From positions 310,001 to 374,000 of the forward strand of contig OU612067.1 of the NCBI GenBank assembly GCA_914767715.1: DNA of 64,000 bases. The letters are read 5' to 3'. This stretch comes from Membranipora membranacea. Taxonomy: Eukaryota; Bryozoa; Gymnolaemata; Cheilostomatida; Membraniporidae. Positions 1 to 64,000 of the stretch are shown here, one piece after another (position 1 is the first letter of the stretch; every line of letters starts with the position of its first letter). The position numbers and the translations under genes are program-made. The notes beneath the pieces were generated by a model. It was not told where the DNA came from and ran no database searches. It saw nothing but the letters and a program-made list of their open reading frames with translations.

Positions 1-1358
1 CATTTAGATTCCAACGCAACAATATTTCAATACAAGATGAAAAAATGATATTACGATTTAGACACATCAATCATTAGAAGGAGAGGGTAGGATACAGGCC
101 TCTGGATAAATTTGTACAAGTTTTTGGAAATGTTTCCTGACATTAAAATTCTTGGATTTACAAACCAACAAACGAACAAGACATAAGTAAAAGGAATCAG
201 ACCGGAGTAAAATGTGAAGATGAGAAAAAATGTGAAAGATGCGAATATGAAAGAAGTAATTTCATATGGCAGGATCCACCCACAGCACAGTGTAATGACA
301 GATTAGAATATACCTTTACAAGCACTAAAATCTGTAATAAGGTACGTGTACTGTTGATAACGCTACCCTATATATAAACTTGGTCTGAAATCAGTATTGA
401 CAGCATCTAATTTTGAGTGTGTTTATCTTGGTATAACGGATAGAAGGACACAGCTACCACTAGGCTTAGAGGGTACTGTGTGTGGGATGGGCCCACCACT
501 ACATAGTGTGAGACACGGACAATCCTACCACTACAGAGCTACATAGTGCCAGGTACGGACCGCCTCCTGCTACAATCGTAGCTCTGTTTATAACCAACTG
601 ATTAGTCTGCAGTGTGCACACATAACCTACTATAAAGGATTAAATTCAGAACAGTGGGGTGTAGGGTTTCTTGTCCATATCGCATAGTTACAAAGTACGA
701 TCGATCGGGATATAATGTGGCCTTACTGAGGTCGGTCTTGGTTTGAAACAGTCTGGTTTTTTTGTTCTCTTGTTTTTTTTAAACAATCTAATTGTTATTG
801 TATCATAAAATGATGACGCTTGGATGATGTGGTTTTGGTTATGAATTGATGCTGGTGGTGGGTTTGTTTGGAAAGTTTTGAGAAGTCATTATAACATAAT
901 ATGTGGTGAGATATAATATGATGATCTGGCTTCGGTTTTGGTTATGACATGATGCTGGTGGAGTGCACTGAGTAAAGTAACGGCGATTTTGAGTACAAAT
1001 TGACGCGGGATGGCACGGCTTTGGTTTTGGTTATGACATGATGCTGGTGGAGCGCATTGAGTAAAGTAAAGGGGATTTTGAGTATAAATTGAGCGACCAG
1101 CGGGGTAAGGGGTAAGAGGTGCTGCGGCACACTCAGACTCAGAGAGACAGCTGGCAGAATCACCACGATATACTGAAAGAAGGAAGGTTCGTTCGGCTCT
1201 ATATTGTGAACACATATCATGTAATTATAATAACTATCTTAAACAATAAATAAACTATTTAAATCTGTACAAGCTCGGTAAGTTTATTTAACTTGAGTTA
1301 GTTAGGAATCACGGGCGTTCTGCCCCAACAGTGCACATCAGTTAGAAGCCCATACTAC
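1..1358. other. HAL intron (left edge), no further exon recognised
   Basis: This stretch lies downstream of the last visible HAL exon on the minus strand. I looked for the next expected HAL segment (the V-Y-G-I-N-T-G-F-G region) and did not find it, so the rest of the gene is probably outside the window. A tandem repeat is present near 830-1095. Two open frames between 889 and 1220 on the minus strand lie in this repeat and look non-coding. Confidence 0.5.
830..1095. repeat. Imperfect minisatellite, period about 89 bp
   Basis: The core GGTTATGACATGATGCTGG recurs at about 940 and 1030 (period 89). A more diverged copy begins near 837, about 103 bases earlier. The first copy is truncated and interrupted. 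Confidence 0.6.
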
Positions 1359-3502
1359 CTTTATTCTGTTTGACGATGTTCTCAATGATCTCTCGAGCTT
1401 TTGTCACCCTCTGCACAGCTTCAGGGCAGAGCTAAAAACACAAATACGCAACTTTTGTTGATAAAAGTGTAAATATGGCTTTATTTTTTGTATCTTTTTA
1501 TATGAGATGGTCTTACATACAAAAAAGCTGGTCATCTCTCAAAATAATGTTTGACTATCTCCCTAAAACTTGATGTCATATTGCATAGCCATAATCTTGG
1601 CCATTAAATCTCGATAAGTTGAATGAAGATATGCAGTTCATCAAACTACAGTTGACAGGAATATAGCTGGTTTGCCATGGAGGAAGCCAAAGAGCTGTTT
1701 CAGATCAGTCATGTAGAAATCTAAACCTCCTGATTACACTTAATCAAAACCATAAGTGAACCAGTACCGAGGGTCGGTTAAAGATTCACCACAAGTAAAT
1801 GGAGGACTGGTGGTGTACATATTAATGATGCTGAGTAAGCTCACTTACTCTGATCTTATAGTTTCCCTTTCCGAGCTCCATCACATCCGTTGTACTGAGA
1901 CTGAATCCATCTAGAGTCATAAACTCATTAGTCGCCCCCGGCTTCCCCCATATACTGAGAGGCGCTCAGGTCAAGGTCGCAATACTGATATGGTAGAAGT
2001 AAACTTCAGCAACATCACATGAGACCAGCTGCTTAGTAATACTACAGCAGTAGTTTTGCAGTAGATCACATCAAATCTGAATCGGTGCTTCGAATAATTC
2101 AGTGGAAAGTCCAAAATGATTGGTGATACCGTGATATGATGTCAGATTCCTGTTAGACATGTTAATTTCGCATTTTTAGATGAAATAACTATTCCTATTA
2201 ATTATTCTTAATTAAAATATTTGCTTTGTTTAATCGGGGAATGTACTTTTCCAAGTCCTATAAATTCTTGTTTTTACCACCTAAAAAATCTTCTCGGGTA
2301 GAGGTTTATGGAAGCGCCATGTTCCTTCAATGCGTCATGCATGTCATCATTTCTAATAACTATAATGTTTCGCACTTGCCATCAACAGATTCAAGCTTCG
2401 GATGAGCTCATTGATTATTAATGTTTAGTTACAGAATCAAAAAGAGGAAGAAGACCAAAACTCGACCACACATCACATCTTTGTCTACATCACATCACAT
2501 CACGTATACACCGTAGGGTCTACATCATGTTCACAACGATATAGTACACAACTTGTGGGTCTCAAGGATACAGTTTATCCATAGCATTGTAAGAGAAATA
2601 TGTCTCCTCCTCATTATCAAGCACTACAATAAATTATTAAATTAAATCAAATTATTTCAGGTAATACATCCAAGAAACGATTTCACTGAGAGCCTTACTG
2701 GGGTGTGAGACTATTAGATGAGGTTATAAGTAATATGTTCAAGGAGTCAGAGACTCCTTGATCTTTTTGAGATATTATCTAACACAGATTTTAATATTTC
2801 ACAGTGACCAACTTGTGCCGCAGAGATTTTGAGAGCCTAACGCTAACAGTACAGCTATACCCTCAGACAGAGCATCATTACAAATTCTTATGCAACAAAA
2901 TGTTTCCATAAATTTATGACAAAACAAGCGATCAAAAACTGGGTATATATTAGCCATAGAGTTATTATATAGAGTATATAATAACTCTATGATATTAGCC
3001 TATACTAGATGTTGTTCAGGTCAAGGAGTTGTTCAGATAACTTTGGGTCCACTTAGACTGGTGTTAGAGTGCCTCTATATAGACCAAGTGGAAGCGGCTC
3101 AGAGTAGTTTGGATTAAGTTACAATAAACTGGCGTAGGGAAATATATGTGGGCAGGTAATACCATACAGATTTCTTATCGCCTTCTTACAGGACTAACAA
3201 CCCAACAAAGCTAGCTAGCTTCTGTAGTCCTCTGCTAAGGCCTTTCCCATATCGCCCACTAACTTACCTATGGTAACAAAATCATTATCATCCAGTACAT
3301 CTTTGACCAAGTCATCCTGATCAATGATAGCTCCTCCATTGGTCCGCCGAATCTCTTTGATTTTGTCTTTTAGAGGCTCCGCTTGAGATTTCAGTTTTGC
3401 ATATCTCTTCAGCGTGGATTCACCGAGGCTTTTCACTGAATCGTTCCCCTTTCCACAAGGCACTGCGAGAATCTCCCCCTTCAGATGGACGGATAACTTC
3501 AT
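1359..3502 (-). CDS. HAL: Histidine ammonia-lyase, N-terminal part (5' partial gene)
   Basis: HAL deaminates L-histidine to urocanate in the cytosol, the first step of histidine breakdown. Four minus-strand exons are visible: 3502-3268, 2374-2281, 1954-1849 and 1431-1359 (phases 1, 2, 0, 1, all consistent), giving about 169 residues. Residues 1-80 form the ubiquitin-like Par3/HAL N-terminal domain, with the HAL-type L-A-V-P-C start, an L-G...R-Y helix and G-G-A-I-I-D-Q-D-D. The next parts read L-Y-P-R-R-F, T-L-D-G...L-S-T-T-D-V-M-E-L-G-K-G-N-Y-K-I-R and P-E-A-V-Q-R-V-T-K-A-R-E-I-I-E, matching the segment that precedes the catalytic core in animal HAL. The MIO-forming Ala-Ser-Gly is not in the window. 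I chose the ATG at 3502-3500 because M-K-L-S-V-H-L-K-G aligns with the human start. The frame stays open upstream to 3697, so a longer start is possible. PAR3 shares the first domain but not the later exons. The donor of exon 2 (GTGGTA) is weak. Confidence 0.9.
2955..2991. repeat. Perfect short inverted repeat (hairpin)
   Basis: The 15-base arm CATAGAGTTATTATA (2955-2969) is followed by a 7-base loop and its exact reverse complement (2977-2991). It lies in HAL intron 1. TATTAGCC occurs on both sides. Confidence 0.7.
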
Positions 3503-4159
3503 GTCGATAGAATCACAAACACTCACTAACTGTGAGCTGGAGCAGGTAGAGCAGGAGTTGAACTTTCTATGTTTCCCTGCAGAGCGGTGATTGTTTGTCT
3601 CTCTCAGTACTGTATTGTTGTAGTAGTTATTCATGAGCGCTGAAGCTGGGCTAATCTGCAGTTGGCCAATCAGAGTACAAGATTTGAACACACCCACAGA
3701 AAATTACAAAAGAATTTTGTTTGTCATTTAATTTTACCAAAATAATACAACATTTGTTTTGAGCTTTGAACTGAAATGTGAATACCAGTCATAACAAGGC
3801 TGAGCCATGATTTCAAACTCTGGCCAAGTTCCAAACAAATCATAACGGATACATACTTCGACAAGAAATAAGTAGACCAGCTCAAAAAGTGCACAACATA
3901 CTATGCTTATTGAAAAAACAAATTCAGCAGGAAGGAGGGACAACTGCATTGTGTTACAAAACAGACAATGCCTATAAAATAAAAACAGTTACATTGTATG
4001 GTGTATTTGTTCAGCACAAATATCAATAAATATGATTTTGCATACCAGCCCTTTGATTGGCTGCTGCCTTGAGGCTCTAATGCTGGCCAGGTTGTCGGGG
4101 TTGAGTGGGGGACAGCCTGGGTAAATCTGTTGTGACCTCGTCAAGGTCACGGCACAGTG

Positions 4160-4278
4160 CCCCCCCCCCCACCCATCCATTTCCGACAGCCTGTCCCTCC
4201 ACCCACCCATTTCCGACAGCCTGTCCCCCCAATCCATTTCCAACAGCCTCTCCCCCACTCGCTCCCGACAGCCTGCCC
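4160..4278. repeat. C-rich minisatellite, about 30 bp unit
   Basis: Four degenerate copies of a unit built on CATTTCCGACAGCCTGTCCC are preceded by a run of C. The overlapping plus- and minus-strand open frames are products of the repeat. Confidence 0.7.
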
Positions 4279-4505
4279 AGGCTAGTGTAATACCATGTGC
4301 AGGAATAATATTTATCTTCATTCGCTTAGATAGGATTTGTGAGATGGTTTTTTGAAAAGGTGGTGACACTTACGTCACGGTAGCTTTTCATTGTACAAAA
4401 CTTTCGGGAATGAAAATCAAAATGACACCGCTTTCATCTAGTTATATAACGGGGAGTTTTGACTGGTATTCATCCTCAAATATAGAACAAGTTTGTTCCT
4501 TATGT

Positions 4506-4990
4506 CAGGGGTGCCCAACCTTTTCTCTCACATGAGCCATTTAAAAATTCAATCACACCAAATGAGCTGACCACGCCGCGTCACGCGTAGACAACATGGA
4601 AACAGTCAGTGATATATGTATATATATATTCATTCATGTATAAGTGCTGGCAAAATTACCAAAGCAAAGTCATTGCGTGAGATAATGCGCGTAGCGCGAA
4701 AATTTTTTGAGACAATTTCTGGTCATATGAGGCGCCCTGGAGTTTTGTAAGCATTTTGGAAAATTTAGGTTGGCAAGTCTGCAAGAAGACAACTCTACAC
4801 ACATATATACAATGCAGGCACCCAGTACAATGAACTTGTATACAACATACATACATTTAATGTACATGCATGAATTGAATGCATGAAATTCGCGCCAAAA
4901 AGTGCGTGAAATTTGCAAATATTAAAATGAGCCACCCAAAAAGTCAAAATGAGCCGAGGTGGCTCATGAGCCATAGGTTGGGCACCCATG
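4506..4990. mobile_element. Non-autonomous hAT-like DNA transposon (MITE)
   Basis: The terminal inverted repeats are CAGGGGTGCCCAACCT at the left end and its complement with one mismatch at the right end. They are flanked by 8-bp direct repeats CCTTATGT (4498-4505) and CCCTATGT (4991-4998), which differ by one base. CAGNG-type ends with an 8-bp target duplication are the hAT signature. The 485-bp element has no transposase; its AT-rich interior and the small minus-strand frames at 4656-4989 are not coding. Confidence 0.85.
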
Positions 4991-5578
4991 CCCTATGTGA
5001 ATGCGGAGTATCAAGCCACTGAGATGTGCCTCGATACCAGACTTTTGCAGTAGCCCTCCGCCGTCACAGAGGAACAAACCTACCTCAGATAGGAGTATAG
5101 GTCGGATGCAGTGTTTCTATAATATCCTTGTCTATTTGGGATAGAGTGCAGCGTAAGAGATATGGGTTACACTGTATAGAACAGAGAGAAGGAATAAGGA
5201 GTAACCTAAACCTGTCTTTACAAGCTTTTTTGGCGGGTGGGGGGACTAGAGTAACTCCTGCTTTTTGCTTATTTACATGAATGGCTGGCTTGGGCTAAAT
5301 TGAAGTGACGTTTATTGAGTATATTTAGGGAATTTATTATTTTTAATAGTTTATCATTATGAGATAGAAATAAGATAGTGGCTCATTGTGGTGAAAACGG
5401 AAATATAACATGACGTGGTAAATTAAAGATTTAGACTACACGCAGATCCTTCATTTTAGGTCTGTGTAAAACAGTTCTCTGAAATATGATAAAAAAAAAG
5501 CTGTGCAAAATAGAACATAGCAATACGCTGGAATACACATACATGGAATCAAACATCGGAGATTTTAATCAGATTTTT

Positions 5579-5732
5579 TCTGATGACACAGTCATATTTA
5601 TGGGTGTTTAGATTTTAATGTGAGTTGGTGATGACAGTCATATTTATGGGTGTTTAGATTTTAATGTGAGTTGGTGATGACAGTCATATTTATGGGTGTT
5701 TAGATTTTAATGCGAGTTGGTGATGACAGTCA
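5579..5732. repeat. Minisatellite, 46 bp unit, about 3.3 copies
   Basis: The unit begins TGATGACAGTCATATTTATG and repeats almost exactly. It lies 57 bases or more beyond the hexosaminidase stop codon, probably inside its 3' UTR or just past it. Confidence 0.8.
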
Positions 5733-5788
5733 TATATGTGTCTGTCTGGAGTATAGAATAGTTATCTTCTCTCTCCTCCTGCTCCTCC

Positions 5789-8700
5789 TTAGAACATCGG
5801 AGGCTCAACCTGCTTCTCATACTTACAGTATGAAGGATCGATAGGATTGGCATCTAGTCCTCTCCTAAAACAAATCAAATATCTGTCAAACAAAATGTGA
5901 AAACTTCAAAAAGTTGCCAAACACGGTGTTACAAAATGTGAAATAAATTTAACTACTTGGCAAACTGAATATTGCAAAATGTGAAAATTCTTTTGAGATG
6001 ATGTCTGATTGATTGCATTGCTATCACTGACTATTTATTGTTGCTGGTGCGCATACTCTGTGGATGGAAAGATTTATATGAATATGAGTTATATAAATGC
6101 TCATGTGCCATAGAGAACCATCTCTGTATCGGGACATATCTCAGCCCCCCGGATTGATACTTTTCAGGGACACCCTGTACAAACTGTTCATTGTCCGGGT
6201 ATGTTTGTATTATCTGATCTTATGGCTGTTTAACCATCCCATTGGTAAGTGACAAGATGGAGGATATGAATGCGCTATAAGTGACGCAATCAAACTCTTA
6301 AAAAGAGCTCAGCATGCCGCCCTACACTGTAGACGCATTTTTAGCCACTAGAATCTGTACAATGTCTTTGATCGAATAGTAACAGCCAGCTCTAACTAGT
6401 TGCAGCTGGAGCTGAAACCTGCAATGTGCTCTAATCCTGGATAATTCCCAAAGCAGTCAGTGTAATATCTACACAAATATGTATTAATGTTCAGCAAGAT
6501 ACCAACGTCTTATTCTTCAGAGTACCACCAGAGTAATTATATATCTGGCCTCCCATTATCTGAATATAACATCATCAGAACCCAAATAACTACAGATCAG
6601 CGATTAATCACAATGTCAGGCTTAACTCCTGCTATCATGTAAGTTATATAAACACATTAGCTTGTTGTACTCATATATCTTTAATTCATAGCCTCTGAAG
6701 TGGTTGAGTTGTACCAGATCAAAGCCTACATATATTTAGTTCTTATCATATGAATCACTAAGTCTCAGAAGCACTAAGGCTCTGAGAGCAAAGCCTTGTA
6801 GGCGGATGCCTGTTACTCTTTTACTTGCTATCACAGTGATTTACATGATAGAGTTTATATCTGATGATAAAGGAAGTTTCTCCTTTCACCAGTACTGGTT
6901 ACTCACTTGAGCATTCTGCATCTATGTACCTCTAGCCTGCTTTTCATACTGACTAGATCAGTAGCTGTTGCGGGGCTCCAGAGCCGCTCCGCTACTACAG
7001 CAGCACGAGGCCAGGTTCTGGACATGAGATTAGTGGTATCGACCCACTCACCCCACATACAGCCCTCACCACCCATCACTAGAGCCTTCTGAGTATCAGT
7101 ACCATTAAAGTTCTACGAAGTAAAGGTTGAACATGTTATGGTATGTCTACATCCTGTAAGCTTGAAGTCTGTAAGCTTCTGATTTATATCCAAATCATGA
7201 TCAGTCTCAGGAGGTTTGTATAACCTTGGATGCTCAGGCACTTAGGATAGCTTGGTGCACCCGAGTATGCTTGACAATCAAATTTAGTATCTTTCAAAGT
7301 GTATAAACGGTATTGTATAACTGAGTTGGACTTAGTTCGCCATTGGAGAGATCTTCGAATTGTTACTCTAAGACCTTCTCAGATTTTTAGGTTTTTTAGG
7401 TTAAACATACTTTTCAACTATGATACAAAATTATAATTATTATAGTAAATCATGTGGTAAAAGTTCAGTTGAGAGTTGTCTGCTTTTTAATGAGGACCAG
7501 ACAACTCAGATATTGTTTAGAATCAGCTATATCATACCAAAGGATCACATTGGTAATATTTATGCCAATCTTCTCCATATGACAACATATTCAAGTACCA
7601 ACAAGCTGAGGTTATGGCCTTATATCCACTCTTAGTGACAAATGTCATCTCTTCGGCAGCTTTACGGACACCGTAATTCTTCCAAACATTTACCACAGTA
7701 TCAGCAGCCAGCTAAAATCAACAAATCATTCGCCAATCTTCCCCCAACAATCTACCATCTGCTCGGCCGCAGTGGTACCCCACTAGATCAGTCAGCCATT
7801 GAGCGCCTCATTCTCTACTGCGATTGGTTCATTGATCAGTCTTTTGATTGGTTGATCTTTGCTACCCCTGATACAGTTAGCAGAAAATTTCATGAGCAAA
7901 TAGACCAATCTCAAAAGTCACCAAGTTTGGATATAAAGCCCTAGTTAGCCGCGGCATAAATCATAGCGGAGATTTCGTACCAACGGATCACACTGATAAT
8001 ACTTGTGCCAGTCCTCGCCGTATGTGATCTCATTAAGGTACCAACAGGCTGAGGTTATACCACGGTAACCTTTCTGAGTGACATAAGCCATTTCCTCTCC
8101 TGGTGTTCTCTTAGCGTACCATATCCATACATGTACGACTGTATCCTTAGCTAGCTAAAACCAACCAATCAACTCACAAGATCAGTGATGGACTACACTG
8201 CTGACCTTATACAAGGTCGTCAGCATCACAGCTGGCCCTCCCTAAATGTTGATTGGTTGATTAAAGCATGCATCTGAGTACACTGGCACTGCGCAATGGT
8301 ACACTCGAAGAACCTGAGGCGTTAGCAAACAGAGGAAAACTAAGGAGCAAGGCTGTGTCACTCAGTAAGGCTAGCTTAAATTATGGGAGAAATTAAAAAT
8401 CTAAATAATCTAACTTCCATATTCTTTAGTACCTGCGGGTCGCACTGATAATATTTGTGCCAGTCTTCTCCGTAAGAAAGAATATTCAAATACCAGCAGG
8501 CTGAAGTTATAGCCTTATAACCTTTCTGGGTGACATATTGCATTTCTTGATCTGCTGTGCGACCCCCAAACCATTTCCAAACATTTACAACTGTATCTGC
8601 TGCAAGCTAAAACCAACCAATCAACATAGGAATATTTAGCGCAGGTGGCCAATCAGATTGACTAATCACAGCAGCGGTCAACCTGTGAGTGACCTAGCTA

Positions 8701-11700
8701 TGATTGACCAATCCCTGTTACCAGTCAATAGGGAGGTGGGTGGAGCTGTGAGCTGACTGACCTGTGGGTCTACTTGATAATAACTATGCCAGTTTTCCCC
8801 GTAGGCGACTCGATTAAGATACCAGTGAGCAGAGAGGATAGCCTGGTATCCCATCCCGGTAATCTTAGACATCTCTTTTTGAGGATCAGGGCTTCTTTTC
8901 CACACATTGACTACTGTAGTCTTAGCAAGCTGTAAGCAACACAACGCCACCAAGATATACATGCAGTAGACATAGAGTATGCACCAGCGAAAGAAATTGT
9001 TGTGACAAGCTACAAGTTGAAATACTCCTTCAATAATCTGTACTAGTTCACGTAGTGCTGCGGCTGTACCACATTAGTAGAATATTACACAAACAGTCTC
9101 ATCATGTCCTGAAAGTGTCTTTATCTATGTGTCAAACTTATGTCTAAATGATGGATATGAGTGCAAGATGAAACACTTGACTTCTTGACAAACTCTTCAA
9201 GGTGTGCCAGCTGCTGGAAATAAACCAGGCCTAATTACTGGGTTGTCTGAATGCTACAGTGTTTGATTTTGCGTCCAAATTCACTATTTTTGCACAAATA
9301 CAGGCATTCTAACCTAATGGGCCAACTCGACTGGTGGTCACAGAAACGGGAGGATGGACAGACCACAGAGACAGAGTGTCTATCTACACTGCCACTACTG
9401 AAGGGTCATAGAGCGCAGAACATGCAGAAGTAAGTTAAGTAGTCGATGTGTGGAAAAGAAGATATATAAATACATCTATTACATCAAGTATGAGAGTCTG
9501 CTGGCTCGGAACCCCCAGACTACCTGACATATACTTCAACAGTGTCATGTAGGATAAAGAACTCATGCCACAAAATATGGATATATGGAACAAAACATGG
9601 ATATATGGAATACAATATTGATGATTTAGGTTTTGGCATCAACAGTATGAAAGTTTTCACGATTAGGATTAGATCATTTTAGTTCCAATACAAGGATCCC
9701 AATGTTTGTAACTTGATACGGACCAGACATAATCAGTATACATACACAGAGTACAGGGGGTTTAAGTCTACTGGCTATACCTTGACTCCGTTATCTAGAG
9801 GTTCCTGCCATACAATATAACTATTACCGATCTTACTGACTAGACTCGTCAGTCTGGTCATGTAGTAAGATTCCAGTCCTGCGTAATCTCCAGCCTTAAT
9901 ACCAGCCTTAGCCATAAACGCATTGACATTAGGATTAGATTTCCTGTGAAAACAGCCAATATGTCATACAATAGGAATCTAGAATGGATCATAGGTATTA
10001 AAAACTTTTTTTTCTTGTTGAGACTGAGAGTAGAAAGTAATATGACATAAGCCTAATGGGCTATATAATACGCTGTAGGGAAAAAAACCTGCTGAAGTCT
10101 GATTGAAGTTTTCCCCCCAAAGTTGCTGATTAGACTAAGCATATCTGTCTAGGCAGACATAAGTCCTAAGCTTGGCCCAAGTTTAATAGAGGACTGCTAA
10201 TAAAAATCCCAAACAAGAACAGAAATATTAAACTAGCTGGGAACTTAGTTGTATGGAGAAGAAGCAAAAGAATTAGATTGTAAGATCATAGTAATGGAAG
10301 AGACTAGGTCACGGTGAAAATATTAATTACTGTAATATGGTTTTGTTATATAATGTGAGGTATACCTTATACACCTTTTACTAACTAGAACTGATAAGAT
10401 CAAGGACCACCAAATAGACGCAAAATTGCTCGGCTCAGTGGTCAGATCATCGGTCAGAGTGATGCTAGATCATGCTTGATCTATTTGCCTGAATTCAAGG
10501 GGGAGCAACTCCAAAAGCAAATGTTCAATAGTAGGGATTAGCAGTGTAATACGCAGATATAAAGGTCTGGTCGTGGTAAAGTGCATAGTGACACTCATAG
10601 ACTATGATGAATACAATGAGTGGAATGGAGACAACGCATAGAAACTAAGAGGCACTCAGAGTTAAATTCATGATGAAATATAGCAGCGCCTATGGAAGAT
10701 AATAAGCAAAGCGGAAGCATAATACATGCGCAGGAAAATTAGAGTAGGATAGAGATTTGCTGGGTCCTTGTGAAGGCTCTTTGATATTGTAATTGGAATA
10801 GAATATTCCAAACAGAACTGCAAAACACAGAGGGTCCCATCTCAAACAAGGGTGGGTGGCAGTAGGAGTGGGCAGTGTTAGAAGGATTGAGAACTGAAGG
10901 GGACTGAGTACCCACAATGAAATAGACATAGATTCTGTGCAAAAAACTGTGTGAAATATCTCTTTCTGACCAGATATATATCATATTATCAATCATTAAT
11001 CATAGTTTTACAGGTCTATAGCTCTGCAAAATTTGTATGTTTTATTTGATATAGAGTATTGAAAAATTTACTCACAAGGAAAGAAGTCCACTGAGACCGG
11101 GGTTGGATAAGTGCAAGGGACTTGGGAAGGTAAATTTGCTACATCAACATTTTTAGTGGTTTTTGAGGCTCAATATGATGTGTAATTATTGTAACAACAG
11201 CCTCCTTCATTTCATTGGTCTGTGGATTATAATCGGCTAAGTTTTATATTTTTATCTTTGGCTGTGACAGTTAGGTTTCGGGTGTCTTTGGCTACGAATG
11301 CAAGGACAGGGCTGTAGCTTTGTATATACAAATTAGAGCCAGATAAAATGTCCGATTTTGATCCATCCAAATTGTAATACTGATAGTCATATGAATAATA
11401 AATAACACAATGCATCAATTGAAGAGTAAAAGTTTTATTTTTTGTGTGCATATATCTTTCTCAGTTTGAAGGGCGATCAAAAGTTGTTCTTTTAAGCTGT
11501 CATCTGATAATTAGTTGGATTGGGTTACCTTATCCCCCCATTATCTCTTGCCCCTTTGCCCCACTCGTCCAAAACAAATAAATATGGCATTGTCGAGCTT
11601 CGGTTAATTGTCGCTAGTTGCCAGACATGGCTTTGGATGCTCCTTCAATATATAATAACATAACATTTGTCATCAAGACGTTTGTGTTAATGCACAAAAA

Positions 11701-14700
11701 TCATTGCCGGCACTCCCATCCCAATACCTCCACTACATTTTGCCTAAGACTTCTTCATAACCAAAGTTGACCACCAAGCATCATAAACAGGCATAGATAT
11801 TTTGGAAAATAGGCAGATATGGTCATTTTATTTTAAGAACGCAGATCAGCCCTTTGAAATTAAAATTAGGTGATAACAAGCAGTCACAATTATGTCAATA
11901 AGGTAGAATGTAAGATTTTTTCATCTCACTGAGATTGCTTGCCTGTTTTGCTCACTGAGAATTTGAAGTCAAAGTAATACAGCATTGCAGCAACAAGCTA
12001 AGATAGTTTATTGGAGTTATGATGTATTGGCTCAAAAAGTTGATATTTCAACAAAAGCATTGCAAGAAGCCTATCTATTACTCATACATGACAAGTTGGT
12101 AGACCCAGAAATCAGGAGGTCTCTGCGGACGAACTTCCGACCCGGAGTACCACTCTGCGTGTCCAGCAGTGAAGGTGTAATTTTACCTGATTTTACAAAT
12201 TATATTGTTGCACTTCATACGAACGAGGAGAGATAGTATGTTAAAGACTTAGTTTGAGGCTGCTCTTTTGTATCACATCTTATTCTCCATATTTTATTCT
12301 ATCATGTGAGCGATTTTCAGCTTTAGAATCCAAATATTGAGGAAGTTATGGCCTCTCAAACTTCCAGGGTGATTGCCTTCAATCGGCATTGGGAATAAGC
12401 GGATGTTTCCCCTGGGGTATGTCACAACCATAGACATGTGACATAGACATTATGAGTTAGTAGTTAATACACTAATAATCACAATAATTGATGATCATAG
12501 TAATGGAAGAGACTAGGTCACGGTGAAAATATTAATTACTGTAATATGGTTTTGTTATATAATGTGAGGTATACCTTATACACCTTTTACTAACTAGAAC
12601 TGATAAGATCAAGGACCACCAAATAGACGCAAAATTGCTCGGCTCAGTGGTCAGATCATCGGTCAGAGTGATGCTAGATCATGCTTGATCTATTTGCCTG
12701 AATTCAAGGGGGAGCAACTCCAAAAGCAAATGTTCAATAGTAGGGATTAGCAGTGTAATACGCAGATATAAAGGTCTGGTCGTGGTAAAGTGCATAGTGA
12801 CACTCATAGACTATGATGAATACAATGAGTGGAATGGAGACAACGCATAGAAACTAAGAGGCACTCAGAGTTAAATTCATGATGAAATATAGCAGCGCCT
12901 ATGGAAGATAATAAGCAAAGCGGAAGCATAATACATGCGCAGGAAAATTAGAGTAGGATAGAGATTTGCTGGGTCCTTGTGAAGGCTCTTTGAATTGAGA
13001 ATTTGAAGTCAAAGTAATACAGCATTGCAGCAACAAGCTAAGATAGTTTATTGGAGTTATGATGTATTGGCTCAAAAAGTTGATATTTCAACAAAAGCAT
13101 TGCAAGAAGCCTATCTATTACTCATACATGACAAGTTGGTAGACCCAGAAATCAGGAGGTCTCTGCGGACGAACTTCCGACCCGGAGTACCACTCTGCGT
13201 GTCCAGCAGTGAAGGTGTAATTTTACCTGATTTTACAAATTATATTGTTGCACTTCATACGAACGAGGAGAGATAGTATGTTAAAGACTTAGTTTGAGGC
13301 TGCTCTTTTGTATCACATCTTATTCTCCATATTTTATTCTATCATGTGAGCGATTTTCAGCTTTAGAATCCAAATATTGAGGAAGTTATGGCCTCTCAAA
13401 CTTCCAGGGTGATTGCCTTCAATCGGCATTGGGAATAAGCAGATGTTTCCCCTGGGGTATGTCACAACCATAGACATGTGACATAGACATTATGAGTTAG
13501 TAGTTAATACACTAATAATCACAATAATTGATGATCAAAATTCAGACCTGGGTGGGAATCGAACCCGGGTCCCTATATCTACAGGCAACGACGCCGCCCA
13601 GAGATCCACTATACTTTCACCTAAAATTGAGAATAATTGAGAAAATTGAGAATCCTGCCAGAGTGGACAACTCTACTATCTCAAAATTGAGAAAATATAT
13701 CCCTTCAATACATTGTCTCGCATTTTCTCAATTTTTTATTTTTCCTCGATTATCAATATTTCCATTAAAATATTTAGTTATAAATGATTCAAATATTATT
13801 TCAAGTTGATTTGTTATTGAAAACTACATAAATCCCTCACTATCCTCCAAATTACATTCCTGCTCAACTATTATGAACCAAACCGAGTGGTTTTGACAGG
13901 AGAATAGAGACTGAAAGTGTTCAAGCAAGCACTGGACAAATTCCTTATACTCTTTTTATGATGAAGCAAAATAAGCTTAGCTGTATGTTTTACTCATATG
14001 AGTGGGTTGAAGACTGGACAGGTACAGCATGTGTAAAAAACATCTGGCCTGATGAGAAGAACTCTGGTTAGTTTTGAACCAAAGAAAGATGATGATGTGA
14101 GTATTTTTTTACTACTAGATACTAGCTAGTAAGTAGTCTTACTCTTAGCAAGGAGTTTAAGGGCTGGATAGCTGCTTAGGTGGTAGCTTGTCTTGACAAG
14201 CTTTGTCAATCTTTGGCAAGCTTGTCAAGACAGGTTACTTAGGTGGGTAGTAGCTCAATTTTTATCTCCAATAATTGATTGATTGATTCCTTGCTGTTGG
14301 ACTGACTGAGTTACCTCATTTACTAGCCCTGTCTTTGGAACTGAGGGACAGTAAAGGATTAGGGCGAAGTGATGGCGACATATTGACTAGCGTAGTTTGC
14401 TCATTCTCATTGAAAGAGATCCTGATTCAGCGATCAGTTGAGTATTTACGTAGTCTTTCTCTTGCTCAAATCTCCATTGTATGATCTTGTAGATACACAA
14501 TCTATATTTCTGGATGTACTTTTTGGGACAAGGCTGCCAGCAGTTAAGTTGAAGACCCGAATGCTATTCAGAGGAAGACATGGTTCAGTGCAGAAATGAC
14601 TGATGGAGAAAAGAAAGTGTCCTCCGCTAAGCGTAAGTAGCCTAAGCCTAATCAGATGTATAATATGCATTACCAGCGTTTTTGTCAGTGGAATTGGTAA

Positions 14701-17700
14701 CAGTAGGCCCTATGTCTTGTGACATGTCTAGCAGGCATACATGGCCACAGATTGGCTTGAGATTATAACACCCTAACCCTAGTTGTTACAAGCCTCATCT
14801 AATACAGGTAATGGGTATGTCATCTTGCCGATCGTGAGACAATGACATAATCAATATTATATACAAATTATGGCTTATTGGCGACAAGTTGGATGCACGC
14901 AATTATTATTCTCTTCCATGCTCCAACTTTCTAATTAAGTCTTTTCCGCTAAAAGTGTGTTACAACGATACTCATGACATAGCAGTATTTGACCATTTCA
15001 ACCTCGTGTGTAAACGTGGCTTAATATTTTGGGCAGAGAGGTCATGGATTTATTTAGCGTTGTACAAACAAAAGGACAATATACTGAATAATCGGCTGGT
15101 GTGTGCTTTCCGTTTATATCTAGTTTCCTTGATGATGCAAAGAACGATGGGATCACTTAGGCAGTTTTCCACTAAGAACTCAACTACTTCTCCATTACCT
15201 GACCCGTGAACACACATCAACTCTTTGCAAATGGTACGTTGCTTTCTTAAAGCAAAGTAGCCCAATGTTTATTGCAGTGTTTGATTTGAGGAACTACATC
15301 ATACCTTAGATGAGTAGGAGAAGCTCGCCGTTCCGCACATCGGCTATTTGAATGAGCTAAATCTAATTCTCGCAAACATTTACACTTTACATTAAATATA
15401 CTCTTACTTCAATTAGCTAGAATTAAGTGCTAGCTAACATTAACTCATCTAGCTGAATTTATTTCAAACAAATATTTACTCCTCTAGCTTGATTTTTAGA
15501 CACTTTGAATAGTTTTCATTCTAACGTTGTACTGAGGTGACCGTCACATAGTATCAGCTGAATCAAATAATATGTGCTATTACAACGTAAAATGGCAAAG
15601 CTCACGCAAAAACAACCAAACCTGACAAGATCACATCTGATCAGACAAGAGATACTTTTGCCGATGTGATAAATTAGAAGAAATATCTTTTGTTTGATCA
15701 GATACTTTCACACTGCCCCTTTTGCATAATATTAACATTCTCCTCTTGCAGGTATAGTGGGAGTCTTGTTGACCAGATTCAGAATTTCACACTGTCACAT
15801 CTTATACGTCGACTGCACGCTGCCAACTCATCACCTGCTGCAAAGACACCTCAACAAATCTTGTCCACATTAGTACGGCCATACGAGCTGAGCTGCAGTC
15901 TCATCCAACTTTATATTAGCCTCAAGTTCTGCATCCAGCGTGCAATGAGGTATTGTGAGGCCGACATGATGTCAACATACATATTATATGAGTACCTACT
16001 AAGGATTTGCATATGAATGACTGCTGATCTGTACACAATCATAGCACTGTGCTTGATATTTCCTGTTGTATTTTTTTTTTACTTGACCCTCATGTTCTAG
16101 CAGCAACTTTTCAGGCTGAATAATAGTATTTGTTTTTTTGTTGAGGTCATCATTGAGGTGCTATAATTATAACGTTGAGAAATAATCTGTCTAAAATTTT
16201 ATCTTGTAAATTACAATATAACCAATCTTATAGGCTTTGTACCCGTGATGTTGATAAATATTTGGCAAAATAAAACTCTATACCGTTTCTGTAATATCGC
16301 TGATCAAGTTGCTGCATAGATAGACATTTCTATCTAACACAAAGGATTACTTCAGTTCATTTTATATGATGAACAAGCAGTGTTGCAGGCCATAGCTAAC
16401 CTTTATTGGCGACTATCAAATCATTAACGACCGGGTCAAATAATTCAATGCTGAGAATTTCTTTGCAAGCCATCAGAAGTCAGTTATTTAGATGACTCAT
16501 AAGACAATAAATCCTCATCTGCGAATTGACATGGCGTTTCTACTGCCCATTGTATACCTCCCCCTATGCATGTGTTAAGATAATACTGTATATCTATAAA
16601 AAACTATGAAATATCCCAGGAGTTGTCATGACACGTAAAATGAGAAGACAACTTATTCTCTTTCTTTCCTTTGCCCCTCCCCTTTTTTCTCTTTTCTCCT
16701 CCCCCTTTTCCCCACTCTCACCGAGAAGTATATCCCCGAGCCCGCCGCCATCACGCCACTTGGACCAACTAGGTTAGCTGGCTGTGACGTACCCTAGGGA
16801 TTGCCGGCTGATTTTTACTGCCGATAAATTGCAGTCACCTTGGAAGTTTGAGATGCCATAACTTCCTCAATATTTGGATTCTAAAGCTGAAAATCGCTCA
16901 CATGATAGAATAAAATATGGAGAATAAGATGTGATACAAAAGAGCAGCCTAAAACAAAGTCTTTAATAGGCAATTATATATAGGTATATGTACTGTGGGG
17001 GTAGGAAAACATAGTTTCTCTTGCAACTAGAAGCTTAAAAAGTCGTCTGGGTGAAGGAAGCTGAAAAAAGGGAGGAAAAAGGGAGATAGAGAGGAGGTGG
17101 AAAAACCCCTAAAAACTGGGAGGCTCCCTACCAAAAAGGGAGACTTGTCAGGTATGCTATTACTACGGTAGGCTACAATTTGTTTGAGAGTTTTAACAAA
17201 AGGTATGACTGCACTATAAGAGATCAGCCTTTGTTCCATATAAATTTCTATAGAATCATAATTGCCAAGGCACTAAGGCTCTAACAATTTGCTAGATGGA
17301 GGAAGAAAAGCTTTAATGTAGATTGAGGTTTGGAAACATAGAAATAGATGTCTGTGTCTATGTCTATGTAGATGTCTATGTTTGCCAAATAATGGCTCGA
17401 AAAAGCCAAATTTGTTGTGTTGGTAATTGGAAATATTCTATGTGATTGCATTCACTACGGGCTTTCACAGTACTCCCAAAGAGAAGGAAAGGTATGAATC
17501 TAGTCTTATTTGCAGTAATTAAAGCTGGATGGGCAAAACTGTAGGTGTTTATTGTGTGATCAAATTGGGTTCAGATTCCACCATTTCCAGCCTATAGCCG
17601 AAAGGCCCCCTTTAGTCTTGAGCCTTACATGACGTTACCTTATACCACCTCTACACTCATCGTGTATTCGGTGGAGATTACTTATTACAACTAAGAGTAT

Positions 17701-20700
17701 CCCTGACATACTAACCAGCAGTCGAAGCTGACCTCGTCACCTCCGAGGTGGATATACTGATCAGGGAATACTGAGTTTACTTCTGTGAATAGCCTCTCCA
17801 GGAAGGCATAAGTAGAGTTCTTAGTTGGGTCGATGGGTCCGTATGTACCATCAGGCTTACCATCCTTACCGTAACACTCTGTTAGAAGACCTGGCTGTCC
17901 GTATCCCCACGACAGCGTGTGTCCTGATAATCAAAATAATCATTATAGGGATCATAACATTGGATTATTTCTGTGGGATATGTACCCAGCTAAGCATGCC
18001 CGCCTTATTACCACCACGGACTGTCTCTAGATTAGTTTCTGTAGTTTATTATGATAATCAGGTTTGCCATCATCATTTAACATTGGATCATTGGTGCAAG
18101 GGTTCAGAGTGAATAGCTGAAGTTATACCATTACACCCAAGACAATTTGAGCCACAAGAGTTTTATATCATATCTAATAATATCACTTGTATGTCTGAGG
18201 TTTGAAATATTTATAACAATAAACAACCCACATTATCATTTTTATGCAAAAGTTACTACAGTTAGGGCTGGGGATAAGTAACAGCCATCATCATAAGAGA
18301 CTGTCTAATAAACACACCATCAACAGAGCAGTACTTATGTACTAAAATCCTCTCTGTTCAGTTATGAATAAAGATCAGGTCAATAATAAGAGTATCTCAT
18401 AGGCACTATACTTATATTCTGAAGAATATAAATATGCTGCAATGACTGCCTATAGATAGATTAAATCTGACGTACCTGGAGTATCAAATTCTACCACTAC
18501 TCTGATTCCTCTCTGTCTGGAGTATTCTATAACCTCAGCGATATCCTCATGACTATATGTGTGAGTGTAAGGCTCATACGCTCCCTTACGGCTTAGATCA
18601 GGGAACACTCTGCTTCTGTAGGGGAATGACTCCGAGTCTACTATGTGCCAGTGGAGAATGTTATACTTAGCCATAGATAGAGCAGACTGTAAAATAATAA
18701 CATTCAGCTTGTATATTTTGGACTCATTGATTCATATTTGAACTTATCAAAAGAGCCTCACGCCACAATAAATAATCACAAATTTCAGAGTGTGACAGAT
18801 TAGATAGAGATGCTACAATAAATTAATGTGGCACATTTTTATGTGCTACATACACTGACAACAATGCCTTGCTGGCGAATTTAATAAATACTTGTATCAT
18901 AATATCTGGCAATCAAATAATATGTAACTTAGGAACATATGGCATGGCAAAATCAAGGTTTTTTGGGTGAAGCTGAAGTATCTACATCAATAACTAATAG
19001 CAGACACACATGGGACCCATTCAAACTCCAGTTGTCAGTGAACGGCAATGAGATAAGCGCCAAGGAACTTTGGCAATTGCACATAGAAGACTTTGTCAAA
19101 CCATATGAACCACCCCTTACTCCTGAAGACATATTTACATATATATATATATATATATACAATGATAACATGAACATACCACAAACTGAAGGATGACATT
19201 CTTCTCCAAGAAATGTCTGGATGAGTCGATGAGAAATCCTCTATGTTGGAATCTGGGAGCGTCTTCGATCATCGTCTCGTTAACTAACCACTGTAAGTAG
19301 TAGGTAAGTAAGTAAGTAAGTAGTGATACATATCAGAGTGTGGGTATGTGCAGCCATCAGCTTCTCAAACCAACAAACTATCATTTGGAGCGGTTCTAAT
19401 GCAGTTATTCCTTGAACTCCGTTATTTAAAAATCCGTCTATAAAGTATCGATAATTCATACATAGGCCTCACGAGTTGTGATCAATCATCATAATTACAC
19501 ATAAACTAGATACCGATTTGAGATTTATTTTATTATGTTTTTAGACAATGATTAGTGGTACTAGAGATTATACTAGATAATGGCTCTCTTACCAGACCAT
19601 GGCTCTCATACATCGTCTCATATACAATCTGACTAAAGGTCTCCAGTCCCCTCAGAGCTCCCCATAGAGAATCAGAACTCAGCATGGCTTTACCAGATGA
19701 TATCTGCAGTTTATCTAACAATCATACAGAGAATCAGAACTCAGCATGGCTTTACCAGATGATATCTGCAGTTTATCTAACAATCATACAGAGAATCAGA
19801 ACTCAGCATGGCTTTACCTGATGATATCTGTAGTTTATCTAACAATCATACAGATAGATGGACTCTGTTAGTAAAGGTCCCTTCATCATATTTTGGACAT
19901 CAAAGTTGGCAGGATACTTAGAGCTATAATTAAGCTTTTAGTTAAGTTAAATTTGGGTGTTTACTATAAATATCTTGTAGTGTTCTCTATATTTTATGTT
20001 GGAAAAGTCCTTTCTCCCATTTGGTTATGCAAACGTTCCACGATGACAACAATTTTAGCCATGAATATTTTACAGGAGTGTCTGTAGCAAGTGGTAAACA
20101 TTAATCAGTCAATGCCTATACTACATTTGCGTACTATCAATGGCAAGTTATTTAGTACCTGGTAAATCAGAAAAAAACCACATTGGCTTTGCAACTGTCA
20201 TGGGTTATGCTAGGTGACTTCATCCAGTACCGGCAGTTTTACAATATAAGTATTGAGACCCAATTCTGAGCAGCATCGACAAGAGGCATTATCAGCAAAC
20301 TTATCAGACACTTAAGGGCAACACCCCCAAGCATGGGACCACAATGTCAAACAGATCGTACCATATGCAACATTAAAAAACCACAACAGTGATAAAACAG
20401 TATTTTATAACTATCGACACAATTTTACAATTTATGCAGGTTGGTCTCTGTGGATCGCTTGCTTGTAGACTTAGGTATGTGAAGCAGAAGACTAGCATAA
20501 CATCATCGCAGTATTAAATGGTTCAGACATGACTCATGTGACTCAATGTGCAGGAAATTGACCTCACATCAACATTTTTGCTTGCAGGAAATTGCTATAT
20601 GGAAAAAAATCACCAACAAGTTAGAAGAATGAATTAAGAATATTAATATTAGGCCCTACATAGTTCTGATCATTAGGACTGAGGATGTTTTATACAATGG

Positions 20701-21601
20701 AGCTATTATTCCCTATCGTTATACTCACAGTTCTCACTCATCCCCAGAGCCGGACGAGGTTTACCAGTACATGGGTTATGGACATAGACGTCTAAACCAT
20801 TAATCTCAGCAGGGTTAGCTTTATGTGTTCGCTTAGAGCTCTTGCTGTTAGCCTGTAAAGAAAAATGTCATAATTGACAGACATGTAATCTGTGACATTG
20901 CTCACTGATCCTTAAAGTGTTAAGAACAATTACCACCATAACAAATAAGTATGACAATACTTTTCGTCCGATTACCTTAGGCCCTACCTTGAGCTAAAAC
21001 ACTAGTGGCTTATGGCTTATTTCTCAGTACGTGGGCAGATTGCAGCCTGAAAAACTGGTGAGTAATCAGCACAAAATAATCAGACGAAAAACATTATCTG
21101 GAATGGAGGATAATATGGAAACCACCAGGTTCATACGCAAAATTAATATATATAATATGTATATATGCAGCATGTGAGCAATGTAAAGGCTCAGTAATAA
21201 TCACTGTACGGTGTGTCATCCACTGCGTACAAGGAGAAAGGTTCATGTGTTAACAACCCAGACTAGTAAACAGCACTCATATATGATATCATATTGTGAG
21301 ACAGCATACATACCTCATATGAGTTAGGAGTATCAAATATCATCTTGTAGTATCTGTCAAATGCAGCTTCCAAATCATCACATGTGTTACCAGTGGCATT
21401 GAAAACAAAACCATCACCCCTGACTTCAAACACAGTGCTGCTATGAGTCCATGTTCTGGGTAGAGGCAGAGGAAGGCCTGGCTGAATGTACCCAGTTGGA
21501 TCTGTTGGTGAAGGGAAATATCTCACTTTCCCTGCAATCTCCTGCTCATTAGCAGAAATCACAACAACTGCAAATGCAGCAAAGACAACTTTCAAATGCA
21601 T
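5789..21601 (-). CDS. HEX (HEXA/HEXB-like): Beta-N-acetylhexosaminidase (GH20, lysosomal HEXA/HEXB family), with a four-copy exon 8
   Basis: A lysosomal enzyme that removes terminal N-acetylhexosamine from glycans, glycosaminoglycans and glycolipids. Minus-strand exons: 1, 21601-21314; 2, 20852-20729; 3, 19714-19593; 4, 19290-19180; 5, 18686-18476; 6, 17923-17716; 7, 9943-9781; 8, one of four copies; 9, 7112-6907; 10, 5864-5789. Every junction has AG/GT and matching phase, giving 558 residues with 8a or 560 with 8b-8d (human HEXB: 556). Residues 1-17 are a signal peptide. GH20 N-terminal domain follows to about 180. Catalytic motifs: H-R-G (exon 4), H-W-H-I-V-D (exon 5), G-H-T-L-S-W-G and H-L-G-G-D-E (exon 6; Glu349 is the acid/base), I-V-W-Q-E (exon 7), W-Y-L-N (exon 8), C-M-W-G-E (exon 9) and H-R-C-R (exon 9 end). 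I rejected an earlier GT at 6929 because reading on to 6907 adds H-R-C-R and fits the phase. Exon 1 could start at an upstream in-frame ATG (21637), but the nearer one gives a better signal peptide. Confidence 0.95.
7538..7711 (-). CDS. HEX (HEXA/HEXB-like): Hexosaminidase exon 8d (W-Y-L-N-M)
   Basis: 58 codons, phase 0 at both ends, acceptor TTTTAG and donor GTATGA. Reads [10 protein letters not shown] and ends Y-Y-Q-C-D-P-L. The residue after W-Y-L-N is Met, a hydrophobic side chain as in human beta (Leu453). It is the copy nearest to exon 9 and has the shared cysteine pair. Confidence 0.85.
7845..7854 (-). promoter_or_regulatory. Candidate RNA-pairing element downstream of exon 8c
   Basis: In the pre-mRNA this reads CAACCAATCA, the exact complement of ten bases of the element just upstream of the 8b and 8c acceptors. 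It lies in the intron between 8c and 8d. Confidence 0.4.
7981..8154 (-). CDS. HEX (HEXA/HEXB-like): Hexosaminidase exon 8c (W-Y-L-N-E)
   Basis: 58 codons, phase 0 at both ends, acceptor TTTTAG and donor GTACGA. Reads [10 protein letters not shown] and ends Y-Y-Q-C-D-P-L. The residue after W-Y-L-N is Glu, so the charge is reversed relative to 8a. It shares the two extra cysteines with 8b and 8d. A second AG four bases inside the exon would shift the frame and is unlikely to be used. Confidence 0.85.
8162..8173 (-). promoter_or_regulatory. Candidate RNA-pairing element at the exon 8c acceptor
   Basis: In the pre-mRNA this reads GTTGATTGGTTG, ending seven bases before the 8c exon within the acceptor region. 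It is identical to 8614-8625 and complementary to 8248-8259 over all 12 bases. Confidence 0.45.
8248..8259 (-). promoter_or_regulatory. Candidate RNA-pairing element between exons 8b and 8c
   Basis: In the pre-mRNA this reads CAACCAATCAAC. It is the perfect complement of both acceptor-side elements (8614-8625 and 8162-8173). Pairing with the first would loop out exon 8b; pairing with the second would form a hairpin in front of 8c. Confidence 0.45.
8433..8606 (-). CDS. HEX (HEXA/HEXB-like): Hexosaminidase exon 8b (W-Y-L-N-I)
   Basis: 58 codons, phase 0 at both ends, acceptor TTTTAG and donor GTACTA. No stop or frameshift. It keeps V-N-V-W and W-Y-L-N and carries Ile at the position of alpha Arg424 / beta Leu453. 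It has Cys in S-A-C-W-Y-L-N and in Y-Y-Q-C-D-P. It is an alternative to the other exon 8 copies; use in mRNA is inferred from intact splice sites only. Confidence 0.85.
8614..8625 (-). promoter_or_regulatory. Candidate RNA-pairing element at the exon 8b acceptor
   Basis: In the pre-mRNA this reads GTTGATTGGTTG, seven bases before exon 8b, at the usual place of the branch point and pyrimidine tract. It is identical to the element in front of 8c. Confidence 0.45.
8762..8929 (-). CDS. HEX (HEXA/HEXB-like): Hexosaminidase exon 8a (alpha-like, W-Y-L-N-R)
   Basis: 56 codons, phase 0 at both ends, acceptor TTACAG and donor GTCAGT. It begins [10 protein letters not shown] and ends H-S-Y-Y-Q-V-D-P-Q. 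Trp in V-N-V-W, and Tyr and Asn in W-Y-L-N, match human alpha Trp392, Tyr421 and Asn423. The residue after W-Y-L-N is Arg, as in human alpha Arg424, which contacts acidic substrate groups. It is the most diverged copy: two codons shorter, and without the two cysteines shared by 8b-8d. Confidence 0.92.
10284..10784. repeat. Duplicated block X, first copy
   Basis: 501 bp that recur at 12493-12993 with no difference that I could see. In this copy the block is followed by about 1.17 kb (10785-11955) that the second copy lacks. Confidence 0.9.
11967..12236 (+). other. Unidentified exon-like open frame in block Y
   Basis: An open frame with protein-like composition ends at TAG 12234-12236 and has no ATG. 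CATTGCAG at about 11983-11990 could be an acceptor. The reading contains [13 protein letters not shown] and [10 protein letters not shown]. An identical frame is in the second copy (to 13276). I do not recognise a family. It may be the last exon and 3' UTR of a gene captured by a repeat, or chance. Confidence 0.25.
12237..12425. repeat. Dispersed repeat, copy 1
   Basis: It contains AGAATCCAAATATTGAGGAA and ends near GGTATGTCACA. Related copies are at 13277-13465 (same orientation) and at about 16783-16975 (inverted), all in hexosaminidase intron 6. Confidence 0.75.
12493..12993. repeat. Duplicated block X, second copy
   Basis: Apparently identical to 10284-10784. It starts at the shared GATCA that also ends block Y and is joined directly to a second copy of Y, so the unit was duplicated in tandem with the 1.17-kb middle missing. 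Confidence 0.9.
12996..13537. repeat. Duplicated block Y, second copy
   Basis: Nearly identical to 11956-12497, including the open frame (13007-13276) and the dispersed repeat (13277-13465). Confidence 0.9.
13541..13617 (-). mobile_element. tRNA-like sequence, probably a SINE head
   Basis: On the minus strand it reads an A-box-like AGTGGATCTCTGGGCGGC and, 27 bases on, the B-box GGTTCGATTCC. The T stem around the B box has mismatches (CCGGG against CCCAC), so a working tRNA gene is unlikely. It starts right where the tandem duplication ends. Confidence 0.5.
14189..14232. repeat. Foldback with 15-base perfect arms
   Basis: TGTCTTGACAAGCTT (14189-14203) and its exact complement (14218-14232) are separated by 14 bases. 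The direct repeat CTTAGGTGG lies on both sides (about 14176 and 14238), which would fit a 9-bp target duplication of a tiny insertion. Confidence 0.65.
16783..16975. repeat. Dispersed repeat, inverted copy
   Basis: The reverse complement matches 12237-12425 through TCAGCTTTAGAATCCAAATA and neighbouring bases, with scattered differences, mainly at the end proximal to 16783. Confidence 0.75.
19135..19161. repeat. (AT)n microsatellite in hexosaminidase intron 4
   Basis: A run of alternating A and T shortly after the exon 4 donor in transcript orientation. Confidence 0.8.
19665..19852. repeat. 62-bp tandem triplication covering the exon 3 acceptor
   Basis: Three copies with a 62-base period each carry the same acceptor (TTGTTAG on the minus strand) plus the first part of hexosaminidase exon 3. 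Only the copy nearest the exon body (start 19714) keeps the reading frame. Starting at 19776 or 19838 runs into an in-frame TAG 20 codons later, because 62 is two bases more than a multiple of three and the TAG is that of the next acceptor itself. Confidence 0.85.
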
Positions 21602-21785
21602 GGTCCTGTCACATGAAATCTTATTTCTCAGGTGCACACACTTAATCTTTACAGCTATTGTAAGGTACTGCCTAACCTAACTGACACATCTGTTTGAGAG
21701 TCCCTTGTTGAGTGAATTTGCATAAATATCTTTGTCGTGAAAGAAAATCAACAGGAAGTAAAAGGTATGCCAATACAGACATTTG

Positions 21786-21875
21786 ATTGGCCCCTCTTAG
21801 CCAATCAGAATTTCTCTTTGACCGAATTTAAAATAACTATTTTAACTGGACTCAGCAAGATGCTTGCTAGCCAAT
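21786..21875 (-). promoter_or_regulatory. CCAAT-box cluster upstream of hexosaminidase
   Basis: ATTGG at 21786-21790 and CCAAT at 21801-21805 and 21871-21875 lie 185-275 bases before the start codon. Two share the extended context AGCCAATCAG. CCAAT boxes in either orientation are typical promoter elements bound by NF-Y. No TATA box is evident. Confidence 0.45.
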
Positions 21876-22359
21876 CAGTTGCAACTACAGAAAAAAGGCA
21901 CTTGTTGATCACACTGTTTCCAGATCCAGCCTGTCAACATGTGAACATCAACAACATGTTCATGGACATTAGTTAGTGTATGTGCTAACTCAATGGCCAC
22001 CACTTTAGGACTTGTGCAAACTGTAATCATGGACACAGGCAGCTTTATAAATTTGCATACTTGCTATGTATGCAAATCTACCTGCTCCTCAACTCAAAGT
22101 CAATAATGATTTTCATGTATAGCCTTGTTGTTGTTCTCTGGGACTTGCATGCCTGTATTTTGCCCATACCAATATTAACCACTGGACTTGCTTGAAAGTC
22201 CGATGTCTGTCCTGTTGCACGATTATGGGGCACTAAAACATGCAGTTCCCGTTTTACATCGATGATAGTTGCAAATGCAGCAGTATCTATCACAACAGCA
22301 GAGCTCACTGACAGTCACTGGCACTGCCTTGGTTTGCAAGCATTTCTTCATTGAGTTTC

Positions 22360-23130
22360 TTGCCTATAATGAAGTCCTGTGCCAACATCCAGTCGAGGGC
22401 ATACTAGTGCACTGGAACATGGAGTTTCATCCATCCAATTGTCAGCAGATAACACTCTCTCGCAAGCAAAAACTTTCAAAACAAAAGTTCCAACTGCACA
22501 ATACAAAGATCCTTACTGCAGGGCGGATTGATTTTCTGGAAGTCACTCTCGATACAAAGACCAACTGGAACATCCATGTGTATGTATAACACAGCAGCTA
22601 AAGGCGACTCCACTCTTGAATTCATGGACGCAGCATTCTCACTACATCAGAACATATCAAGTCCACTGCACACAAACAACTTGTACGTCTTGTACGATCA
22701 GTTTTTATATTTCACTTTTTATACCCAGGATGCCTCCTCTTTTTCTACAAAAAACCATAAGGGTCGCTGCTAATTTTTAGTCTGCTGCCAATGGTTAGTA
22801 ATAAAGATAATAATAATAATTGTGCTTGTATATGCTAAGACTGCTGTCTGGGATTCTGTAGAGCCGCCAGATTCATATGTGGAGTAAGACGGTGCTATAC
22901 CAGATACCAGGACCACTGGCTTTCTCAAGAAGCTTGATCATCTTCAGCTGCCACAGTGACGTTGTGAAAGGCAACTAATGATATTTAGCCAATACCACCA
23001 CACAAACAGTAATATCCTCACAAATTACATCTAGCCTGCGAGCTTCTCATCACGCGAAGTCAAACCCACTCCATCACCAGCTGTCTTTCTATATATGAAC
23101 ATCAAAGCAATGGATGACCTACCAAACAAA
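22360..23130 (+). pseudogene. Decayed non-LTR retrotransposon, reverse-transcriptase fragment
   Basis: Plus-strand frames hold pieces typical of the thumb and C-terminal region of jockey/CR1-type reverse transcriptases: W-N-M-E-F-H-P-S-N-C-Q near 22420, I-D-F-L-E-V-T-L-D-T-K-T-N-W-N near 22530, and A-A-R-F-I-C-G near 22865. They are split between frames by indels and stops, so the element is dead. It lacks the catalytic part. The exact clade cannot be decided from this. Confidence 0.75.
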
Positions 23131-23682
23131 AGCAAACCTCTACATCCCCTTGCACACAGCATCAAACCTGTACAATAACAAAATTTAGTTGCTGACTGGA
23201 GCCGTTAATTGCCTTATGAGAAAAAATTTCGGAAGTCAAAGTGTTGAGGCTGGTGCTAGAGACGTATGTCTACTAAGGTTAATACACTGCAGTTAGGATG
23301 GTGGAAAGTGCAGTCTGTTAATTGGAATATATGGTTAACTGTGTAACCATCTCGTCACCTCAACGTTGGTACTAGACTTGGTAGTGTACAGGATGCCATC
23401 AGCCAGGTATTACAACCGCTGCTGGGACTGACTGGGAAGTAACTATGAATTGAGTCCATTCTGTCTGTTATCAGTACTGTCTAGGCTGGCTTATTGAGGG
23501 TGACATTGCACTAAAACTCAGTATTGGATCAAGGAGGAGTTGGATGCGACTCCTTGATTGGATAGAAGGCTGTGCCATATTACTGAAATTTATTAAAAAA
23601 TGTGCTGATAAACATGACAAGGTACAACATTCTTTTTGATATGTTTACTATGACCCCTGTCCCTTGAATATGTGTTTAACAG

Positions 23683-23915
23683 GATGGGCTCAGTTGGTAA
23701 GAGCGCCGGTATTCAGCACGCAAGTGTTGAAGGTTGTGGGTTCAAATCCCGCTACACTACTGGGGATTGTTGGACCCCCAGGTGTGCTCCAACCAGCCTG
23801 CAAACTGAGAGCAAATTGGTGCAGACATTGCGGCCTAGCCCCTAAGGCACCCCTATCTCTCCACCCATTTTCCGGTCTTGTAATATATGACTGACCCCCC
23901 CCCCCCCTTAGTTTC
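23683..23915 (+). mobile_element. tRNA-derived SINE
   Basis: The head has A-box GGCTCAGTTGGTAAGAGCG and B-box GGTTCAAATCC at tRNA-like spacing. An unrelated body of about 150 bases follows, ending in a run of C (about 23895-23907). The acceptor arm cannot be closed as in a real tRNA, so this is a SINE rather than a tRNA gene. No clear target duplication was found. Confidence 0.75.
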
Positions 23916-24619
23916 TTGATTTTGCTTAGGTATGTATCCACAGTTGACGGCGATGTGTGGCTCTCAAAGTCTGGCAATTTTCTTCATGCATGATGCTTTG
24001 AGTTTGTTTGTTGCTAGGGCATATAACTGATAGGTTTGGATGATATATTCTTATATCCCAGGCTGTTTCAGCCTTTATATACTCAGATGGGCAAACTGTA
24101 CACAGGATAGCATTACTGTCATCATAACCACACTCAATGCCTTTGACTTTGATATCTAGGACAACTTACATAGTCTCTTATGTGTGATGGGACAGCCACC
24201 TTTTTGGAGTAAACAATATCATATTATGTATTGAGCTATGAGAATATATTGAATCATAAGTAATGATTGATTGATGTGTATTTTTACATACGATATCATG
24301 GCGAGGATGATAAAGAAATGTATGTATATGACAGCTCTCGGTGTAACTCAGTTGTACATAAAATTGCTGTTGTAAAAATTCATAAAGTAATTAAAAAAAC
24401 TGCACTGCCGTTTAGTGGTATGGCTGCGTCTGGGCCTGAATGTCTGGTACTGCTCTGTAGTTCTGCAGGCTATGATGTGCCTGACTGACTGATATACCCT
24501 ATTACTTAGTGTCATCGTATCCACCAGCCTTAGCTGATGCGTTCTAGTTCTAGACTTATTGTAAGACATTGTTCATTTTTTCAAGGAGAGCATCAGCTAC
24601 TTATCATCCATCACACAAA

Positions 24620-27600
24620 ATGGCATCTCGCCCAGATGTGCCTAAATTTAACCTGGGAGGCTCCATGTATGATCAGGTAAGATGAGACCTATGTACGTCT
24701 GCTACATTATACTATGTGACAAGAAGAATAACAAAGATAGTATAAATCTATTATCTCCTCATCTCTCCAGATCATAGATTACCTGCTGAGTGGAGACTGT
24801 CAAACTATCAAATTGTGAGAAATGTGTGGGTCATTAGGGGATGGACATGATTGATAAAATAAAAATAATGATCAAACTTACAGGGAAAGCAAAATTATAA
24901 TCATGTAAAGTTAATCTTTATATGCATGTAAGCTGGATCAAAACAAAAAGGGTGATTAAAATAACAATATGTTATGAATAAATACAGCCTGGGACAGTAT
25001 TTGTTAGAGAACGTGCTAGTTTCCGGTTTTCCATCCCAGACTATTAAGAAGGCGTATCATCTAACAGCTTCCACCATATTACTGCTGCCGTATCATTCTC
25101 CCTTGTTGTATATTGTTGCAAAAACCTAGAAAATGCTTGTAAGCTGACAATGAAGTTTCTACACGGCTGTATATAGTAATGACAGCCCTGTAGCTTGTTT
25201 ACATTGATTGACAACATAATAATAACATTTATATTATGACAATCCTATACCCGACTGGATACTGTAGAGGCTACTAACCCGGGCCCTCGGAAATAAAGCA
25301 CGCTGATTCTATTAGTAACATCATCTGGTTATATATTACAGGGTACTTTTCAGGGAAGACTCTACCACTTCATGAACTTAGTGGACCCAAGGAGCCTTTT
25401 CACCTCACAGGTAAACCTCTAACTATGAATGGTTCAAATTACAGCTCCATAGAATACTCAATACTACACCCGGTGCTTACATGTCTAATATAGAATCACT
25501 ATCAACACCTGAGCTGTTTATCTTTCTCCAAGGATTGTGTTATTTCTTTTGGATGCGTATAAGATTTATTGTTTAAAATTGAAGTGTGCACCTCCTCAGT
25601 AGACACACTGGATTCAAATTCAGAGTATGTCCTATGATTACATATACGATTACTCCGACCCTTGCTGCATACACATCACCTCATTTCAAATCTGTCACTA
25701 TATCACTTGGTGATGAGTTATCTGCTTGAGAGGGAATAACTCCTTGCTTGATCTGAAGTGTACAGAATGTTATTTCTCTTTCTTAGAAGGGTAAAATTCT
25801 ACGGGGTATGTAGAAATGTTAGATTGTATCTTCTTCACCATCCTTGTTTAGTTGCAGTTAGACAGTTGTATTTTCCAGTTATGACTTTGTGTATTTTTGG
25901 TTGCTCTTTCCTTCCTGCGTAGCCATCACCAAATCAAGCAATGTTATGTGATTGATGGAGTAACAGCAAAATTATTCCTTGGTGATGTGTTGTCTGAGAT
26001 GACTAAAATTTGTGCTATACGTGGCTGAGTGTGTGCCATATTTTTATATCCAACTAACTTGATTGACATTGTGTGAAAGTCCTAGCATGTTTTTTATGTG
26101 ACTTTTGGCATCGCAGAAATGCTGACAATAAGCTAAAAGCTAAAATTTGAATAAAGCTCATCTCACTTTTGTTTATTTATCTTATATATTACAGTCAGCA
26201 TTAGAAGCGTCAGTGAAGCTGCTAGATGAGTATGAGCGAGGTCAGCTGTCTGATGATGTCTCTGATGCTGACTTGTGGGCAGCTCAGAAAACTAAACAAG
26301 CTATTATACACCCTGATACAGGAGAGAAGATTATCATGCCATTCAGGATGTCGGGTTATATCCCCTTCGGCTCACCCATAGTATGTGACATTACTCCACT
26401 GTTTCTTGGTTTATAGCTTGCCATGAAACTGAAAGTTTGCTCGTTAGGGGTCCAAAGAATTCTGTCCGATGGCCAAATAGAATAACTTACTCTCCTTTTT
26501 TCATAAGAGGATATTGGTTTTCTAACTTCAAGAATTTGGACATTCAGGGTCTCTGTGATCATATCACTGACCTAATATATGGACTCTCCATGTCTTTTTA
26601 CATCTATCTTCCAAGTTTCAAATCTCTTTGACTATGCTGTGATGACTAATGACCTGAAACAAAAGTGCCGACTTTATTTGTTAGTAAATCTTTTTTATTT
26701 AGGAACCCCTCCCAGCATAACGTAATGGCGGAGCACTTACAACTAACAAGCTGAAAACAGTGTTTTCTCCTGTTGTTTTCTTCTCATTAAATACCTTATT
26801 AGTGTGTTTTAACTTAACTCCACGCCAATAAGAGGATATTTCAAGGTTGGTAGTAGAAGATGATGGAGTGTTACAAGAGCCTAAAAGTATTTCATGAGGA
26901 GAAAACATCAACAAGAAAACACTCAATTTCCCGCTTGTCATTATGAAGGAGGAGATCCTACATAAAAAGTTTAGGTGTAGAAAGACATGGAGAATTCATA
27001 TATTAGAATAGATACACACACAGAGGCCCCTTGGTGCCCAAATTATTTATGTACCACTGTCCTGCTCCAAAATCAGTCCAATATTTGCCTTTATTTTGCT
27101 GTATTAAGGTTTACCAATTTGGATTTGTCTTACTACGGTATTATATTAATAACACCGAAGTAGCATCCATGGAAATCCTTATATTGCTTATCAAAGGAAG
27201 CTACTACGAATTTTAGTTGGCAGATAAATAACTTACCCTCCACTGAAAACTACCATTGTGTGGCCTAATCAGGATTAGGTACATGACACGATATTTTCAA
27301 CCATACAAGCAGAACTCCTACTGCTGTTATCTGAATACTCTCATATTGCTGGGTTATCAGGGGCCGATGACCTTATTCTAGTTTCTCTCACATATACCAA
27401 GTAGCAACATCCCAATAAAAATAAATTCTGAATACGAATTTAGATTTGGCGGAAATCATACATATTTATATATTATATATAGTTATCATTTACATCAATA
27501 CGTACGATAATTTTGTCATCCAAATTTTGATATACTTCCTCATAGACCATAGATTTGAGGCATACAATGATTGTTTGTGCCTGATCTTCTCTCAGACATA

Positions 27601-30600
27601 ATCAAAATATACCAGGTGAGAATGTAATCGCCCTGTAGTTTTAGGACATTGCCATGTTTTTTCTATGGACATGGCTCACCTTTGACAGTTTGGGTAATTG
27701 AGTGTGTCATGTTTGTCATTACGCTTTTACAGTACAAATAGAACTGTTTCAGCTAGTAATCTCAAGCCAATTACCTCTAGGCCTAGAGTAGTGAGTTGTT
27801 AGATGACATGTTATACAGCAGAGTCTTACTTACTTCTGCTATTTTCATCGCATTTAGATAGCAAGGCTCGAGCAGTATGTCAAAAGTAATCATATCTTGG
27901 TGAGATTATGTGACGACTAAATTAGGGTGATGCCGATACTAGGCGTCTTCACCTGATGTTGGTTTACAAAAATGATTTTCCATCATATAGTCATCCTGAT
28001 ATATTACCTCAAACAATAGAAGTTGTGATCAAAATATGGACCTGTATTCGAACCCCACCCATATTAATCATCCATTGTGAAGTCGTAATTAATATGTCTA
28101 GCAGCCTGAAATAGGTCCGTCACACACTGAACCTAATATACATTGAATTTTCACAGGTAGTTGGAATGCTTCTTCCCAATCCTACACTGAAGGCAACTGT
28201 CATGTGGCAATGGCTCAATCAAAGCCATAATGCTTTCTTCAATTACGCAAACAGAAACGCTACAAAGGTAATACAACAGCCAAACTGTGAATGGAAATGT
28301 GTACATTCTCTCTATCAGGTTAAGATTCTGTTCACTCTTGCTTTATCCAGAACTTGACTAGACTCAATTCGAGGGTGTGTCCAATGTTTTATTTGGTCTA
28401 GACTAAAGTGTTGGATTTTCTCCATATATTAGAGTTGTTCTCTCTTTGAGGAACATCATTCCTGAGAGGGTAACTCCTAATTGTATGGTTAAACGCTTAC
28501 TTTTAGAGCCCAGCCCTAGGGGTTGTTGAAATTTGTCACTTACAACTCTATTGATACAGTTGTTCCTGTCTTACCCAGTATGAGTTTATAAAGCATTCCG
28601 AATCACTGTTAGCTAATCTTTACCCAGCTAGCTACAGTTCTAAATAACACTGACCCTTAGTTTAACATCAGCATATAAACTCCTTTCATGTGACTATTTA
28701 CAGCCAACTCCGACCTCCAGATTTATCGCTGGCTACTTTGGAGCTGTCGGCAGCGCAGTATCTATCGCCGTAAGTCAAAATAATCACCAATCAAATATTT
28801 TGTCTGAATCCCAAATATATATTCTGATAGATGTCACTTGGTTATAAAAAAAACAATAGTTTATCGATTCTATTGGAATAATATAAGTTTAAATGTAGGT
28901 GGCATTACTGTGTGCTTTGATACATGATCAGATAGCTAAAACTATCTGATTATTGTGTATACGCTGTAGATCCATCGTCAGTATGCTCTGACACTTAGAA
29001 TACAATCAAGGTCTGCAAGTAACAAAGTAAGCAGAGTACATCAAGGCCAAGTAAGACTGTGACTAGTAACCTTAACTTCATGAGCTGCCATGAGTTGACA
29101 AATTTAAACACTAACTAACTAAGTCATGATGGCGTCATACAACCAGGATCTACAGCATTATTAAATCTTGTGTAGCTTTATTATCATGACATTAATGATA
29201 CAAATTATTGCTTTTATAGGGTAATATTATATTTTATTTATCATTTATCTCATTGAATTGTGGAGGAAATGAGTTATTTCACATAATTATTGGTATCCAT
29301 GACACGACATCTCTGGTGTTGGTGATGTGTATGACCTCAGCTCCTCAGAGTGTCACTCTGAGTGTCACCCTCTCTGTCAATAACCAAACTTATCTATCCA
29401 TGTCATATCTAATTTAGACACTTATTATAAATAATAAATGATATGAATTTAATTTGTGCAGATGACCACTATTTACTGTATTCAGTATCCACAAGTCACT
29501 GTTAGATATGCTTTTAATGGTCAATCCTTCACAAACAAGACAATCAAAATAATCACATTGAATGTGTCAGACCTAACTGGCCACTGCCACGTTCTAATAG
29601 TTTTTATATTATGTCAGATAAAACTGGCACAGTTTTTTTTTTCTTCAAATCCAATGACAAAACTGACTGACTGTATAGTATGTATTAAATCTTGTTTGGG
29701 TTCTTATTTCTATTTTTAGGTTGGATTGAATGTCGGTTTATCCAAAACGACGAGATTTTCTCCTCAGTTAAAGTCGACACTACAGAGATTTATCCCTTAC
29801 CCAGCTGTAGGTAAGTATTAGGTTATAGGTCGTAATGTCATAGGTCAAATACCTGGCCATGTGAGGTCATATACTCTACATGTCTATGAATATGTAATCT
29901 ACATTAATTAATTAATGTGATTATTTCCTTATCCACAAACACAGCTTCATACAACCACCCTATCAATGCTGAATAACAAGGTTTAGTTGAGAGAAAATTC
30001 CTAGAACTCCAGAACCAGTCAAAACTTTCCAGAACAGTTCTAGAGACCCAGCTGGTATCTGTCCCCAACGCAATAAATACAGTCACTTATCATGAAACAA
30101 TTAGAAGTTAATGAATGACATTAGGAAGTGGGGCTGTCAAATAGGGCTGTCATATGGGGCTGTCAATGCATTCCAAAACCATTATTGGTAGCTATATTAA
30201 GCTGTAAACCTATTTGAGAAGTACTTGGAAACTGTTCTTAACAGTTTTTAATTAGTAAAGTCCAATCGTTCAGAATTTGAAACTATTTGTTGACGTTGTT
30301 GACATTGTTGACGCTATATTTGTGGGGATGGTCTGAGTTGATAAATATGAGGGGTTTGTTGATTAAGTAGAAATATTCGCTGACTCCAATCTCATCGTGG
30401 AATACGACTGATTATTTTGTTTGAACCAATATTTGATGTCTTGAATCTATTGCTAATTTCCAACAAATTTGTCAGTTTGATGTTGAGTTTGGTACCAACT
30501 CTTCAATAGGTTGAAATTCCAAGTGAAATCAATCACAAGTGAAATTACAATCAAATTGCAAATTTCATAATCAGTTAATGATGCTGATGGTCATTCTCTT

Positions 30601-33600
30601 AATTCAAACAGCTCTAGGGTAGCTCTCGTCTCGTGTCTCGTCTCGTGTCTCGTCTCGTGTCACTACTTAGAAAGTGCGGCGCAAGGAGAGGCCTAATGAG
30701 GGGGTTACTCCTTTCTAGTCTAATTTATATGAGCAGGGAGCAGGGAGGGGTCGTAATATTTAAAACTGTACAGCTTTAATTGAGTCCGCAAAATTAGGAA
30801 ATAAACTGAATATTCTAATAATACCAATTTTCACCTTCCCTGTTTGCATAAGTATGAAATTATACTACTAATGAGGTTCGGCCTGCTCAGCCACACTGCA
30901 GCGAGTGAGGGAGGAGTCAGCCATATATACAAACCATCCGCAGTGAATAATTAAGTTTGTTTATGTAGAATATGTGGATTTTCTACATATCTATCTAACT
31001 GCATACAAAGTGTGTGTCATTCTTAATTATCTGTCTTATGTTTTGGTAAACACAGTCAGCTGTTGTTAATTTTGGAAGTGTTATATTCTATTTAAGTATA
31101 TTAATATACGATTCAAGTGAATGACACGCTATGAACAATCACATGGCTTCTAATTTCTACAATATTCCGGCAAAAATAATTGTATAATGGTCAAAACAAT
31201 GAAATGTGTCATAATTTCATCTGCTATCAAACCAAGCAATGATTATTAAGCAGAAGTTAATCCCGTCACATTAATTATTTGATATGGGAAATACTATAAT
31301 TTGGTAATCCTTTCTGAGATAAACATTTCAGAATTGTTCTCAAAGAAATTAGTTTAAAATCGCAGATTTCTTCTCCCATTTTTGAATCAGATAAAATGCT
31401 AGACACTTAGAGGTGGTTCTCAATGATTCCGCATGCTTACCTTCCATTAGGAAACTATCATCAAACGCAGCAGATATCTGCCTCGAGTGTGCATACAGAC
31501 TATAGTCTGCAGTTTCTAAGGTCGGCTGCCAGATGAACCGGCGGCTTTCTCCACTCCAAGAGTAGTCAGCCATGTACTCAGCTACTCCAAACAAGGAATT
31601 ACTTCTCCTTGCTTCAACTATCAAAAGTTGTCCGATAATTGAGCCATTATTCTTAGTTTATTATACATAAAATATTGCAAATTTCCCTGAAAACGAGATA
31701 TTTACATCAATTAACGGGAATCAGTAATATTTAACACCCTTGAAACTGGTTCCAAAACATTTTATCTAGTTTTGATCAGAAGCTGATTATAATTTGGCAG
31801 TATTTGAGAGCTTATTGATGTTTAATACTTGACTAGCTGTAATCAAAGCCTGAGTACGAGTGGCTCACTTCACTGATCTTATCTACTAAGGCTATCACAT
31901 CTCTGTATTTTACTCACTTGGTTTTCTGAGGGTATGGTATCCGATGTGAGCCTCAGTATGGCAGAGAGGCAATCTTCCACAGCAAGCTACTAACAGCTTA
32001 GCTCTGTAAAATAGAGAACACCAGGGGCAGGTTTTTGTTATTGTGTACATTGTCATACATTGTCATACATTGTAACAGTCGAACATTGTGACTGATACCA
32101 GAGTGAAGTAACAAAGATTCAGGTTTGAGTATCACCAGATGTGAGTGAGCAAAACAGTAGGAAGATGACACTTTGCATAAGTATTGCTAAATTTGTAAGC
32201 TGAAGTAAAAAATGTATGTGTAAAAGTATATAAGATAATGTGAGAAAATTTGCAAAACAAAACAATAATGTCACAGCTTAGGATCTTAGGCACTATGGTG
32301 TTTTTGCATTGATAATAGTAAAACTATATCAACTGGTGTGGGGTGTTTTTTGTCATAGTTCCTGATTCTTAGCTTACTACAACCGCACTATGACAAGAAC
32401 TTAGTTCATTGAGTAAGGATTAAATTATGCAAAACTATCGATTTATCCTAATAACAAATAATTGGTTTACGAGAATTGTGAAATTTTCAGCAATAAGATT
32501 TCCTGCGGTGAGATGATGGTCAGGATATGGTGAAGAAGTTTGCCAGCAGATCTTTTAACTCAAGCTTTTCATGTTCTGTAGTTGCAAAATTTAAGAATTA
32601 AGATAAAAATAGGCAGCTCTGACACGGGCCTGCTGGTGTGTTGTATGGCAGTGGTAAAATTTACCGACATGTTATTTTGTTCTGTAACACTCTGAGTGGA
32701 TTTCTGAGTCAATTATTTACACATTTGTGTCTGACAATCTTCACTGCACCCTGTCACCCATCTCTGTAATCCTCACAGGTGTTAATGATGCAGCCACTCT
32801 TTCCAGTATATTTCGTCATCATTGTTATGGTTGAAAAAAAATCAATTTTTTAATAAAAAAGGAAGAGTTCTATCTCTTCCTTTGTGCTTTACAAAAACTG
32901 ACTTTTTGAATATTGATGGATATCAGAGACTTTTATCTGCCAGAGTCTGACTTTGCTGGTAAATCTGCTGGTCATTGTGTGTCGTTGGACAATGCATGAA
33001 CAAATCAAATTGGTTATAAACGTAATAATAAAGCCGCCAAATCATCGCTCTTTATGAGCGGAGACACCTCATTACCCTGTGACTTTATTATTTAAAAAGT
33101 CAAACAGCATAAAACGATCAGAAACAGATTACAGAATCATTATCAATATCAATATATATATATATATATACAAGGTATTTTTTAACAACTTTACTCTTGA
33201 TTCCATAGTCATTTTGATATTATTGTGACACTGATATTAATTGTTTTATGTAATTACTCATGCTCGTTATTCTTATGTCATCAATTTCATTCATTTTATC
33301 AAGAAGTTTTCAGACCATTAACATTGTAACAATTTTACCATTTTAGTTTTCACGTCGCTATTAGAGATAGAATAATACCAGAATATTAACAACAATCTCA
33401 GCGTCAGTTCGAGTACATAAGCAACCAATCTGGGCGGGCAAAGTTACAGTCATACTCTGCTATTGTCCATACTTGGTGAAACCTGATATTTTCTGCTTAT
33501 TTCCGATTTTCAGCCTGTGCTAACGTTTGTAACGTTCTGCTGATGAGGAATAGCGAGTTATCCTCGGGTATAGATGTGTGTGATAAGGATGGTCATGTGA

Positions 33601-36600
33601 TCGGTGCTTCTAAAGTAGCAGCTAAACAGGTACAGACTACAGCAGCAAATATATACTCACCAAATACAAAACTATGGGTACCTGTACCAGTAACTGTTTT
33701 CTGATAATACTAGCTTGTTGTGTTATTCCCATCGAAGACATGACAAGACATGCAAAATAAATAAAATTGACAAATTGAGAGGAAAAACAGATATAACAAT
33801 ATGGTAGCGTCAGGAATAGTAAACTTTTCCAATAATACATTATGGGTATGGTTGATACAAGCTTGATGACATTGTATCTCAGTTTGTGATGACCTTGCCC
33901 TGTGTATCGTGAAAGATGTAGATATTTGATATGAAACACTTCAAATAGGTCCACTGCATATATTATGATCACCTAATTAGTGTCGATCCTATGGGTCTGT
34001 TGAGATATTGAAAGCTCTCTTATTGTGAAGAGGGGGATGGGGGTTGGGTGTCTTTTATTGATTAACCGATTGCTCACTGTCATGTTCCCATATTGACTGA
34101 GCAATATCAGAGAAAATCTGCATAATTGGAAGAGTGAAATGAGTCATATGATGACTACAATTTGGCCAAAAATCCTCCATTCATTCTTGCTGACAGAGCC
34201 CCAGGTTGGCGCTCTCTCGCTAGCCCTGTATATTCTTGTATATCTGTAAATATATTTATATATCTATACACATATACATCCCTATATCTTCATACATACA
34301 TATATACATATCTATTTACACACGTTCATATATACATGTTAATTTTTCAGGCGATATCATCAACTATAGTGACACGAATCATCCTACCAGCCCCCATACT
34401 ATTCCTACCTCCCATTATAATGACTAATCTTGAAAAGTAAGTTTTAAGTTATGATATTTCTTCACTCTACGCAGACCATGCATAGTCTCATATACTCATA
34501 TATAGAGAGTCCATACATGACATGGTGGTGTCTGCTAAGGATACAGCCGGCTAGGTAAGAAGCTGAGAAAATGGTGGTATCCAGTGACTCTGGATAACAT
34601 CGACGTAGCTATTGTTCTTACTCGGTATTTTATTATCTCTGATATGTAATGATTAGATTTGATTTGATTAGGGGTCGTTTGCTCATCATAGTCAAATAAT
34701 ACCTCTATTTATCATTTTTTAACGCATCATAATATATCTGGCCCTTCCACGTATGGTGGGCAAACCTTTGAAGGTTACCCGCTACGTCATCAGAACCACA
34801 TGCCATAACGAGTGTCAGCCAAGGGTTGTCAGATTCCGGCCAAATATGAGCCTTATTGATCTCAGAATAAGATAATCAAAGGTAATAAAGCTTTATATAT
34901 TATCATTTGGTTTGGTTTCATGTTCAGATGTTCTCGGCCACAAGCCAAGCTCATCTTTGTCTCATTGGTCAATCTGTCCATAGTTTCGGTAATCATTAAG
35001 ACACAATTGTCTTTAATATGGATTGTCATAGAATCCGATAACATGACAGTTTTCATTGTGATGTTTTTGGAAAAGGTTTCCACGTCAGCGAAATGTGCAG
35101 GGTCGCTAATCTGTATTCTACCAGCATTTTACTTGAGAAAGATTGGCGATGATGACCTCTGACACCCGGTCATGTACACCGACTGCGCCTCTAACAGCTG
35201 CACTTCTTATATGATCATAATATCTTATTATTCTTTTGACAGAATGTCGTTTATGAAGAGAAATCCCAGAATGAATTTACCAATAAATGCGGTGGTGGTG
35301 ACCCTGTCCTTCGCTCTAGCTCTGCCCACAGCTATCGCTATGTTCCCTCAGCAGAGTAAGGTATGTAGGCTACACTTCATCATTATAATACATACTATGG
35401 CCTATGTAAGCTATTACTGATAATCTAATACGAAGTGGAACCAAGGAGTTAGAGATTGGAATTAAAATAAAAACAAATCAAATACTAGCAAGATTTGAAA
35501 TTCAAATTCGACTGACTTCTTGTAGGCGTAGGGTAATACTTATATTCTGCAGGAAATTATGCCCTAACTGATAATAATGATGATTTTGTGACATCATACC
35601 TGTCTCTAGTTAGAGTGTTGTGATCTGAAGTTTGTTACATAAGATATATTAAGATTTATATCAACCCTCACATAAAGCATTGAATGTTTTTGAAAGGGTG
35701 GTCCAAAAAAATGCGGCATTTAACTTGTGACCATAAATAATGTTTATGATTGTGGTACATTTAAAAAACGCCCATCAGGGCAAAGGATACCCTTGATTTC
35801 TCGATTTCCTACTTATTTTGATGACGTCAATGGATGGTTTGGCACGGAGCAAAAAAATGTAAAAATTGACAATTACCATAATTTTGTCATGATAAAATCC
35901 TATCTATCGTTGACATAATATAAATTTATTGCCGTTCAGTCTCCAGTAGTCTCCATATAGCCTTGTCACTCGATCCTTATTATGCTTTGTTAGCCGCGTG
36001 ACAAGGCTAGTCTGCATACAGAAGGCTGACGCGTGGTCAGCTGACGCGTGGTCAGCCATCTGCTGATCTGTGGCGCTCTCTCTGACCATGTTTATGAGTT
36101 TCACTCTAAACCATCCCACTGATAATATACGGCTAAATCGTATCCAAAACGAAATTTTATCACAACTGCTTACATCTCTCCATATGATGGTCTCTAAAAC
36201 TGAGAGGCATGTCAGCATCAAGTTAGATTACCTGGTCATCTCCATCTGTAGACCTTATATCTCTTAAAACTTACTGCACCGACACCACATAGAAATATCC
36301 TTTAGTTAGGGATCGGTGTGTCCATCCACCGGCAATCTGTAAAGGGTGAACATGAGAACGAATTCTTTCATCACCATTAAAATACTTTAAATTTTGCTAC
36401 CGTAATTCCTCACTTATAAGACACCCCCCTTGGGAAAAGTAAAAATGCTCCAGTTATAAAGCACCCATTTGAAAAAAAAACTGACCTAGACACTCTACAC
36501 ACTGAGCTATTCAGCCTCACTTTAAAGGCTGAGCTTTGATATTCGACTTATAGGTGAGGAATTACAGTATGAAGCAATGTGCACCCAATGCAAATAATTA

Positions 36601-39600
36601 TTGATTATCTATGTATGTACGCAAATGTTTCAAATTAAAACATAAAACATCCAATATTTATAAATTAAAAAAATAGAGAACTAAAAGCCATCACAGGTGA
36701 CCCAGATCAATTTCTCTGTTCTATAGTTATAGGACCACAGGCTAAGCTCACAATCTACGTAAACGCACCTTATTTTGGCAGTAGTTTCTCTTAAATATTA
36801 AATATTTGAAGGTTCTCACACAAAACTCAACTAATTAAATTAAATTTCCCTAAATTGACTATCAATATTAGTATTTTAATAGGGCGACTTAGGTCTTAAC
36901 TAAGAGCTGTTTGATCACTGACTGCAGTGGTGAGGTTCTGTCCTTGAACAATCCCTGAGTCTCTAATTTACATACTATGACCTTCAATCTTCAATGAATG
37001 ACATGGTGAATAAAATAATATGATATAACCTTATGTTGTTATACCATATAGGATAGTAAAAAAACTGATATTATTCTAAAACCACTGCGCTGTGTAATGT
37101 AGTACTAAAGTAAATACACATATACTTGCAGTACTAAGCATCTGAACATCTGAAAAACTCCTTACTATGATGTAAAAACAAGACACGCTATTTAGGATAA
37201 AAAGACCCATAAATACATGACAGAGTGAGATGGTGGGAGATGTTTTGTTGTGGTGTCCGATCCGGAATCCTCAGACACGTAACTGACATTCCATAAATAT
37301 AACTCGGTGGCCATCGTCGGGCGACTTAGGAAAAGAAACAATTACCAATGGCATCTATATAATAGTGTAACCAAAACTGAAATGAGTACTAATAATATGT
37401 ATCATCTTTTTGTCAATCATCATAAACACCAGCTGCAAAAAGTGTCACATTCAACTCCCTCAATAATTTGCTCTAACAAAGTGATTTTTGGATGAAAACA
37501 ATGGTGGATCACATGATAGAGCTAATATTATCTGTATTTCTTAAATTAGTTCTGCTCAAAGCGGTCAGTTATTGTGAAATCCGTGATCTATAAAAATTTG
37601 AAATAGTATTTTCACTGGAACAATACATGAGTGATACATACATTCAGACTCTACATACATGTACACAAAACCGACATGTCTTAGTTTAGCTTCTTTGGTG
37701 AACCTACAAGAGATCTGACTCTCTTTTATCAGCCAATTCAACCTCCCTACAAGAGAACACAACTTATCAAGCTCTCTCTCCTTACCATAAGTACTACCAC
37801 ATTAGCCTAACGCTGAGTTCCTCTCAGTCGAGAAAAATTGAGATCCTGGAGAATCTGTCTTTGTGACCATAAAACATCACTGATAATCTCGCCATGTCAT
37901 CTTTTGATAATTCAGAAGCTAAGATCTGGTGTGGTCTTAGCTAATTACCACAAAACAAGAGCTAATTAGAATAAACTCTATAACATCTACAAAAGGAATC
38001 TACACTAGGAAACACGTAATTTGAAAGTCTAATTAGGCTACCACAATGGGTGCCATTCGCCTAAATCTCCCGCAATCTGTTCATCTAACGTAACATATTA
38101 AAACCACAGATGTCTAGGGAGTTTGATTTATTTACGATGATAATATGCCGGTTAGGTTGCCTGAGTATTGTAATTGTTGGACTGGTTGGAGGGGTTAGGA
38201 GGTCTGGTTAGAGATACTGGGAGTTCTGAGTTTTCGTTCCTTCGCTAACCAGAATGAGATTAATGGTATAATCCAGCGCCTGACAGGGAGGCCAGATTTA
38301 CTTTGTGACGCGATGAAATCATCAAATACTCGACACTTTCTGTTGTTTGTGATATCTTGACAACTTCAATCATTAGATTCAGCAGGGTCTGCGATGAATT
38401 CTGTTTGGCGGATATTGTATTTTAATTGATCGATAGTTGCGATAGACTCCCCTCCACTAAGTGAAAATCATACTTAAAATTAGGCCTTCCTAATGTAAGT
38501 AAAATCCAGAAACAAACTGGCTTATATGTCATCTTAAAATGCTTTGGACAGATATTCAACTTTTTTGAAACGTGTGTTTACATCATGGCATTTTTTTGCT
38601 GGCACATCGCACTGTTGGCAAGTTAGCCGATCAGTTTTATAAATATTGAGGTTTTATTCCTAATAATAGTGATTTTTTTACTCCTAATATCCTTTTATTA
38701 ATTATTTTTACATCCTATTTGGTGTAAGAATTCGGCGGAACTATTATTTTAAAATAATTATTAAATCATAACTGCCGATTATTTCTTTTTTGTATATTTG
38801 GAGTTTTCCAAGAAGATGACACATTTAACAATAGACCTAACACAGTGATGACAGTACCAAAAAACTTCATTGGGTCAAAAATAGAATTTCTAAAAATGCC
38901 GCAGATAAAAGTTTTTGAAAAGTTAAATGCTGAACAAATAGCCATCGTAGTTTAATTACAACAGAGACTGACACCTGAGAGTTGTGCCCCGCTGTTGCCA
39001 AATTACAAAACTTGAAATTTTTAATGACCAGGAGAAACATGTTTTGGGAGTGCTAAGGATATACAAACCACTTCTAAAATGCAAGTTTTTCACATAGCAT
39101 TGGTACTGTTATTCTTCGCAGCTTCCCAACACCATATGATTTTATCAAAAAATTATATCTGCTTAGTATGTATTTAAAAAGCCTCTGAATTCTGCCCTCC
39201 CGAATCAATATACCCTGAGCCATATATATCGGGTCAAACTTAATTTATAATCAGTGTCATAGTGAAGGTAGGAGGATATTAGGAGAGTTACTGTATCCTA
39301 GAATCAGTGGTGTGTGGAGTGTCTGCCTGTACTCCGCCTGTACTCCGCACACAACACCTGAATACCACAACCCCTTCTGTCTGTAATATATCATTGGAAG
39401 AATATGCAGGACAGTGAGTTCCGTTGTTGTCTACTGTAATATTTCCTTGTAGGACAACAAAACTTCTACTCTCTCCTCACTTCCTGTGATCCAGTTAGCT
39501 GTAAAAACTCTCATCTAGGGTCTAAAAAAGGTCATAAGGTCAAAACTCATCACCTCTATTCCTTTTACCCTCACCATTGCCCTCACCTCGCTTGTCACAT

Positions 39601-42600
39601 ATAGATATTAACCTCATGTTGTTTAGGCCATTCTTCACAAATGCTTGTGGAGTAGCGCTACTGATGATGATATAAGGGTGGGATCAGCGGCTGGGACTCT
39701 AATTCTACTATAGGAATACTATACTGTCTCATCAACGATACTTTGAAAACAGCAATTTCTTGTTTTGTTCTTTTCTATTTCGTCAAAGAAGTAAAAACGC
39801 GCGATAGCTTTGACAAGGTTGCAGCTAGTTGAGCTACAAGGCCAAATTGCCATACGATACGTGGCAGTAAAAGTTAAAGAAAATTATGATGAAGAAAGTT
39901 CAAACCTCAAGGCACGCGAGGGTGGCACCCGAGGAGGAATTCAGCAGAAATGTAAAGGTGTAAATCAATCAATTTGATGGTGTTATGTGGGAATTCCAAC
40001 CTTGATACACATCCACATGGAGATCCATGTCAAACTAATACGTATAAATACGTATAAAAACATTCCAGATGTCCTGTCATCACCTAAACCACAGCAGCTA
40101 ACATTATAAGGTGTAAATGGGCATCAAATATGAAAAAACATCTAAACTTAAAAATAAACATAACAATTATAATTCTGATACAGATGAGAATTTATTTTTA
40201 TTCTTACTAACATACATCCACCCTACCCTTTATCACATCATGAAGGTACCACGGTATGCTGATGGTTGCTTTTTTAGGTATGGTTTAACCAAAAATGAGT
40301 TCAGTAAGACCGCAATAAAAATGTTGGATAGCTCACTCCTACATACCAGCTAACATTATCACTTCCTTGAAGTTCTTTTAGCGCTGTGACACTGTAATCA
40401 TACTGATGTGGCTGACAGCAAACAAAAATGTGAACAATGTGAGAATGGCCGATGTTCGTCATCCCCTAATTATTACAATGATAGGAATGCAGTGTCACCT
40501 CTTCCTATTCTGTCAGTAAAATAACATTCTCATCATATTAAACTAATCAGAAGCATTTAGTAAAATATTGTGTCCTGTTTACCAAGTTATCAATCATAAT
40601 TATGTCTTCTTTTAGAAGTGGGACTCGAGTTTGCTAAATGCTTATCATTTTTTAAACTTCACATCATCTGATCTCTTTCCATGTCACGTCTAGAATGGGG
40701 TAATTAGCTCGGCCCTTTCTCCTATTTAGGTGTGTTAATTTACTGTTATATCACTGTATGTGCGTGGCTCGTGCCACTCTCAGAAATTCAAAATACTCTG
40801 ACAAGACAAAAATAGGTATAGGTATAGATAGGTATAGGTTGATGGAGTTTGGTCCCTGAGGTGTCAGTTCTAGTGTAGTTGTTTCTAATATAACCAAGAC
40901 TTGTTATGTCCCCCTTCAAAACTGTCCACCAAGATAATACACGCCTGGTGACAGCAAACGATAACTTGTCACCCATTTAAAAACCTCGAATTCAAATTAT
41001 GGCCCTGTTTTTTTTTTCGGGTACAGCGTACTCGGTGGCCTAATATTACAAATATCACTGTAACAAGCGCTGATCTTAGTCTTTTGTTTGTTAATTGACA
41101 AGTCATCAATAACAAATTGCACTTTTGGGTACAACCTGAATTCAATACAGCCTTACAAAAAAGCGGCAATCAATCGAAAGGTGAAAACTCCCTATATTAA
41201 TTCGGTGGTGTAAGCAGGGTTTGTCATTGTCCTGTCAATATTCACCAGGCTTATATAATATACAGTCACTGAAATTATGGAATAAAAGTTTTAATGAGTT
41301 AAGTGGCACAGATGGAAGTGTGTGGTATAAAATGAACATTATCTGAAGCAATTTTAAAAGCTTATAATTAGATAAAAAGGAAGTCGATTAATTAGTAGCA
41401 GTGTCGGTTGTGCGTTGTGTTGTGCGTTGTGTTGTTGTTGTGTTTGATTTCACCTGTACAGCGAGCACACGACTAGCGGATAATCTGGTCAGGAATTCTC
41501 TCTGATCTTAGTGCTGATCCTGATTTATCTGTGCTGTACTTATCATACAAAGTGTGCTTAAACGTAACAGCCAGTGTAACACTCGCTATTTCACTTCTGT
41601 CAGATAATCTTCGATGTAATTAGTCTTATATTGCAAACCATTTTAAGAGTTTAATTACACATTTAACTTGAAATGTGTGTTTTTAGCATTTTTAGCGTCG
41701 GCTAAAACTAATATCCTTAGACAAACATCTCTCCATATCTAAGTCACACATTGGGTTTTGTTTTTAATTCAAACGTTAATTCAAACAGCGATTACCTTGG
41801 TATCAGCTAAGTGGTCGCTCGTTAGCACGGGGAAATAATATCATGGTAGATTTTAGTTTGTTAGATAAGTGAGATTATTTAGGTGCAACAAGGAGGCTGA
41901 TATGTTCAGATATTAAATGCAAAACCTGTGGGTGAAACTATCTAATGTGACATACTCTGATCAGAATGGGGGATGGCTGTTTATGACTTGTCTTGTAATA
42001 TTTGAATTTTTTAAATGTCTTTGACATTAAACAGTAACAGGGTCCAAAAAAGTGACGAATGCAGCTCAAATTTTGATCCGCTTACAAAGAGAGAATATGT
42101 GAAAGCTCCTTAGGGATAAGAAGTATGTGTGATAAAGGAGTGATGAAGGAATGATGCATTGTTTTAATTTCCATTAATTAACATTTAGAACAGAAATATT
42201 AATTATCTTGTACCTGTATTGTGCCTTACGCTGCTGAGCTGGACGATTGTGTGAATGACGGGGAGATTTTTAAATGACAACTCACTGATTATAAAAGTCA
42301 AAATCTAGTGAAAGAGTAAACAGATAAATAAGAGAGATAAGGTAATTTTGCCTTCGGATGGTGGCTGGCTGAGTAAATATCACCTTTGTATTAACTGCAC
42401 TGATTATAATTATGATATTGGAAAAAAATGATAATACAGGGATTTAATCAAAAATGATTTTACAAAGAAAAAGTGTGATTGAATATTCACAGCCAAAGAG
42501 CTAAAGAGAATATAGACTTTGAGGATATTTGCTCTAATTGTGTTAGCGCAGGCCGTCCATACACAGCATACACGCAGCTATAGAATTAAGTCAGACGTTT

Positions 42601-45600
42601 AGGCTGCAGTCTCTACACTCTCTTTTGTTCACTCCGGCCATTTCTACATATCTGAGTGAGAGTATAGAGAGTATAGAGAGCTTAGTCATCCATAGGTACT
42701 GTATTTAGTTAATTTTAATTATAATGAAACACAACTACTAATTTAGACCTTGATTGTTTGAGATTTAACTGATCTTATCTCCTGCTAAATGTTCAATCAG
42801 TTCCGATGTTTTTGTTATAAATACAACAAATATGAGCTATTATGAGCTGTTCTGAGCTAATCAGCTCTAGGAGTCCTCAGTCTTACCAGTCTGGCGCACA
42901 AGATCTGTTAAATAAGCAACCTTTTCTCAATATAAACACAAACTTCTATTCAATTTGTTCAAAGAAGCAGTGAAAATATATAAATATAAATAGCGCTGGT
43001 GTGGCTGACAAACTATAGACTCAATAAACCCCTAATTTCTATGAAAATTTGTTTAAATGAATTTCATTTAGTGTTGTTATTTGTGCTCGAAATTCTATGC
43101 TTAGGTATGCAGTGATTATTAACATTATTATTAGGCCTGTAATGAGTTAAATATCGGAATCTTTGAACATAGGTTGGTGATACCATACACTGTTTCCAAT
43201 CTTTTGTGGTGAGTGTGAAAAAATAATATGGAATATAATTTTAACGGGTAAACACTAGCCATAGTCCAATTATTATTAATAATAGAGTAATATTGCATGT
43301 TTACGCCACAAAATTGATTAGTATTTCAAAGCAAATCACTGAACTAAATTCCATCAGCGTTTAATAACAATTTAGATTAAGAAGATTATATCAAAATTGT
43401 GATACTGGAGTGTAAAATAGATCAATAAAACTGTAATTTCTGAGGCTGAATTGGTTCACTTAGGTACTAATATAACCAATATAAAATGTCTGAAGTCAGC
43501 AAAGCAGTGAAGCAAGAGAATACCAGCATTCAGAAACTAGCTCTGATTCAATTTATTAACTTGGCACACCCTTTTACAGCGTTGTCAACCAGTGGTGACA
43601 CTTGAGTATATGGTGGGTTATGCTGCACCCTCTGTATCTTAAATTAGTCGGGCCGACCATATTTATTCAAATTTTAGGCGTGTGACAATGTGAATGTTTT
43701 GTTGACATTAGGTCTGTAATAAGAAGCACCAAAATTGAACCATTAGATAATAATGATAAATAATTCCACCCATCATTGCACCATTAATCATTCAAATATT
43801 CACATTTATCTTCATCCGTCATTAGCTGTTTTGTGTGAGTGACACTGTGAGGCTGTGAGCTGAACTCTCTTCTCTCCTCCTCCTCGTACCCCTACCTCCC
43901 CTCTATCTTACCTGAGAGGTTCTACTAGCTCACCTCATGGTCTAAAAATCCTGACAAATGATGAGACGGATATCCATATCCGATCTGTCTCTGTCCAGGT
44001 TCTGAGTAGATGACAGGATATACATACTTATCAGACTGATTTGACTTATTTAACATTCTCAATCTCTCTCCTCCGCTCCGCTGTAATGTTACGTAAGACT
44101 GTGTGGGAAAGTTGATTATTATATCACCAGTTGTCTGATTCTCAAGTGGCTGAACCTTTTAACACTCTGAATGTAAATCTTGTTTTCAAAGATTTTGTCT
44201 GGAGTGAAACGCCAACATCACCAGCTGCATAAAATTCCCCTCAGACTGGAGTCTGCACCAGCAGCCCACAATATATCTGTGACATCAAAACGAAGTTAAA
44301 CATTTATTTAATCTGTGTAGGGGACATCAGGTGAGGTTAATTTCAAGCCCTGGTTTTAACGACTGAGAAAGGCCTCTCTACGCATCGTGAGTCATCTGAC
44401 ATCTCATGAGGCCATCTTAAATCTATACATGTATTTATTTGTCTAAATGACAGAAATTTCCTCAAGCAGGTGACCTGTCCAGTTTATGACGTAATCTGAA
44501 AAATAAAGCGTACCTGCGTACCTGCGTTGCTAAATACTAGACTAAAGAAGGCTTGATTTGGGGATTGAGCCAAACTGGGAGTACTTGTTTGTCATCATAC
44601 ACACAACACATTAGACATACCTACACAAACAGAACATTAGACATACCTACACACACAGAACATTACAAATACCTACACACACATATTCGTGGAAAGCAGA
44701 GGTGAGCGTTACAGGATGTAATCAGCATGGTGGTCTTAATGTATATACCTACGGGCAATATTAATGTACTACCTCGGTATGGTGCCGGATTACATACATT
44801 CATGATTGGACATTTTTATCGGCGTATTGTAATAGGAGCGGTAACTAAGTGCAATAAAGGAGATTTCTAATAAAGAGCCTGAAGTAGGTGTATGATAAAA
44901 CCCACTGGGTATAAGTACACCCATATGCTGTAATACGCTGCCTGAGTGTTAAGACAGTGAGACAGGCTGTCGTATCGGGCAGGGCTAGAGTATGAGTACC
45001 AGCACCTTTACTCTAGAGAGATGGCTGACTCTCTTCTCATTCAACACAAGGCGTGTCATGGCGACCCAGAGAAAAAGTTGAAAGCAATAACTTATACTGT
45101 ACAGTAATAATATTTCGCAATAGATAATGATTTTAGGCAGTAGGTGGATCACTTCCATTTATTCCTATATGGGAGGTTGGGTGGGATTCTTACAGGTGTT
45201 AATTTGCCTCAGGTAATGATTTCTAATGATAATTGAACACTTATAAAACCTTATACCGCCACTAGCAATGGGCCCAACCCCTGAGGGTAACTCAGCGTTA
45301 CTAGGGGGATCATCCATATTTTATCTTTGTTTTGATACCAAAGACTGAAGATTAGAGCGGTGGGTCTGATAACCATCAAAGGTTGAAGATAGCTTAAGGC
45401 TTGTAATTATTGTAACAAAATAATTAGTGTTAATTAATTTGTTATTTTTTAGCCTCTCAAGTGCTACTTGTCACATAAAAACCTCTAATTCAGCCATCAA
45501 ATGGTCACCCGAGTAGGGACATCCTTATTCTGTGGAATAGATTGGAGTAGATTTATTTACACGGCCAACTCTTGTTACCAGTATTCTGTTAACTTTTTAT

Positions 45601-48600
45601 TCTATATGTTTTTAATGAGGTTTAATGGTAATGTGAGTAGCAGGAAATGTTATTAGATTGGATCATGAGATAATACACATTATGTAGCATGTACAGTTAA
45701 TGTATAATCCGTGTGTCTATTAATCCACAATGTCATGTCTGTCTGTCAGTCCATCAACAGCGTTTGACTCATGAGCAATAAATCAAGTTTATTAAATCAA
45801 TTATAACGTTGTTGAGTTGGGTGAAGTTTTTTGGAATCATTGAGTAACATGGAGACGATTAGTCATAATCAAAAAGATCCTCTTCCAACATCTTTTGAGC
45901 CACGACTAGCAAGGCACTAAGTGATCACCCAACCTGTTTTGTTCATGAATAAATTCTAAATTTAGTGAAATTTGCATCAGAATAGATAATTTGGAATAAT
46001 GAATTATCCAATTTGTAGGCTATTATGTCGATGATTATAATGGATATGAATTAATTTGCCACCTCCACTTTGTATGATGATAAGATTAACAGGAGGGTGA
46101 TGATCATGTGCAGGTTAATACATTCATTCAGATGGCTTTCTTACGTAGTAAGAGGTCACTTCCTTCTATAAGTAATATCCGGAGTAACCAACAGATTGTA
46201 ATCTACCACCACCTCCTGGTTAGACCAGTGAGGGTGGAGTGAGATTTATACACTGACCAAATTAACTCTACTCACGCCCCTAACACCTGACTGTCAGGGC
46301 TCTGCTTTGCTAGGAAAATGGTAACATGATTTGCAAACCCCAACAAAAAATGACAGCCATGAGAGTCTAAGGTGTTCTGAGTTTTCAAACCAGTTTCACA
46401 GGCCGAAAGCAGCACGCTGTTGGGAAATGATGGTTTAGTATTTCAAATTTACCAACTGGACACATACACATAGTTCTAGAGGAGAAGGAGGCCTTCCTGA
46501 ACCTGAGGAAGCTCACCTGGCCACTGGCTCTACCAAGGTCAACTAAGCCCACACAAGTATATATATTTTCACAATAATAACTTGCGATCATCAAAAGTTT
46601 GTGTCTTTAAAGGTTTAAAGGAGCTAGTGCCGCCGCCGGTGGAGATAAATCATAACTAACTTCAGAGTTCTTATCTTTATTAATCTCATATGATTGCTAA
46701 TTAGCGGCTCAATTAGAGGTATATCTAGATGTTTAATGGTAATTAGGAATTCACTATTACCTCCAATCAAAAAGACCTCATCACCATTTATCTAGCTCAA
46801 CAAAATAAAACTACACCACACAGATAGTAATTTTATCTACAGGCATATTATACTAAAAGCTGTAAAGTCGCCTTCAAAGTTATTAATACAATTAACAGGT
46901 AATTAAAGCGATTAATTTTCATATTTCTAATTGCTCAGCCGAGAATAATCATTGTGATGATCCCATGGATTTCCAGTGCAGCTTCTGTTTAGTCTCAGTT
47001 CTAAGCTGCTGAAAGCTTGAGGTGAGGAGGAGAGCGTGTCCCTCCCGAACTTGGATATAAGGGACTAAAGCAATCCCAGATTATAATACCCTCTTTAGTG
47101 GCCCTGTTAGTGTCAATTAAACCTGACTAAAGGCCTATTTAAGTTGTTTTTGTCAACCCTGTGGGAAACCCACAAAATGCTGTAACAATAATCATTAGAG
47201 TAACATTGTGTCCCTCTAAAAATGTGAGAATATGTTAAGCTTTATGTAATCCATCGTAAAGGCAAGTTCAAAAGGCGATCTGAAGGTCTGAATATCCGAC
47301 TTCATAAGATACCGCTGTCAGCTCCACCCTTCATCTGTCTGGGCAGGCCGTGTTAGGTACAGGCAGGGCGTGTACAGCGGTACTGTACCTTGGCCTTTAA
47401 CAGGCCAATGACAAAACTCTCACAAACCAATGCAAAGAGGAGGCATAGTCACATAGACTTCAGAGGATTGGAGGATGGGATATTTTGACGGATTGGACAT
47501 ACCATCAAAATGATCACACTTTGCTATTTTAGGGTAGTTCTAGTCTCTTTCTCTCCCATGTTGAGCCACTTCCTTATGTGCAGATCACAATCCTCATTGT
47601 AACTTATTCTCATATAGTGCCAGCTATACAGCAATGTCATGAAATCAACACCAGTCGAGTCGTGTATACATATGATTAATACAAAACAATAAGCTAAATA
47701 ACCAGGCTCCTCTTCCTCCTCCTCCTCCATATCACAATACAAACTCGAGTGGTATCCAGAGTGACGACATACTGAACGCGTTTCACCATCAGGCTTCAAA
47801 AGGCTTTTCTTGATTCGTAGGTTTTACATTTCCTCTATATAAAACAGAGATAGAGGTGACGCATACAGTGGACTGGTAGGGGGGGGGGGGGGTTTAGTCC
47901 TCAAACTCGTTAATATAAAAAGGAAACCAATCATACTTGTGGTAGTGTAAACTAACCAGATGGATAAAATGTGAAGTCAGCTTTGCTTTCACAGCAAATA
48001 AGTGTATTTGTATAACTCTGGTTACAAGAAAACAGCCAGAGATTATTTAAACTTAAAAAATGGTATCTTACCTGCCTAGCATATATATCGGACATTTAAT
48101 TATACAATTATGATATTAGTTCTTTAGATCCACCTTTTCCACATCAGGAACATGTATTTCCTTTTGTTTAGGTTAACAGGTTAACAGGTCGCGGCCGAGT
48201 TAATTAAGCTATTTACTCTCTAATGCTAATCATATCCTTAGCAATGAATATATTTCCCTTTACTCCTCACCCAGCTCTTCCCTACTGCACCCCACGCCAG
48301 CGCCGAGCCACCGCTATGGCCTTCTGATCCTCAGATCTGATAACACGAGTTAGGAGTTACAGACGGCCAAGCCCTCTTTTTTAGCAAATTTAAACGGATA
48401 TCAGTCTAGCCCTACTGTGTTTCCTTCTCGATTTCATCTTGGTTCCCACGTCAGCAAAAAACTGAGGTTGAATATGTGATGTCTATGAAAACATCAATAA
48501 ATCATTTTACTTAATCAGAAAAATTGGCAGGTTTCTTATTGTTATGCAGATTAGTAATATTCAAAACAACCGAAATACACCAAAATACATGAGCCACCTC

Positions 48601-49883
48601 ACAGATTGCCAGAAATCTCTGAATGAACCAATAAACATAATAATATGGAAATAATACCAGTGTTTGTTACAAGTGTGCCAGATTATGAAAATTAACATCA
48701 GTTAGGGATTGATTATAATTAAGGATATCCATATCAGTGCCGCTACCATAGCTGAGGAAATTAGAGAGGGGAGCAATGTAAGAGGGAAAGTGGTCTGGTG
48801 GTCTGTGCGTGGAGAGCAGCGGCGATGTCTTACCTGAAGTCATTATCACCCATTATAATTAATAGACATAATTAGGCATTGTGTAACTCACCACAAGAAA
48901 TTTAATCCAAGGGTCAGGACAACATTACATATATGAGAATATCCTTTTTTTATATCTCTGTGAAAAATGAGAATGCCGGAGGCTTCAAGATTTTGTAAGA
49001 CAGATTGCGCCACGCTTGCTGTGAGACCTATTATGTCAGCTAATTCATCAACACTTGTGCTAGGCGTGGTCACCGAGGGTAAATCATATTCGCCTCTGCA
49101 AGTTCAGCTCCGGGGCATCACAGCCAAACAGCCACAGACATGAATAAGATACTCACCCAGACTCAGGAAGGTCGACATAACGGAGAATTTTTTGATGTTG
49201 ACTTGACAGCAGCAAGGTGTACTGAAAGTATAAAATATTCCGTCACTGACCTCAGTCAGCTTCAGGCTAAGACTCCAATCCTGTGTTTCCGGCTCTTGTA
49301 CCAGAAAACCTTACTTAGACAGGGATGTTTTCACAGAAATCTATTTTCAATTCTACTGCCACGAGCGAGTTTTTAGTCTTGTGCTTTATCGAAATAACCA
49401 TAACCGAATTTATGCCATTTGTTTTTCCTACCGCAAATTTTGTCATTATTATTGCCACTGTTTGCAAAAGGGAAGTAGGTGTGTAAGAAAAAAAAGATAA
49501 TAATTGATATCAAGTTCAGGAAAGGCATTGCATTTTTAGTGTAGATTCATCAGCTGAGCTGATTTTGGGTGAGGTACAACCTAATATCCTGTCAGTTGTA
49601 TAATTGTGTGTGACAGATCGAAGATAAAATAAAGACCTTTGGAAATTTTTCCCCAGATCAAGCAATGTCTGATTAGCTGAAATCCCAAGTCAGGTATCCA
49701 AACTCAAGCAATTTTTGGTCAATTTTACAGCTGAGTAAAGACAACTCTATTACATCCTGCTTCCTTCTTGCCTCGCATTGACGACTGATTTTAATTTTGT
49801 TTTAGTTGGCGCGATCAGCACTGGAACCAGAGTTACAGCAGAAAACAAAAGAAGAGTTTGTCTTTTTCAACAAGGGCCTCTGA
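24620..49883 (+). CDS. SFXN5: Sideroflexin-5, complete, ten exons
   Basis: A multi-pass inner-mitochondrial-membrane carrier of the sideroflexin (tricarboxylate carrier) family; relatives move serine or citrate. Exons: 24620-24676, 25342-25410, 26195-26380, 28157-28267, 28704-28769, 29720-29810, 33514-33629, 34351-34436, 35243-35360 and 49806-49883. Lengths sum to 978 bases, 325 residues, with all phases consistent (human SFXN5: 340). Family marks are Q-G-R...[71 protein letters not shown] and the terminal [16 protein letters not shown] and the N-Y-A-N-R-N-A-T-K motif point to SFXN5 rather than SFXN1-3. The last intron is 14.4 kb, far longer than the others, and lies towards EMX. Confidence 0.96.
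24677..29719 (+). other. SFXN5 introns 1-5
   Basis: These introns (0.4-1.8 kb) show no extra gene. A tRNA B-box-like GGTTCGAATAC on the minus strand at about 28050 hints at a SINE remnant. The open frames at 26356-26941 are unremarkable. Confidence 0.5.
30624..30661. repeat. 12-bp tandem repeat, three copies
   Basis: CTCGTCTCGTGT is repeated three times in SFXN5 intron 6. Confidence 0.85.
31441..32003 (-). CDS. Two phase-matched antisense exons of an unidentified gene
   Basis: In SFXN5 intron 6, on the opposite strand, are two exon-like segments: 32003-31918 (acceptor TTTTACAG, donor GTGAGT) and 31617-31441 (acceptor TTGATAG, donor GTAAGC). The first ends with one base of a codon and the second starts with two, so they join in frame. 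The reading begins [14 protein letters not shown] and continues through [12 protein letters not shown] and [12 protein letters not shown], with no stop in 86 codons. I do not recognise the family. No start or end is visible. A possible next exon lies near 30889-30827. It could be a nested gene, a fragment, or chance. Confidence 0.4.
34230..34345. repeat. TATATACATA-rich low-complexity tract
   Basis: Short TATA/CATA repeats directly before SFXN5 exon 8. The tyrosine/isoleucine-rich open frames here come from the repeat. Confidence 0.75.
36275..36754 (-). CDS. Two weak antisense exon candidates
   Basis: Minus-strand segments 36754-36702 (acceptor ACGTAG, weak donor GTCACC) and 36336-36275 (acceptor TTTACAG, strong donor GTAAGT) join in phase 0 and read [14 protein letters not shown] then [17 protein letters not shown]. 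If the last donor is not used, TAA follows at once. The intron between them contains a MITE. The second segment ends in the phase that the segment at 32003 needs. The family is unknown. Confidence 0.3.
36398..36569. mobile_element. Small MITE, Tc1/mariner-like ends
   Basis: Terminal inverted repeats TACCGTAATTCCTCACTTAT and TACTGTAATTCCTCACCTAT (the latter from the complement of the right end) enclose a 172-bp element that begins and ends with TA, as expected for a TA target duplication. It has no coding capacity. Confidence 0.75.
44590..44685. repeat. Tandem repeat, about 31 bp unit, three copies
   Basis: Units based on ACATTAGACATACCTACACA. Confidence 0.75.
47879..47892. repeat. Poly(G) run
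   Basis: Fourteen G in a row. Similar G or C runs occur at 50024-50040, 52682-52698 (followed by an AC repeat), 53735-53750 and 61037-61050. Confidence 0.85.
48929..49095 (-). CDS. Weak antisense exon candidate with helix-turn-helix-like reading
   Basis: A 167-base minus-strand segment with acceptor CTTGCAG and donor GTAATG. It reads [12 protein letters not shown] and [11 protein letters not shown], a pattern like a winged helix-turn-helix. It ends one base into a codon, which suits the segment starting at 36754. No family is identified. Confidence 0.28.
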
Positions 49884-52800
49884 ATCACAGGTGAGTCGGA
49901 CTGATTATTATTATGGCTTTCAAATTTATTAAAATCTTAACTTTAATCATCAGTAGAAACCTCAGTGAGAAAACTTTCTATATTCAGATTTTGGCGGTGT
50001 GTCAGGAGTTGTCCCCCATTATCGGGGGGGGGGGGGGGGGCACTAAACAGATGAGACTCCCAGATCTCTCTTCTGGCTGAGCCGATTTATAACAAATCAT
50101 TGATACTGTTTAGTCATTGAACTCCCTCTCTTTTGGTTTAGTAGTACAATGTACAAGGTACAAAGTACATTGCCTAGTTTGGCTCTATGACTCAATCAAT
50201 CCTCAATTAGTATCAGTTATATCTGATTCCAAATTTTTAAAAAACCCCATTCAAAATATTCAAAATATTCAAAAGAGGACAAAAGAAGTATATCCGGTAA
50301 AAGTTTTGCAAGTTTTACAGCTTAGTTCGGATAAAGCACAAAATATCTCTTTAAATTTTCTAACCTAGAAAACCTGGGTTTGATTTCATCACCACTGCTA
50401 CTTCAAAGCTGATGTGATGATCACAAGCCCTATATATATATATATTATGGTAATTAATGGTCATTTTATGCTGAAAGTAAGCATTATATGACATTTCTAA
50501 GTGGAGGGAAAAATACACAAAGAACATTTCTCCAAAACAATACTTGATTTAATGTCACCTATTTTCATCACATAACAGATTATCTGACACTTATTTTGAG
50601 GACCATGTCAGAATTTGTGTTTCTGGTGAAGATAATTAATTCATTGCTCAACGTTATGGTTTGTAATCTGGTCTCTGTTTGGAGAGGGGAAAAGTTTGTC
50701 TCTCTTTGTGTGAGGAAGAGCTGGCAGTGTTTATTAGTTTTCAGCGGTTGAAAGTTGATGACAAACACTTAACATCTGTTTTTTCTTTCTTCTCTCTGGT
50801 GGTCCCTGATGGTCCCTGATGGGAGGGGAGCACGCTGGTGGTAGATTACTTATCTCAAGTTGTTGTAACCATCACTAATTTCCTCCCTCTGAAGCCTTAC
50901 GCTCTCTCACACTGTCACACAGTCAGAGTGCAGGGTGTATATATAAGCTGAGATAATGGTATATTGACCCCTCATCAGTCTCTAACATCTGGTACTACAA
51001 TAATAGTGGTTACAATCCCGTCTAATAAACAACTAATTTGCAAGTTGTCCGAGACAATAAGCCAATTAGACGTACTAAAGTGACTTTTAACCAGCGTTTT
51101 GGTTCTAATACTGAACCATTATGCTAAGCAGCATCTTGAAACAGATAATGCGGTTCTCATCAAGTCTCACCATCCCCTTTCGCTCCCAAATATTCCCATT
51201 ATACATTTATGCAAATATCTTTGTTATAGCGTCGAGTCTTGATAACCTCGTTAATGTACAGCTAATTTAATTCTGGCTAAAAAAAGTGATTGTCACATCT
51301 CCATCTCCGTCTCCGTCTCCGTCAATGTCAACATCAACGTGTATCGAGATCAGCAGGCTCCTGTACAGTGTGTACGGGGCTTCGCCTATGTTTGGAAAAT
51401 CTAGGGCTATCGGCCTCTATCATAACTGTATATAATATAATGTGCTGACATAGAACCAGAAGTCTGAACAGCCTTCTGAGGACTTTCGAGATTCGCTCCT
51501 CAGGCTAACTTGCTGAGATAACATATAACCAAAAAGTCTCAAGGGTTTTTACTTCAAACTAGTCATGTTAATTCAATTCACCCAAAAAATGTCAACCTCC
51601 CCGGAAACACATAGAGCACACAAAAGCTAATGGTTAAATAATCGCCCACCTAATTGCTGTATAAGGCAATTTGCAAAATTGAAATTCTCTTATAATAAGA
51701 TGCAAATTTCCCTAAACGACATGTCACAAAAAATAACTGAGTAGACTTGATGATGGTAAGCTTGACAACCGGTGAGACACAACTTGCCAGAATATCTAAT
51801 GTCAATTTATTTTTATTGTTCTAATTCTGTGTTACCATGACTGACATGACTTATGATTATGGCTACGTTTCTAGTTCTGACCCATATTTGATGTATATTT
51901 CTCTCTCTTTCAGCTTACTATAGACAGATCCCACACACAATCACTGATACACCAAATCTTATAGACTACTCCTAGCTCCTCCAGTACTAATCACCTCAGC
52001 CTCGTAGGCTAGCAGGTCACTGAGACATCTCACTGTGTAGATCTCAGGGTCAGCTGGGATAAGTAGTCAAACCTTATTTTTGTCTCAGTTTGAGGAAAGT
52101 TTCGTATACGAGATGAGATGGTTATAAAACTTAATCATAATCCCTTTTTCTTAGCACTATTGTTAATCCGAATTGTAGTGACTTGATTTGTAGATTCATC
52201 AATACCAGTAAATTTATTACCCTACTCCTGGTAATCTGAGATGACAGCATGCGACTGGCAGCTTTAATCTAACTCTGTCTGTCTGTGCATACCTTTTATA
52301 TGATCAGTGCTATTTTGGATATAAATAACTTAGTGTTCAGCACTCATACTTTTGTAGAGACTATTATCCATTTTATACTATTTTGCAGCTTCATCACCTT
52401 GTAGGCAGATAGTGTCATGTAGCTTACTTAGATAAGGTCTAGCGGTTAATCAAAAAGCCACACTCCAGGGTCAGTAATCCCTCTATTAGAGAACTATACA
52501 TTTTCAGTATTACTGCTCAATAATCAGCGAATAAATCAGTTTTATATGCTCATATTTTATTCTGGCATTATTCTTCTTTTTTAAATAAATTAGAATCTAA
52601 CCATCCATCGAGGTCTTTTTGGTCTTCTAGAGCTTTATTGCTAGAGCTTGACCTCACCCTCCCCCTCACTTTACTCTACAACCCCCCCCCCCCCCCCCAC
52701 ACACACACACCTATAGAAAGATCAGTGTGAATATGTAGTAAATTTGGGGTATCAGTGGTTTTGTGGTTTTAGACCCCACAGCAATTTGCACTTTCCATCT

Positions 52801-55800
52801 CAATTAGTTTTCAAATCTTATTTTTTACCAATAAAAGAATTTGTGAAATTTGTTGAATGTAAACACCATCAAATTAATTTGTGTGGATTAGTCTGACCGC
52901 TAATATCCCCCACAGGTCGAGAGGGTGCAACTAAATGTAAAGTGGATAATTGGGCCTCTCTTTGGAAGGTGCTTGTCATACACACAGAGTGGTCTTTTCG
53001 CAACCTGGATAAGTTTGCCGATACGAATGATGATGAAAATCAAATGTTATTTTTGGTGTATTCTTTTCCCAAAAAGAATTACTTGGGTTTCATCAGGCTA
53101 CAAAAATACGCCACCTCGATGATCTTGCAATTTTTTCCAACCATTCTTGCTGAGATTATACACTCGTGTGAGCGGATAAGCTTGTGAAGGCCAACAGACA
53201 TACATAATAATATGTTATATACGTCTATGGTAAAAAGAGCGGATGGCTCTGTATCCCTCTGTCGCGCTCTGATATGCTTTTATTGAGATTATTACCGCCA
53301 AATCGTTCTCAACTGCAAATCAAAAGTCAAACTCAGTTAAAGATTTGGACAATTACCTCAGTGATAAGAAATTAGACTAATCACGTGTGAATTTAAATTT
53401 AGTTTCTTCAATTCATAAAAGAGCTGAAAACTAATTGGTTTCTCAACATACTGTTAGAAACACTATAAACAAGTAGATACTAGATTGATTTGTGATTGAG
53501 CAAACAATGGTGACTACTAATTTATTTATTTGTAACATCCCAGTGGCTCAGATTTGTATGGAGTATTAAAGCCTAGTTGTTTAAAAAGAAAACATGGGTA
53601 GACCATTTGGGCTCCTAAGTGAATTTTCTCTGGCTATTAGCTATTAGCTATTAGCAGCCAGTTGTTAATTTATCATAGCATAGTTAGACTCTTTATGATG
53701 ACCTGTTGCAACAGGTTGATGATGGCGGGTGGGTGGGGGGGGGGGGGGGGTGGCTGGCCTTGTATTTTGTCTTGGCTTGTTGATTGAGGGTGGAACACAT
53801 CAACGAAAGTCGCGTAATCGAGATTTCCTTCTTCCTTTTTAATCTGCCGGTAGGAATAGATATGTCGCAACTGTTTTTTATTTTTTTGACTTCTTCCACT
53901 CTATGGGTGAAAATGAATCATATTAGCCGTCCTCATGCAACGATACTTGAATTTCAAGTTATTGAGTATCCATTAAATTCCGTAAATGACACAATTTGAC
54001 CGCTGAAACAATGGGATTTGATAAATGAATTGAATAATTACCAAAATGTCCACCCTGGCGTAACCCAAATGCCTATCCACTAAGCTACATAATTATTCAA
54101 ATCAATCCGACCACATTGAAGTGTAGAATATACAAAGTTACCATATCTCCATATATACAATAATATCTCCAGGGAGCTGAGAGCAAAGTGAAAATCATTA
54201 GCTCTCTCTCCACGTGCATACATACATAATATTTAATTTATTCTTTATTTTAAAACAACATATTTGCTTAGCTGCTTACACCCCACATTGTTTCTGTAAT
54301 TAGAACTCCAGGAACTTTGTGTAGATCGGCTATAAGACAACCATCTAAAAGTGACAGGGCTACGGACCTGGCCGAGTTTCTCTCTATGTATCAGTGTTCA
54401 GACTCCCACCAGTTGCCGCTATGAAATACTTGAGTTGGGAGGACCTAGAGCCTGGGCAGGCCAGGGAGGACCCCTAGGAGGTCACTGCTCCAGGCTATCA
54501 AAGTCAATTAGATAGTTGGCGTAATTGAAAGTAGAATCAGCTTAAGATCTTTTCAGACTCATATTCAACAATCTGCTAATTCAAAGATTTTTCAATCTAA
54601 TGTTTACGGTCTATGATTGCGTCTCACCTTCTGTGACACAATAGAGTTTTTGTTCTTCTAGGTCTCCATCCACCCATGAACAATTACACATTATCTAAAA
54701 TTACTCTATTATTATTTTGGCATCTTGAATCATGTTATGTAATGCATGAATTAATGCTCATAATTGTTTTTTACTAGATACAGTACTAATAAAAATCAAT
54801 TGGCAACCCCAGACCTGAGTGAAGAGATGTGTGTTGAGGAGTAAATGGCCTGGTTACCTTGTTAGTTACCTACCACTACCAAATGTATCAAGTCATCTTC
54901 TTTTTGTTCTATAACTTAAATATCTACGCACATTTATCTGTTCGGTTATTTGGTTATTTATTGTCAGATTTTCTCGATCTTGGCAGTCTATATCCATTCA
55001 TAGTCTGAGAATCAAGACTTAAAAAACTTTTTTTTTTACTGCATAAGCAAAGATCTTCATTTCTGAAATCAAACTCAAGTCCTAAAATTATCAGGCTGCA
55101 AAAAACAAAAACAAAAACAAGGACATCGGACAGGACAGGGGGAGGCAGGAAGAGTTAAGGGGCTCAACCTGTCTTCACACACAAACTAGCAATAAGGATG
55201 GGCACTAATGAGCCAGCATATGGGCAGTTAGCTACATAAATTAGTTTTCAAGACATCATCAAACAAACATCAAAGTCAAGCTAGTTAAGAATTTGGTGTC
55301 CCAGCTAAAGAATTTGTGTGTTTAATAACTGCAGATTAGAGTTTGACAATAACTTTCTAATGTTTTGATGAAAACTAAATGACTCTTTAAATCAACATTT
55401 CAACACAATTGACAATATAATGAGAATTCGGAGATTCGCTTTTGATTCCTTTCTTTTGAAAGGCGGCCATTGTTCTCTAAAGTCTAGGTGTCTAGCAGTT
55501 TACTGCAACTTCCCATGGGAGAATCAATTTGTAAACGAAGTCGTGGCCGTGAGGCTGGGAGTTGGGCGAGCACTGCTATGAATGTGGATACTCCCTGCAG
55601 TAGTAGTCTAATATACATAGTGGATCTATCATAGTACAACACAGAAGTAACAGGCCGATTATCTTTTATTCAGAATTAAACCCCGTTCTCCATTCAGAAG
55701 ATTGACAAACCAAGATGGTAACCAGATGGTAACAGTATCATTATCTCCGATTTACCAAATCTGTTATCATGTCACCACCCAAGGAAAATTTAGCTCTCTC

Positions 55801-57302
55801 CCTCAGTTGCGTTAAATTGTTAAACACTTTGAGATCTGATATATTTGTTAATGCCCCTACCCCCCTCTCCCCGGTACCCAGGATATCTCATAGATTTTCA
55901 ACTATGTAAAATACATTTGTGAACATGTTCTTACCCGGTGCCTATTAGTAGAAAAGGGAAAGTGATGACACTGCACAATTCTACTATAGACAATAATCTC
56001 CGGGGACTGGTAGATCTGAGTTATGTCAGTAATTGGGCCGTCTTTTCTAAACCTTTGCACCTTTAAACCCCTAAATTGAACTATTGGCATGACATTGACA
56101 AGCTTTTATAAATTCATTTGTCAGAGAAGTGCGTACTTTAACTGTTTTTAGAGGTGTTTGCATCAATGATGTAAGACACTTTGTTCCTGGTGAACTTGAT
56201 CGATGCCATCTCAAACTAGGAAATACAAACACTCTCACAATTACACCACAACTAGTGCTTACAGAACACAAGGATATAAGAAGAATCAATTCTACATTTA
56301 CACAATGTCGTCTAATTTTGTCATTATCTAAAAAATACTTGATTGACACGTTTTTTTTAGGAATGTTTGACTAAACCACAAGTCTTCTAATTATATGTGA
56401 CCCCTTCTTATATCCGGACTGTACAAGTAGTTGGGCGGTAGATTAATATGGCGGAGCTTGCTGGCTCGGCTCTTACATCCCAACACTTACTTTTATATTA
56501 CACTCCTCTCCCTCCCTGCTCCTTTATCATAGACTGGATCATCAGGAAATAACATCCTGGATAAAACACACAAATATTACTATATCAAGGTAGCCGGTAC
56601 TCTGGGCTCTCGCAAGGCTTTTTTTTAAGTCAAACTTCATTATTTTCCAATTTGTAATTCAGACAGGGAAGAATTTGACAATAGGTTTAGGGAAAAATAA
56701 AACCCCTGCTTGTCAAATCGATATTTTGTAAGGGTACATTTGAGAGACATTTTGTGATGCAACAAAATTGAATAGCAATTTTTCTTCAAGAAAAGTAGAT
56801 TTAAGATGTCATTAGATTGATATTATTGCTCAGCGGTCTATTTTTGTGTCACTTTTCTGTAGATAGCTGCCAAATGTGCAGGAGCATGTACGCACACTGT
56901 CATATATAAATACATAACTATCAAATCATTACCTGCATTCTCATAGGATAGTCCAGTTTTTTTGCGAAAAGGTGATTTCCTACAGTTTTTCTTAAACATT
57001 GCTAAAAATAGAACTTTCCCCTTTATAAATATTTGTGTACACCTGTTATCCTTCAAATAATCAGTTAGCTGTAACTTTTCTATATCAGTAACCAGCCATA
57101 GAGGTCATATATTTCTTGTAATCCGTTGCCTATGTCCTAGATGAACTTATTTTTAGATGGATAGTGCAAGGATAGTGTACTAGATACTGTTCATAACCTT
57201 CCCCCATTGCCTAAATACTGTTCATCATATCAATTAAGCTGCTCATCATTGCCTAGGTGCAAAACTGTATAACTGGGGAAGGGGGAGGAATGTTGGGAGG
57301 GG

Positions 57303-57330
57303 GTGGTGGTGGTGGTGGTGGTGGTGGGGA
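57303..57330. repeat. (GGT)n microsatellite
   Basis: About eight GGT units with flanking G-rich sequence. Confidence 0.85.
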
Positions 57331-60300
57331 GGTGGTGTTGGTGTGTAGAGATGGTATGATACTGATCTATCACACACCTGTGTACTTTTATAAGACTATA
57401 ATATTATTATTATCCCATACACAATCAGTATTATAATGATACAGATTTCTATCAGACTAAATTATAGATAATCCTTACTGAGGCGATCATTATCCGACAA
57501 ATTTGAGAATATTTAGTGTCAACTTAAAGCCTTCATTTGGTCACAAACACCAGCTCTGTTTTCCAGCTGTTTTTCATCACTAACAACATGTTATTATACT
57601 GTTATTAGGACCTATCAACCTATTAAAACTGGGTATACGTCCATCCCTAAGTATATGGTGCTCTACACAAAGCATGCCCGCTAGCACTCTGCAGCTTTCA
57701 TTGACATCCACAAAGTCGAGTTAAATATGACAAAATTATCTAAAAAGTCATGAAAAACTACGGTTATTGCTGTTATTGCCATATTGTTTGACTTTTTGGA
57801 GATAATTCCGTGACATGACACGCTGTAATTTTAGTGGCATCTTGGTCATGTTGCCCATTTGTTAAACTGCTGCTTTAAAGCTTCTCCTTGTGATGCAGCC
57901 AAACATAACAGGATGATTGTCTCTGAGCTCTCTCAGTCCTCCAGGTTATTAACATCTCACATCTAATCTTATCCATGACTGACTTACACCACAGGAAGTT
58001 TTGGTGGATAAATAAATCCTGTTGGGAAAATTTTCCAGGTTCAAAATGAGATCTGAAGTATAATTTAAACCCTGCCTGTATATCTATGAAATAACGTTAG
58101 TAAGTGACGTTAGTTAGAGGCTATTCTCCATTCCTGTCAACCTATTCCATCAGCGGCAGCAATATACTGGCTGTACTACCTGTACTTGTCATACGGCAGC
58201 GTGGCAAACCTGCCTTAATACTGACAGTATTTCTCACACATACCAACATCCTCATGGATAAACACTGCAACACATATAACCTGGAACTAGTTCCTCCATC
58301 CATAATCCCCTTGTGTAAATGTGATAATGCATTGGATTGTTGAATCATGTCAGCAGGCGTTAAAACACCGGTCAGCATTACTAAAGATTGACTCAGCCGT
58401 ATATTGAGATGTAAATCAGAGGTTCAGAGATTTGAACAGGGAGGCGTCATCGCGTCCCTCATGCTTGCCTTGCTTGTGTAGGTTTTCTTAGTTTAATTGT
58501 ATTTGGGGAATAGATACACAGGGGTCAGGCTGGTCGATGGCCGCTCGACAAACTGGGTGTGAAGAATCGTGAATCGTTATTGGTGTGAGACCTTTGATCA
58601 CTTTTATCCAGAATGAATCCGTAGTCCTTGCTATCCTTGGAAAGTTATTAAATGTATATCAGGATTCATTGGATCTTTGACCCTAACGAAATGAAACAAC
58701 TTCCGTGCTATTTACCGGTCCCCGTCCCAATCCTGGCCCTGGTCCTGCAGGCTCTTTAATTGAATGCAATGGCTAATATCCTCAATGTTAATTCTCACAC
58801 ATGGTGCGAGCTTAAATCGGCAAGCTATCTATGGCAGTGTGAGTGTGACTGTCACTACCTAACCCCTCACCAAGGACGTGATGACACGGCGCTTATCTCC
58901 ACCTGGTGTTCTAAGGGGTTATTAAACAGGCTCAGATCTGATCAGATCACAACTTAATGAGTCTCCAAGTCTATATATATATAACAATAATACCTTGTGA
59001 GCCAATATTTATAATCTTTAATCCAAATTGCTGTTCGATAGTCTAATGTAACATAATCCTTAATATTTGGTCAACCATTGACTAATGAGAGCGACTTTCT
59101 GTTATATTTTCACGATTAGATTCCACAAATATTGTATTAATCCTTTAATCTCAAGTGTCACATTTTAATCAGATTCTTAATATCTCCCTTTTTACACAAT
59201 TACGCTCTCATCGCTTCTCGGAGCACCTGCTGGAATCGTCACCAGGAAACGACACTTAACTCTAAACCAGAGATTCACAGAACTAATAAAACATTGATTA
59301 GCTTTCTATTGATTTATGGCCACATATCATTTTATATAACATATTTGAATTAATTAGTTGATTTGGATAATTCTGTATGCAATACACAGATTAGTGATGA
59401 CAATGGGCGGCTCACCTAAATTAATCTACTCTAGAAGTGTAGCTAACCCCATCGGCCTTATGTTCAGCTTTATATTATTTTCTTCATTAGAGATTTATTT
59501 TTGGAGAAAGATGGAAAGATGAAGAATTTCAGTAAACAAGCTTGTGCTGCTCTATGCCGCGTCTAATGTTATGGTCTCGCAGGCGGTTATCCTGATCCCT
59601 CGGTATTGTTGATATGATAAGGTAAATGGCTGGCGGGACTGCGACTTTTACTTGTGCACATACAGAGTGTACATATTATATAGAATATTTTATCAAAAGT
59701 TCATCACTAGCTGGCTCATTACTAAAAAATCCACAGCCGACTTATCTGTAATCAGTGATTATAGATGACAAAAGATGACACTAAATGTCTAGTAATTACT
59801 CAACAATTTCACCAAATGATCACCTTGAACCTGTAATTGGAATAACATGTAAATCGTTTTTTGGCTTGAAGGTCTAGCAGCACATCCTGCTTATGTTGGG
59901 TTGAGTGGTGAAGCACTTGCTTATTTCATCTGTTTCGATGGGACGCTAATGTTTATTATTATTCTCTATAATGGATGAGTAGATTACTTTTATTCCTGCT
60001 TAGTGATTCGGTAAATTAGTGACTCGCTGTAGTCCCAACAGGTCCCTCAGGTGAAAGCTGAATACTGATCATGACAGGGTGTTACATACTAATAATCAAG
60101 CTAATAACAGGTGGGCCTTTTTGAAAGCCTTTTGAGTGTCTTATCATCTAATTCTTAGTGTAGGAAGTTATCTGCCTCAACGCGCTACAGAATTAACCTT
60201 TATTGTAGCACAAGACGTCTCATGCCCAACAAATGAAGTATTCAGTATCTGAGGGGTATGTGTGCAGAGGCAGTGTGACGGGCATATGGCTCATTGGTTT

Positions 60301-60389
60301 TTAAATCTGCATTATACAAATATGTCATTGAGTTGAGGCTGGAAATCATTGAGTTGCTAGTCAAACAAAATACAGAATCTGTAAGATAC

Positions 60390-60503
60390 CCCCTCTCTCC
60401 TTTTGGTCCCCTCCTCTCTCCTTTTGGTCCCCTCCTCCCCCTTTTGGTCCCCTCCTCCCCCCTCCTCCCCCTTTTGGTCCCCTCCCCTCCTTTTGGTCCC
60501 TTC
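60390..60503. repeat. Pyrimidine-rich tandem repeat
   Basis: Repeats of CTTTTGGTCCCCTCCTC with length variation. The glycine- and lysine-rich open frames on both strands here are artefacts of it. Confidence 0.85.
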
Positions 60504-61840
60504 CGATGATATCCTTTACAGAGTTGCAGGGAAATATGAGTACACAACAAGGCAACATCCAGTGCAATCGTTCCCCACTTCTGCAATACCAGCAGTTGTT
60601 TGTCTGGCAACTTTCACAACTTTCTTTCTTCTTTCTCATGTTTAAAACAGTACAAACAAGCACCCTTGCACGTGTGTCAGGCTTTTAACTTTTTTATGAC
60701 TACAATACCCTGCAATTTGTAGAAAAAATTGAAGGGATGTGGTCATGTTGATGAAGCAATTCTTGTCCATTTTACTCGGTAATACGCCTCTCAGCCTCTC
60801 AGTATAACAATAATCATTGTCCATTATAATCTTAGATTGACACTTCTGTGTAGCCTTTCCAACAGTAAAGAATCAGGCACTTCCTTTTTAACAACCAGTC
60901 AGTCTGTAGCAAGGTTCTTATTGTGATGTCCCCAATAGATGAGATGGTTAGCTGAGAGAACTAAGGCTTTATGGTGTTGTGGTCGATGTCTGGTGGAAAG
61001 CATGTAAAGCTGAGACAACTAACCTCTCGTAACACGCCCCCCCCCCCCCCGCAGCCGGCTCATAGAACACCTGTGTACTACTCAGCATAGTACAAAAAAA
61101 TCACAAAACCCACGACCGTCCATTACTAACTGTTCACTGCCATAAACAGTAGAGTTAGAGCCTGGTACCGTTTGATCTCCTCTTCCATAGTTTAGTTCAT
61201 AAATAGGAGGTCAGATTTTAGATCAGCGAACGAATGATCAGATATTAAAGAGATCCATTGTAATGTGATAATCTCAAATGATGGTAATCATCAACAACTC
61301 AACCCTATAAAACCCTATAGATTAAAGATTTTGCCCTTTTATCAGGTCACGGTTTCTTGCATTTTTTGCTGTGTTAACACCGATTTCTATTTTTGATTCT
61401 GAGAAAAACATAATAATGCATCTTATTTAATATCAGTAAAAAGAGTAATTGTATCTTTGTCATTCTTTGATGGTAAGTCCCGGAGAGTTTTCTAGCCCAA
61501 CCAGATCAATTAGACTCTTGGCTTGCTGTTTGCTCTTTTGCTGCTAACCCATTTTTGTGTCCAAGTTCATCACCAATCGCTCGTGATATTTTTGAACAAC
61601 AAGTCTTCGCTAAAACTTTCTGTTGAATTTACTGTACAAACTGCGCTGGCCTCTGATGCTTTTTGTTATTCCAGTTAACTGCATCGATATTTTGTTAACC
61701 TGTCAACCCAAGATTAAGTTTAGATCTAAATCTTTGTGCAGCTATAAATTAAAAGTCAACATTGATTTATCTAAATCAGCGTAAAATCTCATCAGATTGA
61801 CAATTATGTCCATAGGCCACGCCTCCTTACCACTGAGTAA

Positions 61841-61961
61841 CCAATGAAACGCTAGATCCTTTACCAGTATAACCAATCATGTAGCGTTACAGTCATTGTA
61901 CAGATTACAATAGATATCTCTATAATCCATTACTCAGCACTTGAGACTTACTTATATAAAT
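61841..61961 (+). promoter_or_regulatory. Putative EMX promoter: two CCAAT boxes and a TATA box
   Basis: CCAAT occurs at 61841-61845 and 61873-61877, and TATATAAAT at 61953-61961, about 105 bases before the EMX start codon. Order and spacing fit a TATA promoter with initiation near 61985-61995. Confidence 0.5.
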
Positions 61962-62066
61962 ACTGAATTAGCTGTTGACTGGTTAATTGTTTTATTTCAC
62001 TTTCAGCGTGAACATCTTTGTGTTCTCTAACTTCTGCTAGAAAACTCCCAATTGTACAGCATCATC

Positions 62067-63913
62067 ATGATGGCTACAAAGAGATCCGCCTCACATGCCT
62101 TCAGCATAGACTCGCTTATGAGTAAAGACAGAGAAACCGTATCTCCACCAAAGTCTGCGAGCGTCACACCACCAACATCACCGACACACAACCCATTCGC
62201 ACATCTCATGAACATGAAAGCTCTGTATGAGAACCAGTGTTTCCCAGGACTTGAGCATATGGCAGGACTCGGACTAAATCACCCAATATTTGCTGGAGCC
62301 TTACCCACCTCTCTACCCGGACACATGCCTACACTACCACACATCAACCCTCTACTGATGGCTGGAGCCCAGAGAGCCGATCCACTATTCAATCCATGGT
62401 TACAGCTCGCTAGACACCCAACCCTTCTCTCTCACCGATTCGGTAAGTTACCCTATCAGACAACCATTGGAAAATTAGAAATACAGCTCAATCCGAGTTC
62501 ATAGCGGTCATATTGGGGGCATAAAACTTTATCATTGTCAGACATTAGATTTTGTCTGCAGTATGTCAGACACAAATTGGTGTCTACGATTGCAAGGCCT
62601 TCCGCCAATTATAATGTCACTAAAACTAAATTGACTAAAATTATCGAAATTCTTATGTTAAAAATTTCAGGGAAGTTGGGTTGGCACTTGGATGTAATAG
62701 TTTATAACAGAATCTAATAACTGTTTTTGGGCTATTACAAAGTTAATTATAGTAATAATGTCCTCGACTTAATCGATTTTGATGCCATGATATCATGTTA
62801 ATAAAGTCGTGAAATAAGCCCTAATCACATTTAATAGAGCTAAGATTAGCTTGTTCAAATTGTCTAGGCCATTGTAAAATTGTTCATAATGAAATAGTTT
62901 AGCTCAGGTTTATTGGCCTGGCCTTTCTAAGATTAGAGAGAAAATCGTGACTATATTATGGGATTGTTTCAGTTTACAACACCTCGATAACTTTCCATCC
63001 ATTAAATTATAAGCAGGTGAAATTTTGTGCCAAACAAACGAGGTGTTAAAGTTAGAACTTAGCCAATGCCTGGATTAGATGAATGGTGAAGCTGTTAATG
63101 CCACGGCTCATTGCCACCTTCTGCTAATAATGACTCTAAATTAATATAATCTTATATTTGAGGTGTAAAAATCACCGGATCAACTTTAGAATTGAAGCTT
63201 AAGGCCAAAAAATAAGCTTCTGGGCAGTCCTCATTATAGTAAAATTAATTTCACTGCATTCCTTAACTTTTGAGGAGTTTCCATTTATCACTTGATCCAA
63301 TTTATATTATTTATATATTTATTTGGAATGTTGTTTTGTGTTTTCAGGAGGAGATAATCACGCTAGTTTGCTGATGCAGCCATTCAGAAAACCAAAGAGA
63401 ATCAGAACAGCTTTCTCACCTTCCCAACTTCTAAAGCTGGAACAATCATTCGAGAAGAATCATTACGTCGTCGGTCAGGAGAGGAAAGATTTAGCTTCTA
63501 ATCTCGGTCTAACTGAAACACAGGTAAGAATCAAACACGAGATAGTCTGAATTAATTTGCTTCTTAAAACGGTTTGAAAGTTTGAATGGACCTGAACTTC
63601 TATAAGGGAAAATGAATAATTCTTAAATCTTAATCCAACCGATTATCCTTAATTCTACTAAAACTGCCAATCATAGTTTACTGGCACTTCAATATCATAT
63701 CAATTTTTTTAACATATAATATTCCCTGTCTGTTTCTTTCTTCAGGTAAAAGTTTGGTTCCAGAACCGAAGAACAAAACACAAGAGAACGAAGGACGGTA
63801 GCGAGGATGGTATGGATGGTCACGGACACGATGAGAGCGATATCGAGGACGATCTCGAGATCTGTGATGATGAGCCGACCTCTCCTAAGAGACAGTGTCT
63901 GCCAAACTACTAG
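62067..63913 (+). CDS. EMX: EMX-class homeobox transcription factor, complete, three exons
   Basis: A nuclear DNA-binding regulator; relatives (fly ems, vertebrate EMX1/2) pattern the head and forebrain. Exons 62067-62442, 63348-63523 and 63746-63913 give 239 residues with consistent phases. Residues 12-18 (F-S-I-D-S-L-M) are an eh1-like Groucho-binding motif in the EMX position. Residues about 101-125 hold the EMX pre-homeodomain block, including P-W-L-Q and the S-H-R-F just before the first intron. The homeodomain is residues 140-199, with EMX-diagnostic [24 protein letters not shown] and V-W-F-Q-N-R-R-T-K; an intron falls between its residues 45 and 46. The C-terminus is acidic (D-E-S-D-I-E-D-D). 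The start could be either of two adjacent ATGs; I took the first. Human EMX proteins are 252-290 residues, so this one is slightly short. Confidence 0.97.
62443..63347 (+). other. EMX intron 1
   Basis: Nothing recognised apart from short open frames. It is AT-rich, without repeats that I could identify. Confidence 0.5.
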
Positions 63914-64000
63914 ATATACCAGTCATATAAAACTGACTATCTGCAATCTAATACATAATCATCAAAATGCATTCCTTCAACCCAGCATTACCTCTGCAGC

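Follow-up and report, generated by a model that had tools for sequence, protein, structure and literature searches.

Can a single gene offer several versions of a catalytic pocket and leave the choice between them to splicing? This question is raised by a locus of Membranipora membranacea (contig OU612067.1, 310,001-374,000); the whole 64,000-nt stretch analysed is called here the window, and all coordinates are positions in it. Its minus strand carries a complete GH20 beta-hexosaminidase gene (21601-5789, i.e., a span of 15.8 kb) in which exon 8 is present in four copies. It is reasonably probable that this is a working gene of lysosomal type, that each message takes one of the four homologous exons, and that the pairing of intron elements proposed below accounts for exclusion among 8b, 8c and 8d.

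The nine single exons, all on the minus strand, are delimited by reading frame and splice sites and agree with an assembled transcript (P0001), except for the start codon. Exon 1 (21314..21601) contains the ATG, the signal peptide and the start of the N-terminal GH20b domain. It is followed by exons 2 (20729..20852), 3 (19593..19714), 4 (19180..19290), 5 (18476..18686) and 6 (17716..17923), the last one containing the catalytic pair in HLGGDE, also placed by alignment to the human alpha chain (2gjx). Exons 7 (9781..9943, ending in phase 0) and 9 (6907..7112) are constitutive and flank the copies; exon 10 (5789..5864) contains the stop codon. From the ATG at 21601 to the stop at 5789 the frame is uninterrupted with any single exon-8 copy, giving a protein of 558 or 560 aa. 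The first-pass annotation had claimed that any single copy completes the protein, and this is borne out by joining the full gene in frame with each copy.

P0001, which represents the 8d form, scores 296.4 bits for PF00728 and 70.5 bits for PF14845, i.e., a GH20 protein of HEXA/HEXB type. The PF00728 scores of the 8a, 8b and 8c forms (sequences typed without the signal region) are 297.7, 295.0 and 290.4 bits, and that of a form without any copy is 259 bits, in two separate stretches. A double form with 8b and 8c reaches 295 bits; thus this score cannot separate one-copy from two-copy forms. The catalytic Asp-Glu of exon 6 and the pocket W and Y-x-N are present in every form, and the 8a form aligns to human alpha 2gjx_A with an E value of 2e-157. 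No Rfam match was obtained across the window.

The four copies, on the minus strand, are 8a (8762..8929; 168 nt, 56 aa, WYLNR), 8b (8433..8606; WYLNI), 8c (7981..8154; WYLNE) and 8d (7538..7711; WYLNM), the last three with 174 nt and 58 aa each. Copy 8a has a short stretch after VxVW and is of Watersipora type; 8d is the copy found in P0001. Each is preceded by AG and followed by GT, contains no stop and is in phase 0 at both ends, exactly where the first-pass annotation had placed them; V-x-V-W and W-Y-L-N are kept in all four and the next residue is Arg, Ile, Glu or Met, as it had also read. Tandem homologous exons of like length (168/174 nt) and phase are what is looked for in a mutually exclusive cluster. 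A tblastn search of the whole window did not find a fifth copy, the remaining matches being weak (best E 0.13).

Amino-acid identity between pairs of copies is 56-81%. In 6/6 pairs pN (0.12-0.31) is well below pS (0.72-0.90), with synonymous change near saturation; these are pairwise counts, the two-codon gap in 8a being aligned by hand. Purifying selection on all four copies is pointed to in 6/6 pairs, which speaks against its lack in 8b-8d, a result that the first-pass annotation had named as fatal to its reading. Judged by identity and by pN below pS, the likeness among the copies is not due to chance. The frame is kept with all four copies and also with none, so that frame by itself does not enforce exclusion. 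The donors of 8c and 8d match the consensus at 5/9 positions each; those of all other internal exons, 8a and 8b included, match at 6-8 of 9. In an AlphaFold2 model of P0001 (mean pLDDT 88.6, used for strand and helix borders alone) the exon-8 segment forms a strand, a helix and a strand of the catalytic domain.

Transcript support for exon choice comes from P0001, one member of a cluster with 10 others. The transcript contig, of 1892 nt as against 15.8 kb for the gene, joins exons 7, 8d and 9 and skips 8a-8c. Of the mutually exclusive splicing claimed earlier, the use of one copy is thus seen for 8d, and a corresponding use of 8a-8c is presumed. No fragment from the same species was found among 120 of 355 matches listed for shorter relatives (best identity 61%). 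A search with 8b only gave 8 matches from 10 candidates; besides P0001, the matches bearing a species name come from a crab and two corals. Isoform X2 of Watersipora subatra, the nearest relative, has one exon-8 copy, of 8a type. It is very probable that at least two copies are used, one at a time.

How the copies differ is best seen in the pocket. Trp392 and Tyr421 of human alpha, which we take to be active-site residues, have their equivalents in all four copies. Only 8a has the Asn423-Arg424 pair; 8b has N-I, 8c N-E and 8d N-M. All four retain Asn423, thus none carries Asp452 of beta, and the beta pair Asp452-Leu453 occurs in none. That these pairs are the specificity residues of alpha and beta, respectively, as the first-pass annotation stated, is found in print, and alpha Arg424 is described there as pairing with sulfate or sialic acid (accessible part of PMC3587417). 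As to the alpha-like and beta-like forms claimed earlier, 8a carries the Arg of alpha, but none of the four copies matches human alpha or beta in full: compared with human alpha, 8a lacks two residues of the stretch that follows VxVW, and 8b-8d have the alpha length without the Arg. The alpha/beta reading is too simple. Moreover, Tyr occupies the 424 position in 83/127 aligned rows (NY 49, DY 34), so the usual state among the nearest relatives is neither alpha nor beta; all four copies differ from this common state. Besides this position, the stretch directly following strand VxVW varies strongly. Among 8b-8d, 12/13 of the pocket columns that follow strand VxVW or WYLN (picked by eye) are variable, vs. 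9/45 elsewhere. The four forms probably differ in their substrates.

The first-pass annotation did not mention the mutually complementary elements of the introns, which are new. Exact matches of at least 11 nt among the three inner introns are restricted to a 19-nt acceptor element and a 13-nt docking element. The former immediately precedes both 8b and 8c and is complementary to ATCAACCAATCAA, found after 8b and 8c. On the minus strand, acceptor arm Ab (8607..8627; last 19 nt GTTGATTGGTTGGTTTTAG, identical to Ac) abuts the 8b 3' splice site and Ac (8155..8173) that of 8c. Docking arm D1 (AATCAACCAATCAACAT; 8246..8262, minus strand) is localized in intron 8b-8c and D2 (AAGATCAACCAATCAA; 7844..7859, minus strand) in intron 8c-8d. 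Ab forms 17 bp with D1 and 16 bp with D2, and Ac 15 bp and 16 bp, respectively. Each docking arm is thus complementary to both acceptor arms, i.e., the elements compete as in docking/selector splicing. The corresponding arm of 8d, Ad (7712..7730, minus strand), has 15/19 nt as in Ab/Ac and pairs more weakly (duplex energy -18.6 with D2 and -16.7 with D1; 11/400 shuffles of intron 8c-8d gave an equally good duplex).

Among ungapped helices of at least 9 bp in the five array introns, the four combinations of Ab/Ac with D1/D2 are the top-scoring ones, with 15-17 bp over the acceptors. With acceptors fixed and introns shuffled 400 times each (20 acceptor-intron pairs tested), an equally good duplex was obtained 0 times for Ab with the D1 intron, once for Ab with the D2 intron, once for Ac with the D1 intron and 3 times for Ac with the D2 intron. 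These duplexes rank 1, 3 and joint 5 among the 144 pairings of an acceptor with an intron of the gene, where introns above 1 kb were represented by 500 nt from either end. Free shuffling gives a best helix with a score of at least 38 in 2/300 sets and of at least 34 in 28/300 sets for all introns (2/1000 and 14/1000 for the inner introns); taken singly, the helices are therefore no more than moderately unusual. A fairly good pairing exists also between Ac and intron 7-8a (13/400 shuffles equally good). Allowing up to 3 mismatches, the window has no further copy of the acceptor element, a third match being D1 read backwards, and an origin of the elements from a dispersed repeat is thus not supported. 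The docking 13-mer is exact in the window at D1 and D2 only; 17 window matches are obtained when 2 mismatches are allowed vs. 4.15 expected, mostly outside the array. The pairing is seen in one species, and its nearly invariant arms show no covariation.

In the proposed mechanism each copy would supply the equivalents of human alpha Trp392, Tyr421 and Asn423 and would change the Arg424 equivalent together with the stretch after the preceding strand, so that a single gene could yield as many as four versions of the pocket, as well as mixed dimers provided that subunits associate freely. A docking arm paired over an acceptor would hide its polypyrimidine tract, one acceptor per arm. With three acceptors (8b, 8c and, weakly, 8d) for two docking arms, one acceptor could stay free: 8b if D1 is on 8c and D2 on 8d, 8c if D1 is on 8b and D2 on 8d, 8d if D1 is on 8b and D2 on 8c. 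Such a relay might operate co-transcriptionally, the use of an acceptor freeing the arm that otherwise hides it to hide the next one. A 1.8-kb fold favours Ac-D1 with Ad-D2 (8b free), with Ab-D2 and Ac-D1 (8d free) within 0.3 kcal/mol, the 8c-free state 8 kcal/mol higher and the Ab-D1 with Ac-D2 state 16 higher, though RNA folds of this kind and length are unreliable. Copy 8a has no such acceptor arm; the relay would cover 8b-8d and leaves the exclusion of 8a unexplained. The 8a acceptor can pair with the beginning of intron 8a-8b, immediately downstream of 8a (-23.0 kcal/mol, rank 2/144), but 15/400 shuffles are as good, which is too weak to include 8a in the relay. We lean slightly towards pairing as what governs the choice among 8b-8d.

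The same exon seems to be swapped in fishes and oysters, an observation that is also new. The Fundulus heteroclitus HEXB isoforms X1 and X2 (P0061 and P0074) are identical outside the exon-8 equivalent and have WYLNR vs. WYLDY inside it. In the Pacific oyster, X4 (P0033, as Crassostrea gigas; WYLSD) and X2 (P0111, as Magallana gigas; WYLDL) are 46% identical in the exon-8 equivalent and 99% in the rest. The earlier statement that vertebrates use two genes holds for human HEXA and HEXB (accessible part of PMC3587417), but it is incomplete, since the Fundulus HEXB isoforms differ in this exon.

In the tree, 8a with Watersipora has a support of 98, 8b-8d of 99 and all five of 98; in another tree 8a with Watersipora has a UFBoot of 92. 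Neither a closest relationship of the window copies to one another (p 0.124; 0.439 in a second test) nor a position of 8a outside the rest (p 0.333) is rejected by AU tests. The exon array likely predates the split from Watersipora. The tree sets the teleost HEXB copies apart from the window copies and does not group the oyster exons with the latter; no support of at least 70 unites the oyster exon types as one clade. AU tests reject a common origin of all Asn-Arg exons when amphioxus is included (p-AU 0.0013), as well as a grouping of fish NR with human HEXB (0.0158). They do not reject a clade restricted to 8a, Watersipora, fish NR and human alpha (0.073), a grouping of fish NR with HEXA (0.385), or the fish copies as mutual closest relatives (0.0758). 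On a bolder reading, which we consider less likely than not, tandem duplication of the pocket exon would have taken place at least three times (in bryozoans, in oysters and in fish), each time making specificity a splicing choice, with an acceptor-masking relay in bryozoans that has one docking arm fewer than its three acceptors; vertebrate HEXA and HEXB might then go back to two alternative exons that were later distributed over separate copies of the gene.

Other readings of the array must be weighed. Were 8d alone used (perhaps 8a too), with 8b and 8c silent or decaying, the single transcript in evidence would be accounted for. This is improbable, as the frames and splice sites of the copies are intact, the 8d donor is no stronger than that of 8c and pN is well below pS in all pairs; for 8b and 8d (pN 0.12 vs. 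pS 0.90) constraint is needed on both copies. Routine inclusion of several copies, giving a longer protein, is very improbable. Any copy number keeps the frame, the two-copy form equals the one-copy form on PF00728 and at least 10 fish gene models have both copies in a row, but a single copy is present in P0001 and in Watersipora X2, Fundulus has its two copies as separate isoforms, and two copies of a strand-helix-strand segment of the catalytic domain would be expected to break the fold.

Exclusive exons could also be chosen by protein regulators, the acceptor element being a factor site (e.g., a UUGG-rich motif) and D1/D2 bystanders of unit duplication. Protein binding would likewise preserve an identical 19-nt element before 8b and 8c, and the pairing side has no demonstrable covariation; however, this leaves unexplained why the sole other exact intron match of at least 11 nt is complementary to that element, as well as the 0-3 of 400 shuffles, and we consider it unlikely. 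Somewhat less doubtful is a role of the exclusive exons in the assembly of dimers, the binding of the activator, stability or pH range, and not in substrate choice: the human alpha IPV398 loop, singled out for quaternary structure, corresponds to a position within the most variable stretch, after VxVW. Yet the Arg424 equivalent differs in every copy, the human residue being the one that pairs with sulfate or sialic acid, and the loop is not required for activator binding (accessible part of PMC3587417 for the human data).

If the one-of-four choice is true, an exon swap in the catalytic pocket of a housekeeping hydrolase would turn enzyme specificity into a splicing decision, and three acceptors with two docking arms would be a compact, testable design for choosing one exon of several. 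If fishes, oysters and bryozoans did so separately on one exon, the alpha/beta division (Tay-Sachs, Sandhoff) would have comparable natural one-gene counterparts. Loss of hexb in zebrafish removes 99% of hexosaminidase activity with hexa intact (review PMC10002607, in its accessible part); an alternative-exon hexb would bear on this result.

Among the matches listed (titles and abstract openings, subscription literature being largely outside), no publication on alternative exons at this hexosaminidase site was found. In the accessible parts of the sources, hexb is among the differentially spliced genes of the fish Acanthochromis polyacanthus, the event type being unspecified there (PMC8933327), and vertebrate Hex1/Hex2 genes universally have 14 exons according to a GH20 survey (PMC2492878). 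Human HEXA and HEXB share the GH20 domains with the Membranipora gene and use the same segment and position 424 for charge preference, but they are two genes, whereas in Membranipora a single gene has the segment in four versions, all of them different from both alpha and beta (PMC3587417, in part). Teleost HEXB has two exon copies vs. four in Membranipora. Docking/selector systems of exclusive splicing (insect Dscam1, 14-3-3zeta, MRP1, srp) likewise combine a tandem array of exons with complementary intron elements that compete. As described in the accessible part of PMC6071210, they have one docker outside the cluster (or one per end in the bidirectional model) and several selectors, and pairing activates the exon. 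In Membranipora, on the contrary, two dockers are localized inside the array and one arm of each helix overlaps the 3' splice site, so that an exon would be expected to be hidden by pairing. In 3' variable regions of the Drosophila PGRP-LC type, too, pairings that compete with one another are described as masking a splice site (PMC9013439, in part), but there the exons are terminal and the 5' splice site is masked, whereas in Membranipora the exons are internal and the acceptors would be masked.

The exons of the hexosaminidase gene, which lies on the minus strand of the window (21601-5789), were found by tblastn with a human bait, the splice sites were placed by eye and the exons were then joined. 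Exons 1-7, one copy of exon 8 and exons 9 and 10 form an open frame with a stop at 5789, i.e., a protein of 558 aa (8a) or 560 aa (8b-8d). Against the human alpha chain of hexosaminidase (2gjx_A), the 8a form scores E 2e-157, and PF14845 and PF00728 are present in every form. The first-pass annotation had described four tandem copies of exon 8, and the array is confirmed with exact positions: 8a at 8929-8762, 8b at 8606-8433, 8c at 8154-7981 and 8d at 7711-7538. No fifth copy was found within the window.

The gene and its surroundings contain other features. A tandem repeat of 3.2 units of 46 nt, which are 99% alike, is localized at 5588-5735, just 3' of the stop codon. A tandem array at 19666-19854, made of 3.0 copies of a 62-nt unit that are 98% alike, triplicates the exon 3 acceptor and the first part of exon 3, leading to three possible acceptors spaced 62 nt, which is not a multiple of 3. 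Intron 6-7 (9944-17715) has two direct-repeat pairs of 300 nt with 100% identity (11956-12255/12996-13295 and 10284-10583/12493-12792) and a related inverted segment of 160 nt at 16807-16966 (91%); these repeats are probably recent mobile-element copies. An ORF at 3215-3703 (minus strand) carries a Par3/HAL N-terminal domain (PF12053, E 3.2e-12). Another, at 62031-62504 (plus strand), has no Pfam match at E 0.01; by eye it resembles the N-terminal portion of an EMX-like homeobox protein.

By Nei-Gojobori counting, 8a versus 8b, 8c and 8d has pS 0.81-0.83 and pN 0.28-0.31, and the pairs among 8b-8d have pS 0.72-0.90 and pN 0.12-0.22. All six pairs are at or near saturation at synonymous sites while the protein sequence is conserved, so none of the copies resembles a duplicate in decay. 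The reading frame is intact with none or all of the copies included, so exclusion is not enforced by frame. The top database match, P0001 (558 aa, from a 1892-nt contig, in an 11-member cluster), is identical to the 8d form except at its start and reads 7-8d-9. A 1.9-kb contig being too small for a 15.8-kb gene, P0001 must derive from spliced RNA, and it shows that 8d is used alone. Since the full-length 8a-8d forms are 96-98% alike, other members of the cluster could carry other copies. The second-best match, Watersipora subatra «isoform X2» (69%), has a single exon of the 8a type, with WYLNR and the same length of 56 aa. Judged from this one gene, the species of the window is probably a bryozoan.

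In the AlphaFold2 model of P0001 (mean pLDDT 88.6), exon 8 spans two strands, VVNV and 438-441, with the Trp that follows VVNV and a helix (422-434) between them, plus the WYLN segment. Among 8b-8d, 12 of the 13 columns after the first strand and after WYLN vary, vs. 9 of 45 elsewhere, these columns having been picked by eye post hoc. The variable stretch after the first strand covers a loop and the first half of the helix; the one after WYLN covers three residues. According to PMC3587417, handling of 6-sulfate and sialic acid by human alpha is decided by Asn423-Arg424, the beta counterpart being Asp452-Leu453. Of 127 aligned rows taken from the matches nearest to the window protein, 49 have NY at this pair of positions, 34 have DY and 11 have NR; human alpha, 8a and Watersipora belong to the NR rows. 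The common Tyr at position 424 is absent from all four window copies. Copy 8a shares the Arg of alpha but has a shorter stretch after VxVW, whereas 8b-8d have a stretch as long as that of alpha but Ile, Glu or Met instead of Arg. None of the four can be classed plainly as alpha-like or as beta-like.

Identity inside and outside the exon-8 segment was compared among the proteins from the relative search and the exon-8b search. Isoforms X1 and X2 of Fundulus heteroclitus HEXB are identical outside the segment and 58% identical inside (WYLNR vs. WYLDY). In oyster, isoform X4 (listed under Crassostrea gigas) and isoform X2 (under Magallana gigas, another name for this species) are 99% identical outside and 46% inside. 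At least ten fish models carry both exon copies consecutively, in some cases incompletely (P0015, P0017, P0023, P0030, P0037, P0054, P0055, P0056, P0068, P0075); their likely source is gene prediction that strung mutually exclusive exons together. The beetle and lung-fluke entries P0003, P0004, P0005, P0006 and P0007 are 739-969 aa long; by eye, P0003, P0004, P0006 and P0007 seem to hold two hexosaminidase units, whole or partial, per protein and look like tandem fusions or joined gene models. PMC8933327 lists hexb among the differentially spliced genes of Acanthochromis polyacanthus, whatever the type of event. In the literature on hexosaminidase and splicing, no paper on an exon-8 swap was present among the matches listed. 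The first-pass annotation had mutually exclusive splicing do in one gene what vertebrates do with two. The single use of 8d and the selection on all copies support this interpretation in part; the plain alpha/beta split is not upheld, and neither is the limit of two genes, given the exon swap of Fundulus HEXB.

In a tree of 47 hand-picked exon sequences, the window copies fall together with Watersipora (support 98), the two oyster X2-type exons make a separate group (support 100), and the fish DY copies group with human HEXB (support 91). The AU test rejects one origin for the whole set of Asn-Arg exons (p-AU 0.0013) but not one restricted to human alpha, fish NR and bryozoan 8a (p-AU 0.073). 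From these groups and tests, the duplications in bryozoan, oyster and fish look independent, without proof.

Exact matches of at least 11 nt among the three inner introns are limited to two elements: GTTGATTGGTTGGTTTTAG, i.e., the final 19 nt 5' of both 8b and 8c, and ATCAACCAATCAA, with one copy downstream of 8b (D1) and one downstream of 8c (D2). This identity, with synonymous sites near saturation, argues for function. The acceptor element has no further occurrence in the window; the docking 13-mer is exact solely at D1 and D2, and looser look-alikes exist. The acceptor arms of 8b and 8c (Ab, Ac) and the docking arms D1 and D2 are mutually complementary (Ab-D1 17 bp, Ac-D1 15 bp, Ab-D2 16 bp, Ac-D2 16 bp, G-U pairs counted) and give the top four ungapped helices by score in the array introns. 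Predicted duplex energies range from -32.0 (Ab-D1) to -24.2 kcal/mol (Ab-D2); the 8d acceptor (Ad) is predicted to pair more weakly (-18.6 kcal/mol with D2, -16.7 kcal/mol with D1).

With real acceptors and dinucleotide-shuffled introns (400 shuffles per acceptor-intron pair), an equally good duplex arose 0, 1, 1 and 3 times for the four pairings. The lowest counts for the other 16 pairs are 11 (8d with intron 8c-8d), 13 (8c with intron 7-8a) and 15 (8a with intron 8a-8b). Among the 144 acceptor x intron combinations of the gene, long introns being trimmed to their ends, the four pairings rank 1, 3 and joint 5. Free shuffling of everything gives a weaker result: of 300 sets over all introns, 2 had a best helix as good as the top real one and 28 had one that reached a score of 34; of 1000 sets over the inner introns, the corresponding counts were 2 and 14.

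Because the Ab and Ac helices overlie the polypyrimidine tract just 5' of the AG, pairing would be expected to mask the acceptor. D1 is localized between 8b and 8c and D2 between 8c and 8d; with both bound to neighbours, three states would be obtained, one acceptor being free in each. Constrained folds over 1.8 kb, used here as no more than an indication of possible competition between the states, give -552.8 kcal/mol for Ac-D1 + Ad-D2 (8b free), -545.1 kcal/mol for Ab-D1 + Ad-D2 (8c free) and -536.9 kcal/mol for Ab-D1 + Ac-D2 (8d free), and -553.1 kcal/mol for the non-neighbour state Ab-D2 + Ac-D1 (8d free). The partition function puts the greatest weight on Ac-D1 and Ad-D2. It must be added that 8a is not covered by this scheme.

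The layout of the array fits the idea, put forward in PMC6071210, that exons duplicated together with stem arms yield competing structures. Mutually exclusive exons are already known as a kind; the present case would add a lysosomal hydrolase whose exon array swaps the pocket, with putative docking arms that overlap the acceptor and with counterparts in fish and oyster. Unlike the pairing of Dscam-type dockers, that predicted for the hexosaminidase array overlaps the acceptor itself.
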